Notes under the pieces: generated by a model
Database searches by the model: none
What the model was told of the DNA's origin: nothing
The model's input: the letters and a program-made list of their open reading frames with translations, nothing else
Part shown: positions 1 through 64,000 of the stretch, piece by piece
How positions within the stretch are numbered: the stretch's first letter is position 1
How the letters are laid out: the number at the start of each line of letters is the position of its first letter
Source of the DNA: Sipunculus nudus
Lineage: Eukaryota; Annelida; Sipuncula; Golfingiida; Sipunculidae
Direction of reading: 5' to 3'
DNA: 64,000 nt
NCBI GenBank assembly: GCA_026874595.1
Contig: CM049317.1
Span: 11,972,382-12,036,381 of the forward strand
Position numbers and translations under genes: made by a program

Positions 1-720
1 CTGTAATACAGAGATGACCAGAAGGTGAGGTTCATGATTCCTATATCATTTATGAAATCCCATAAGTAAAACTTCATGCCGTCTACAGTAGTAGGACGAG
101 TTACACATACATGTACCACATATATAAGATTTTATACTTATCCGCAAATCAAACCGATTTGAGATGTTTTGTTTACGACCACTTCAGCCTGACATATGAA
201 CAAAAGACTTGTATTATAATTTTGTATTCTTTATTCATAGATTAATCGCATGTCCATAGTCTTTACTATTTTTTTTATTTAGTTAAAAATAAAAACTATA
301 TGTACTGCATAAAATGACTGGTCCGCTACCCACATATCATATCAATGGATGTATAGGCATTAAACATTTTTTGACGATTATAAATCAAATTTTAGATCAA
401 TTATGAATATTGGAAACCTGCCCCATTTTAAACACTAAACATTGGGCTATTTGGTAGCTGTCCTCTTGTTTTCAAATTGGTTAAGGCAATATATTTTTTT
501 TCTCATTTACATTATGACAGGTTCACTGTTATAACATCATACGCTGCCAACAGTATTTAATCACCTATCTAAAAATAAAATGTTCTGTATATGATATGCA
601 GACCACGACTTGATTTAATTCGCTTCCTTTAAATATTTCAGAAACCAAGACACAGAAAAATGATATAATCGTTTGTATATATTGTATATATAAATAAATA
701 AAAAATATATACGTAATATA

Positions 721-838
721 CGTACGAGATAATATGTCGTACGTACGAGATAATATGTCGTACGTACGAAATAATATGTCGTACGTACGAGATAATATGT
801 CGTACTTACGAGATAATATGTCGTACTTACGAGATAAA
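721..838. repeat. 21-bp tandem satellite, about six copies
   Basis: Six near-identical 21-bp units built on cgtacgtacgagataatatgt. The cgtacgtacg part is self-complementary. The last two units carry cttacg instead of cgtacg. Because 21 is a multiple of three, the minus strand reads as a heptad-like YDILSRT repeat, but nothing else suggests that it is coding. Confidence 0.85.
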
Positions 839-1039
839 TAATTTATTTTTCTTTTACCAGGTGGCAGCAATTCGCTTCCGTAGCAAACAATGCAGAATTT
901 TAACAAACTATATATCCTATGACAAAAAAAAGAAAGATTTTGTCACCACCTAAAGTTTCTATTCTTTACCAAAGTTAATACCTACAAATTGTGCATTACT
1001 AGATATTGTTCATAAATATATTAACTGGTATACCTTTAC

Positions 1040-2350
1040 CCCCGAGTGCTTCGTGTAACCAATCTTCTCTCCTCAGACCGACCCAAACACGGATGCATGT
1101 TCTCTCCAGTGGTCTGTACAACGCTTTCAGGGCTCTGGTCATATCCTTTGATTTTACTATAGCCAATGTCATTTCTAACTGTTGGCAGCGGAACTTTGCC
1201 CCATACCAGTTATTTATCCCACATTCGTAATAGAAGGTGCGACCGTGGATGGTGTGACACCTGTGTCCTTGTTTCAATTTGCAGCTTTGTTCATCTGCAA
1301 TTCAAGCAATTACATGGTCAGTAAATAGTTTACATTCACAAATGAACAGAATAACAATACAGAATAAGATTCAATGCTGTAATCATGGAAGCACAAATAC
1401 TTTGATCCAAACAAGTGACCGAAAAGCAGAATAATTGATTTTGAACTTTCATGAGAACTGGATGTTGTTTCGATGAGACCATTTTGCCAAAGCGTACTTA
1501 TTTAACTTTAACAATGACTTGTCTTAATTATAAATGAAAGGTTTGAAATGTTCGCGAAGGGGTATTTTGTTACTAAGGTTAGACACAGAGTAATCATCTT
1601 AAGTGCCAACAAGATTAATTTTACCTTTACTTTCGCACAGGATACCCATCTTTACCCTGTTGCACCTATCTGCCTCAAGCATACCATCCCGAAGATGAAT
1701 AACTCCACAATTCATTGTTTCACCCCAGTTCTGCTTTTCAAACCAGGAGCCTAAAGAGATATCGGTATGTAGTAATAGTGATCAACAACCCATATTTAAT
1801 TCATGGTCCATTCAACAGCCGATCCATGAAAGCAACATGGACATTTATCAGTATGCATCCTTATAGTGCATAGGGTTAAGGATAATAGAATCAACCGCTC
1901 GAATCTCCATAAAGATGCAGTGTAAGGCGTACTTTTCATCAGTTTTTCAATAATCAAATGCCTCGCACATTGCATTGTGCACATTGTTCTTATCTCTTTT
2001 ACATATTGTTTCAATATACAATATAAACGATTCATTTCACTTTCAGACTTTCAGAATTGAAGACTAACTTTTAGAACTGATTTTTGCATTTGCCTTGCTA
2101 TACCCAAGGCTACAATTAGGCCAAAAAGGCTAGAAGACCATTTTAAACCCACCAACACGTTGATTATCTAGCCAAATCCATGTAGGATACCGTATGCGTC
2201 GTATAGGAAGCCATGTAGCCAAGCCTTGAACACCTTCGTGATTGTCTGTTCCAGTAAGTGGAAAGGTGAAACCATCTCCTTTTCTCATGCACTGATCCAT
2301 AGCAATCCTCCATGGCTGTTTGTCATAAATGTGAAGATAACCACCTTCCC
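1040..2350 (-). CDS. C-type-lectin-like gene, partial (three exons)
   Basis: Three minus-strand exons, in transcript order 2350-2153, 1750-1631 and 1294-1040. All have AG acceptors and GT donors and are phase 1-1. The first encodes the N-terminal half of a C-type-lectin-like domain (YDKQPWRIAMDQCMRKGDG, then WIWLDNQ). The second encodes the matching C-terminal half (NWGETMNCGVIHL, then GILCES). The third is the N-half of a second domain (NWYGAKFRCQQ, then CIRVWVGLRREDW). The W..A...C, DC/NC and LCE cysteine framework of the fold is visible, but no EPN/QPD or WND calcium-site motif is, so canonical sugar binding is doubtful. The second domain's C-half and any transmembrane exon were not found and probably lie left of the window. 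No signal-peptide exon was found upstream. The 1750-1631 exon has an alternative donor 6 bases further on (exon end 1625), also phase 1. The exon layout matches the receptor at 37.3-44.8 kb, so the two are probably paralogues. Confidence 0.75.
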
Positions 2351-2991
2351 CTTGAACAGATATATAGAAAGCGGAGATGAGAATATATTTAAAATATAAA
2401 AATATTGGTATACATCTAGATATGGTGTTTGTATTTCAAGTTTTATTTTCAGCCATATTAAATATGTTCATATCCAGTATGGAAAAATTAATTACCATAA
2501 TATAAATATTTCACACAGAATAATAAGCTGAGGTATTTATAAATGTGAATAATTATATTTGTTTGTGTAGGAAATATAAACCTACTAAAAACTGACATAT
2601 ATTGTTATACAAATCGATGTGGCTTGTGAAGAGATACTGGGTCTTGATTATCAATATTATAATATAAATAAATACATTTATCATGGTAATATCAATTTAT
2701 ATTTACTATGATTTTCTTTTGTTCTGTCATTCGAAATACTATAGTCCCAGTAACCATTTAAGTAATAATTACGATATTCATACTTAAGAATAATTACCAA
2801 AGGTATTGTAGAGAAATATTTGATTATAGATAGGGTGTTTTGATAAATATAGCCGGACCGGACACATTATGTGATAGTGACAGGAACAAGTAGATATCAA
2901 TGATTGCCACACTATAACAATTGACACGTGTGCAGTTTGAAGACGATTTATTTATCTACTAAGTTGAAGCGAATCCAATACTTTTTTCTAG
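2351..2991. other. AT-rich non-coding stretch
   Basis: This lies between the minus-strand lectin exons and the plus-strand A/B exon cluster. I looked on the minus strand for a signal-peptide exon ending in a phase-1 donor and found none. Confidence 0.5.
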
Positions 2992-4522
2992 ACCAAAATG
3001 AGCGCTGTTGACCAGGAATGCATAAAAAATACCCCCAAGGTAAATACGGTCAATTTATTTTTCTTGACATGAATGTCACACCAATAAAAACCTATCTAAT
3101 CCTCTGTAATTTATTACCTATAAATTCATATTTATTTGCCGAATCTAAAGAGATTTAACATCATATCCCCTATAAAACTCCAAACTGGCCCTTTTGAAAG
3201 AAAATTACAGTCAATGTAGCATTCAGAATTATAAAAGTGCGTACTGCAAGTCCCTTTCCTCCTCTTATATTTATTTTAACTGGTGCTCGGAATATATCAG
3301 TTCACAGTTTCAAAGTTTTCAGAGATAATTATGTTCGTTACAAAGGGTACATGATTCAAAGTTTCTGGCGTTTGGAATATTTTCAGGATAGTTCGAAAAG
3401 AAGTTCCCGTAAACCATCGCCTGAAGGAACAGAACTGAGAGATTGGCGGAATAATGACACTTTTAAAAAGGTATGCACACAATTAGGGATGGCATTTTCA
3501 AGCGTTTAATGAATGGTGTTTCATACTTTTTTAATGCATTTATTTAAACGTATCGTTATATATATTGTATAATAATTAAGGGTTATCTGTTTTTGTTTAT
3601 GTATACTCGATATTGACTTAATACCTGGTGGGTGCACACAAAACTCCTTTCAAATGATATATTCATATGCAAGGAAAATTTATTTTAAACGCTCCTTGCA
3701 CAACGGATTCATTCATAATCACTAGTATCTGTTCACTGATTAAAGTACTCTTCCGTTGTCCTGAGTTTTACATCTAAACGGAAATGTTAGAATATCAGCT
3801 ACCTTTATCATACTTCATCCAAAGAAATAACTTGTTAGCATTAGGTTCATACATCATGGCATTTATTTACACTTTTTTAAATTAAAGGATCCCCACACAC
3901 AGGAGAGTGACCATGGAACAATAGACGACGTTCCACAGGTATTTTTTAATTTATTTGTTCTTTTTAATTCTAAGGATGTTTTAACATTGGATTACTTTAA
4001 AAAATGCCAATGCGTTGAAAAGCTCAATTTATTCAAATTTATTATTATTACGACTCGCAATATGTTGAGTCTAATATCAATAAAGTTAGTGTTTCTACAG
4101 AATTTGCCACAGTAAATGCAACAGGCCTGTTTCACGTACCATCACGAGCAACTGTTTTCTTTTAATTTGATGAGTCAGGCTTACTGTGTAGGGTGATGAA
4201 CTTGAATTATGTTCAATACCTAAATGCCTTATTCCTGATTACGAAGATATAGAGCGATGTGTATCGTGAGGCTATTATTGTAAGAATTTTTACTATATAG
4301 ATAACCGAGTGAATATATTATAGGGTTTAATTTCATTGAGTATTAAGAGTATTTACAAGATAGATTCGTTTTATAAAATGTAAGGCGTCGTCAAATCTAG
4401 GAATCCTTAACTGGTGACAAAACATAGGAAATGAGATAACAAAACATCATTCTTCACAGAGATTAATCTCCAAGCGAGCTTTAAGGAAGCCGTCTGAGAC
4501 AGGAAAGAAAGAGAGAGATTAA
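2992..4522 (+). CDS. A/B-module gene, 3' part (four phase-0 exons)
   Basis: Four small plus-strand exons, all in phase 0. 2992-3039 is B-like (MSAVDQECIKNTPK; it contains an ATG at 2998 that could be a start). 3387-3470 is A-like (KRSSRKPSPEG, then RDWRNND). 3888-3938 is B-like (DPHTQESDHGTIDDVPQ). 4460-4522 is A-like (LISKRALRKPSETGKKERD) and ends in an in-frame TAA. The alternation A-B-A-B and the SKR..RKPS core are the same as in the large array at 17.9-25.4 kb. An AATAAA at 4652-4657, 130 bases after the stop, fits a real 3' end. The coding sense of the last exon would continue beyond the TAA as RSSRE, so the stop may be a decayed Trp codon rather than a designed terminus. No transmembrane or lectin exon was found upstream on this strand. 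Function unknown. Confidence 0.5.
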
Positions 4523-7500
4523 CGATCATCCAGAGAAGCAAAAATCGAGGAGTCAGAGATAGATACAAACACTGAATACCTTTCGAATAAAGTAAAAAAA
4601 ATAGAGTACAGGGAATCAGAATATGCTTCCAGGCTACTTGATGAAATATTTAATAAAGCTCATTTAACAATAGCTTTTTTTAGATTGTCATTTATTTACC
4701 TTGGGGTAGTATATATTTTAAAAAATCAAAGGAAAAATTAATCTACCACCTCTGAAAATATAATTTGTTTCAGAATGTAATGAATTATTAATGCGCTCTT
4801 TTAAATAGTAAAAGAACGGACGCTGTTGGAATTTTTTCTAAATTCATGTTCATGTCTTTTTACTTTATATATGATATTATATTGTACATATAAACGAGTA
4901 TATGTATAACCGATGTAATATTATGTAATACATGTCTGGACATTCCTTATTTTCTTCCTGTAAGACCCTTTTATTTTTGTGTTTCCATCATGGTAATTTT
5001 TTTTTTTATTTTTCATGTTCTGTATTCCTTTTTTTGAACCTTAGTATTATTTCACGACCGTTGTTGGGTGGTAAAACCTTCTTACATCTTAAACAGTTGA
5101 CCAAAACGTTTTTAAATCGTCCTAGCGAATCAACTTCAGTATTGATATCAAGTATCAATACTATTTCTTAATGGCTGATATCTGAAACAATGCTGACTAA
5201 TCGTTCCGGACAGGAATTGTATGTATCACAAAACGAACAAGTACGTATATACAATGCAGTAGATCTTAGGAATATGGATTTCTAAAAATTCATTTATCAA
5301 TTTTCAGATCATTAATGAGTAACCACTGAGTTCCCTGTGCCCAAAAAATAGCTCAATATATCTCAGATACGTTTGTTTTGTCAACAGATTTGTACAGAAG
5401 CACTATAGGCGTGGTCCAGAATTGGAAAGAATGCATGGCTTTAAGATAAATCAACATAAATTACAAGTGAGAAGACAAGAAATAATCGGATATAACCTAA
5501 AACCAAAATGACGTTGACTTAGTAACAGAATAGATTATGTGGTTATAAACAAAGCCGATGTCGTTTGATTACATGAAAATAGTAACAGGAGAAAAACGAT
5601 AATAATTAAGGACCTGTTGAAAAGACTTCACTTATACTGACAACGCAATTATTGATTATTTCGTCTCCAAGTGTTTGGGGCATAAAAGTACCCTAACACT
5701 AAATCTGTTTGAAAATGCTTAATACATTCTTGTATATATAAGAAGGCAAACGATATCATTACGACCTGAATAATGTAACTTACATGTTTCTACTTTGTTC
5801 ATATTAACATATTCATTTTCTTGAGACTAATAAAAAATTGTCAAATGGAACAGGTAACTTCTTGCAAAACTTCATGAATAACCAATGCCTTATATGTTCA
5901 CAAGTGTATATCAATCAGGTAGGTCCATAGGAATCCTAAAGTAAATTTTAGGTGTCAGTATATCAAGGCATGGGCTCTTATTAAGGTTTTATTATGAGGT
6001 TTATTGATTGGCCGGATATTAATGTCGCCAAAGTCACATCTTCCTAAGTGATAATATGTCAAAAATGTGAATCATCAGTGTGTCCATCCTTTAACACTAA
6101 CGTAAAATACACTCATGGTCTAGACGGATAAATACAGCATACATCCACTGGCGACAAAATTGTCATTTGTACTTTAGCTCATTGTAGTCAAGAGGAAAAA
6201 TGCTGAATTTTGGAACATTGAAACATTTGTGGATAGTTTTTCTCTGTAGAGAGTAGCTAACTCTCTTGCTGGTTGTAAATAAAAATTCAATGGGGTATCC
6301 TTGAAGAATTTGAAAAAAAAAATTGATGGTCCGAGTGGGTAAACTAAAAATCCAAGATTGTATGGGAGTTATCGGCCATATAATGAAGTTTTAGGGGTAA
6401 CTTTTATTATTTGACAGATTACTAATATGTTGATATTATCACAATACATTTCCACCAGGGATGCAATAATGCAAATAATATATAAGTCCCGGAAGTTTCC
6501 GAAATTTCATGACGGAGATACAGGTCAAATTAAAAATGTATATCCATTTACTAACAGCTATTCTCGTATGTTCTGTGAAGTATTGAATCAAAAGACTACT
6601 TCGATGATCATACTTTTTGCTTAGTTGTGGACTGCTCTACAAAAAAAGAAAATGTTTCCCATTTTTTAACTTGTTTTATTCTGATATTCATAATGAGGAC
6701 TTGATCTGCACGTTTACGTTCTTATAGTCAGAACATATAAAGAATATGAACTAATCGTCAAAAAAGGTTCTGCTGTCAGAAAAAAAACACGGTCTAACTA
6801 AGCTACCCTTTTGATAGTCCAGGCTCTCATAATTGATTTGGCATTTTGGCTGCTGTCTTTATTCAAAAGAGGGGTGACCCTTAAGGCATGAGCAATATAT
6901 CTCTGCTTTATTCAGACCAGTATTAGCCAAAGGTGTGTGTTGCACCATACGTGCAGCAAATTAGTGGGGCGGGGGCAAAGTTGTCACCTTTCTTGGATAT
7001 TTATTGTTAACAACTTTACACCAGGGAAAACATATAGAATATGAGCCATCCCTCATTGCCTTATAATCTTGCTCACCTTTTTCCAGAATAAAAGGTTGTT
7101 TACCAAGCATATAAACTTTGCATGCGATGCTACTCGTACATCCTACCAGTACTGGATTTGCTTGCATAAAATACTACACTTTTATTCATACAATCTCTTC
7201 TAATCTTAATTTATATGATATAATTTAAACTGTCCTATTATGTGGCATCCTGGCATGTAGGTAAACGGGTTCCTTTCGTCAGAAACATCACCGTTTCCGG
7301 AACGACTTTGGATCTTGAGTGCATTTTGCATGGAGTCAAGGAGTCCATCCTGAGTTGCAGCATAGAGAAAACGGGTGCGTACCATAACGATCCCCGTTAA
7401 TGAACCACTCACATGGCACTGACAGAAGTCAGTTTCTTGACCAGTATCGCGGATCAGGTGACTTGAATCTTTGTATCGCTGCCCCATTTTAGGCGTTGGC

Positions 7501-9985
7501 ATGGCACCCTTTCCATGTAAACTTATGAAATGCTAGTTTTGCCTGTTCACGTTGCTTTCCCAGCTGTTTTTATACTTCAGCAAACTAATAAATTTCAGCA
7601 TCACTTTTCAGCATCACCAATAGTAAAAACGCTAGAATTACTATTTTGGTAGAAATAGAAAATATAGTTAATGGGCAGACAGCAAAAAGTAGTAAATCTA
7701 GGGTGTTTAAGATATCAAATAACTCCATTACCACTTAAGTGGAATATAAATTACCTTTTTTATCATTGAATCCAAAACCAGATCGTCAGTAATTCAAGTC
7801 TGGAAAAATCTTGCCTTGCCCGTTTACTTCAGGACTAATCGAAAATTGCTCCAAAAACACCTTATTTGTTTAGTCATCGTTATCAAATCTGATTTATTTT
7901 AATATGTTTTACCTATTATATTAATAATTTGATTTTTTATTTTTGTCCGTCTGACGGCATATTTTATATGATACTAGTGGTTTGAATTTTAACGTGATAT
8001 TGCGATTTTTTTGGTGCATTTGTACATCTGTATTGGTCAGTCGGTTATCATAGTGTGGACACAGAAACCACTAAATAATCGCAATCACCAACTCGTCAGG
8101 GTAAAATTACAAGCCCAGAGAGCCATAATCTGTACAGTATAGACCCCCGTCACCCCCTCAGACACCATTTTTACTTGGATTTTCTGTTAGGCAGTATGAT
8201 TATCTCTCAAAATCCGCATACTTGCCATTGAACCTATGGCGGGTGTTAGCCCCAGACCGTTGCCATGGCAATGCATATGCATAAACCAGAATTTAAAAAA
8301 ATATATATTACATAACTGCACAAAAATGATCCAATTAAGTAGAAATGTGTATTTAAAGCTTTCAAGTTGATTAAAATTAAGAGGCGGCTCATGTAAGGTA
8401 ATGTTCAAGAATAACAAGCGTCGTGGCAACAGTGTAATAGGGAAACATTAGTATTTAAGAACCTACAGTTGCATTGTTACTCACACCATCAAATAACAAT
8501 ATATGTGTTTATATAAATATGGTTTGAGCTCTCTGGGTCATGACAAATATGATATACTCCAATCAAGGTCACATTCATACATAATCATGGCCTTTGCTAG
8601 ACAAAGTAATGGAAGAAAATCAACATACACCTACGTACATCATAGGGGTATAACATATAGCTTCTGGTCCAGCATGGACCCCTTTACCCTGAAGGCAGTA
8701 ATTTTCTAGTTAGCCAGGAAGCTCTGCTATCAAAATGTTCTTGTTGAATGCTATTAATGCATTGATAGTTGTGGCCATGGGACCCGTTATCATAGCAACA
8801 TAGTAATGAAATATTTTACAAATTATAAAAAAAATCATATATTTGTTACCAAACAACGCTGATTTCCGGGTATCATTCCAAACCCCACAAACAATTTTTT
8901 TAATACCAAACACGCAGAGGTCACGTGCCCTCTCGTACAAAAAAAATGCAAGAGACGCTGAGGAGATTCACATGGGTAATAATTCGGCACCACCCAGTTA
9001 ATTTCGGACACTGCTCTAAACAGCAATACCTTGCGCTGAGATTGACAGTTATATCATGGAAAACGTTGACAGCTGGCATAGATGTCATAAATAGCAAGTA
9101 AGTATGGTTTTATGGGAAAGCATTATCAAACATTTGATTTGCTCAATTTTCCCACAAATAGTAACTCAGGGATGCGCCATGTTTGCACGTCCTCTTCCAT
9201 GGACCCAGCTCCGTGATCGTGACTGGCAAAGAGCCAGATGGTTCGACAGAAAGCTGTTCACACGGATCAAGCTTTTTAGCAAACTAAATGTTTTAAGTTG
9301 TTTTTGTATAAAATATCAATTAATACGAACAGCCCAGATTAAGTGCCGACATGATATGTGTATTTTTCCGGTTTATTATCAGTCATATCTTTATTTTTGG
9401 TAATTTGGAAATACATTGAAGACTTCTTTTAAGGTAGAAGTCGGATGCATGCTAAATGACGGAACTTATATTTTTACCCTGTGTAAATAAAAAGTGATAT
9501 ACCAATGCAAATTAACACGTTCATATAGACAAATATATATATAAGTATATGCTTTTAATATTTTGGATTTTATTTAGTTAACTTTTCAGTTATAAAAAAT
9601 GCATTGAAGCAACTTTAAATGTCGATCTGTATTGCAAATATGTGACATTTTGACCTCGTGTACTATGAGGATTTATAGGCAAGTGTCCCATATTTCCCCG
9701 GATGTCCGATATTTACCAGGTTTACTCTATGCACACACTAACATATGCATACATCTTAGCAGTACGCTCCTTGCTGCTTAGAAATTGTTTTGTTCAATAG
9801 AACACACAAATTTAAGAAATGTTGCTGATAAATATCTGAATTAATATATGCCTACTTTTTTAACATTACAGGATGAATCTATTTAATGAAAATATCAGTT
9901 TTAAAACAATGAAATGCTAATGGTCATATAGGTTATATTTTTCATTTTAAAAATTTTCATTACTGTTCAATCTCAGTTTCTGCCT
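4523..9985. other. Long non-coding stretch, no gene recognised
   Basis: AT-rich sequence. A 98-codon minus-strand frame at 7206-7502 (with TGIVMVRTRFLYAATQDG) and a 68-codon minus frame at 6961-7167 have more ordinary composition than their surroundings and could be relics of exons. I recognise no domain in either. A plus frame at 9104-9403 has a basic stretch, also unassigned. Nothing else stands out. Confidence 0.4.
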
Positions 9986-9989
9986 TAAA

Positions 9990-11000
9990 AGTGGTTGGTC
10001 CATGCTTGCCGAGAAACTACCCCTATTTGTATGTCTATCATGTGTATGGTGATTTTCTACTATTACGTTGTATTTGAAACGGCCATAATTTTTGCATGAC
10101 CATGTCCTGGATTAAGATTTTACTTGAATAGGCAGTTTCAAATATGAAAACCTTGACGCGTATATTATGTTTTTATTTTGTTTCGCAACACATATGTCTT
10201 TTCTTATTTTAAAATCTAGTTGACTATGTTGGCATTGTTACGTCCCACATGGCCACACCGACCATTGAATCAGTGTCAAAAAAGCAGATTCTATTAGCTC
10301 AGGTTCTTGGCTAACCAGAAAACGCGGTTTTTATTACTATCTAAAGGGGAGGTGGTCCATCATGGCCCAAGACTCTATATAGTTTTCCCCTATTTTGTAA
10401 GTCTACCATGTCTGTGGTCTTCTGCTATTACGTTGTCATGGCAAAGATTTTAGATTTGCATTACTTTAACTTTACATGATCTAGATTTTGATAATTCTTG
10501 ATCAGACAGCATCAAATATGTATTATTTGACAATCATATTATGTTTCTTCTCTGCTTCGCAACGAATTTAAGACTTTTTTCAGTTTTAAATTTCTGATTA
10601 TGTTGCCAAGGTAACAGGTAAGATGGTCAAAACTACACGAAGTCAATGACAAACAAGCAGATTCTAACAGCTCAGGTTCTTAGCTGACGAGAAAATATGG
10701 TTTTAATTACTGCCTACGCCTAGGAGTCTATATGGTCTACCCTTATTTTGTAACTCTGTCATGTCTATGATGACGACGCGTATGTAACCATAGCAACGGC
10801 TTTAGTTAAGAATGAAGGGGATCTTAAATGCACTATATCTTGTTAGCAATGAACCACTTAACCTTATGCTTGTATAAATAGGCACATAGATGGTTCTTTG
10901 GTGTTGTTAGTAAAAATGCAAATACATTTTCTCAAACAGTAATGGTTCCCAGTAATCATGTTGCCATAACAACGACCCTTAACTACACATATCTGGTAAC
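9990..11000. repeat. Degenerate tandem repeat, period about 360 bp
   Basis: Three diverged copies. The anchor ccctatttgtatgtctatca near 10020 recurs as cctattttgtaagtctacca near 10387 and as cttattttgtaactctgtca near 10742. A second anchor, agcagattctattagctcag near 10284, recurs near 10654 with four changes. The copies differ by many substitutions and indels. No coding content was seen. Confidence 0.7.
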
Positions 11001-13223
11001 TTAGATTATAATTTTATGTTTTTTTTATTAAAAATATATGGGTTTTCTTCAATTCCTGATTTTTGCTAATGCTAACTCCCAACAGTCAATGAAATGGCAG
11101 AATGCAGCTTAGGATAGCTAACACCAAAACTAACAGTAATCAGGTTGGAAATAGGTGTCTAAAGAGTCGGGGGGGGGGGCTCAATATTTTTGCCCACGGT
11201 CTTACAAATGAATAGTTACTTGTCTATTCAAAATTTAGGATAGAGTTTAAAGTGTTTAGACGGCGGCATCGTAAGCCCCTTCTTGGGCATTTGACATAAA
11301 GTATAATGATAAAATAAAATGATACATTGATACATTTTCGGGATTCCACCAGAATCTATATACGCTCAGTTCAGCAGTATTTGTATTGATTTTAAATATA
11401 AGATGAAACCTAAACTTCCTCATTCATTTCTAATTCATTCATAAACTTATGGTTTGTGTCAGAGTCGATATATCCCCTGCGAATTCCGCGTATTTTGCAA
11501 TAATTAGTGCTTGTATGCATGGCCCATAGGGTTGCTGATTAGTTTGCTTCTAGGGGTGTGATAACTAATCTTCTGTTTGTGCAGAAGCATCATCCCATTT
11601 AGTTCATCTTAGTCGATGGGACATCTTATTCCGGAGGGATTTACATTCGCGATCATTTAACATTCGCGAATATCGCGAAAATAAAACCATCGCGAATAAT
11701 AAGGCAACCACATAATTCAAGTTTCCTTAAATATTTTTTACCAGAACCGGTACTCATACATATCTTGCACGTTCTATTTTGTGTTTTGTCCTCAATACCG
11801 CATGGAAAACAGGTCAAATTAAATAATGATAGATGGCGACATCAGTATTTATTATAAGCAAGCAACATTAACATAATTCATGCCTAAATAGAAAAAAAAA
11901 GGATAGGTTGTGTTCAATGTCATCTGCAACAGTTAAGGAACTTTAAAATAAAGAAAAATCTCAAATATTATAAGAGTATATTAATTGATCTCTGGTCTTA
12001 TGCGTGGTACGTATACTAGGAGTTCATTTTCCACTATTGAAACTAATATTTCCTCTCTGAGGCTTCGCTGATGTATATCACATTAATTTATATTTGTATC
12101 AAACGGTCATGAATTGTCAGTCTCTGACGTTCAAACCTTCCTGGTCTTCCTTTCATGATCTGTGGACTATGAACAGAATAACGACCGGGCAATTTGCAAT
12201 CATCTTGACAAAACACTTTCTCGAAAACACAAATAGAGATATAAGAAAACCCATATTTGATAATAATGATAATGATAATAGAGAGTCTTAAGAAATGTTT
12301 GAATAATAAGGCTAAGGCAGAATTGAACTCTTCTTTCATGAAAAGAGGGCTGTAATATTGTACAAAATATACTATGCATCAGCTCTACACATTATGCTCC
12401 GCAAAATATGATTGTTTTCTGAAACTTGGGTTCCTTTGCTTTCTGCGATTGTTTAATCAGCTGTGTCTAACTAGGGGCAATTCCTGTATTGATAGAAAAA
12501 GGCGGCGCACCTTTTATTCTGGTAACTTCTGAAATCTCTTACAGGACACACTGGTGAACCTAATAAGTCTGGTTTCGTTTATTCCTTGTGGCGATAGGCC
12601 TGATGAAAAACAAGCTTTCCTTCATAGATATAAAAGTATTGAACAGTAGTTGTTAGTCAAATATTTAATGTCAAGTTACACTGTTCTAGGTTGTCTCAAA
12701 ATGAAAATCACGTAAAGCTTGCCATGTAAAAAATCAAATGATAGGAAATGACGGTAACAATACAATCCAAATGATTATAAACGACAGAAATTGTCAGAAT
12801 TGTTGCCATTTAATGGAATACATCCAAATACGATTTTAATTTACTGATAGGACAAAGTTATCTACAACTCCGAATGCCTAATTATCATCTTTTATAAACC
12901 GACATGCATATAATCAGCCATGTAAGAGCAACCGGCATACATGATACGAAGAGTCATTTAAGGTCCATATCAATGCCCATGGGCGATATGACGTCTACAT
13001 TTCTTTAATACAGTGTTCCTATATGAGCAGGGTGCTCAGTGTTTTCAATGCTACAACGCCAACGAATTGAAATCGACAATCTTCGAAACTTACTTTGGGA
13101 CAATAGAGTGAATGTTCGTTTATTTTGTGTAGCCGTTTAATAAAAACATTATGAACCATAAAGTAATGCTAAAAAGGGCGCTTCATACCATATGGAAAAA
13201 ATGTTGGAGAATTTCTCAGACAG
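11001..13223. other. Non-coding stretch with poly-G and CGCGAA motifs
   Basis: Contains a G-run near 11168-11178 and a cluster of cgcgaa motifs at about 11646-11700 (attcgcgaatatcgcgaaaa and a third copy). Several sub-100-codon frames occur, including overlapping opposite frames near 12090-12340, but none has recognisable domains or convincing splice context. Confidence 0.4.
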
Positions 13224-13283
13224 GATTCTCCGCTGAATGAGCAGGGAGTGACTGGTTTAGGACATCATCGAGATAAACCACAG
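13224..13283 (+). CDS. B-type module exon
   Basis: A 60-bp phase-0 exon after cagacag and before gtatttt, reading DSPLNEQGVTGLGHHRDKPQ. The ending ..KPQ and the gtattttc donor resemble the B exon at 3888-3938 (..DVPQ, gtatttt). This is the first member of the main array in this window. Confidence 0.45.
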
Positions 13284-13633
13284 GTATTTTCATTATTTAC
13301 TTACCGTTACTGTTTACCATAAATTGACCTTCCGTTATCCCAATACAGTTCCCAATTTTTCTGTTTAGTTCAACAGGTCACCTTATTAAATTATCAAAGC
13401 AAAAAAAAAAAAAAAAACTTTAAGTAAATAAATGTAGTCTGTTCTAAATAAGAGCATATGCGATGAGAATAATGATTCTAAGAAGCATTTGAGTAAGAAG
13501 AGTCTTCCATCAAACAGAGCTATTATAATATCTTGCTCATAGAGAATTCGGTGAATTAAGAGGGGTTTAATTTTGTATTTCCTTAGTAAAACTAAGAAGA
13601 CTTCGGAAATTTAATGTCGAGGGATATTCTAGA

Positions 13634-13740
13634 TTAACTCCAGTTCTGAGTTAGGTAAACCGTCTTCTTTCTAATCAAAGGAAACACAATGGCTTTCACG
13701 AGACAATTTAATAATTCTGGATGGCAGAACTAAAGTCAAA
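13634..13740 (+). pseudogene. Broken A-type module exon
   Basis: Readable as GKPSS, stop, SKETQWLSRD followed by DGRTKV, aligning to the A module's RKPSP..SKERNW+SQD. It has an in-frame TAA and lacks a clear acceptor, so it is probably a dead copy. Confidence 0.5.
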
Positions 13741-13842
13741 AAAGTTTGTCGTTCGCTTCGTCAATGCAATTGAAAAAAAGTTTGAATTTAGTAACAGGAT
13801 ATACGCATCATAAATCGTCTCAGTGACGTGATATTTACATAA

Positions 13843-13856
13843 TATTTAACAGAGTT
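13843..13856 (+). repeat. Target-site duplication, left copy
   Basis: tatttaacagagtt, identical to 17381-17394, immediately before the poly-T run (minus-strand poly-A) of the LINE. Confidence 0.9.
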
Positions 13857-16800
13857 TTTTTTTTATTCACTCCAAGGAAAAATACATGTTTTTGCAATCA
13901 CATTCATGCTAGTCTACATACATATAAACTTGTACATAATAACAAGTCGCATTAACATGAAACCATCCCCTCCCCCTCAAACTTCACATACATACCCCTA
14001 CATGGATACACACATACTCGTCAAATAACTATATATGTATATACTACAATTCTTCCTCCTGATAAAATACTGGATTTTTAACTAAATATTCTGTCCATCT
14101 CTTTTTAAATAAGTCAGTTTTATTATTTTTCTTGGCTATAAAATACTCAAGTCTTGCATATTCCAATATAAACTGTATACAGGCTTCAACATTGAGCTTT
14201 TTTTTGCCTTCCTGCACTGCTCAATATATCTTTCACCCAAAATTAATATGATATTTATTAAATCCTTTTCCTCTTTGTTACCATAAAATATTTCAGTTTT
14301 CTGAACTGTTAGGTTTATTTTTTGCCTCTGACACCATATTCCAAGTTCATTCCAAAACTGTTTTGTCATACTGCATTCCCAGAAAAGATGCAGTAATGTT
14401 TCACAATCTGTATTACAGAATGTGCAGTTATCAAAATAAAAAAAAATAATTATTAACTAAAATATCTTGTAAAAACTTGTATTGGAATACCACTGACTTC
14501 GTATCATATAAAACTTTATGTTGCAGCTGATAAACCCAAGAACAATTTTCTGGTGTAATTAATACATATTTGGACACTTTAGGTTTCGACTGTGGACAAG
14601 GGCACAAATATCTGTTTTGTTTACATTTTGTTTAGTGGAATCATTCGGTTATGACACATTACATATGATTCATTTCGGGAACTTTCTACACATTCTTTGT
14701 TGTCATTCCTTTCAGTTTCAGTACTTAAAGTATCACTTTCTCTGTTTAGTTGTAATTTCATTACCTGAACTACTAATGTGTACAACTGAAGGAAATGAGC
14801 CCCTTTTAATCCTTTTGAATTCCAATATTCAAATGAGATAATATGGTTCCATTCATCAAATAGATCCTGTACTCTTTTAATGCCAATCTTATAAAAGCTC
14901 GGCCAAACAATAGTTTCTCCATTCCATACAAAATGTTGATTATGCCATATATATTGTTCTTTTATGCCTATATGTAAAAAATAATCTATTTTTAAAAAGA
15001 TACCAACTCTGTATGATCTCTCTGTAAAAATCTCCTAACATATCTAAATTTAACAATTTTGGGTCATAGTTACAATCAAATAAAATGCGGATATTACTGC
15101 AGACTTTCTTTAAATTAAACAGTTGTAATTCCACAACTGTATCCATGGTCTACTTTCACTCCTAAGATATCTCTTAATCCACTGAACTCTTGAAGCTAGA
15201 ACCATAGATTCTAAGTGTGGTGCTTTCATGCCCCCTTTACTAAGTTCTTGTATCAGCACTGATCTCTTTATTCTTTCCCTTCCATCATTCCATAAAAAGT
15301 TAAATATATTTTTATTGATTATTTTTTTAACTCAGCTGAGATACTACAATTTGAAAATATGTATTGAAATTTTGATATAACAAAACTTTTAACAATTTGA
15401 ATTTTTCCTTGAGGTGTTAAATTTCTTTGACGCCAGAGTTTTAATGTCTTATTCATTTGATTTATCTTTAATTCTATATTAAGGGCATCACATGCTTATT
15501 TATCATAAGATATATATATACTCCAAGGAGTTTAATGGGCTTATCTGACCACCTTATACCTAATGGCTTTGCTGTATTGGATCTAGTCTTTCCTAGCCAC
15601 AGTCCTTCTGATTTCTCTCTATTTATCTTAAGACCACTGTACCTCCCAAACTCCTCAACTCTCCTTAATAATAACTTACCAGATTTCATGTCAGACAGTG
15701 GCTATTGTGTCGTCTGCATATTGTAATAATTTTATTTGGTCGGTCCCAATCGAAATTTCATTTATATGTGAATCTGCCCTTTATTTTAGTGGCCAGTATT
15801 TCAAAAATTAATATAAAAATATAAGGGGACACAGGATCACCCTGTCTGACACCTCTTTCTAATTCAAAATATGTAGAGGTTACTCTGTTATTAATAATAC
15901 AGCTGCTAATATCTGTATATAAGACTTTAATCCATGATACAAATTTATTGTCAAACTGGAATTTCTTAAGCACTGCAAACAAAAACTCCCATTCTAAGGA
16001 GTCAAAAGCTTTTTCCATATCCACAGAGATAATCATTCCAGACATGTTTTTTTCTTTTGTATAATCCAGTAAATCATTTATAAATCTAATAATTTCTCCA
16101 ATATATCTGTCTTTTACATATCCGATTTGATTATGATGAATAAGTTTTGGCATTATGTTTGTTAATCTTCTAGCTAAGGTTTTTGATATTATTTTGTAAT
16201 TTGTGTTTAAAAGAGAAATTGGCCTCCAGTTTTCAACAAAGTACGATCTTTCTTTTTATCCAGAAGAGTAATGACTGCTTGTCTTTGTGATGAGGATAAT
16301 GTTCCATCCACAAGTGACTTATTAAAAGAATCAAGTAGTAAAGGACCAAAATGTGGCCAAAGTTTTTTGTAAAATTCTGTTGGTAGCCCATCATTACCAG
16401 GACTCTTGCCGTTATGAATTGAATTTATTGTTTGGTGACATTCTTCCATTGTAAGTGGTTTACTAAGAAATTCATTATCTTCTTTTGAAAGAATTGGAAT
16501 ATCAATATCAGACAAATACTGTTCAATCTGGTCAACTGATGTAGAGAGATTTGATGAATATAACTTTGTATAAAATTCTTGTTCAAGCTTTAGAATCTCC
16601 TTAGGATCTGATGTAAACTCCCCTGTGTCCTTCTTTAATTTTCGAACCCATTTCCCAAGAGTGTTAGTTTTCTCTAAATTTAAAAAATACTTTGAACTTT
16701 TCTCTCCCTTCTCAAACCACCTGACTTTTGACCTTAATATTAGACCTTGGGTTTTATAATTATCTATCTCCTCCAGTTCTTGTTTAACTGTCTGAATTTC

Positions 16801-17380
16801 CCTAATGTAATCTTCTTTATCATTACTGTCTGCATCAATTATTTTAATCTGTAGATCTTTTAACTTGTTTTGTAAATCTCTTCCCCTTTTACCTGCAAGT
16901 TGTTTATTTTTCCTTACTAAAATTGTCTTATTTTGTATTTCATTGCTTCCCATTTAATCCTCTGATCCGACACATTTTCATATTCTTCTAACCACTTAGA
17001 TTTGGCTGATACTATCTCCTCCATTATCTTATGTTTATCTAATAACCCTACATTTAGTTTCCAGATCCCCGCACCCTTATGGTTGTTCTCCATTACTTCT
17101 AAACTAATTTGTAATTTAATACCAGAGCGGTCTGACTTTACATATGGCAATATATTTGTTTCTTTTACAAAATCCTGCAACTGTTCTGAAATAAGCCAAT
17201 AATCAAGCCTTGAAGCTTTCTTTTCACTTTTGATTCTCCAAGTGAATTCCCTTTTGAGAAGATTTTTAATTCGCCAAATATCATACAGATTAAGGTCATT
17301 GATAATTTTTTTCACCACATTCCTAACCTTGTCTTTGGAACAAAGTTGTCCCCCTTCTCTGTCCAGAATTTTACATAAAG
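13857..17380 (-). mobile_element. 5'-truncated L1/Tx1-like LINE
   Basis: A 3524-bp insertion read on the minus strand. Perfect 14-bp target-site duplications flank it, and the poly-A tail appears as poly-T at 13857 onward, so both ends are defined. The 5' end falls inside the endonuclease domain. Flanking sequence carries A/B exon remnants, so the element landed in an intron or intergenic part of the module array. The clade is assigned from endonuclease and reverse transcriptase motifs and the C-terminal zinc-knuckle style, by recognition only. Confidence 0.92.
13857..17380 (-). pseudogene. LINE ORF2 remnant: endonuclease, RT, zinc knuckle
   Basis: Reading from 17380 downward: a partial endonuclease C-terminus (RLDYWLISEQLQDF, SDRSGI, GIWKLNVGLL); a linker (WFEKGEKSSKYFLNLEK); the RT fingers (NGKSPGNDGLPTEFYKKLWP at about 16440-16365); the palm motif MIISVDMEKAFDSLEWEF at about 16040-15985; RGVRQGDPVSPYIF at about 15855-15815; YADD at about 15720; LKINREKSEGLWLG at about 15620; and a CCHC-like C-terminus (CTFC....CETLLHLFWEC at about 14425-14360). 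The frame is broken by several stops and shifts, for example near 16205, 15755, 15470 and 14380, so the element cannot be autonomous. It is moderately decayed, although its target duplications are still perfect. Confidence 0.9.
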
Positions 17381-17394
17381 TATTTAACAGAGTT
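17381..17394 (+). repeat. Target-site duplication, right copy
   Basis: tatttaacagagtt, identical to 13843-13856, at the truncated 5' end of the LINE. Confidence 0.9.
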
Positions 17395-17931
17395 GAAAAT
17401 GTAGATGCGAATCTGCATTCGATGAGGAAACGATGACTCTTCAAGAAGGGGAAAATTATAGTGTAAAAAGGCTTACTACGAGCATGTCTGAGGAAACTAA
17501 TGAAGAAATCCTAGTTGGCTTTCGATTTTGAAATGTTCAGCGATAATCCATTGCCCAATGGACAACAAAACTGATAGAATAATCTCTATTTACTGATCGT
17601 CACTACACATTTTAAACCGTCGTACAGTGAAAAAAGTCGACGAGAAAGGTAGAATTGTCCAATAAATAGAGGATTTTTTTTATAAATTGTTTGCTAGATC
17701 GACTGGGTGGTAAAATTATACAATAGGACAGGTCACACACGCTTTAATCTGTTCAATTAGGAATATGTTTGGTAAAGAAATACAGAAGAAAACTTGACGA
17801 CTTACCTAATTGAATGTGTCTCCCCTGCAGAAAAGACCACTTTATTTCTAGTATATGGGTGGCCAGAGAAGTCTTAAATAGAGGGTTATATTCATTTTGT
17901 TATATACATATTTATTCTTCAATTTATTGAG
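17395..17931. other. Non-coding spacer after LINE
   Basis: Sequence between the LINE target duplication and the first intact A exon. I see no exon with good splice sites here. Confidence 0.4.
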
Positions 17932-18030
17932 GTTATCTCTAAACGGGAGTCTCGTAAACCGTCTGCAGTGAGTTTACAGGAAAAACTATGTCGTTCACAA
18001 GACGAAACGGATATCTCTGAAGCACAAAAT
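17932..18030 (+). CDS. A-type module exon (intact)
   Basis: 99 bp, phase 0, donor gtaagt. Starts VISKRESRKPSAVS and continues CRSQDETDISEAQN. It has a Cys where most copies have Trp or Leu. The acceptor is attgag, preceded by a T-rich tract. Confidence 0.6.
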
Positions 18031-18310
18031 GTAAGTGACGTCAGAATTGTCATGATTACATCTTTTTGGCGAAAAAATGTAATATATTTATTGATATTAT
18101 GAACGCCTCCACAAATCGTTAAAAGTGTAAGTGAACTTACTGGTAGTGTAATAGATAAATAAAAAATGATACTTTTCACACAGCAATACAGGATACAAAG
18201 ACTGCTCCGTGCAGAAGTGGATGATGTCACTGGAAAAAGAACACCGGTAATATGCATATATACTAAGCTGATGTGTACCACGATATGTTATTGATGTAAT
18301 TACATAAATA

Positions 18311-18358
<48 letters not shown>

Positions 18359-21300
18359 TCACGGGGCAGCTGCCTTGCGTGGATTTCTAGACGAGCATCG
18401 TCCCAGCTGTCGCGTTCGCTAAAGGATATGCCGGTTTCTGCGTGTGGATCCTGTTGCTCATCGGGGACCTCATATCCTCTTGCTTTCCAACTGGGCACGT
18501 TGGTGACCGGAACGTCTCTCTGCTCGGCTTTGTTTCATCTGCGTCTTCAACTTCAAATAATTACATTACTCCTATGGAGTACTCATAAAACGGGTACCAC
18601 ACCCATCCGATTGAAGCGCCAGGAGGCTTAAGACATCTGCAGTTAGTCATTTGGCAGGGGTGATGGAGGTGTGGGATAAGTCGGATCGCGGGCTATTTCA
18701 TTTTGCTGAATGCGAATCTGGTGAATTCTATGATGACATTCTAGATGAATTTCAATTTGGGCGTATCTTAAACAGGACCCAATTGTTTAGGTAGCTTGAT
18801 AACAGAGAAGGTTAAGATTATAAGGGGTTTAATTGTTATTTACAGTTAAAATTTAAAGATGAATTGCGAATGTTTAATGTTAAGTGACAGTTCTATCAAT
18901 TCTATGTAGGTTATCTCTAAACGGGAGTCTCGTAAACCGTCTCCGGGTAGCTCAAGGGAAAGGCAGCATCGTCCAAGAGACAAAACAAAAGACTCTGACC
19001 AACAAAAGGCAAGTGAAGTCATATTAACAAAGAATCAGTCAATGATTCAATTTACACATATTGTTTTCAATTTTGTAATATTAATGTGAATGATGCTGCT
19101 TTATATTATAGGATAAGATTGTAATGTAAAAACATTTCATATAGGCATCTGCGGTCATTGGGGAAAGTGCGACTGGTCCAGGCGGAGCACACATCACAGG
19201 AAGGACCCCGGTATTTGCCCCTTTAAAAATTTTTTCTCCAAAAATGTAAAAAGGTTGCAATGTTTCAATGCAACTTGAATATTGTTTACTATTTTCAAAA
19301 ATGAATAAAAGCTGAATAATTAAAAAGTCTACATGCAAACATTTGGTCGAGGGACATTCTTGGATATATACAGGTTATTTCAAAACGGGTGGCACGAAAA
19401 CCCTCTCCTGTGTGTTGAGAGGAAAGGAATTGGCGGTCGCAAGATGAATCTGATGACTCTGAAAAACAAAAGGTAAATTAGTCACTAATTTGTTTGAGCG
19501 GAAGTCTATGTAGGTGCATTTTTATGCTCTATTAAGTTTATGTTTGCTGTATAACATGATTGTCTTCAGGTTCATTTTGGATGTCTGAACTGGAGATGAG
19601 TTGCGTAGGTTTGGGTTTAGTGCATTCCATAAACCGGAATGGTGCATGCTACGTATAAAGATCATTCACCAGCTCTCCTGGAACTTTTGGGTATATGAAA
19701 CATAAACTTGTCACTAGACCGAAGACACGGTTGTCGTCTATAGGTTAACAACAGCTTTTTAAGGTGAACAACCCTCAAAGGAGACAAGAATATTTTTTAT
19801 ATCAATCTCTGACTGACTAGTAGCCAGTGCAATGCCTTCAGAACTGGACAAATGTGATCCATGTTGCGCGTACTTGTAATAACACATGCAGCACAGTTCT
19901 GAGCAACCTGAAGGGATAAAGAATTTGAATTGTACATATTATATACAAAAGCCGATTGTTGTAGTCCAGTGTGGACAGGTGAGTTGGTGGCTGTTCAAGA
20001 TGCGTCCTTGGTGAGACCTGTGGTTTAATCCGGTTTAATCATCTCCGATCTTGACAACAGGGTTGCAAGCATTGTCCAGACTGGGTGTAACTGAACGATG
20101 GATATGGGTGATGGGACCAAGCAGAGGATAGGGGGATAGACAGACTCCTGTGGGACACCTATGTGGAGAGGGAGTGTTGGGGACCTGGAACCCGCGGCTT
20201 CAATGACCTATTGTCTACCAGCCAATAAGTGGCACATCTTGCACACTAAACGTATGTTCCAGTCGGTCCAGGATAATTTATTTACTCACCGTATCAAATG
20301 CCGCGGAGAGGCCAAACATAAGGAATATGCTCTCTACACTATCCATGGCCATGTCGATATCAATCTTCATATTTAAGAGTACCGTCTCAGAGTTATGTCC
20401 ACAAGAATAAGCAGACTGAAGGGGTCATGCAGATCATTGTTTTTGATGTGTTCTACAAGCTAGTCCGCAATAATTCCCTCAATCAGTTTGTCTAAGAAAT
20501 TGAAGTTTGACACAGGCCATAGTTCTTGAGGATGTTTTGATTAAAACGTGGTTTCTTGAAGAGCGGTGTAACAAAAGCTGACTTGAGGCTGCGATGTAAT
20601 ATTATAAAAGTCTGTGTATTCTGTAAAACTGAGTTATCAAAGAAGCTTGATCCAAGAGAAGGCCGGGATAAGGTTTCATCGTTATACATTTGTAACACTT
20701 AAAGACGAAATATTATGTTGAGTAACATTCCTATATGAAGTTAGGCTAGCTCTAAATGGGAGTCTTGTAAACAGTCAAAATGTGAGCTCACGCGAAATAC
20801 ACTGTAGATCACAAGAAAAAAATGACTCTGAACAACAAAACGCAAGTAAAGTTATATTTACATTAAATAAGTGAAACCTTCAAACAAATTGGTTTAGATA
20901 AAGTATAATTTAAGTCAGTGAGGCTGCCTGATATAATAGGATAACATTATAATGTAGAAACTTTCATACAGGAAGCTGCAGTCAACAGGCACAGTATGAT
21001 TAGTTGAGAACAGGAAGTTCAAAGTACAAGGACTCCGGTGTTTTCCATATTTTCTCGACGTATTTTTATCTTTATTTCATGTGTAAAATGATCTTAATTT
21101 GCCACATGATAACAGTATGCTACCGTCAACAGCTCTGTCTACTTTTACCTAATTCCGTTTGAAATAGTCACACAGTTACAAATTTTACAATCGGAAACAT
21201 TTCGATCACATATCGTGTATTTTTTTTCACAAAACATGAGTAATTAATCTAGAATTATGTTAAAATATCGTAACTTGGAAGGGTATGATAGCATATTTTA

Positions 21301-24300
21301 TCAGTTATAAACTTTTAATGTTTATATGCGAAATTGTTAGCTAGATTCACATTCCTTAACATATACAAGTTATCTCCAAACGGGAGAGTAGTAAACCTTC
21401 TCGTTCGAGTTCAAAGGAATGGCATTGGCGATCACAAGATGAATATAATAACTCTGAAAATCTTTCATACAGGAATCAGCAGTCAGTACACAAAGTGCGA
21501 TTGCTCCAGTTGACGATGCTCAAAGTGCAAGGACTCCGGTATTTTCAATATTTTTGCTCGCCCTTATCAAATATCCTAGTGTTATAAAAAGGTATTAAGT
21601 TGCAAGATAAATATCATACAATATCATGAGTATAAAATTTGTCCACTCATTTATAATTCAGTTTGAAACAGTCACACACGTACACATGTAAAGATTAGAA
21701 ACATTTCGATCAGAAACAAACATATATATTTATGAGGTTTTGTGAGTAAGAAATCTAAAATTAAGTTAAAACTTTGTGCTAAGCGAGGGTTATGAAAACA
21801 TATTTTATTGATAAGAAACTGGTACCTGTTAATGTTTACTTGCGAAATTAATCGGTCGAGTGACATTCCTAAATATACCCAGGTCATCTCCAAACGGCAT
21901 TCGCGTAAACCGTCTCTGGCGAGTCCAAGGGAAAGGAATTGGCGGTCACAAGATGAATGTGATAATTCTGAAAGACTAAAGGTAAGTAAAGTCAATTTGT
22001 CAATGTTTCATTTGTTGAAAAAAAATCTTTATATCTAGTGTTAGGATGATCGTCTCCGCAAATCATTAAAAGCCCGAGTGAGCCCACTAATATTTTAGTA
22101 GATCATATAAAAATTAGGAATATTATCACACAGGAACCAGTCTTCAGTAAACAAAGGCTGTCTGGCCCAAAAAGGGGTGATGACTCTGCAGAAAGAACAA
22201 AGGTATGTTCCATATTAAATTACCATTACTTTTCATGTTTACGTGTACTGCTATTGCGTAATTCCTTGGTTTAAAACTAAAAAAAATCTGTTTCCTGGTA
22301 GAATGGGATGCTAAAAATGTATCAGAAACACAGTAAAGGGAAACATATCGAAGCAGTTTCCAGGAGAATATTTTCTTCTACCGATTGGCAGAAGTTGTAT
22401 CAGTGAACAAGCAATATATAGACCAATGGATGGAATCAGTAATGTACATATAAAATAAGGTGTACTCCAGGCCCTTTTATTTTTGCTGAGTTCATATATG
22501 ATAAAACTAACACAGAAATCCGCTTTGGGTCAAGAGATTTAAGTGTCTGTCAAAAAGTAGACCTATTAAAGCACTCTGGTCACAGAAAGGCACGAGATGA
22601 AGGTGGTTTAACGATTATACACGGGTCAAATTTATTGATAAATTACACGAAAATTATTGTCGAGTGATATTCCTACATGTATATAGGTTTTCTCTGAACG
22701 GGATTCACGCAAACCATTTCCCGCGAGTTCCAGGTAAAGGAATTTGTGGTCACAAATTCAATCTGATAACTTTGAATGACATAAGGTAAGTGAAATCAGA
22801 ATTTTTATCAGTAGAGCTTGCGCAAAAATGGTTAGATTCAGTGATAGGATAAACGTCTCCTAAACATTAAATAATCTTTGTGAGCTCACTGATAGTTAAG
22901 TAGATTATCTAAAAGCGAGGAAAATTCATTCTCACACAGAAATCTGTAGTAAGTGAACAAAGACCGCCTATTCCAGAAGAGAAAAATGACAGTGCAAATG
23001 AAACTAAGGTAAGTGTCATATTGAATTACCCTTACTGGACATATCTGGGGTATATACGCGCATTCTGCTATTGACACAATCACTTAGTGTAAAATTATGA
23101 AAATCTCCGTTTTCAAATAGACAGGCAAGTTTTAAATGTATTTACCGTACAGTAAATGGAAACATGTCGAAGCCGAGAGTATATTCTTTTATCGAAGTGG
23201 CAGAGGTCGTATCAATGAATTGTCAATTTATTGACCAGTGGGTTAAAAGAGTGATGGACTTGTTTAATAAGTTTCACCACAGGTCCTCCTGATTTTAGTT
23301 TTTTTTTTGTTTGCTGTGGGCATATATGCTGAAACTAACGCAGGAGTCAATAGATTTATATGTTTATCACAGAGTAGACCTATTAAAGCACTCTGGTTCA
23401 AGAGAGCAATGGGAAAATGAAGGTTTACTGATTATACCCCGGTAAAATCTAAAGATAAATTACGCTAAATTTAATGTTGAGTGACATTCTCTCATGTATG
23501 CAGGTTATCTCTAAACGGGAATCGCTTAAACCGTCTCCCATGAGTTCAAAGGAAAGGAATTTGGGGTCCCAAAATGAATCTGGTTACCCTGATGGACAAA
23601 AGGTAAGTGAAGTCAGAAATGTTATTATTTAATGCTTAATAGAGTAGACCTATTAAAGCACTCTGGTAATAGAGTAGACCTATTTAAGCACTCTGGTCCT
23701 AGAGAGCAATAGGAAAAGGGAGGTTTACTGGTCATACCCCGGTAAAATCTAAAAAAAAGATAAATTACGCAAAATTTAATGTTGAATGACATTCCTACAT
23801 GTATGCAGGTTATCTCTAAACGGGAACGACGTGAACCGTCTCCCACGAGTTCAAAGGAAATGGATTTGGGGTCGCAAAATGAATCTGGTTACCCTGATGG
23901 ACGAAAGGTAATTCAGAAAAATCATAGTTATATTTGTTGAAAAATTCCTTAATATCTAGTGATAGGGGGACGATAGGATTTAGGTTGAATATTATAAAAA
24001 TCTGTTTCCGGATAGAATTGGAAGCTGAACATGTATCAGATACACAGTAAAGGGAAACATATCGAAGCAGTTTCCAGGAGAAAATTTTCTTTTACCGATT
24101 GGCAGAAGTTGTATCAGTGAACTAGCAATATATAGACCAATGGATGGAATCAGTAATGTACCTATAAAATAAGGTGTACTCCAGGCCCTTTTATTTTTGC
24201 TGAGGTCATATATGATAAAACTAACACAGAAATCCGCTTTGGGTCAAGAGATTTAAGTGTCTGTCAAAAAGTAGACCTATTAAAGGACTCTGGTCACAGA

Positions 24301-27300
24301 GAGGCACGAGATGAAGGTGGTTTAACGATTATACACGGGTCAAATATATTGATAAATTACACAAGTTTATTGTCGAGTGACATTCCTACAAAATAGGTTT
24401 TCTCTAAGCGGGATTCACGCAAACCCTTTCCCGCGAGTTCCAGGAAAAGGAATTTGCGGTCACAAGTTCAATCTTATAACTTTGAAGGACATAAGGTAAG
24501 TGAAATCAGAATTTTTATCAGTAGAGCTTGCGCAAAAATGGTTAGATTCAGTGATAGGATAAACGTCTCCTTAACATTAAACAATCTTTCCGAGCTCACT
24601 GAGTGACTTTCTCTTATGTATGCAGGTTATCTCTAAACGGGAATCGCTTAAACCGTCTCCCACGAGTTCAAAGGAAAGGAATTTGGGGTCGCAAAATGAA
24701 TCTGGTTACCCTGATGGACAAAAGGTAAGTGAAGTCAGAAATGTCATTATTTGATGTATAATAGAGTAGACCTATCATAAGTATATTTGTTGAAAAATTC
24801 CTTTAGATCTTGTGAGAGGATGAACGTCTCCGTAAACATTTGAAGCCTTAGCTCATGGTTATTGGCATTTATTTTTATTGATTAGAAACTGACATTTAAA
24901 TACAAACTTGTAAGGTCGAGTGACATTAATAAATATATACAGGATATCTCGAAACGGGAGTCATGTAAAATGTCTTAAGGAATTAAGTTTCCTCCCGAGA
25001 ATAGACCTATTAGAGTACTCTGGTCCAACAAAAAACTGACATAAAGGGGGTTTCACGGGTATCTCCTGCAAAATTAGAAAAAAGAAAATAAAACAAATTT
25101 TATGATATTCCTAATTAATGTAGGGATAAACTGTCTCGAAGCACTGGCGGTCGCAAGACGACGCAAATAACTTTAAATGACAATCGGCAGGTATCTTCAT
25201 ATTGAAGTCCAGTCAGCCAATAATTATATTCACACAACATATGTTAAATTATGGAATAAAATATAAATAAAAGAAGAGTGTCATGGCAACTATAATGTGA
25301 ATAATTGTCATTCAGAAATCTGCGGTCAGTGTGGCTGGTCCAGAAGAGAAAGCTCACAATACAAGAAGAGCACCGGTATTTTCATTTTTTCTCAAAGCGT
25401 ATAGGAACATATCGTGTTATATCATGAAAATCTCTGTCTACTAATAATATAGAACTCAATTTTATACCGTCTTACATTATACAAAATTTAGTAAAAGAGG
25501 AAAAATCAGTAGCAAATATATTTTTTTTCATGAAGACCATTAGGTAAATTACCAAAATTAAGTTATCACATCATGAAGGGTGGTGAAATCATATTTTCAT
25601 AAGTAAAATAAAAATAATGAAAAGTCATATTTGGAAAATCTTCTATTGGATAGGATCATCAGGATACCCTCTTATATACTATAATTGAATCAAATAAAAT
25701 GTTTGGTCAAAATCCATTCGTATACAATATGTAGAATATTTTTCATAACAAAATACATCTGATTTTATCAGTAATAAGGCTTTCATATGGTGAATTATGA
25801 ACTGGTAAAATTGATTCATCGCTTCTTCAATAAAAGATTATTAAATATGGCCAGTTTTCCCTATTTTGCTTAATTGAAGAAGAAGTTTGCAACGGATCAA
25901 TCCTCTTATCATTACGGCATTTCCATATTCAATTTTGTTTTAGAAAATAAGAAATTGCCAGTGCTGTCTCATACTCGATATGGAAGACCAAAATTGTTTG
26001 ATCGCATCCATACCCGTATGCACCAGATTTCAGTATTGTTCTGTTTGATTAAAACTAGGAACCTCATAACCATGTGTCGTTTATAAATTCGTGGAAAAGT
26101 TTTATTTCCTCTAGTTTCATAATCACCTTTATGATTTATATAATCTAATCTCCTCGTTATGTATTCAAAGATACACGTGAAGAGAGGGCCAATGTTTGTC
26201 AACTTTCTGGATACCGGTACCAAATATTTCAAAAGGTAATTTATCATTGGAAACATTGATAAACAAAAGTAAAAACTATCAAATGAACTGGCATATTTTC
26301 CATATTACAAAACTAAATGGTGAATGTGCTCTTCTAGGGGTATATATAATTTTATAAGTCTACGATCCTATTTATTCATAAATACAGTTACAACCTTTTT
26401 TTTATATTCTCAAGGAAGAGTTTATAATACAATACGATGTTATCCTCCAGCTCAATAATGAATCTTATTTATTTTCAAACGGATACAGGTAAATATAACA
26501 AGGGTCGTCTGCCTGTGTCGTCCATACTTTCAATTCGTGGAGCAAGAATTATGCCAAACATTGGATATGTCTGTGAGTAAACACAGCAGTGTAACTAAAT
26601 ACTGTATTTATTTCTGGTTACAAAACCGTGTTCCTGTTTTCCGACCATATCATTAACATACACATTGTAAAGTAAAACCAACCGGCTGAACTCGTAGATA
26701 ATTACACTCCATAAAGACGAATCAGGCATGGGTAAAAAAACAAACTCAGTATTATAAAAAAGATACTTACCTTCTCTGGAGAGGCGCTTATTTTGTACAA
26801 ACATTGAAGATAAACTCAGAAATAAGCACAGAGTGAGTTAACTACATTACACAAGTCCCTTGTTTACACTGTTTCTGATCACATGAACATCGCGCACACG
26901 TGTCACATGGATGTAGCACTATTTGCATCAGTTGGTGACTCACGCTGTGCAAACAATACAATCATTAAACCGTTTATATAAAGTTATCGGTCTGTTCCTT
27001 GAAGCGCTCACAAGTATGAATCGCCATATGTATCAGTCCGTCGGCAAAAATGGGATACTTTTTCTGAAGTCCTTTACAGAGAAATGTCAGTGGCCTTCCC
27101 CAGACCCCGACTTTTCCACAAGCACCGACTATTTACGGTTATAGACATCATCTCTAAGCTGTTTCGATTCTTATACGCGCAGACCTGCCCCTGGACTGCA
27201 GATATCGTCAGGCTATACCGCTGATCGGGAACTTCTCTCGAATATTGTCCTTCTCACGTCTTATTTATGCTTGATGGCGTCACAAGTCCTGATAGTCCTC

Positions 27301-29056
27301 TAGCCAGTCATCACTCCCAATTATGCCGACCGTCAATAACAGCATGAATGTTAATGTGGATATGCTTTCAAAGATAAAAATCCTGTGAAAACTAAAAACA
27401 GGTGAACTTCCATTGAACTCTACAACAGACACTCGTTGTTATAGAGAACGCCAATCAGAGACTGTTCCGGCGGAATTAAACTGTACTGAAATTAACAACG
27501 TGTATCTGAACATGATACTTTATTTTGATATAAAAAAATTATAAAAACGATCGTTTGGTTATGTTGCATACTTGCACAGCAATACAGCATAAGTCACAGT
27601 CCTCTGGTGAAACACATGCTTCACAGGTGCGTGTATAGAATCGCATACATGTGCTTCCCAGCTAGTTCCGGAATGTGTAAAGAAAAGATACACATATATA
27701 GATGATGTAACAGATCCCTTATACATAATCATACTGACAAAAGCCTTAAGCATATTTAAAGAATAGAAACGACACACACACACACACACATGTATATATA
27801 TAAAAGTGTGTGTGATTGTATGTAGATAAAGAGAAAGGGTGATGCGTTTTTGATCGATTAATTTATTTATTATTAAACAAACTTCCAAAGTGCACAGGCT
27901 TCTTCTTCAGATAGAACGGGTGGAGTTGTTTTTTAAAGAGTGGAGTAATAATCCTTAATGTTCATAATGTCAGTAGCTGTACACCTATATTCTGACTGGA
28001 TATTACGTAACATCATATATATTAACCATGATGCTAGGAGGGTGGTACACAGCAGTATCTATTGCTCAACAGTACCCAACGCTATGGTCTAAAAATTCCA
28101 CGAATGTACATGTATACGGACGTCGTCCATATTATCAGGTCACCTGAAAGGTCGCAATCACCACTTGACGAATAAGCCTGTGTGCTTCGAAAGCTTGTGT
28201 AATAATAAATCATTTTATTGGCTAAGACGACTATACCATATATTTATAATAATGGTCGGGTTAATGCTCTGACAACCCGTTTTAATAGAAATTCCATTTC
28301 TTAGAAACTGAAAGAAGAAGTAATCCTTTTAAGTCACGAAACAGGTTTCCGCTATGATCTACACCTGAAATACCTCAAGCACATCACTTACATATCACCA
28401 AGGTTCGAGGTCAGTAAATAACCTTACAAAAATACGCAATGTTTATCATCTTTTTTAACGGTTCCCCAGGTAATATTATTCCTTGACATTTATTTTGTTC
28501 TTTTACATTCATTTATTTATAATGATTTATAATTAGTTGTCATTATTTATTTATTTTGCAGGTTAACCTGGGAAGTGACGACCTATTATTCTTCCAGAAC
28601 CCCCAAAGAGAGAAGCTGCAACCGATGGAATGCGGAATTGCATGGCAGGTTGTATATTTTTTATATATTTAAAGGAAAATGAAATTGAAGTTTAACAAAC
28701 TCCAGCAGTCATAAATAAAGGGAAACAAATAATAATGCCGCTGTTCTTAATTTTGTAGAAAAGGAAAAATGCCAAGAGGATAGAAAGCTACTGCTGTTTT
28801 ATTTGTGAATGCGATATATTACGAAACACAGAGGTGGGTGATATATATACACATTTATATGAATCAATCAATTGTTGTAATGAAATCGACTCACATTTGA
28901 ACTTATTTTTTATTTTGTCATTTTGAAATATAAAGAGATTTCGTTTAACCTAAAATAATGTGTTTGCAGTCAATTTCAAATCATCTTTCAATTTGTTTTT
29001 ATTTTATAACTGTAACCCACCTAAAATATGTAAAGCCTATCGCCAATATCATATAG
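17932..29056 (+). CDS. Tandem A/B module exon array (composite gene region)
   Basis: A plus-strand run of at least thirteen A-type exons (mostly exactly 99 bp) and seven B-type exons (60-69 bp) between 17932 and 25375, followed by three further phase-0 exons at 28305-28833 and a possible terminal exon ending at 29056. Every well-formed exon starts and ends in phase 0. The A consensus begins VISKRESRKPSP, continues SSKERNWRSQDES and ends with a short acidic/Gln stretch and QK before gtaagt. B exons read like ESAVSTQSA..ARTP before gtatttt. All modules are hydrophilic and Ser/Arg/Lys-rich, with no cysteines in most copies, no membrane segment and no known fold, so an intrinsically disordered tail or linker is the simplest reading. 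Whether all exons belong to one transcript is inference. About half of the A copies are broken, so this is partly a graveyard. No start exon was found. Confidence 0.55.
18184..18246 (+). CDS. B-type module exon
   Basis: 63 bp, acceptor cacacag, donor gtaata. Reads QYRIQRLLRAEVDDVTGKRT then P, phase 0. More basic than other B copies. Confidence 0.5.
18315..18356. repeat. (TA)n microsatellite
   Basis: Uninterrupted TA dinucleotide run, directly followed by a GC-richer stretch to about 18640. That stretch has an open minus-strand frame (VPDEQQDPHAETG, then WDDARLEIHARQLPRDL), possibly a fragment of a mobile element that I cannot name. Confidence 0.85.
18910..19008 (+). CDS. A-type module exon (intact, GC donor)
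   Basis: 99 bp, phase 0, starts VISKRESRKPSPGSSRERQ and ends DSDQQK. The 5' splice site is GCAAGT rather than GTAAGT, a minor but functional donor class in eukaryotes. The same GC change appears at the broken copy ending at 20841. Confidence 0.55.
19145..19210 (+). CDS. B-type module exon (intact)
   Basis: 66 bp, acceptor ttcatatag, donor gtattt. Reads ASAVIGESATGPGGAHITGR then TP, phase 0. Confidence 0.55.
19374..19472 (+). pseudogene. A-type module exon with in-frame TGA
   Basis: 99 bp with a good acceptor (tatacag) and donor (gtaaat). It begins VISKRVARKPSPVC, then a TGA stop, then EERNWRSQDESDDSEKQK. Length and frame are otherwise preserved, so the loss looks recent. Including this exon would terminate translation. 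Confidence 0.65.
19640..20700 (-). mobile_element. CR1-like LINE remnant (RT and C-terminus)
   Basis: Minus strand, from 20700 downward: SAFVTPLFKKPRFNQNILKN at about 20580-20521 (RT N-terminal motif), then FLDKLIEGIIADQLVEHI at about 20500-20447, FGLSAAFDTV at about 20317-20288, and the C-terminal VQNCAAR-like block read here as QNCAACVITSTRNMDHICPV with LKALHWLLVSQR at about 19907-19811. The motif order is that of CR1/Jockey-group LINEs. Many stops and frame shifts make this a dead copy. It lies in the array between the A exon copies at 19374 and 20745. Confidence 0.75.
20745..20841 (+). pseudogene. Frameshifted A-type module exon
   Basis: Recognisable as SSKWESCK, then after a frame shift SSREIHCRSQEKNDSEQQ. 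It is 97 bp instead of 99, has a degenerate acceptor (ttag) and a GC donor (gcaagt). A dead copy. Confidence 0.6.
20972..21037 (+). pseudogene. B-type module exon with in-frame TGA
   Basis: 66 bp, acceptor catacag, donor gtgttt. Reads EAAVNRHSMIS, stop, EQEVQSTRTP. Frame and length are conserved except for the stop. Confidence 0.55.
21370..21538 (+). pseudogene. A and B modules fused without intron
   Basis: The A part (from about 21370) reads ISKRESSKPSRSSSKEWHWR, then SQDEYNNSE, and runs directly into ctttcatacag and the B exon at 21473-21538 (ESAVSTQSAIAPVDDAQSAR, TP). In neighbouring copies an intron of about 110-140 bp separates A from B. Here the A donor and most of that intron are deleted, and the A acceptor has lost a base. 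The B exon still has an intact acceptor and donor and could be used alone. Confidence 0.6.
21883..21981 (+). CDS. A-type module exon (intact)
   Basis: 99 bp, acceptor acccag, donor gtaagt. Starts VISKRHSRKPSLASPRERNW, then RSQDECDNSERLK. Confidence 0.6.
22134..22202 (+). CDS. B-type module exon (intact)
   Basis: 69 bp, acceptor cacacag, donor gtatgt. Reads EPVFSKQRLSGPKRGDDSAE then RTK, phase 0. Confidence 0.55.
22290..22891 (+). repeat. Array duplication unit, copy 1
   Basis: A roughly 600-bp block containing the A exon at 22687-22785. It is nearly identical to 23990-24600, for example in the run agtaaagggaaacatatcga and the run tatagaccaatggatggaat. Confidence 0.85.
22687..22785 (+). pseudogene. 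A-type module exon with in-frame TAA
   Basis: 99 bp, begins VFSERDSRKPFPASSR, then TAA, then RNLWSQIQSDNFE and a second stop. Its duplicate at 24397-24495 is open throughout, so the stops arose after, or were repaired before, that duplication. Confidence 0.6.
22940..23008 (+). CDS. B-type module exon (intact)
   Basis: 69 bp, acceptor cacacag, donor gtaagt. Reads KSVVSEQRPPIPEEKNDSAN then ETK, phase 0. Confidence 0.6.
23504..23602 (+). CDS. A-type module exon (intact)
   Basis: 99 bp, acceptor tatgcag, donor gtaagt. Starts VISKRESLKPSPMSSKERN, then LGSQNESGYPDGQK. It differs from the copy at 24626 at only a few bases. Confidence 0.65.
23640..23695. repeat. 28-bp tandem doublet
   Basis: agagtagacctattaaagca plus ctctggta occurs twice in tandem. 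Single copies of the same intronic motif recur near 22560, 23385, 24272 and 25005, marking duplication units of the array. Confidence 0.8.
23809..23907 (+). CDS. A-type module exon (intact)
   Basis: 99 bp, acceptor tatgcag, donor gtaatt. Starts VISKRERREPSPTSSKEMD, then LGSQNESGYPDGRK. Confidence 0.6.
23990..24600 (+). repeat. Array duplication unit, copy 2
   Basis: Near-identical to 22290-22891. At 24600 the sequence switches to a copy of the 23480-23640 block, which marks a recombination junction within the array. Confidence 0.85.
24397..24495 (+). CDS. A-type module exon (intact)
   Basis: 99 bp, acceptor aaatag, donor gtaagt. Starts VFSKRDSRKPFPASSRKRN, then LRSQVQSYNFEGHK. This is the open counterpart of the broken exon at 22687-22785. 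Confidence 0.6.
24626..24724 (+). CDS. A-type module exon (intact)
   Basis: 99 bp, acceptor tatgcag, donor gtaagt. Starts VISKRESLKPSPTSSKERN, then LGSQNESGYPDGQK. Confidence 0.65.
24943..24978 (+). pseudogene. Truncated A-type module exon
   Basis: After tatacag it reads DISKRESCKMS and then hits TAA. The rest of the module is missing. It could act as a terminal exon but is more likely a relic. Confidence 0.5.
25122..25191 (+). pseudogene. Degenerate A-type module remnant
   Basis: A tggcggtcgcaagacgacgc core (WRSQDDA), flanked by a rearranged 5' half, is all that remains. No open frame in module register. Confidence 0.45.
25316..25375 (+). CDS. B-type module exon (intact)
   Basis: 60 bp, acceptor cattcag, donor gtattt. 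Reads KSAVSVAGPEEKAHNTRRAP, phase 0. The last B copy of the array. Confidence 0.55.
25688..27480. repeat. Segmental duplication, copy 1 (about 1.8 kb)
   Basis: Direct repeat of 31660-33615 with high identity over most of its length, for example agaaattgccagtgctgtct and tggatgtagcactatttgca (tggatgtatcactttttgaa in copy 2). On the minus strand it carries a lectin-like fragment (25975-26126), a good acceptor before acatatccaatg (about 26574), and a possible first exon at 26804-26771 reading MFVQNKRLSRE before a strong gtaagt donor. That donor is mutated in copy 2. Confidence 0.85.
25975..26126 (-). pseudogene. Lectin-like N-half exon fragment (duplication copy 1)
   Basis: Minus-strand frame with FPRIYKRHMVMRFLVLIKQN, then TEIWCIRVWMRSNNFGLPYR before gtatga. 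CIRVW is shared with the lectin exon at 1040-1294, and the spacing matches the helix-2-to-strand region of the receptor at 37.3-44.8 kb. The W..A...C block is not visible, the upstream acceptor is weak and the exon phase differs from the other lectin exons. It is probably a relic. Confidence 0.4.
27540..27835. other. Non-coding spacer with short (CA)n
   Basis: Between duplication copy 1 and the Penelope-like unit. Contains acacacacacacacaca near 27774-27790 followed by TA repeats. Confidence 0.4.
27836..28250. mobile_element. Penelope-like solo inverted terminal unit
   Basis: Two Penelope-like 3' ends face outward in inverted orientation. The left arm contains gcacaggcttcttcttcag and the right arm contains cttgacgaataagcctgtgt plus gcttcgaaagcttgtgt. 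Both match the termini of the 53.1-61.1 kb element, including the internal ttaaccatgatg..aggagggtgg..acag block. There is no coding sequence between them. Confidence 0.7.
28305..28409 (+). CDS. Unassigned phase-0 exon (KLKEEV...)
   Basis: 105 bp, acceptor ccatttcttag, donor gtcagt. Reads KLKEEVILLSHETGFRYDLH, then LKYLKHITYISPRFE. Phase 0 at both ends, as in the upstream A/B array, so it could be the continuation of that transcript. No known domain recognised. Confidence 0.5.
28562..28648 (+). CDS. Unassigned phase-0 exon (VNLGSDD...)
   Basis: 87 bp, acceptor with a strong T-rich tract (ttattttgcag), donor gttgta. Reads VNLGSDDLLFFQNPQREKLQ, then PMECGIAWQ. Confidence 0.5.
28759..28833 (+). 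CDS. Unassigned phase-0 exon (Cys cluster)
   Basis: 75 bp, acceptor ttttgtag, donor gtgggt. Reads KRKNAKRIESYCCFICECD, then ILRNTE. A basic start followed by a CC.IC.C cluster could be a lipidation or metal site; this is inference only. Confidence 0.5.
28970..29056 (+). CDS. Possible terminal exon
   Basis: After tgtttgcag, phase 0, reading SISNHLSICFYFITVTHLKY, then VKPIANII and TAG. It continues the phase of the three exons before it. Composition is AT-rich and no close polyadenylation signal was seen, so support is weak. Confidence 0.28.
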   Translation, partial: SISNHLSICFYFITVTHLKYVKPIANII

Positions 29057-29543
29057 TGATGCAGTCTTTTTCAAGCTTAAGAATATGATCCAAGTTTTAA
29101 TTACACAACTGATGCCATCCTCAAACGAAGACCAATATGCTTAGTCGACAGGAAATTATAGGATTTTACCCTATAAATCTAATATTTCTATCTAACATTC
29201 CGCCCATTGCTTATATATGAAACGTAAGATGCATATTTTGAGTCAATCGTTTATTTGCTCCACGAGTTATTACCAGATATGAGGCGGTTCATTAAAAGAT
29301 ACTTTTGATGTAAGTTGTACTTTTAGAGCAAATAAAGGAAACCTTAGAGCAAAAATAAGGGTTACGCGCGTGTCATCACCGCACTGTGATAAGTTGTGTA
29401 TTAAAATGTATTTAAAATTTTGAAATAACGATCACAAACATTTTTGCTTAAAAATATTGCTCTTTAAAAAAGCCGCGAACCAATGAATGTTGCAATTCTA
29501 GAAATAAAACCCGTTTTCCATAGCTTCGACGTAAAGTGGTGCA

Positions 29544-31486
29544 TTAAGGTAGCAGAACTGGTCCCCCAGCATGACCTGACTTTGTTTCGGTTTTTCCTTT
29601 GCATTGAACAAACTAATGCCTTAGGACCCCTTAAAGTATACATTTACTAAAAGCTAAGAGAATTCTCAACATTTCTGTAATTTTAAACCTTGTTTTGGAG
29701 GATTATGTTTTAATTAATAATCATTTTAATTTAAATTAAATATTTAACAAAAACAGTTTAATCTAGCCCATCTAAAGCAGATACAGAATATATTTTTTTA
29801 TATTTCTCGAACATTTAGATGAAAATCCCCAGTTTTTTCTTTTGTTTGGAGAATTAAGTTTAAAACTGTTGATTTTACAGAGTATTTAATTTTGAAACCC
29901 TTTCAAATCATTTCAGTTTTTACATTTTCCTAAATAAAATAATTTCAATTAATTTTAGGCGTAAAATAAAAAATAAAAACGCTTTAGTTAACATATTGAC
30001 CACTACATATGTAAAAGATGGTATGTTTCGGACAAGTAATTAATGAGAAATAACGCTCTAAAGCTTAGTGTTCAGGTGAAATAAAGTTTTGAGAAAATGG
30101 CCAAAAACTACATTCGTAGAGATCATTCGTTCTACAGACGTAACTAAGCACAACTTCATGTCGACAGTCACGTAAATTTGGACGAGACGCTAGTTCCTAT
30201 CAAACCATATCATAATGTCATGGATTAGTTGACTATTTTGCTTTAAAATAACTAAAACGACGAAGGTTCGTCATGTCACAAGAGCGAGCTGTCAAACACC
30301 ACGTGCCCTGGATGTAATGGGCCGAGCTTGGCCGTGTGTCAAGGTGGGCTGAGTACTCGAAAGCAGGGACCCACATGTGAACAGGTGGGCAATGCTGGCC
30401 GAGCCGGCCCTAATTGGAAACCGCGTGTTAAGACAGGAGTTACGGTTAAGGATATATGGTCATTCAAGGAGAACGAGGCACAGAGGATTGATTTATTTTT
30501 CACACCTTTTTTTTTGTAATTTGTAAATAGAATTAGCTTTCAAATATCATACACATTTTGCATAAACATAGGCCTACTAGTCACACGAAGTCTTGACTTG
30601 TTTCTTTTAGGGAAACAGGGAGATGATGGTTTGTTAAAAGTGTCACATACACTATGCAAACACGTCCACCTTCAGATAGAGCCCGGTTTTACCTTCTTAT
30701 AATGTATATTTACATTATATCAATAACTGGTGATCAAACAATCACCAGGTTTGGCTGGCTGAGACTTTAGTTCATTAAACATCTGCAGTTTACCGAGGGG
30801 CATTCGAGATTTGCGTCGTCGGTCCACAGTATTTTTATATGTACGTAATATTTAGTTGTTCCGATATTGATAGTATGAATATGAAGACGTTATTGTCGGG
30901 ATATCAAGTAGCTTATTCGGAAATAATTTTGCGTACCTTTCGTTAGGCCCAGGATACAGCAGAAATAACATGATACCATATAAAGGTTTGTGTTTCCGTA
31001 TACACGTCATAAGTGAGGCCAACGAAATTAATTGCCATATATATGACACTAAGAGATCATTCAACAGAACGTGTGCGTTTGCACACTAATTAGCTTGAGT
31101 TGGGGTTGCTTTACTAAGCTAATCAGTTGTATGCTCAGCTAATTAGTTGGGGCTTTCAAACCTCGACCGTCGACCCTGGCCGCCCCGTGCACGGATTTGG
31201 CCCGTGCATTGATTTACCACTTGAACCTCGCGATTGGCCGACTGGCCCAGGTGAGAGCTGGGGGCACAGTGATTTACAAGCCTGTGGCAGGGCTGGAGTT
31301 AGTTAACAAACACCCTGTCAGCACATAGTTGTGTTAACTTAAAAGAAATCACATTTTCCCACAAAATGCACCTGGCGACCCAAAATGTGCTCAAGTGCAT
31401 TAGACCCGCCAAATATATAATATTACGTATACCTTTTATTGCATAATCATCAATTTTTAAGAATTTAACCAGTTCTGCTACCTAAA
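29544..31486. mobile_element. Non-autonomous TIR element, about 1.94 kb
   Basis: The left end ttaaggtagcagaactggt (29544-29562) is the inverted partner of accagttctgctacctaaa (31468-31486), with one mismatch. Flanking gtggtgca and gtgactgca could be an imperfect target duplication. There is no transposase-like frame. The interior has two unusually GC-rich patches (about 30300-30450 and 31160-31290) in AT-rich sequence. Confidence 0.65.
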
Positions 31487-31659
31487 GTGACTGCAGTTCT
31501 GATACATCTATTAAAAGTATTTTTCCTTGTATCTAATAGCGCCGATTACAGGTGTCTCGCTTCGCTGTAAAAGCTCCGTTGTTGATATGCTAATTAGGAG
31601 CATATTCGTAGTATTATTTAATTGGTTCTTCAGAAGCAAACCCTGATATATAATATAAG

Positions 31660-33615
31660 TTTAATCAAACCATTTTAGGTCAATATCCATTCGTATACCA
31701 TACGTAAAACAGTTTGCATAACAAAATAAGATATTTCAGATTTTATCAGTAATATATTTTACAGGAAAGGCCTTCTAGATGGTAAATTATGAACTGGTAA
31801 AATGGATTCATCGCCTGTTCGATAAAAGATCAATAAATATTATCAGTTTTACCTATTTTGTTTGATTGAAGAAGAAGTATGCAACGGTGTGATCAATCCT
31901 CTTATCATTGCGGCATTTCCACATTGAATTTTGTTTAAGAAAATAAGAAATTGCCAGTGCTGTCTCATACTCGATATGGAAGACCAAAATTCTTTGATCG
32001 CATCCATACTCGTATGCACCAGATTTCAGTATTGTTCTGTTTGATTAAAACTAGGAACCTCATAATTATGTGTCGTTTATAAATTCGTGGAAAAGTTTTA
32101 TTTCCTCCAGTTTCATTGTCACCTTTATTATTTATCTAATCTCCTCGTTATGTATTCAAGGATACACGTGAAGAATGGGTCAATGTCTGTCAACATTCTG
32201 GATACCGGTACTCAATATTTCAAAAGGTAATTTATCATTGGTAACATTGATAAACAAAAGTGAAAACTATCAAATGAATTGGCATATTTTCATTATTTTA
32301 AAACTAAATAGCAAATGTTCTCTTGTAGTGGTATACATCATTTTATAAGTGTACGATCCTATTTATTCATCAATAAAATTACAACATTGTTTATTTTTTT
32401 AAGAAAATAGTTCACAATACGATGTTATCTTCGAGCTCAATAATGATTCTTATTTATTTTCAAACGGATACAGGTAAATATTACAAGGGTCGTCTGCCTG
32501 TGTCGTCCATACTTTCAATACGTGGAACAAGACTTCTGCCAAACATTGGATATGTCTGTAAGCACAGTAGTGTAACACCAAAATATCATCAAAATACACA
32601 TTGTCAGATCGGAAAGGATGTACGTCAAGATTTTTTTTTAAAGTAAAACCAACCGGCTGAACTCGTAAATACTTACACTCCATAAAGACGAATTATACAT
32701 TGGTAAAAAACAAACTCAATATAATTAAAAAAAAGAAGTTACTTATATTCTCTGGAGAGGCGTTCCATTTGTTCAAACATTGAAGATAAACTCATAAATA
32801 AGCACAGTGTGAGTTAACTACATTACACAGGTGCCTTGTTTACACTGTTCCTGATCACATGGACATCGCGCACACGTGTCACATGGATGTATCACTTTTT
32901 GAATCAATAGGAGGCTCGCGCAGTGCAAATAGTACAATCAGTTATCCTATAGAGACACGGAGCTCCTATTAACAACAGTTCTCTGTAGATTACCAGGGTG
33001 AAGATGTTTGCCTTTCGTGACAGAGTTAACGCAACACACAGAGCCTAATCTTTCTGGGCGCAGAATCAATGTCTTCGGCAGGTGTTGTCTCAGGAATTAT
33101 CCAGTTGTAGGTAGCAGAATACGCTGTCACACAGCGATACCAAGTACCTATACAGTTAAGCGTTTAAATGAAGTCCTCGGTCTGTTTCGGGAAGCGGCCA
33201 CAAGTCCTTTATAGAGAAATCTCAGTGGCCTTCGTGAGACACCAAAGACCCCGACTATTTACGGTCGGTTATAGATATCATCTCCAAGCTGTCTCGATTC
33301 TGATACGCGCAAAACCTGCCCCTGTACGGCGGCAGATATCGTCAGGCTATACCGCTGATCGGTAACCTCTGTCGAACATCGTCCACCTCACGACGTATTT
33401 ATGCTTGCTTTCGTCACATGTCCTGATAGTCCTCTAGCCAGTCATCACTCCCAATTATGCCGACCGTCAATTACAGCATGAATGTTAATGTGGATACGCT
33501 TCTAAAGACAAAAACCAAGGAAAATTAAAAACAGGTGAACTTCCATTGAATTCTACAACAGACACTCGTTATTATAGAGGACGCCAAACAGAGACTGCTC
33601 CATTGAAATTAAATG
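31660..33615. repeat. Segmental duplication, copy 2 (about 1.95 kb)
   Basis: Direct repeat of 25688-27480. It has about 200 extra bases (about 32940-33140) relative to copy 1. The gtaagt donor seen in copy 1 at 26770 is ataagt here, and a 4-bp deletion disrupts the frame upstream of the lectin-like fragment. Confidence 0.85.
31971..32122 (-). pseudogene. Lectin-like N-half exon fragment (duplication copy 2)
   Basis: Open over the fragment: GGNKTFPRIYKRHIIMRFLV, then NTEIWCIRVWMRSKNFGLP. A few substitutions relative to copy 1 (MV to II, N to K). Immediately upstream the frame hits stops because of a 4-bp deletion relative to copy 1. Confidence 0.4.
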
Positions 33616-34742
33616 ATTAGAGTTCGTGTCCGTCTGTTAGTCCGTGTGTTGTCGCACTGGGTTAAAGTATAGCATAGAGTGCACTCGTGTTAACACTCAG
33701 GTCAAGGCGGATTTTGTTACAATGTAGGTTCGTGCTTCCCCGTTCAGCGATCTCTTATCACTATGAGTCACACTATTGGGGATGTGAACTTCCAGGTTCG
33801 TTTCAGTCAGTCAAAATAAGAGGCAGACAAGACATTAACATGCGCAAAGAAAAACTCTTAGACAGTCGTAAACTCACAAAAAAATATAATAACAAATAAT
33901 TGGGTTACATTCAGATCTCGGAGGGGGGGCATACACAGAATTAAAGCAGTAATCACGATGGTTCACAAAGTCCATTATTCCTCATAACACTAATCTTCCT
34001 AACACAGACACAGCCCGAAATGTTACATGTCACATGACCTCTCGTTCTCTCGTGACGTCTAGACGTTCGCTTAGCCCTGGCGTAATACGTGTACACGGAC
34101 CACAGGCTAATCGTAGCGTATTAGAGACAGATTGAACCATCACAGTATCTCGTCTCGACAAAGTTTTCTTGCCTGTTTCTGGGTGCGCACACCATCGTAA
34201 GAATGCCTGTCCTTTGGCAAACAATGTCAATGTCTCTTAACTACTTTAAAGATATAGTAACAACAGGTTGGCCTCCCCCAGACGTAGACTGTCAATAACC
34301 ACTGACCCGATCGCCCACCTGGACACACACAAGATTGCAGATAAGCCGGTTGGACTACTTTAGCATTCTCAGATGACGCTACACTCACGAAGCGCTACAG
34401 CTCTTCTCAAGATTACTAGGATTCACGCCTCATATGAGACTCTTGACGTGACAACTCCCGCTAGACTTCTCCGCCAATTAGCACCTTTTTCCTCGATGTC
34501 CGTTGTCAACACATTAAACTAGACGCCGACACACCCCCAGGGATAATTTCATCGGAAAACTACCCTAAACGAATTCCCAGACAAGACGTCGCCTACCAGA
34601 CACAGTCATACAGGATCGGTTCTGATGAGTCTATGCTACATAGAAATGAACATCAAAGAATGCAGGTGGCGCCTACTGATTGCTAGACTGCTTTGAACTT
34701 ACATTAAATGAACCACGTGTTCTGCCAAACGGGGTTTCTCAC
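33616..34742. other. Non-coding stretch, no gene seen
   Basis: Base composition is less AT-rich than the neighbours. Short frames (for example 34030-34230 minus) have no recognisable domain. Confidence 0.4.
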
Positions 34743-35324
34743 GCTAATGGTTAAACATGAGACAATACAAAAATTAATAACATTTACAAAACAATCACCT
34801 GGTCATAGTCCCTATACCTAAATACATAAAGTCACATCCTCTGGTGACACTATGGGTCCGTTAAAAATGGCCATAGACTTTCCCAGACGGATAATTTCAA
34901 TAGGTAAATTGAAACTAATCTGCAGGTTTAAAATTCTGATGCTTTAACAGCTCATACTTATACGGTAAATGTTAATATATAGTAAAACACTAGTATTTTA
35001 TCTTGTCCTGTAAAATAAACGTTAGTCATCCAATAGAACAGAATTAAGTTAGGAGTTAAGCTCTTTATCACATAACAGTTTATTGTAGCGATCAGAACAC
35101 AAAAGCCTAGAAGAAGAGCCGAGATTTTAAGGTGATGCGTCTCAGGTTGATTTGGAGAAGTGATAGAAATTATCCGTCTAGGAAAGTCTATGGCCATTTT
35201 CAACGGACCCATAGTGTCACCAGAGGATGTGACTTTATGTATTTAGGTATAGGGACTATGACCAGGTAATTGTTTTGTAAATGTTATTAATTTATTTTGC
35301 ATTGTATCATGTTTAACCATTAGC
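34743..35324. repeat. Large inverted repeat, arms about 160 bp
   Basis: The left arm 34743-34903 and right arm 35161-35324 are reverse complements with few mismatches (gctaatggttaaacatg at the outer left, catgtttaaccattagc at the outer right; tccgttaaaaatggccatag pairs with ctatggccattttcaacgga). The spacer is about 257 bp. It looks like a foldback or MITE-type element. Confidence 0.9.
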
Positions 35325-37284
35325 TTTTTTTGCAGGGAAAACTATTTTATCCAAGTTATCTATCAGATTAGGTGTACATTGGAGGATGAACTTCCAGACA
35401 AGTTGACAAACCGCTAGCTCAACGGATTAAGTAGTCAAAGGTCTCAGGAACAACTTGTTTTAAGGGCGTCACGTCCAGGGCGTGGACTATCAGATATCTA
35501 TTGTAGGTATGTGAACAGCAGAGCCGTCTGTGTTAAAACAACCGAAAGTATTGTGTTAGATATATTCAGGTATTTTAACTTTATTAATTTTATTTCCTTA
35601 CATCTTCTTATATTACCCTAAACATACTGAAAACAGTTGATTAAAAGTTGTGTTTTTTTTCGTAGTTTACAAATCTCCTTTACTTGCAAGAACATTTACC
35701 CTCCTGCTCAGGTTCGCCGATAAACAAACAATTCAGCAGGTGGTTAAGGCAAAATGTAAAAACTGTCACAACAGTCTGTCTGGGAACAATACTTTTTGTG
35801 TTTTTATTTGCTCAGAATGAAGTCATATTAATCTTTTCCCTAAAACATTCCTTGTCTGGAGGAAGAATCGTTCCGATTTCGCATTTTGCTTCAAGACATT
35901 CCCTATTTCCGTAAAGAAGCTGTCAGAAAAATAAATGAATATGAAATCAATAATTTCTATATTACAGTACCCACAAGTACCGTTTTTGTTTCTGTTACTA
36001 AAAACAAAATAAGCAAACAGTCAAACATCAACTTTTGCATCTTAGTGTATCCTAAGATATCTTTTTTAACCCTCACACGTAAGCCCTAAGTAATAACCTT
36101 GTGATTCGAATGCAGTTAAGATTAGTGGGCTTGTAAACAGAAGGTACTTCATATCATTTTTGCAACGTTGCTAACAGGAGGAGGAAAGGTACGGTTAACG
36201 GTCCCGATCTGTCAGTATCATAACTGTGCTCAGTGTCAACCGGGGATCTCTATATTCCCACAGTAATGTACCCTGACATGTCAAGTGAGATACCTTGACT
36301 GATAACCAGGCCAATTATTTCGGTCTATTCAGCCGCTACAAGAGGCGGTCATGTCATCTAAAACTGCGCAGCTGTGACCTGTAGCATGATCAAACTGAGT
36401 GACTAGTTCCTCTGTTGTGATGGTACACTTTTAAGGGTGAACATCTCGCTTACTGATATTTGAGAGGTATTAACTGATTAGAAATGCCTTAGCTAAACTG
36501 AGTGGGGGCGTTTTAAACAGTTAGAATTAAGAGACTCCACGTTTATGCAGCAGCTTTAGTATGATTGGGATGTACAAGTGAAACTCTATTATATACAGAT
36601 CAGTTAGAAATCATAAATAATGGAGCGGAATTATAAAATAATACATTCTATAATCTGCAACGCATAATATGTTTATATCCAGCTTATAACTATTTCCACA
36701 TTAACATTCTACATGGGGCATGGCGACAGTTAAAGGGCGAGAAGAAGCATTACTGAAACATAATATAAGGGTAATCAAATATGAATATATGGCAGAGTGC
36801 AGATGTCAGAACCAATAAATTATACCATTATCACTTTTAGGCAAATCATGCTTGACTGTGGAAAATAGAAAACGGTTTATACATTGGTGTAAAAGTAATG
36901 ATTTTGTTGCTGGAGATATGCATTGATATTCTGCTAGTCTTCATGTGAATATTTTTTTTCTGGCGAATAATGCGTAGGTAGATGGATGGATCTTCTGTCA
37001 AATGAAAACCCAGTCCTCATATTTATTAATAGTATTATCCCAATATTCGTCAAAATGGTTTTACTCTGTTTCACTAATCGTGCAAATGCAAACTAACTTC
37101 GTGGTTTTATTTGATAAATATAACTTAATAATGTCTGGTGCTAGCATTGGGACATGGTTGTCGATTGTTTTCACAGCAAGATATGTGGTATATGGTTACG
37201 CCTACTAACGTCACAGTGTTCAGTTCCACAAGGACAAAGGTTCTAGTTTTTCAGGTGTGGACGTATATTCGGTGATCAAAATAT
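35325..37284. other. Upstream region of the lectin receptor gene
   Basis: Contains a 76-codon plus frame at 35684-35914 with a hydrophobic stretch (TVCLGTILFVFLFAQNEVIL). It has no clear start context or partner exon and is not called as a gene. The 5' flank of the receptor gene occupies the right end, and I could not place a core promoter reliably. Confidence 0.35.
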
Positions 37285-37535
37285 ATGGTCAAAATGAAAC
37301 ACTTTTCAACAATTTCAGTATATGTATTTCTACTTTTACTTCTGTACATCGACATGGCTAAAATTGTGGTTCCTCTCTACGAGTTTGAGTACGGTAAGGC
37401 ACACTATTTTTTAAAGATAAACTAGAGGAAGTGGTTATCAGGAAATAAACACATCAGTCATATCACATCTTCATCCTGCAATTACATATTAGTCTCCATG
37501 TAACTATAGACAAACGGTGAAAATCTTGAGTGTGT

Positions 37536-37586
<51 letters not shown>

Positions 37587-37912
37587 AAGAGAGAGAGAGA
37601 AAGAAAGAGAGAGAGAGAGAGAAAGGATTATTCTGCAAAAAAAATTGCTGGTAATTTGCTCTACCAGTAAGCTATTGGGGATTCCCTACCCGAGTTTTTT
37701 CTCCTTTCGTGTAAAGTGGCTGTGTCGACACATGTAGCAGGCAATACTCTGACGTTTCTACTCCGGCGTTATTCGCTGCTTCTTATAAAAATATGCTAAT
37801 ACACAGAGGGGTTTTGGATCTCCTTTAGTTTAATGACAAAGCAAACAACCCATAAGCTCGGACTCCCACAAGAATTGAACCGGCTTTTCTTTGTATTCAT
37901 GTTCTCTCTCAT

Positions 37913-37969
<57 letters not shown>

Positions 37970-38978
37970 ATATACATGCATGTGTATATGTGTGTATGGA
38001 TAGATAGTAAGTTAGGTACCTTAATCGAGGATAAAAGATTGAGGAAATTAAAAAAAAGTCAGTATGTATTTGCACAACCTGTCTATTAAATATTCAAAAT
38101 AATGGTTTACAACACCTTGTAAAGCTAAGAATTATTGTTTTGAAGAGGGGAGAGGAGGCAGGTATGTTGGTATGTACATAAGGTGTGAGTACCTACATGG
38201 TTTTGTTTTATTAATCTCTAAATATTCGTATAAAACGATTCCCACTGCAGACGTATAATTCTAACCAGACGAGGGAATATATATTACAACATATATATAG
38301 ATTGACGGCATCTGCTCAACCAATATGAAATGAATTTAATAAACTGATTTGGGGTTGAAGTGTTATTAGGCTTTCTAATAGCTGAATACATATAATTATA
38401 TTAAATCGGTGGTTATGTTAATAATGGTATTTGTTATCATCTAAATGAACACAAGTGCACATCCTTATTAGAGAAAAATATTATATGATTTCTTTTTTGT
38501 CATCAAGGATGACAAATAGAAACACCATAACAGTTTGGTTATATCAAAGCCATGATATAAATACAAAGGTAAAAGATACCTTTGGCCCGACACCCTCCAA
38601 TGAAGCCAAGTTCACACATTAAACACAAAACAAAATGAAAACAGGCAAACCTTAACTTATTTATATCATCAAAATACGGACGTCTATTCATGATGTGACA
38701 ATAACCTTTGTAAACCCATATGTAATAGATGGGCAGTGTAAATGCACAATTGGTAGCAGTTAAGCTGGTGTAGGTGACCAAACTTTTCAAGATCGAGCCG
38801 ACCTTTTTTATGAGGTATTTAAAAAGAATCTAAAACAATACAATCAAGTATTATCTCAGACAATACTCAATCACTAAGCCACGCGGCCATTTGTATTAAA
38901 TGAATTCTCTGGATGCTAACATGTCGAATCGTAGGAAATGTTCATTATGATTAATGTACTGTCATTTTTATATAGTTT

Positions 38979-39043
<65 letters not shown>

Positions 39044-42000
39044 TTAATTACACCTGTATCAGTATGTAAGAAACATTGCAAACATTAATGCCAGTTTCCT
39101 ATCATGTCATGTTATAGATTTTCCTCCCTCATTATGTTGCCCCCTAGATTGCTCTCCATAGCGTTTCGAATGCTTGAAACTTCCGAACACCTTGATACCT
39201 ATTTTACAAAGCAACATCATCGCAAAGCAAGTTTTTCATACATACTATACCTGGAATATTTATCGCAAAGCAGGATTTTTAGCCCCGCTTACTGAGTCAT
39301 CTGAGCCATAGCAATCACTCTTTGTCCCTCGTCCGTCTGTTCACCGAGCACATATCGTAACCGCTGGACCTAGAAAAATTCTAACTGAAAACCCGTTGAG
39401 GTCCATAAAATGCCTGGGAATTCTCGCCAAAAATATGCTTGTTAGCACTTAGAAAGCAAGGCATGGCACCAAACTTTACTTTACAACCTTCTAATATGAC
39501 ATCCAAGCAGGTCCTCGGTAAGTCTCATTTGAATCCTGGAATTAGGTCATTGTTACCCATAATCTCTGACATATGAGCAGAAAACCTCATTTTGAGCCCC
39601 CAGAGTGTAAGACAGGTTACAAATCTTTACTGTTAGCCCCAGAAAAATTTTTCTTAATATAGAGGGAGGTCATTATTATGTCTCCTTTGACACTTTGAAA
39701 ATAAGATCATTGCGACCTATATTGAGTGAGCTGTGTGAAACAACATGATTTTAGTTTCCTATAAGTCAGTTGGGCACAGGTCATAGTAGTTTAACGTGGA
39801 AACATCTATCTAAGCATCGTTAGAGTTCCTAGTAAAAACTTCTTGCTCTTTTCTAATGACTTTGGGCAAAAATATAATTTTGAGTACTCTGGAAGTCATT
39901 ATACCACTTGTGCAAGGTTTATTACAAAAGGTCTTACAAGATCAGAACATAAGTAAATAGAAAAACACTCAGAGAGCGCAGTCCTCCGCAAAGACATGTC
40001 ATCACCCCATATGGCATTTTCAGATAAGCAGCATTTTTCCTTTAAAAAATCCTGGATGCGGACCACCCCCAAAATTTAGTCAAATGTTCCTTGTATCATT
40101 GCAGAGCTAACCTAAAAATTTCATCAAAACCTATCGATATTTTTTGGTGTAATATTGCTAACAGACAAACAAACCAACCAACGCCTGCAAAAGCATAATA
40201 CCCGCCCTTGGCGGAGGTAATAAGGTATATTATGATGTATTTGTATTTTGAAATGTAGACCCATTGTGTCACAATGTGTCAGGGTCATTTGTTCATTCGT
40301 ACTACCCCGGCGATAATGGACAAACCGAATTGGTTTTTATCTTAACAGGTTCAATTGAAGAATTGAAAAGAATTTTTTATTGATCAATCAGGGAATGAGG
40401 AAAATGACGGTGACCTCTATTCTTTGAGTACCTGGACAGAAAATAAAAATTAAATATCTATAGCAAAGCACAACTGGTAACCGTTAGGCACAGTTTGTAT
40501 TAATAAATGCCTCTTGTAGAGAAAAATGTAACACAGTTTAACATTACCTTCTATCTTGGAGTGATCTAGAGACAATGTTCGAACATTAATATAAGTCAAT
40601 TTATAGATATTATGTGTCTTGAACCAACTGCAAAACTTGCTGCCAGAAATTTTAGAATATTGCTTTGGAATTTTTAATGATAGATTGATCCTGAATTCAA
40701 TGAAAGAATAAATCGTATAACTTATCATGAAATCTTTTTCTTAACATTTTTGTAGACTGAACAAGTTACAGACCTCACATATAATTTTTACTGAGAAAAA
40801 AGCTTCACAATTGATTTTTCCATGTTCAGTAGCTCATGATAAAAAGGCTTACCTGCATATGAGGTAATTTATTTTTACTTAAGCAGAATATCATGGAACA
40901 TCATGGTACTACATTTTGCAACTGTGCGAGCTTCCGGTAACCTTTAAAAGAAAATCTATGTCAACTGTTGAATAGCCAAGGATTTGATCCATGCATTTTA
41001 TCTACTGAGCTAAACTAGGGTTGTGTCTATAAAGTCATTTAAGAATGATATTTAAATAGTACAAGTAGTAGATGGAAAAGACGTCAAGGTACATTCTTAT
41101 AAACAGAGCAATACATATTTATCACATTGACCATGTACTAGTAAGGATATGTAAATATGTAGCAGCATGCTCTTGCCCGCCCATAATTATACCAATATAT
41201 AATTGCACTTGGCCTCAAGGCAGATTATGCAGGCGATTTTTCTATGCTGGCTACTTGTGCATGTTTTTGAGGAGATATATTAAAAAAAAATATCGGTTTC
41301 CTTACAAAAAACCTAAAAGTGATTGATTCCAAGATTGCATGGGGGTTTATCGACGAAACCCAACTGTAATTCAATTTAGCAAAGTGTAGCCCCTGTAAAT
41401 AAGCATGCATAAAGCCAATACTTTGTCTTGTGTAATTTATATGCTTCAAACTGAAAATACAAAGCTATTTTGGTATGTTTTTCCAACATATGTGGTAAAA
41501 TTAGCGGTTTAATCCTAGAAAAGATAATACTTATGTTATGGTCTAGTCTTAAATCTTTTAGATAATGTTTTAACAGGGACCACTGAAATTGTAATGCACC
41601 AGAAGAGGTCCCACACTCTGTATTTCAGTGCCCATAACATCTGATGAAAAATGTTTTATGTGCTTTAGTGTGTTTATTCCTATTACCCTGCCTTTTTATC
41701 AAAATTTCAAGAATCCTTTCGTATTCTATTACGCTTTGTCTAAACACAAATTGTAAAAATATATTGGATTAAATTATTCTAAGAAAAGCATCAGCAAAAA
41801 GCGTACAACCAAAGTTATAGAGCAGTTCTTGATGTCTATTGTGTTATAACTTCAGACAAACAAGAAAAAAACCAAATCGAAGCGGAAGCCGTATGTAGGC
41901 AGAGAGGGTTGGTTCTGCCTACGTCTATTGAAGCAACTGAGAGAAGTGCTCTCATGAATCTCATGGATATTCTAAACATTGAAAACATGTGGCTTGCGAT

Positions 42001-44820
42001 TTTATATTTAAAAGAAAACAAATGGAAATGGCTTGAAAGGACGATGAGAGGTAAGACCCTAAACCCTAGTGATATTCTCAAATGATAGGGTGTCCTCATT
42101 ATAACGTTTTTATTACATTATATCACTGAGATATCTCTTAAGTCTTTATATAAGGTATTGCGGTACATTTTACAAAAAGGATGTAGGGCTCAAGGGTGTT
42201 ACTTGCTTTTGTGGTTCAGGAGTAGAACGAGGGAAGTAAAGCTATGAGCTCATGGGTTCAAATCTCAGCAGAGGCGCTGAGACATTTATAGTCAGCTCAC
42301 TTCCGGGGTGAGCGCTCTGTAAGCTTAACCTGAAGGCTGTGCCCGATGGTCTTCAAAAATGAGTGCGCCTTTCGGGGGTTAGCTCGGTGCTATGACCAAA
42401 CAATGGTGACAATCACATACACAGAGCAACCAGGTGCAAACGCAATCGTGCCAGGCTAATCCCATTGTCTAAACTTAGGGGAAGCCCAGTTAGCTTGTCC
42501 GAAGCCGCAATAGAATGGCTATATAGAACTGCAATGTATATTGTTTTATTTATTGAAGAAATATGTTGTTTTGCTAACAGGGACCCGCGAGTTACGCTCA
42601 TCAAATAACTTTAATCTGAGGATTCGTCGGGATCAAGAAGGGTTAGATTGTGTGATACTGCGGAATTCGGGATACTATGCACAAAATTGTTTTGCCATTG
42701 CTGATGGGTGTATTTGCGAATATTCAGGTAGGACTTATACATATTATTGGCTCTCAAATGCATATTACAATGTTTCACTTTTAAATGAACAGTTTCCATA
42801 ACAACCCGTTCACGTAAGTGAATATATAATGCAAGGTTTTTGAAATGGGAAAAATAAACAATTTGCTTATTCTTAAAAATTTACTCTTTCTGTGGACATT
42901 TGGATATTGTCTATTTTCAGCGTGTTCTGCTTGCTCGTATAAAAACTGCACGAAAGCAGGATTTGCCTGTGTATCCATACACAATGTAAAGATGACCTGG
43001 TACATGGCATATTTAAAATGCGTCATGGCAGGAGGTAACTTGATTGGAGAAATGATACTAGGTCATTTACAGTCCAGCATGTTTGATCGAGAATACTGGA
43101 CTGGAGTTTTTAGAAATGGATGGATTGTCAAGAAACGGAACAAAAAGAGTAAGAGTCTATTATATCTATTATATTCAAATCCTCACAGTTGATTATATTT
43201 CTATTCTTCAGAGCTAAACGTTGTTCATAAGAGACAGATTGGTAAGTTTTGAGTTACTTTTCTTGCATATACACTCACTTCGTATAGATCACCAGACACA
43301 TACGGTTTAGATGTATGTATTAACCTTGTGATATTTGTTATGTTAGTATCTACATGTACAGGATTGAATATATTGTTTTATGTAAAAGAAAACTCAAATC
43401 CATTTATCGAATGTATTTTTGCTGAGTAGTTCATCATGTCACAATTTTCCGATGGCAAAGTGAAGATGTTATAGAGAGCGGTCTATTCTGTGTAGTTCTG
43501 AAGCGCACAGGAAAGAAAGAAGGCAACAGTGAACTCACGCACTCTTACTCTTGGGCACCAGTGAACTGTACTGCAAAATACTATTTTGCTTGTGTAAGGG
43601 GTGAGTGTTGTTCAAAGCAGAATAATGAAATAATTTAACAAGCTTCTCTCGAACAAATAAATAACTACATGTAAATATGTTGGGCAACAATAGGAATGAG
43701 ATAACCTACCGGAGTCACGCGCAGACTCCTTACCCTAAAAACCTTGCCCAAAACAAATGATAATAATTATCTGTAAAATATATTTCCTGTTACTTGCAAG
43801 AGGAAACAGTTAATCCAATAAATGACACAGCGCCGCCAAACCGGGTATATTTTTTTACAAGGGTGAATAAGCTTATATTGATAAATTCATTAATATTAGT
43901 GGATGGGTTTTATATTCATATGGACACGCATATACATACATAAATATATATTACAAAAAATTAAATGTCTTTATCTGCATTGTGTTGAAGCAAACACGAG
44001 CCAAAATGACACGGGAAAAGTGTTGCTTCCAACTGAAAGGCCTACCAATATAAGTGTCTGTAAGTATGTAAGCTCTGGTTAAAGTCTTGTCTTGAACTTG
44101 AGGCTAAACATCAGTACTGTTATATAATTAATATCCGTAATAATACGACTAGGCGGATATAAGGATTATCATGGGTAGTTCCTTTGATCCTTTTAGACAA
44201 ATACTTTTGCATTTATGTAAAAAAAGGTCCCAATATTTTCAGAAATAAAAAAGATAACAAAAGGTATCACTTGGAAAGCTTTTGGCTTGAACGTAGAGTT
44301 AAAAACGGAAGTAAAATGTTAAAAAACCTCGAACGCTCGTAAAGCTGGGAGGTAAAACATCTTCGCGAAATACTCCATATTATGTGTATCGCGTGAATCG
44401 TACTAATGTTGTGTTATCTGACTTTACGGAATGAATCAACAATAGCCTACACAGAGCCCTATGTGAAATCCGAAACAGGTTGGTGTTAAACGTAGTTGTA
44501 TTGTTGTATAACATTTAAACATAATGCTATATATCGAATTTGAAGCCTCTGAGTTTGTTTGCAAGAGGCAGCATAGCAAACACTGAGAAAGCAATAATTC
44601 ATACAAAGGGATAGATGTAATTCATTTCTCTTAATGGTTTATCAAAACGTATATTCACACATGTTAACACTTCCAAAATATTAGTAATACAGCAAGTATT
44701 AATTTGTCGGTTTTAGAAGCTGAAAGACCGCAGGGGACAATTGTTTATGTTGGAATAATACTAGGGTCGACTTTTTCTACTGTGGGGGTATTTGCTCTAC
44801 TCTGCTGCAAAATGTTTTAA
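37285..44820 (+). CDS. Two-domain C-type-lectin-like type I membrane receptor
   Basis: Eight exons, every junction phase 1: 37285-37393, 41856-42050, 42581-42727, 42921-43148, 43430-43600, 43991-44059, 44446-44478, 44717-44820. From the Met at 37294 the product is 348 residues; an in-frame Met three codons earlier (37285) is also possible. Residues 1-22 are a signal peptide (ISVYVFLLLLLYIDMA). Residues about 25-147 are lectin-like domain 1 (EAEAVCRQRGLVLP, WLAILYLKENKWKW, LDCVIL, NCFAIADGCICEY). Residues 148-280 are domain 2 (MTWYMAYLKCVMAGG, YWTGVFRNGW, LFCVVL, NCTAKYYFACV). A Thr/Ser stalk with NTS, NDT and NIS sequons (281-318) follows, then a membrane helix (TIVYVGIILGSTFSTVGVFA) and a CCKMF tail. 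No EPN/QPD or WND motif is seen, so calcium-dependent sugar binding is unlikely. The 33-bp exon 7 is the least certain, but without it a stop would form at the 6/8 junction. AATAAA lies at 44841. Confidence 0.82.
37538..37624. repeat. (GA)n microsatellite
   Basis: About 85 bp of GA dinucleotides with a few AAG interruptions, in the first intron of the lectin receptor. Confidence 0.95.
37903..37974. repeat. (TC)n(TA)n compound microsatellite
   Basis: TC repeats running into TA repeats, in the first intron of the receptor. Close to a weak tRNA B-box-like ggttcaattct on the minus strand (about 37870-37880). Confidence 0.9.
38976..39040. repeat. (TA)n microsatellite
   Basis: TA run with one ACA interruption, in the first intron of the receptor. 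Confidence 0.95.
39297..40222. repeat. Dispersed invertebrate-type repeat in intron 1
   Basis: Starts near gagccatagcaatcactctt and gtccctcgtccgtctgttca, and ends near cgcccttggcggaggtaata after gacaaacaaaccaaccaacg. These phrases recur in many lophotrochozoan genomes as parts of interspersed repeats (recalled, not searched). No coding sequence. Confidence 0.4.
40970..41030 (-). repeat. tRNA-like fragment (SINE head or decayed tRNA)
   Basis: On the minus strand, tagctcagtagataaa resembles a Pol III A box and ggatcaaatcc a B box. The spacing is too short for a whole tRNA, so this is a degraded tRNA or SINE piece. Confidence 0.35.
42190..42520 (+). repeat. tRNA-derived SINE-like insertion in intron
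   Basis: An A-box-like tggttcaggagtaga is followed by a B-box-like gggttcaaatctc about 30 bases later. It lies in the intron between the two exons of lectin domain 1 and is GC-richer than its surroundings. Confidence 0.45.
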
Positions 44821-44838
44821 TGTGGGGCACAACAATGG

Positions 44839-44848
44839 TAAATAAACA
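44839..44848 (+). terminator. Polyadenylation signal of the lectin receptor
   Basis: AATAAA at 44841-44846, about 20 bases after the TAA. Close to the stop, so the 3' UTR would be very short or a later signal is used. Confidence 0.45.
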
Positions 44849-45351
44849 CAACACCAAATGTTTCACTATCGCATTTAATGACAAGTAAAATGATCAGTTT
44901 ATATTATACATAAATTGCCACCTATTGCGTAATAAGTCTTTGCAACAATCTGCCTCCAACAGTTTCCTTAAAATTCAAAGTATTGAATTTCTTGGCAAAT
45001 GTCAGCTTTATATACTTACATAAGATTGTTTTATATTGTATGTTTCTATATTCCATTTGTAATCCTTAAGCAGGGTGTGCAGCATAGCTGTCTACTCGGG
45101 GAGATTCATCTGATGGAAACTGAGTCTTACTTCACAAAAGATATATGCCGACGGATATCTTAACTTCTCACTTGATCCACATAACCATGAAAACTGACAA
45201 CTCAAAAGGTTGTAGCACCGGATTCAGTCGATAATGTTTGCCATTGAATCTGATGATAGATGACATTTTTTTACTGAAAAAACTCAGAAAAGAAAATAGT
45301 AGTGTTATTATAATAGTTGGTCCTTGTGCTCTTCAGAGAACTTATACGCTA

Positions 45352-45505
45352 CATAAACGATTAAGCTGAATACAACTGCTGATTTAAAAAAAATTGTAAC
45401 TGTTTTGCTCATATATAACAGTTTAAGCAATAATAAACGATTAAGCTGAACAACAGATGCTGATTTCTAAAAGAAACTGTAACTGTTATGGTCATACATG
45501 CGTAG
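45352..45505. repeat. About 79-bp tandem doublet
   Basis: aaacgattaagctgaa..acag/ca..tgctgattt...actgtaactgtt occurs twice in tandem with small differences. Non-coding. Confidence 0.8.
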
Positions 45506-45720
45506 ATGCACATTGTCTGGAATATCCTGGTGATACGGGCTTTGTATATTATTTCGATGGTGATATTTTATCAGTATTATACATGCAAGCTATCACACTT
45601 TCAATATTCGTATAATATTTACTTTTCGGTAATTATTGTTGTGTATCTCGCAAATATGTCTTCTCTATTATTGAAAATATAAGATTGTAACCTTTCTGAC
45701 TGATTGATGTCGAACTGTAG

Positions 45721-45987
45721 ATGAATGAGATAAAACAGTACATTCGTGGTTCACTCATGTCACTACAGAGCAGTAATGCTGGAATCACGAAGGATATGTT
45801 CATAGGAAGATCAGCTTCCTCTTCACGAATGAATTTATTCCAGTCTCATCACTCTTTGATCGAGGTATCCTACCATGTCTTTTACTTAATGCATGCTGGA
45901 GAACAACAGGTTACCAATTTGACATATGAGAAATACCTGTATGCTATTCGCTTAGATAAAGGCCATGCTGCCCAATACTACAAATAA
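45721..45987 (+). CDS. Stand-alone 88-codon ORF, unassigned
   Basis: Open frame from ATG at 45721 (directly after gaactgtag, a possible acceptor) to TAA at 45985, overlapping AATAAA. It reads MNEIKQYIRGSLMSLQSSNA and later YHVFYLMHAGEQQVTNLTYE, KYLYAIRL. It could be a terminal exon of an unseen gene. The EIKQYI start and the HAGEQQVT block also recall helitron-type replication/helicase proteins, which would make it a mobile-element relic. Neither reading is secure. Confidence 0.3.
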   Translation: MNEIKQYIRGSLMSLQSSNAGITKDMFIGRSASSSRMNLFQSHHSLIEVSYHVFYLMHAGEQQVTNLTYEKYLYAIRLDKGHAAQYYK

Positions 45988-47460
45988 ATGCGAAATGACA
46001 CAAAGTTTAATGATAACGAGCTAGTGTAAATGGTTTACATACTGCAAACGACTTGCAAATTTTATCCGAAATAGCCTGTAAATTAGCATAGTACCAACAT
46101 AGTTAATATTCATACGATTTCTTAATTCTGTGTAAATAAGTTGGTTCACAAAAACTTGAATAGATTAATAGTTGTCTTTACCATTATCCTATATAACACG
46201 CATTTTAGTGGCGTGTAGGTAGATATGAGAGAGAGATAGTGAGAAAAACAAACAGAGAGACAGGAAAACAGAGAAAAAGAAACGTTTATCTATGTGAACT
46301 TGCTGGATATTGTACATTTAGGAAAAGTTCTATTAATATGGCACATTATGTTCAAAATAGGATTATGTTTAAATAAGGCTAAATAAAAAAATAATAAAGG
46401 CAAACATTATCTCTACATCTTTATGTTTAAATCACCATTATTTGGGATCTGTTTAAATATGAATCAAAATAAGTCACCACAAACCCTACCTAACGGTTGT
46501 CGTAAACCGTTTCCAATACAATATTTTTGATAATCCTAATGAGAATATTTGAAAGTGTACAAATGTTTGGTTTGCCAATAATCAGTCGCGGCACGGGTTT
46601 GTACCACATAACACTCAGTCACAAATGCAAAAAAAAAAATAAAGAAGAAAATTAATTGTCTTGAGGTAAACTTCAATCTAAGAGTTTTGGCACTGATTTT
46701 TTTCCCATTTGTGGTTTTTCCCCTTAACGATCCTCTGTTTCACATGCGTCACTTAAGCATATTTGTGCACATCCAAACCTACGTCTTGGAGGCAATTTGC
46801 AATGGAAGAAACATTGATTCCCTGCTGTTGTGGTTATTCACCAAGTGGCAATTTTTCCAGTGTGAAAATAGAAAATCGAACATAAAACCTGATAAAACCC
46901 TCTGCGTAATCTCAGATGGAAATAAACTGAAGCGCTGAGGCACTGGCCATTTAAAGGCTTAACCATGGTAATAGTCCTGTGACCAATCCTAGAAGTTTTT
47001 CTGCAGCCCCGTCATCGTTTTGGTTTGATGTAATTTTCTGTAAAAGTAATTCATAGAGATGATCTTTCAAAACATTGCCCCTCAGGAAAAGTGTCCAACA
47101 GGCCTGAAATCAGCAATTTTATGAACTAACCTCAGTAAATATAATAAAAAAAATATAATATAACCAGGATCACTGCATTGCTTAATTATGATGTGCCGAT
47201 TCGAATAAAATTAATTTCGAAACTCTAATTCTAATTGTTAACCTTCACATTTAAAAAATAATGTTTAAAATATAAAAAAAAACAATTTTAAAACCTTACT
47301 GTTATGTTTGGTATAAAGATGCAAGATTAGTCCTTTTCATCAACTTGATAAACTAAGTTTATTCTTGGAATTATTAAAACTGCTCAGAAATTTACCAAAC
47401 ATTATTTAAATGATCAGCCCCTATTAAAGAAACATAAAACATAGATCGATATCTAAAACA
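45988..47460. other. Non-coding stretch
   Basis: Mostly AT-rich. Near 46486-46520 the plus strand has acctaacggttgtcgtaaac and cgtttcc, resembling the A-module core of the upstream array. A plus frame at 46687-46938 has no recognised domain. Confidence 0.35.
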
Positions 47461-48290
47461 GCAATCACCACCAACAAAATTCCAGAACTAGCAAATGATG
47501 CTCTATATTCAGTTATTACTGATAAAAATATATATTCGATAGCCTTGAATTTCAGAAACAAAAACAAAAGAACACCGGGCCCTGATGGCATACCTGCTGA
47601 ACTGCATAAACAATTTTGGAACCTGTAAAAAACATCCTTTTATAGAAGCATTAAACTTTATATAATCCAACCGGGCAACGTACAATATCACAAAAGCAAG
47701 GTGTGATATATTTGATATCAGAAAAAATGAGAATATGAACTTGAAATAAGAAACTGGCGCCCTTTCACTTTACTAAATGTAGATGATCAGATAACAGCGG
47801 GAATAAATAGGATCAAGCATTTAAAAAAATACCACATATCACACGTTATAATCAGACGTGATTTCTTTAAAACAGATAATAGAGGAAAATGTAAATACAG
47901 TGTTGAAAATATATATCAAGCAAAACAAACAAAAAGCAATGGTTTGCTTTTCGCAGTTGATTTTGAAAAAAAAGAAAACATGTGATAGCGTAGAATGGAC
48001 TTTTATAAAACACACTTTTAAGTACTATCAAGTGGAAAACTATTGAGAAATGGAAAGAATTTTATCCAAGAACATCAGCAGTTGCATTATAAATAATGGT
48101 TGGGGGTCTGACTGTTTTTATACTTTCAAGAGGAGCGCAACAAGGATGCTCTCTGTTCCCTTAGCTGTTTATTGTAATTGTTGAGATACTCTCAACTAAA
48201 GTACGTACGTGGTATATCAGAGATAACCAGGTTTTCTGGAGAAAATAAAATTATCCAGTGCTGACGACACAGTGAACGTGTAGATTGTGA
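47461..48290 (+). pseudogene. Decayed L1/Tx1-like reverse transcriptase
   Basis: Plus-strand RT motifs in order but in shifting frames: RTPGPDGIPAELHKQFWNL at about 47572-47628, RNWRPFTLLNVD at about 47751-47786, LLFAVDFEKK then TCDSVEWTFIK at about 47945-48010, LSRGAQQGCSLFPLAV at about 48124-48170, and LSSADDT at about 48258-48275. The last corresponds to the catalytic YADD. Multiple stops. The ends of the element are not defined. It is older and more decayed than the LINE at 13.9-17.4 kb. Confidence 0.8.
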
Positions 48291-49249
48291 AACACTGGTT
48301 GTATGCCTGGAAATAATACGGAAAAACACAGATGGCATACGCGCCTGTTTACGTTGACACCAGTGATCGCGCCCGGTCCACTTTTTAAACATCCATGTAC
48401 AGGAGTAAGCTAACGGTTTCATTGCATTATTTTGGCAGGCTCCATTTTAGTTAAAAGAGAAGACGCTATTTGTCATGTCAATTCAACATGCTTTGTACAT
48501 GATTATGTCCCTTCAAGCGTTTAATCATGAGGCACCAAGTAAGGTAGTTTTGCATGTTTTTTGTATGTTTCTTATACCCATGCCCTGTGTATAGGAAGGG
48601 CCTACGCGGAAAGACGTGAACAGTAAACAGACCCTAAGACATTACCACAACACCATTTGTATGCAAGCCTGTAACATACCGTATCGGAAGTTTACAACTT
48701 TACGCTGTTTCTATTCGAACTGTTACGCGGAAGAAGTGGTGTTTAATCAGCAGTGTTTCCTTGAATCTTAAAAGGGTACGTATGCATGGGAGTCCACGTG
48801 TATTCCCCCTGCATTTAAATGAAATCAATAATTCGCTATGGAACCCGCTGTAAAAAAACTGAAAAAATACATCTATCCAAGTCAATTGCAACCCTCATTT
48901 GGAAACCTCAAATATAAAAAAAGAGATGAAATTATTTGACATAACAATGACCATATTGATCAAAAAGGCTTTTGAGATTTGCAAATTTGATAATGGTGAA
49001 TATTCTCTAGGCTTTTATCAGAACCTTGCTAACAATAAAAAAATCAACAGAATCCACAGAAAAATTGTTTTTGGTCACATGTTAGTTTGATTATTTATGT
49101 ATAAAAGCAAATGGTATCGGTATATACAACATCGCGGTAACATGCAAGTGGCGTATCCTGGTGAGAAGATATGTAATCTGAAGAACATAACGGTAGACCT
49201 CGAGCTCCCTACACAAAATATATGCCATATTGTGTTTGCATGTACTGTA

Positions 49250-50690
49250 TCAACACGTAGGCAACCGATTGCATTTGCATAGGTCGACCTTGAAGCCCGA
49301 CGGGATATTTTATCAGTGAAAACACATGGCAGATACTTCTAAATGAGCACAGGAAAAACTATAAATGGATGATAAATTGAAAAAAGCATGGAAGGCGAAA
49401 GCAAAAACTTATTTCAAAAGCCTATATATGTAGACCAATAGAAATCACGTGCATTTATTTATTCGACACAGTCCCTTCATGAATATTCAAACACTGTTCT
49501 AAACATAGACCTCTTGATATTTGATTAAGCAATGTGCCTGTCAGCCGGTGAAGAATGTGGAGAAAATGTGTTTATTATTTTGTCTCATCTCTTTAGAGTA
49601 CACTTCGTTCACCCAATAACTAGAATCCGTAATATGCACGTAAAAATGCATATTTATGTGACAATGTGCTTATCTTGCAAACTTAAATCATTGAAATATA
49701 CAGCAATACACATTCCCACGTAGAAAAAAATGAAATCATAATCTCTTGTCATCTACTGTGTAGTTTCAGAGTAACTGATTTTTTATTATTCAATAAACCT
49801 GAAACCAGATTTTTGAATAACAATAATGCTTAAAAAACTGTGCTCTTGAGGCTTAAGTCATCTCGAGAATTTTTAAAATACCTGCATTGATAAAAATGCG
49901 TCGTGCTATAAAAATGTATATTTTTAAATTGTTAAACATTTGCTCGTCCATTCGCACGTGATCCTTCACATATTCATATAATCAATGTGGGCTACCTTGG
50001 CAAAGGTCACATTTTCTGACTTGAGCGCCAGCGCCGGAATAAACAAGCCTGGGTCTGCAAAGGCAGCACAGAGCAAATATATCTGAGTCCACTATGTTTG
50101 ATAGGCACACACATGAACCAATTTAATGAAATGTTTACACCGCCATATGATTCCAGCAGATAAATTCTGATGGTGACGGGTAACTATCTATTTGCTAAAT
50201 AGGTCAACACTGACACCGCCAACCTTATTTGCATAGGTCAACCTAAAGGCCTGCCCTCTCTTTTATCACAGAGGGAACTAGGCTGACGCATACCTGGATA
50301 GAAGTATAAGCTCAAGTGGTTGATAAACTTACTGTCATAAATTAACGAAACATCGGTAAGGTGGAAAGGCATGAGCAAAATATCATCGAAAGCTTACGGT
50401 ACCAGTAGCAACCACGTGCACTCATTAGCCCGATTAATTCCTTGAATCAACACTTTTAACGAGGTTCTACCCAAAGGGAAACCGAACTTGATATTTTACT
50501 TGACAATTTACTGATATAGCTTTAAGTATACGGTGAAATGCTTCGCAGTTTTCCCCTCATCCACTACAAGACATTATATTTACCTAATAACTCAAAGCAT
50601 TGGTATGCACATATAAATGTCAAGTGGTGTGAAAATGCGCGCAAGTTTCAAGGAATGCTTTAAAGATTTTGCACGTGTGTCATTGGCCAC
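49250..50690. repeat. Ancient duplication, two copies about 960 bp apart
   Basis: The copy at about 49270-49690 and the copy at about 50225-50680 share atttgcataggtc.accttga-like starts, attgataaa..., acgtgca.ttatt, ccttgaat..caacact, cttgatatt and atgcac.ta.aaatg blocks in the same order, with heavy divergence. Confidence 0.6.
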
Positions 50691-52930
50691 GGAACAATTG
50701 ATAAACGTTTGGACGAATTTTATTATAGATTATTTAAAATATAGTGTGGTCCGAATTATACTTTAGGTATATCCACTCTGTTCCCGACTGTTTAACAGTA
50801 CAAACGGTCTGTATGAATATGAAAAATGTTTTTAATTAGGTCAGTCGAAGGGTATGAAAACAGATCCTTGGATTTTGAATTGACAGGTTGAACGTTAAGA
50901 TGAGTCTTGATGGTGTAGACAGATAAATTTTCTTTGAACGTTCGATGGCATATTATTCATTTTCCTAAAGGGGTGGAGTGGAATTTATGGCTTTTTATAT
51001 ATGAGCGGATCTAAACAAGACAGAGGAATGAGTTTTTGGAGTGTTCTGTAGAATATAATATTGAATGGAAAACACGAATCTGATATTATCAAGCGATAAA
51101 AGCGTGACACTAATGTATGCTCCAGGTTTCACTGCATTTATTAATATTATGCTACTATAGACCCTATAACTATAATAAAATATAATATATGATTGCAATT
51201 TGTTACATTGTCTATTCCTGTATATCTCCAAGGTTATTATTTATAAAAACGTTCTAATATCTAATATTAAGGAATTTGGTGAACATAGATGCACCAGAAC
51301 AAGGAATGCTTTATTATGTTGAAAATTGAATTAAAACTTGCTTAACTGTTTTCAGGTTGTTGGTTGTTTCTATATTAAAATAATATAGAGGATAAGCGAT
51401 GGGAATTCTAAACATAAATACCTCCGATGTATCATATAGTCATGTATAATGGGCATGATATGATATAAAAATATGAATAATACATTATGCTAAACAGAAA
51501 ATCTGAAGCGGGTATTAAGGTTCAGATACACGACCCAGTGTTCCTGCGTAATAGCGCTAAAATCAACACACAGTCATCGTGTATTGCATGTCAGATGTCA
51601 CTCGAAGGAACATTTGGCTGAGGCTTTTGTTTTTATATTATGACAGGGGTCATGTAGGTGATCGCATGTCAGCACAGCTGTTAAAGAGCAGGTGTCTGCT
51701 GATTTGTGTATTTTGGGTACTCTTTGGAATTTTTTTTTTGGATCATTTGTAGTAACTTTAAGTTTTTGTATTTGTGTCATTAATAATAATAATAATAATA
51801 TTAATAATATTCTTCTTCTTCTTATTATTATTATTATTATACGTAGTATCAGGGTAGAGATTTAATTTTTTCAAAATTGGATCTTTACTGGAATTTTCTT
51901 TTTATTTCTCTTAAGAATATGACAGTTTTAATTGTATGTATAAATAATACTGTATCTTTTGTCCCTTTTAGGACAAACAGTAAAACATAAACAAATGCCT
52001 GTTTTTCCTTTATGTCAGTAGTTTATGTTTATGATTTCATAGAAAAAGTATTTACAGTTACATAGGCTTTAGGCACACAGTAATAACTCTTGTGTCATTA
52101 ATGCACTGTCTATTCATGTTATTTAATATGTTGCCTTTCATTTAGATATTCCCTAAAAAATATTATCCTTTAAGGGTGTATGTTCATGTACAATGCCCTA
52201 TATAACCTTGTAAAATGTGTCTGGCATGGCTGAAATGGCGAGCTATTATATATGGGTATAACAAATGTTACACAGAGGTTATAAGAGAAACCGAGTCAAT
52301 TAATGACAGAGGTCGTGTCAGAAGATTTTTATTGGATAAAATTGCCCAATCATGATCGTTTACACAGCTGTGTGTCGTGTCCTTTGCCTGCTGTATAATA
52401 AATCAAAGTTAGAGACTGGCCCTGAAAGTATAAAGTCATCAAGGGCACTTTGAGTCATTATAAACAGTGCTTTTTATTAACTTGATTTTCCCTTAATTTG
52501 TAAAATATATCTTCAACAAGATCTGTTGATATACTCTCCTGAACTTCACTGTAATGAAGCTGTATGGCGCTTGTAAACTTTTCAAAATGAGAGTTGATTA
52601 CATAGTTTATAAAGATCTGTGAGAACATGGATAATTACCTTAAGTACTCATTTGTCCAGGCTTGTTGTTATATGTGATGTTAGTGTTTACAGGACCATAT
52701 AAGTAAATGGAACTTATATTTATATATAAACCTAGATTTTAACAAGAATTTCTTGGTTGCTATTACAAATATTGCCTGTCTAAATTTTAAATGCATAGAT
52801 AAATGCTGTTTTTAGTCTCTCACTTACGAAAAATGAAAACCTCTTGTGGCATGTCTTGAGTATACCTTCGGTTTAACAGTGCAAACAAATTTTTAACCGT
52901 AAAACGGAATATATCTTAGTCAATTTACCT
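50691..52930. other. AT-rich intergenic stretch
   Basis: No exon recognised. Contains the TAA/TTA microsatellite at 51780-51840. Confidence 0.4.
51780..51840. repeat. (AAT)n / (TTA)n microsatellite, self-complementary
   Basis: A run of taa trinucleotides, then ttc trinucleotides, then tta trinucleotides. The outer parts are reverse complements and could form a hairpin. Confidence 0.9.
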
Positions 52931-52937
52931 GGCTAAT

Positions 52938-52952
52938 CTCCCTCTCTCTCTC

Positions 52953-53041
<89 letters not shown>
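52938..53041. repeat. (TC)n(TA)n microsatellite at the Penelope left flank
   Basis: Long TC run followed by a TA run, ending 40 bp before the left terminus of the Penelope-like element. A TA run also flanks the right terminus. Confidence 0.95.
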
Positions 53042-53045
<4 letters not shown>

Positions 53046-53080
53046 TAAGTGGTATAGCCGTGTTATCTGTTGTTAAAGCA

Positions 53081-53330
53081 AAGTTAAGATAAACAGTGAC
53101 GCCTTTTAGATAGACTAACTACTTTATTTACACACAAGCTTTTGAAGCACACAGGCTTCTTCGTCAGGTGGTGTTTAAGTAGGAACGTGAAGAGAGATGA
53201 TATATGATGGAACGACAATGTATAGAGTCTCTAATGCCAGAAACAGTGCATTTACATGCTAATTGGATATTAAGTAATATTATAACCATGATGTCCTGGG
53301 TGGACGGGGTACAGTAAGTACACATTTAAG
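53081..53330 (-). repeat. Penelope left terminal inverted repeat
   Basis: Reverse complement of about 60876-61120, with scattered differences. Contains cacacaggcttcttcgtcag and gatgg(a)acgacaatgtatag. Confidence 0.85.
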
Positions 53331-53368
53331 GCCATTTTGTATACAGCTGAATTTATTTATTTTAATTC

Positions 53369-54397
53369 TCAAATTTGTCTTAACCTTGTGTCCATGAGAT
53401 CTCCCTTTAGTATGTGAATCCTCATATGCTCCGCATTGTGTCCAGTTTGTGAAAAGTGTGTGCCCACTGGAGTGAGTTTTTGATTCGAGTTAATAGAGTG
53501 CCAATGGCCATTTATTCTCATGCTTAATCTTTGACTAGTTTCGCCGATGTATGTGGCTTTCGGACATAAAATACATGTAAACAAGTAAACGGTTCCTTTG
53601 CTAGTGGACGTAAATTTTCCATGTATAGTGCATCTTTTCCCATTAATTTGAACATTATCGCCTTGGACAGTAGGTGGGCACGTAAGGCAGCGTGGTTTTT
53701 CGAATGAAAAGGTACAAGTTTGAATGTTTTTCGGGGTGATTTTGTATTTTACTAACTGGTTGCGAAGATTTCTTGGTCGTTTATAGGCTAATATGGGTGG
53801 TTCTGGACAGAATGTAGAAAGGACAGGGTCTGCTGTTAGAATCTCTCTTTTAATGCTTAACATGTGGGTGGTAAGTTACAACCAGTGGTATTCGGTTCAG
53901 TTCTTTTTTTCGGAGTTTTCTACAATAAATTTTCACGTGGAATTTTGGTGGCTATGGTAATTTGTTTATCTATGATCTGTCGTTTGTATCACATGTTGAT
54001 GAATGTCTTCTTTAGTTTTATCAGTTGTTGATCTCTATTAGATTCTGCATATCCTGTTGTATCTTAGGACTTGACTATAAATGATAAATTTCCCACATAG
54101 GGTGGGCGAGAGCTTGAAGGATGTATATAGTTGTGGCGATCAGTAGGTTTACGGTAAAGTGAGTTCTGGATATTTCCGTCGGTTAGTTTAATAGTTGTGT
54201 CCAGAAAATTAATAATATTGGAAGAATATTCAAATTTAAGATTTATGTTAGGGTGGTGACTAGTGAACTTAATGTGAAATTCTAAAATTAGAAAAATGTC
54301 GTCAATGTATCCTAGATAAATAAGTAGTTTAAAAGATTGATTTGCCAAGAAATCTTCCTCTAAGGTAATCGTTAAGCAATGTGGAACTCTAGGATTC
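53369..54397 (-). pseudogene. Penelope-like RT C-terminus plus GIY-YIG endonuclease
   Basis: Minus strand. The RT catalytic box (LLIYLGYIDDIFLI) is followed by INFLDTTIKL and LYRKPTDRHNYIHPSSSRPP (54348-54064). A broken linker comes next, then a 164-codon frame (53863-53369) with the Penelope-type endonuclease: C-x2-C in PRCLTCPP, VYLFTCILCPKATYIGETSQ (the GIY..YIG equivalent), LSMRINGHW, and PVGTHFSQTGHNAEHMRIHI. The endonuclease frame is intact, but RT and endonuclease are in separate frames with stops between them. The upstream RT half is separated by a 3.4-kb insertion, so the copy is inactive. Confidence 0.88.
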
Positions 54398-54405
54398 TTA
54401 GTTCC

Positions 54406-57400
54406 ATTACTTCCACCAGGGTGGCAGCACTGGCAAGCCGGGACCTCGTCACTTCCGGTTAAACCTCACAAGTGCCACAGCGCCCACTGCCAACAAGCCG
54501 CACAGTTTACTTGTCTGATGTCAACTCTTTTTTGCTTATGTCGTCATTCCTCGGACCCTGTGTTTGTGTCAAACAATATTCTTACAGAGGGAACCATGCA
54601 TTCCAGAAAAAGAAACACGGGAAAGAGCAGGTTATCGAATGGGAAGGCTGTGACACAGTGGCCAGCCTCGCGTATCAGTGTCAATATCATGCTAACTTCA
54701 TACCTTAATTTAGTGTTCTACCATGTGTTTTGACTTATACTCGGCGAGAGATGACATTAGTCTGTTGTAAATAAATATAACGAGGCAGTTTAAATGTATA
54801 TAAGGTATACATAAATAGTAAAAGGCTAATGAATGATTAATGGGTGATCTATATAGTACCGATACTACTAAAGACACTAATGTCAATTCATGGAGAGCCG
54901 GAGAAATTTCAGAGAGATTTTATTTAATTTTTTTTGCACTGATTAACATAAACATTAGAGTTAGCAGAAAAAAATTACCATATTATTTTTATATTTTTTT
55001 TACTGTTCGTATTTCATATTCTTAAAGCTAAAATTATTAAACATTGTGGTCTCGCCGAATATGTGAGACCAAATATATTTCCACTGATCTTTACAACCTG
55101 GTTTTTAAATTTTTACAATGAATAATAATAATAATACTTTTATCTTGATCATCACTGTATTAACTGTTAAAATCATTATCATAATAAATTATATTGTTTA
55201 TAATTTTAAAAAATATGATTTGATTAATAATCTTAACCTTTTTATTCTCGAATTGTAACATTAGTATTGATTGTAGTATTGAAATAATATATTTTAACTG
55301 ATGTTATTATAAGTATAAATGTTTGCATTATCTTAATTTCCTATAATAATATCATTATATTAGCACAGTGACAGACATCACTGAAATAATTTCAAAGTTG
55401 TATAAACTTTATAAATAGTGCTTTACTGATTAATATGATTTACAGGTATTAATGTCATCCGATATGAGAACAAAGGCCCTACAGTTAATCGTTTCGTGTT
55501 GTCAGCGGTGGGACAACATTGATAACTTTAAAATATGTATGGATTATTGATTAAATCGTTGTTTCAACAACTGAAAAACATGTGAATAGTAATATAGTAG
55601 AATTTTCCAAGTGATAACTGTTAAAACATAAAACATCTTTCAAAAACTCTCCAAAATTCTCCATATATTCTCTGGCTTTTTGACCCTTGCTAAACAGTAT
55701 GTGGCGTCCTTGACTACTGTAACTGTGACTGTGAGAACCTGAACGAAACAATGTTTACTTTTTGAACATCTGACAGTCCATAAACGTGTGCATGTGCTAC
55801 ACAAAAATTGAAGAATCAAAGATAATACGTGTCTCTTAAGTTAAAAAAAAACGAACGCTTACTGTTTATTCATGAAATATGAATGTCCATATGTAATGAA
55901 CCGAAAACAGTACACAGACAAACTATAAAAAATGTATTACGTACTATAATGGAATAGGCATATCTGTTAACATTTACAGGGTTCCCACTGAAATGTCCTC
56001 TAATTGGCCAAAAGGCCCACAAAATCCTGGTTCTTGAATAAAAAACCATGTGCTATTCAATGGCAAATAACTTTTATAATTCTAACCAAGCATCTTATAA
56101 ATTTTAATCATTTAATTTGAAATTAAATGTCACCATGAAATGGTGAATCATAAAAGTGCCCAGGTCTTTGGACTTTACTTGCATCCTCTGGTTATAACTT
56201 ATATATCTGGAGTTAATTTTACTGCATTTTGGCAATATTTCAAAAGTATGGATCTAAAAATGAAAATAAAATGACAGAAAGTTATTTTTTCTGCGAGTGT
56301 GTCAAGACCTGTGTTGATCTGAAAATAACCGTTTGCAGCATGCACATAGAGGCCATTCAGACACTGTCTTTGACCAATACATTGCTTGAGCTGCAGGTTA
56401 GAGAGTTTTGATAATGTTTTATTGTCAATCCACTAAAATAAAATCAAAGTATAACCTGTAATCTGTAAACAGAGAAGTGCAGCCGCTCGACATTCAATTC
56501 AATTCTCAAATAATTACAACCCATCGACACATATTTCAAATTGAATTTGAAAAGTAACAACAATTCATATATGTTGCATGAATATCTGAAACAATTATTT
56601 ATTAAAATTAATAATGATTGCGTTTTGATTATGGTTTATCTTGCCATAAAAGTAACTCTTTGTAAAGATTTAGAAGGTTATGAAATATACACCAAGCAGG
56701 TAACCTTTCATCTGAAAAAATAAACCTGTTAATTCATTTGCGTTAGAAATTCAATTTTTTTTCTTTGCAATTAAATTCTTGTTTCTAAAATTGTTTACAT
56801 AAAACAGTGTTTATAAACATTGCAGGTTCAGTATGGTTTAAAGAAATGCATGTATTTTTCATTTTTGTATACTTCTACAGAAATTAAGATATATTGAATG
56901 AAATATATAAATTTGATCTTAATTAAAGAGTTTATTTTAACAACATACTGAAAAAGTACACAGATAATATTAGGAGAGTGTTTGGTTTGTATTTGCATGG
57001 TTGTTTGAGTATCCAGCAGGACCCACTCATTTAGGAAAAGGCCAACCATTTACAGTTTTGTGGGCCTTTAAGCCCCATTAATTTAAAATTATAAACAGAA
57101 CCCTGATTTTGCAGTAGAATACTGCATATATATTGTTACGCCTCGTCACAGCTACGTGAACTGTTGTTATTAGGTTCCGTAACAATATATATACGTACTT
57201 CCTATCACAATTGAGGGGGGGGGGGGCTGAAATATGTAATCCACTTTAACAATTTTAGGGCCCTTATTTTGGTATGTAAACTAATCTTTCAAAGGCCTGA
57301 AACAACCCGAAATGCCCCCCTGCATGTGTCCCCTGTTCTAACATTATATTCACGTTAGAATAGACACTTGTAGTCATCCTGAATATCTGTAGTGCTGTAC

Positions 57401-57843
57401 TTTATGTCTATTAGTAGTACATTGATTTTGCCTTGAATCAATTGCATTCTTAGTTTTAACTAAAAAAAATTGAATTTTGAAAATAATTTAATAAACAATG
57501 TTCTGGCTATGGCAGTATGGTATTGTAGTATCTGGAGAGTGAATTCAGACATCACATTATGACTGTAACAAACATCACGAGTTCCCCGTTCTTCAACTTG
57601 TGCTGTTGGCAATCATAATTTCTCCTATTGTCGCCCACTAACACAAATCATCTGCTCTTTATTTCTCCCAGAATGTTTTTATATTTACCATACATGATTC
57701 CGCCTTTAGCTTTTTTATTATCCATTATCCGTAATTACGTTTACTTGCCATATTTTGACATCAAATGGAAATTTCAGTGTTTAAACACACAGTAGTGTAA
57801 TCAAACCAGTGGAACCGGCGCACCTTAAGCGCCCCCTGGCGAA
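54406..57843. mobile_element. 3.4-kb insertion inside the Penelope RT
   Basis: It splits the RT between the MLMGN motif (57855 side) and the LEEDFL..YIDD part (54390 side). ttagttcc (54398-54405) and atagttcc (57844-57851) flank it, a likely 8-bp target duplication with one mismatch. The ends carry ccaccagggtggcagc and, inverted, cgccagggggcgc, an imperfect terminal inverted repeat. The interior is AT-rich, with short frames only and a 16-bp-arm palindrome at 57124-57196. It is probably a non-autonomous DNA transposon; the superfamily is not assigned. Confidence 0.6.
57124..57196. repeat. Palindrome with 16-17 bp arms
   Basis: gcatatatattgttacg and cgtaacaatatatatacg are reverse complements across a 38-bp spacer, within the 3.4-kb insertion. 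Confidence 0.8.
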
Positions 57844-57851
57844 ATAGTTCC

Positions 57852-59150
57852 TAGAGTTTCCCATTAGCATAGTGTGCTGCCATACGTGTGTCCATAGCTT
57901 TGCCCATATTGGGTGATAAATATTTTCTTCGAATTCACAATAATTGTATGTGAGGATAAATTCAGCCAAATCAGTTGTGATTTCCGGTGTTATATTATTA
58001 TGTTTATTATTAACAATGATGAGTTTCACGCATGCCTCAGGGCCATCCGTGTGAGGTATATTAGTTTATAAACTTTCGACATCTATATTTACCAATATAT
58101 TGTCTTCCGGAATATTTTCGATCATGTTAAGTTTGTTTAGAAAGTCTGTAGTGTCGCGGAATTTGAACGATAGGTTTTAGATTGGTTTCCACAAATCCAG
58201 AAATAAGTTCAGTAAGAGTTCCTATACCGGAAATAATTGGTCTGCCTGGATTGTCTTTTTTTATGTGTTTTTTAGGAGCGTGTAAAATATGCCTGGTTTT
58301 GGGTTTTCGGGTATATACTTGAATAGTTCCAGTTGAATGTTTTTGGAAAAGATAACATGAGTTGTTTCAGTTCTTTTGAGAATTTTTTCAGTTGGATCCC
58401 CGTCTAATTTTCTGTAATGTTTTTCATTATCGAGTTGTTGGTAGGCCTTTTTAATGTAATCTGTTTTGTCCTGAATTAGAGTGGATTTATAGCCGATAAA
58501 TATAGTGGATTTATCGCCTATCTTTATCGGTGGATCTGATAATTATTTCTTTATCATTTCTTTATGTTTATGGCTTTTTTGTTCATAATTAGTAAGATTA
58601 TTTGTTGATTGGGTTGTTCTATTTAAAATTTCTGAATTGATCATATTTCTAAATGGGTCTACATAAATATCTAATTTGGGGTTACGTCCTGTCGGGGGTG
58701 TCCAGATTTTGTCACCATTTCTGTCGTTAATTATTCCAGTGGGCTTTTTGGATTCATTTGATAGTGAGTTTTCATGATAGAAATATTTTTTGTAATCTGA
58801 GATTGCGGAAAAAAATCTTCCAAATCTCCATAAAGTTGGATGGTATCAATTTAAGGTGTAGGGCAGAATTTCAAACCCTTTTATAAGAGACTTATTTCTT
58901 AATTCTATTAGTTTGTGTTTGAATAGATGGATTATTTTGGATTTGTCATGTAATGGAGCATAACCGGTGTGTGAATATTCACTTTCATTTTGATTTATTA
59001 CATTATCTTGATAGTTGACAGGCAGTTCATTTGCTTTGTATTTAGGTTGTTTAGGTTGTTTGAGTTGTTCAGGCTTACCTTTTTCCTTTTGAAATCTTCT
59101 CTGAAGATCTTCATGGTATTTATTATCCACGTATAGAATGACCTCTTCAC
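57852..59150 (-). pseudogene. Penelope-like RT N-terminal part
   Basis: Minus strand from 59150 down: a charged N-terminal frame (59130-58846), then NESKKPTGIINDRNGDKIW and NPKLDIYVDPFRN, GDKSTIFIGYKSTLIQ, KAYQQLDNEKHYRKLDGDPT, RTETTHVIFSKNIQLELF, a SGIGTLTELISGFVETNLKP block (about 58240-58180), and EFEENIYHPIW then MLMGNS (about 57935-57855). This is the usual order of Penelope-type RT motifs. There are several stops and shifts. It joins the 53369-54397 part if the insertion is removed. Confidence 0.82.
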
Positions 59151-59154
59151 TTAA

Positions 59155-59977
59155 CCGTAAACCTTCACTTTACCATAAACCTACTGATCCCCAGAACTAT
59201 AAACATCCTGCAAGCTCTCATCCACCCAATGTCGGCAAATCTATCATTTATATTTAAGCCCTAAGATACAACAGGATATGCTCGGAACAAACTGAAAGGG
59301 ATCAACAACTGATAAAACTAAAGAAGGCATTCATCAACATGGGATACTAACGACATAACACAGATAAACAAATAACCAAAGCCACCTAAATTCCACGTGA
59401 AAATTTATTGAAGAAAACTCCGAAAAAAGAACTGAACCGAATACCACTGGTTGTAACTTACCACCCGAATCTTAAGCATTTAAAGATAGCTGCACATGAG
59501 TTGAAACCCCTTCTAACCGCGGACCCTGTCCTTTCTACAATCTTTCCAGAATCAGCCATATTGTCCTATAAACAACCGAGAAATCTTTGAAGCCAATAAG
59601 TAAAATAAAAAATCACCCCGAAAAACATTCAAAATGGTACGTTTCCATGCAAAAGACCACGCTGCCTTACGTGCCCACTAAATGTCAAAGGCGATAATGT
59701 TCAAATTAACGAGTAAACATGCACTATACATGGCAAATTTACATGCACCAGCAAAGGAGCCGTTTACTTGATTACATGTATTTTATATCCGAAAGCCATA
59801 TACATCTGCGAAACAAGTCACAGATTAAGCATGAAGATAAATGGCTATAGGCTCTCTATTAAACCGAATCAAAAACTCACTCCAGTGGGCACACACTTTT
59901 CACAAACTGGACACAATGCGGAGCGCATGAGGATACACATACTAAAGGGATATCTCATGGACACAAAGTTAAGATAA
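59155..59977 (+). pseudogene. Inverted second Penelope copy, endonuclease part
   Basis: Plus strand: LYRKPTD-region relic (about 59180-59240), a linker (LKKTPKKELNRIPLVVTYHP at 59405-59464, then ADPVLSTIFPESAILSYKQP), and GIY-YIG remnants (YPKAIYICETSHRLSMKING, PVGTHFSQTGHNAERMRIHI). The YIG glycine is Cys here (YIC), and stops occur near 59590, so it is dead. It is the mirror image of 54200-53369. Confidence 0.82.
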
Positions 59978-60019
59978 ATTTCGGAATAAAATTCATAAAT
60001 AAATTCAACTGTATACAAA

Positions 60020-60306
60020 ATGGCCTCGATCAAGACGAAAGTTGCCTGGCACACTATAAGCATCAATCTCTATATGAAAACAATCCCTGCTATGCACTGG
60101 TGATCATTCAATCTTTTTCATTCCACTCTATTTTTACTTTGTTTCTGTCACTTCTTTCTTATATACTTTATCACTTTGTTTTCATCTTTACCATGTTATG
60201 TTTTCTCCCTATAACCTTTACTTTATCTCTTTATTAATTTTTCGTTTAAACTTTATAGTAAACTTTTTGTTATATTATTTTTATTATTTTTATTCATATA
60301 AGTATA

Positions 60307-60339
<33 letters not shown>

Positions 60340-60875
60340 ATTTCGATTATTATTATTATCATCCTTATCAGTTTTATAATTTATATTATTATTATTATTA
60401 TTTCGATCATTATTATTATTATCAGTAATATGTTTTTTATTTTGTTTATATCTATTACATCATTTTTTGCATAATCATCACTTGTTTTATTTTTCTTTAT
60501 TTAGCTTTATTATGTTACTTATGTTTATGTTAATTTTTTCCTTTGCATACCGGCGGCCTAGCATGGAACAACTAACGGGCCTCCATGGTCGAGGCGGGAG
60601 AGACATCTCCTGGGCCGGACAAAGCACTGGGAAATCGTACCTCCCCCTCCCTCACAGAGGGAGTAGGGGTGGGTATCCGGCTCGCGGCACACCCTTGACG
60701 GATTAATCGGTCCAATTTTGGCATTCTACAGGGGACTCAGCAAGGGACCACTATTGGAAATGGCGGGCTGTACCACGGAGGGCCGCACTTTGGACCAGGC
60801 GACCCTTCGACGTGAATTGATAATATGGATGACATCGACCTTCATTCGGTTTCGCGGAATTGCCGAGTGATGCGA
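60020..60875. other. About 855-bp segment unique to the right Penelope arm
   Basis: The left arm passes directly from the endonuclease end to the terminal repeat, whereas here a segment intervenes. It has a TTA/TAT-rich low-complexity half (about 60240-60430) and a GC-rich half (about 60550-60840, with acgggcctccatggtcgagg and gagggagtaggggtgggtat). It could be an insertion, or 5' element sequence lost from the other arm. Confidence 0.5.
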
Positions 60876-61120
60876 TGTGTACTTACTGTACCCTGCCCAC
60901 CCAGGGCATCATGGTTATAACAATACTAAATATTCAATCAACATATAAATACACTGTTTCTTGCATAATGGACTCTATACATTGTCGTTCCATCATATAA
61001 CATCTCTCTACACGTTCCCATTTAATTACCACCTGACGAAGAAGCCTGTGTGATTCGAAAGCTTGTGTGTTAACAAACTAGTTTGTCTATCTAAAATACG
61101 TCGCTGTTTATCTTAACCTT
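60876..61120 (+). repeat. Penelope right terminal inverted repeat
   Basis: Mirror of 53081-53330. Contains cctgacgaagaagcctgtgt, then gattcgaaagcttgtgtg at 61032-61068. Confidence 0.85.
61033..61060 (+). ncRNA. Hammerhead-ribozyme-like core (weak)
   Basis: ctgacga (61033-61039) and gaaa (61057-61060) bracket a short possible stem. The consensus from the other copies pairs gaag with cttc. Hammerhead ribozymes have been reported in the terminal repeats of Penelope-like elements, which is why the match is noted. The conserved CUGANGA and GAAA boxes are present, but one extra base precedes the stem and stems I and III were not verified. Confidence 0.3.

Positions 61121-61122
<2 letters not shown>

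Positions 61123-61181
<59 letters not shown>
61123..61181. repeat. (TA)n microsatellite at the Penelope right flank
   Basis: Pure TA run beginning three bases after the right terminus of the element. Confidence 0.95.
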
Positions 61182-61185
<4 letters not shown>

Positions 61186-62940
61186 CCATTACCGACATAT
61201 AAAAAGCAAATTATGATAATAAAATTAACAGATATAACTCTCTTGTGAGATCGGAGAGATATATTTTGTTGCCCCTGGAGATGCATTACACTAATTATCC
61301 GTACTTTGTAAGAGTTCTTACTTCACATATTTACTTCTTTGACACCACCATTTACCATGCAGAATCCCGTATATTACCTACTATAAAACTCCACACATAT
61401 ATACAGAAACATTTATTTAAATAAAGAGCAGGGTCACCCAAAGGTCATTAATTTGAGAATTATACATATCGTTGCTTTTCACCAAATATGACTCAATCTA
61501 ATGAAGACTTCCAGGAAATGATGCCAAAAGATTAGTTGGACCTGATCTTATAAACATACGGTCAAGGTCACAATAACACGGTGCTATCATGTTTGAGACA
61601 CATGCAATTAAATGACACGAACACCCGTCTAGGAAAATAATAAGCCCCCTAGGTGGGGCGCTAAATAAAAATATATACATAAACCTGTTCAGCTCACAAA
61701 CAACTGTGAATGATAGAATAGTTCTCAAGGAAAGAGTATTTACATACAAGTGTCAGTAGCGTGATAGAAAGAATTTAGTACTGGTCAGTTCGGGGTAGTC
61801 AGTGGAGAGACTATGGTAATACACGCACGTTCATATATCTAACATAGGTTTAGGGAGATCGAGCATCCAGATACTAATATGCATCATTCATTTTACCAAT
61901 TGTATTAGCAATTAAAAAAACAAGACACATTAATAACATATGTGTCCTATTTGCATAGTTTATCCGCAATTTACAAAATTGCCTTTAATTCAAATATTCT
62001 TCCATAGTCCCCTAAAAGCATTTTTTTTCTCTTGTGGCATTTTTTTTTCTCTTTTTTGTTATTATTTACACTTCAGGCATTCAGAATAGAAGAGTCTCTG
62101 TGCCATATAAATACCAGGGAACATATATCTAGGGATATTATTTCTAGCATTTCTCCTTAGATAATTGCCCGGGCTGTTTACATCTGGGGGCAATTGTCTC
62201 AAGTGATAATTGTCTTAGTGACATATGTGGGTCGGTTGTATATATCTTAGTTTAAATTGTCTGAGAAAAGTAATTGTCTGAGGGTAATGGGCTTGCCTAA
62301 TTTTACTCTTGCAGTTATAAATATAAGCAGTTTTTTTTTATTTAGATATTCTTCAAATGAGTACTGTTTTTGCAGAGATTATACTTATGTGTATATCTGC
62401 TATATTGTGTATAACCTCAGATTTGTATAATGTGTATGTTAGCTAATAAATTCAGCTGTGATTTTTTTAAACCACATAGCAAGGTCAAATGGTTCTTAAA
62501 TCAGACACTGACTCATTCTTTGTGACAAACTTCATGCAAGTTTAATCAATTGTTATCAATGGTGCACACATAATCTTTAACATAGTTTACATATACAGGA
62601 GTGGATGCATTTCATGTTGACCTTACCAAGACGGCTGATAAACCATTACACTTTGTACGCGTCCTTGTCTGTATGACATCAGCTAGAGGGCATTACATCT
62701 TTACATCCACTGCTTTTTTAGGTCGTTAGCAAGTTCACAAATATGATGTGGCTAACAGCAAAAGAAACATCATCAGAAATATCATGCGTTATCACTTTTA
62801 TTTGGACAGGGGTTCTGTAGTATATCAATATTTACTTCATATGTGTCAGTATAAATTTTTTCAGTAGACATATGAGTTATAACACGGGTATGATATAATC
62901 TGCATATCATGGTCATTTGACATATATGCAGTTTGAATGG
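61182..62940. other. Non-coding stretch
   Basis: No exon recognised. Short direct repeats of aattgtct followed by a purine-rich stretch lie at about 62188-62282. Confidence 0.4.
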
Positions 62941-62948
62941 TTCTGAAT

Positions 62949-62949
62949 G

Positions 62950-63001
<52 letters not shown>
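62949..63001. repeat. (TA)n microsatellite
   Basis: Uninterrupted TA run. Confidence 0.95.
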
Positions 63002-63006
<5 letters not shown>

Positions 63007-63089
63007 CCTTTCCATACATGTACATTTTGCCCGCTACCAAGGACCGGTCTCCATTAACTCTTGGATGAAGAGACCTCACATGTTTGGTA

Positions 63090-63180
63090 TATACCTTAGC
63101 CCTCAGTCTTAACCCCGGAAGGCGGCCAGAACGGGACGTGAACCCATAACCTTGCGCCCAACACCATCCATAAAATCATA
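63090..63180 (-). repeat. tRNA-derived SINE-like fragment
   Basis: The minus strand carries gggcgcaaggttatgggttc then acgtcccg, resembling the anticodon-arm to T-arm part of tRNA-derived SINEs with a B-box-like ggttcacgtcc. The plus strand continues into GC-rich accccggaaggcggccagaa. Confidence 0.4.
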
Positions 63181-64000
63181 AATCAGAACAATACTCTAAT
63201 TCTTGCTAATTTTTTTTTATTAATGATAAAATATATCCAGGCTTTGGCAGTATATGACGATGCTTTCTTTTGCCATCTGGAGAACTTCAAACTCTTGCTA
63301 AATCTGCGACTGTGAATGGTAAGTGACCTTGGTTCCAGCCACCAAATCATGAATAAATCGAAGCATAACATGTTACATTTATATAGGGTATCATATATCT
63401 ACGATCCAAAATAAATAAACTTTGACCTCCTTTCACGGAAAACGTTTTAAAAAAATTTTAGTTAAAATGTCAATTAATCATTTAAGTCAGTCGGAGTAAA
63501 TCCTTTCAACTGGTCTTTGGGGGGTCACTGGGGACTGCAACGTCTGCCTTCTTTGCATGTGTGGCAGTCTGTCCTGAGCGCTAACGTTTAGAATGGAAGT
63601 GTAAAACTTCCTCATGCTCGCAACCTAAGGCGGTCGTACGTTTCTGAGAATCATTTAAAAAAATATGTAGAGCAAACGGTGGTCAGTTGTTTCTCCTGGA
63701 ATATCCAGTATTGTTGGTCATTTTTAATAGATATACTATACGGTTTAACGATATATACATCAATAAAGTATTTATAAATAGCAATAATATAACTTAAAAA
63801 CTAATAGATTTTTTTATCGTGTTTTACGGTTAAAGGGGAATATTATCATTCGAAGTCCGCAGGCAATATAATCGGGATGCAGCCTGCGGGTATACCAAGG
63901 TTTGAATAGCTGCTGCACTGATACCAACTTTTCAACATTTTTTGTTGGCGAGGTGTTCTTGTTATTTGAAGATACTCTTTATATAAAGGTTGTTGTTCCT
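63181..64000. other. Non-coding right edge
   Basis: No supported gene. A 62-codon minus frame (63183-63371) shows no recognisable domain or splice context. Confidence 0.35.

Follow-up and report, generated by a model that had tools for sequence, protein, structure and literature searches.

The best-known examples of genes that vary in length in steps of entire in-frame exons code for structural proteins. Tropoelastin, titin PEVK and the fibrillar collagens have grown by tandem duplication of in-frame exons, and in tropoelastin the module types alternate. Treacle and Nopp140 are chains of basic and acidic phosphorylatable blocks, in which each repeat is thought to carry both charges. The parts of PMC8293314 that deal with schistosome micro-exon genes (MEGs) describe them as schistosome-restricted genes with many short symmetric exons, mainly of at most 36 bp, whose removal keeps the reading frame, and assign a signal peptide to all MEG proteins.

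The locus described here lies in a stretch of 64,000 nucleotides that was analysed as a whole (the window), and it has two relatives on the same contig, C12: block 1, ~100 kb upstream of the window, and block 3, ~60 kb downstream, the window array being block 2. Like MEGs, the window array and the block-1 gene model consist of symmetric exons (those of block 1 were picked for phase 0), and as MEGs are restricted to schistosomes, the array gene was found in one cluster only in a non-exhaustive genome search. Unlike MEG exons, these measure 51–129 bp in the block-1 model and 60–99 bp in the window. A scan of 2.1 kb at block 1 and the modelled protein, whose 5′ end is predicted, revealed no signal peptide. 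The likeness to tropoelastin, titin PEVK and fibrillar collagens is one of architecture, namely repeated symmetric exons whose number sets the length; in contrast to these, the modules here are charged, some bear Ser-Pro, and they belong to a receptor-adjacent gene of intracellular appearance. Treacle and Nopp140 are likewise comparable in architecture, as chains of basic and acidic blocks, but here separate exons encode the basic modules and those that, in block 1, are mostly acidic. The lectin/ZU5 receptor genes of the same cluster are neighbours that were apparently duplicated along with the arrays, yet they are separate genes, the nearest on the opposite strand and outside the array.

The window contains A (99 bp) and B (60–69 bp) exon-like units in tandem on the + strand at 17932–25375 with AG/GT borders (Table 1), a repeat array of small interchangeable exon units that was protein-coding at one time. 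Copy-by-copy inspection and profile scores bore out the tandem arrangement, borders and 0-0 phase given in the original prediction; all open A and B copies are phase 0-0, so that an exon could indeed be left out or copied with the frame preserved. The seven 60–69-bp B exons that it listed were recovered, six of them open (20972 bears a stop) and 7/7 with both splice sites. Its figure of at least thirteen 99-bp A exons was too high: the 13 A-like copies include nine full-length ones that keep both splice sites, 18910 with a GC donor; seven of these nine are open and two carry stops, and the remaining four copies are otherwise broken. The proposed core SKRESRKPSP is exact in only one of the nine full-length copies (18910). 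The units are real throughout the predicted range, but further members lie outside it (3387, 4460, a B-type exon at 13224, and relics at ~12685 and ~13648). Retroelement-like broken frames occupy 14.1–17.5 kb, between the relic A exon and the array.

Table 1. Receptor exons, array units and outlying or candidate exons in the window.
Positions	Strand	Feature	Support or remark
999..2435	-	C-type-lectin-like exons of neighbouring receptor gene	61-74% identity to block-1 receptor exons; Lectin_C E 0.018, below cut-off
2992..3039	+	Candidate 5′ exon of putative window gene, MSAVDQECIKNTPK from 2998, donor GTAAAT, phase 0	
3387..3470	+	Outlying A-like exon DSSKRSSRKPSPEGTELRDWRNNDTFKK, open, phase 0-0	profile
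3888..3938	+	Possible B-like exon DPHTQESDHGTIDDVPQ, phase 0-0	position only, sequence match absent
4460..4558	+	Outlying A exon RLISKRALRKPSETGKKERD*, stop, no donor	profile, genome search
12685..12783	+	Relic A exon with stops	profile E 0.0099
13224..13283	+	B-type exon DSPLNEQGVTGLGHHRDKPQ, open, phase 0-0	profile E 8.4e-8
13648..13738	+	Relic A exon	profile E 1.6e-6
17932..18030	+	A exon 1 of array, open, AG/GT, phase 0-0, VISKRESRKPSAVSLQEKLCRSQDETDISEAQN	profile E 1.8e-33
18184..18246	+	B exon, 63 bp, open	profile
18910..19008	+	A exon, open, GC donor (AAG/GCAAGT)	
19145..19210	+	B exon, 66 bp, open	profile
19374..19472	+	A exon, full length, 1 stop	
20745..20843	+	A exon, frameshift, no donor	
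20972..21037	+	B exon, 66 bp, stop-bearing	
21369..21467	+	A exon, no donor, acceptor absent at expected site; 3′ end fused with intron preceding next B	
21473..21538	+	B exon, 66 bp, open	profile
21883..21981	+	A exon, open	
22134..22202	+	B exon, 69 bp, open	
22687..22785	+	A exon, full length, 2 stops	
22940..23008	+	B exon, 69 bp, open	
23504..23602	+	A exon, open	
23809..23907	+	A exon, open	
24397..24495	+	A exon, open; pairs with 22687 in recent duplication	
24626..24724	+	A exon, open; pairs with 23504 in recent duplication	
24943..25041	+	A fragment, 5′ half recognisable, stop, no donor	profile
25140..25191	+	A fragment, 3′ half recognisable	profile
25316..25375	+	B exon, 60 bp, open; final array member	
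28562..28648	+	Candidate downstream exon VNLGSDDLLFFQNPQREKLQPMECGIAWQ, phase 0-0	genome search: self-match only
28759..28833	+	Candidate downstream exon KRKNAKRIESYCCFICECDILRNTE, phase 0-0	genome search: self-match only
37294..37393	+	Signal-peptide exon MKHFSTISVYVFLLLLLYIDMAKIVVPLYEFEY of downstream receptor gene, ends phase 1	called by eye
41783..43192	+	Lectin-like exons of downstream receptor gene	40% identity to block-1 + strand receptor

The A profile scored its 10 training copies at E ≤3.7e-30 and copy 20745, held out of training, at E 6e-15; the B profile gave E ≤5e-21 for 7/7 B copies, all of them training members. Ten aligned A copies showed identities of 0.74 and 0.69 in the two exon halves and 0.50 at 61–120 bp upstream (shuffled, 0.46), and this drop outside the exons indicates that the repeat unit is exon-shaped and no plain satellite. 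In 12 A module sequences, S3, R5 and P10 are invariant and K4 and K9 almost so. A and B units alternate as far as 22940, one B between 19374 and 20745 not being found, and the A-only run 3′ of 22940 stems from recent duplication, with 94.3% identity between 22282–22892 and 23996–24602 and 95.5% between 23478–23653 and 24600–24775.

All A-type matches found in a non-exhaustive search of the window's genome fall in the three arrays on C12, which lie within 190 kb. With the A consensus and E up to 10, 18/18 matches were on C12 (12 in the window, 6 in block 1), and with a query from the third array 22/22 were inside block 3. The first query missed 3/9 block-1 A copies and the entire block 3, so more diverged arrays may exist. 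Block 1 is better preserved, with nine full A copies, all open. The diverged array of block 3 gave 27 nhmmer matches, of which 16 are intact (by script, 13 show an open frame and two splice sites, and a one-base shift of three starts brings the number to 16) and 11 of the 16 follow a 366-bp period. What ties it to the family is a core of 22 residues (hhalign, 32% probability; E 5e-4 in a single comparison) together with exon length, phase, strand and position, a link that is weak on sequence alone. The family is local and is recognised by a 99-bp phase-0 exon, a core near S-x-R-x-x-R-x-P-S-P-x5-R-x-W, of which A copies do not all retain every residue, and a strand opposite to a lectin/ZU5 receptor. 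Two pieces holding 32 of the 34 modelled block-1 exons matched no Pfam family at E up to 1; the earlier statement that no recognised family is present thus stands for Pfam, but the array is not a single one. Copy number and structure differ among the three arrays, which means that units were repeatedly gained and lost. Between the two close relatives, block 1 and the window, erosion has gone further in the window copy.

The block-1 A exons (dN/dS 0.40, 0.26–0.57) are under clear purifying selection; 9/9 are open against 2.16 expected under neutrality, and 0/3000 neutral simulations reached nine. Selection on the window A exons (dN/dS 0.63, interval 0.38–1.02) is relaxed, and their 7/9 open copies have a P of 0.09 under neutrality, in a comparison that favours openness by leaving out the four most broken copies. 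The block-3 array gave 0.66 (0.43–1.01), an interval reaching 1, and in its regular part exons diverge less than introns in 37/45 pairs. Codon comparisons show that protein-coding constraint acted on the A exons of both blocks 1 and 2 (pN 0.37 and pS 0.74 between the two, synonymous sites being near saturation; codon-position identity across blocks 0.57/0.66/0.40). The original prediction had named a dN/dS near 1 across intact copies as evidence against it: block 1 and the between-block comparison, with its near-saturated synonymous sites, are clearly away from that value, but the window array only marginally. The codon-position pattern is absent from block-1 B copies (0.64/0.53/0.56), constraint was looked for but not seen in C/D copies, and the recent D copies have 0 synonymous and 11 nonsynonymous differences (chance ~0.07).

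Phase counts in the A/B part used splice models trained on block-1 exons outside that part. Phase 0-0 candidate exons numbered 14/38 in the block-1 A/B part (opposite strand 2/20), 16/40 in the block-3 array (4/68) and 9/41 in the window array (2/7), the background over 170 kb being 28/315 on the + and 55/395 on the - strand. Models trained on the A/B exons gave 5/27 beyond the block-1 A/B part, where exons had been chosen by eye for phase 0, against a background of 5/34, and 1/3 in the window array and 0/17 in block 3.

A basic Ser-Pro site had been predicted for every A copy. R-x-x-S-P, which is a DYRK-like preference, occurs in 6/9 block-1 and 12/15 block-3 copies but only in 2/7 open window copies, where the core Ser-Pro itself is found in 4/7 open and 5/9 full-length copies. 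The modelled N-terminal part of the block-1 protein has six R-x-x-[ST]-P sites (shuffled mean 0.46), contains 41% charged residues and falls where the charge-hydropathy plot predicts disorder. Block-1 A modules have net charges of +1 to +7 and its B modules of -1 or -2 in 5/6 and +1 in one; the window B modules (+2, 0, -1, -2, +2, -1, +2) form no acidic class.

The lectin-type neighbours were borne out, since lectin/ZU5 receptor genes lie beside the array, and each of the three arrays is near such a gene on the opposite strand. The block-1 receptor domains gave E 1.9e-7 for ZU5 and 1.3e-4 for Lectin_C; in the downstream receptor of the window, 41783–42085 gave Lectin_C at E 0.064, below the cut-off, and exons 42514–42801 and 42830–43192 no Pfam match. 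The ZU5 exon of the upstream (- strand) receptor gene lies left of the window edge. A genome search with a lectin exon from one type of receptor returned two weak, distant matches and four strong ones, all in the cluster; the latter span ~206 kb on C12, and an array adjoins three of them on the opposite strand. An array between the receptors of block 0 was looked for and not found, which indicates that the receptors exist independently of the array. In block 1 the starts are divergent, with the signal-peptide exon MGFALPALIFILAEKALG on the - strand and the modelled ATG on the + strand, 240 bp from the start of the receptor.

We consider it somewhat better than an even chance (about 0.55) that the repeated exons belong to a gene of the local receptor cluster for a modular, Ser-Pro-rich and probably intracellular protein, and that the window copy is decaying. 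The block-1 gene model encodes 1006 aa in 34 exons after the ATG, without a signal peptide or TM stretch; its ATG-only first exon is a model, and the start may lie in the next exon. The intact relative would encode a mostly intracellular protein. Its N-terminal part is predicted to be strongly charged and probably disordered, a chain in which basic A modules are joined to B modules, most of them mildly acidic, and which bears six R-K-P-S-P sites. A putative proline-directed kinase or phospho-binding partner would read these sites. Their number would be set by array length, which, because the exons are symmetric, could shift with the frame intact via unequal crossing-over and perhaps exon skipping. 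With the two block-1 starts so close, shared regulation with the divergent receptor and action in its pathway would be the likeliest role. The window copy appears to be a relaxed, probably truncated duplicate, possibly turning pseudogene.

That the window array is a dead, truncated pseudogene duplicate of the block-1 gene, its open exons mere leftovers, is a serious possibility that falls a little short of even odds. It would account for the broken copies (6/13 A, 1/7 B), a dN/dS interval and open-copy count both compatible with neutrality, the retroelement-like frames, the 3/7 open A copies without core Ser-Pro, and the finding of no convincing counterpart of the block-1 downstream exons at 25–41 kb; it sits less well with B exons open in 6/7, with both splice sites retained in 9/13 A and 7/7 B copies, and with symmetry, by which stop-bearing exons could be skipped. 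A chromatin, nucleolar or RNA-binding charged-block protein of the Treacle/Nopp140 kind, beside receptors by a hitchhiking accident, is unlikely: the charged, disorder-prone N-part and the opposed charges of block-1 A and B modules suit it, but the B modules of the window are not consistently acidic and all matches found are in the receptor cluster, as though co-duplicated.

The secreted product of the original prediction, here a splice-diversified protein acting like MEG proteins, seems quite improbable. Symmetric exons, confinement to one cluster, disorder-like modules and the purely amino-acid-changing differences of the D copies speak for it; the block-1 A exons are conserved, however, the internal exons of the block-1 model measure 57–129 bp, where those of MEGs are mainly at most 36 bp, and the 2.1-kb scan found no signal-peptide-like first exon. 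Its alternative, a diversified receptor tail with the A/B units as alternative cytoplasmic tail exons of the neighbouring lectin receptor, is very improbable. Arrays adjoin receptors in three blocks and basic modules would suit a tail, but the upstream receptor is read from the other strand, and the + strand receptor 3′ of the array opens with its own signal-peptide exon (11913252 in block 1, 37294–37393 in the window). A chance or non-coding tandem repeat is hardly credible despite the tandem units and the 366-bp period in part of block 3, given the exon-confined similarity in blocks 1 and 2, the codon-position pattern, the dN/dS values, the excess of open frames and the slower divergence of regular block-3 exons than introns; for block 1 it is ruled out by dN/dS and the 9/9 open copies.

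It is conceivable, though distinctly unlikely, that this is a receptor-linked "valency gene" lying between the divergent lectin/ZU5 receptors of each cassette, whose germline-unstable symmetric-exon array sets the phospho-site number, three cassettes having arrived at different module numbers and versions largely independently. If so, individuals would differ not only in their receptors but also in signalling valency. The three relatives within 190 kb, one constrained, one eroding and one with a recently copied 366-bp unit, would let the birth, spread and decay of exon repeats be traced at an unusual site for studying how genes grow and shrink by exon copying, and the adjacency to receptor genes would make tunable multi-site signalling testable.

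In the window, 13 A-like and 7 B-like exon units lie in tandem on the forward strand. The original prediction counted at least thirteen 99-bp A exons; thirteen A-like units are indeed present, of which just nine have the full 99-bp length. These nine are preceded by AG and followed by GT or GC, and seven of them are open, as are six of the seven B units (60-69 bp). Every open A or B unit starts and stops between codons. A and B alternate as far as position 22940, except that one B is missing from the stretch between 19374 and 20745; the A-only run past 22940 is the product of recent local duplication, visible as segments 94-95% identical. Through relics and outlying members the series reaches back to 3387, the relic being separated from the array by broken frames which, from their reverse-transcriptase motifs, we take to be retroelement-like. 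A B-profile match at 17409-17471 (E 9e-4) was discarded because it overlaps one of these frames (16917-17510).

Features of the array and its surroundings (bare positions are window coordinates; C12 is contig CM049317.1, on which the window spans 11972382-12036381)
Feature	Position	Strand	Remark
21-bp tandem repeat TACGTACGAGATAATATGTCG	719-837		
Repeats similar to TACGTACGAGATAATATGTCG	C12: about 11968298-11968586		~4 kb upstream of window
A-like exon, window	3387-3470	+	just past lectin exon of - strand receptor
A-like exon, block 1	C12:11878936-11878985	+	just past same lectin exon
Broken retroelement-like frames	14.1-17.5 kb	-	
Window array	17932-25375	+	
Duplicated stretch, first part	25666-26964 / 31640-32940		same strand, 83-84% identical
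Duplicated stretch, second part	27067-27480 / 33202-33613		same strand, 83-84% identical
Short piece of 25666/31640 stretch in block 1	C12:11904557-11904654		
Second receptor, window	37294	+	
Second receptor, block 1	C12:11913252	+	
Retroelement-like open frame	53369-53875	-	
Retroelement-like open frame	58261-59169	-	
Block-1 gene model	C12:11884403-11908930	+	
Block-1 C/D copies	C12:11897179-11899598		
Block 3	C12:12055765-12068620	+	25 of 27 matches, two further on
Receptor cluster	C12:11834249-12043394		
Strong lectin-exon matches	C12: 11838, 11878, 11974, 12043 kb	-	

Because the A and B profiles were made from the units themselves, their E-values mainly describe likeness. At the level of sequence, an independent sign of coding is that similarity is limited to the exon plus its splice borders: identity in the window was 0.74 and 0.69 for the exon halves, dropped to 0.50 farther upstream and was 0.46 after shuffling. 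Between the window and block 1, a better preserved array ~100 kb upstream, identity by codon position was 0.57, 0.66 and 0.40, with pN 0.37 and pS 0.74, the latter near saturation.

Searching the whole 1.43-Gb assembly (153 contigs) with the 33-residue A consensus gave 18 places, 12 in the window and 6 located ~80-87 kb before its start. On reading, block 1 has nine A exons of full length, every one open; interspersed with them are seven B units, six open and one a relic. A diverged array ~60 kb downstream, block 3, came to light when the flanks were scanned for exons of phase 0-0; its own profile gave 27 matches, eleven consecutive spacings measured 363-368 bp, and 13 copies were intact by script, or 16 once three starts were moved by one base. 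The block-3 peptide matched 22 places in the genome, all in block 3. Sequence alone ties it weakly to the other two arrays (hhalign probability 32%, E 5e-4); common to all three are a core near S-x-R-x-x-R-x-P-S-P-x5-R-x-W, exon length, phase, strand and position. The first A query had missed block 3 and three block-1 copies in the genome search, so that the count of three arrays is a count of those found. A tree of 28 exons united the copies of block 3 (support 1.0) and those of block 1 (0.65) in one clade each, and the window copies were not resolved as a single clade. Growth or homogenisation of the arrays therefore seems to have come largely after they separated.

A basic Ser-Pro site had been predicted in each A copy. 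The core Ser-Pro is present in 5/9 full-length and 4/7 open window copies, and is accompanied by Arg three places before it in 3/9 and 2/7, respectively. Block 1 has the core in 7/9 copies (6/9 with Arg at -3) and block 3 in 12/15 for both. Kept in most copies of these two arrays, the site thus belongs to the family as such, and the window copy is in the course of losing it. A recount found neither the Ser-Pro site nor acidic B modules to be general in the window, where the net charge of B modules ranges from -2 to +2.

We then consider selection; the original prediction had named a dN/dS near 1 across intact copies as a result that would refute it. The block-1 A exons lie clearly below (0.40, interval 0.26-0.57), and all nine are open vs 2.16 expected, a number reached in 0/3000 neutral simulations rooted in the majority sequence, itself open. 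For the nine full-length window copies, dN/dS was 0.63 with an interval reaching 1 (0.38-1.02), and 7/9 were open vs 3.68 expected (P 0.09), with four more broken copies (20745, 21369, 24943 and 25140) left out of both analyses. Block 3 gave 0.66 (0.43-1.01) for 15 of its 16 intact copies; in its regular part, dN/dS was 0.85 (0.41-2.36) and exons differed less than introns in 37/45 pairs. From these results, block 1 is a gene that still works or did so until recently. Block 3 is young, with constraint unproven, and the window array is relaxed.

The exons of block 1, first picked by eye, were joined into a model of 1006 residues with 34 phase-0 coding exons after the ATG, the part after the A/B exons having been built from open frames and splice sites selected for phase 0. 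One splice-model run behind the phase counts was trained on the exons that it counted, with a cross-trained run as control; trained only on A/B exons, the splice model did not set the later part apart (5/27 vs 5/34 in background). Charged residues make up 41% of the N-terminal 462 residues; by charge and hydropathy this part falls on the disordered side of the dividing line, and it contains six R-K-P-S-P sites (0.46 in shuffles). A modules carry a net charge of +1 to +7, and B modules -1 or -2 in five of six and +1 in one; the B copies showed no codon-position pattern. Neither a signal peptide nor a transmembrane stretch was found in the model. Its remainder consists of a second alternating exon pair (C three times, D twice) plus single exons. 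The C/D copies have diverged to roughly the same degree as nearby introns, or further, and differ mainly by amino-acid changes; between D1 and D2 there are 11 nonsynonymous differences and not one synonymous, an imbalance that may have arisen by chance (about 0.07, simple binomial). The downstream exons of block 1, sought at 25-41 kb of the window, gave short and weak matches only, among the matches listed, and window exons 28562 and 28759, sought elsewhere, found only themselves.

When a lectin exon of the neighbouring receptor was searched against the genome, the four strong matches all fell in this cluster, each with a ZU5 match beside it; two further matches were weak and distant. In the stretch examined, three of the four reverse-strand lectin/ZU5 copies are followed by a divergent forward-strand lectin gene; the region is itself a cluster of paired receptors. 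The reverse-strand receptor of block 1 contains exons matching lectin (E 1.3e-4) and ZU5 (E 1.9e-7) and, by eye, a transmembrane stretch; a distance of 240 bp separates its signal-peptide exon from the forward-strand ATG, followed by a consensus donor, at which the modelled array gene starts. For the upstream receptor of the window, a search for its signal-peptide exon gave one implausible candidate. The second, forward-strand receptor, downstream of the array in both block 1 and the window, has its own signal peptide. Between the two receptors of block 0, a further pair of the cluster, no array was found (0/9 candidate exons phase 0-0, no A match). The A-like exon past the lectin exon in blocks 1 and 2 (the window array) lies, in block 1, inside the first intron of the reverse-strand receptor as modelled, with no donor seen there; it may be an older or alternative 5' end.

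Elsewhere in the window, the stretch duplicated at 25666/31640, whose copies by eye seem to share a small reverse-strand open frame, may be a mobile element or a duplicated gene. By its motif, the frame at 53369-53875 resembles the part of a Penelope-like element that ends in a GIY-YIG endonuclease; Pfam gave no support for this retroelement-like frame or that at 58261-59169.

That the array belongs to no recognised family holds for Pfam: Pfam, Rfam (gathering threshold, window) and tRNA searches gave nothing for the A/B gene, 32 of the 34 modelled block-1 exons had no Pfam match, and the C-terminal piece searched against PDB sequences had none. Structural proteins can be enlarged by in-frame exon duplication, and the array layout works like these. 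Micro-exon genes have a like layout; by the criteria of PMC8293314, the A/B exons are too long for them, and the signal peptide expected of them was not found in the array gene model. Among the best matches in open-licence literature, no description of such arrays beside lectin/ZU5 receptors was found, and the gene is placed in no published family.

We regard an exon-repeat gene of the local receptor cluster, with the window holding a relaxed and probably truncated duplicate, as the best explanation (probability about 0.55). A further reading, in which the array is unstable in the germline and individuals would differ in their number of phosphorylation sites, is unlikely. What is seen are the symmetric exons, the Ser-Pro in most block-1 and block-3 copies, the changing copy number and the receptors adjoining in three of four blocks. 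Skipping of symmetric exons would be possible in principle, and R-x-x-S-P is a preference of DYRK-type kinases. As part of the best explanation, we propose that the length of the array sets how many phosphorylation sites are present in a receptor partner inside the cell.
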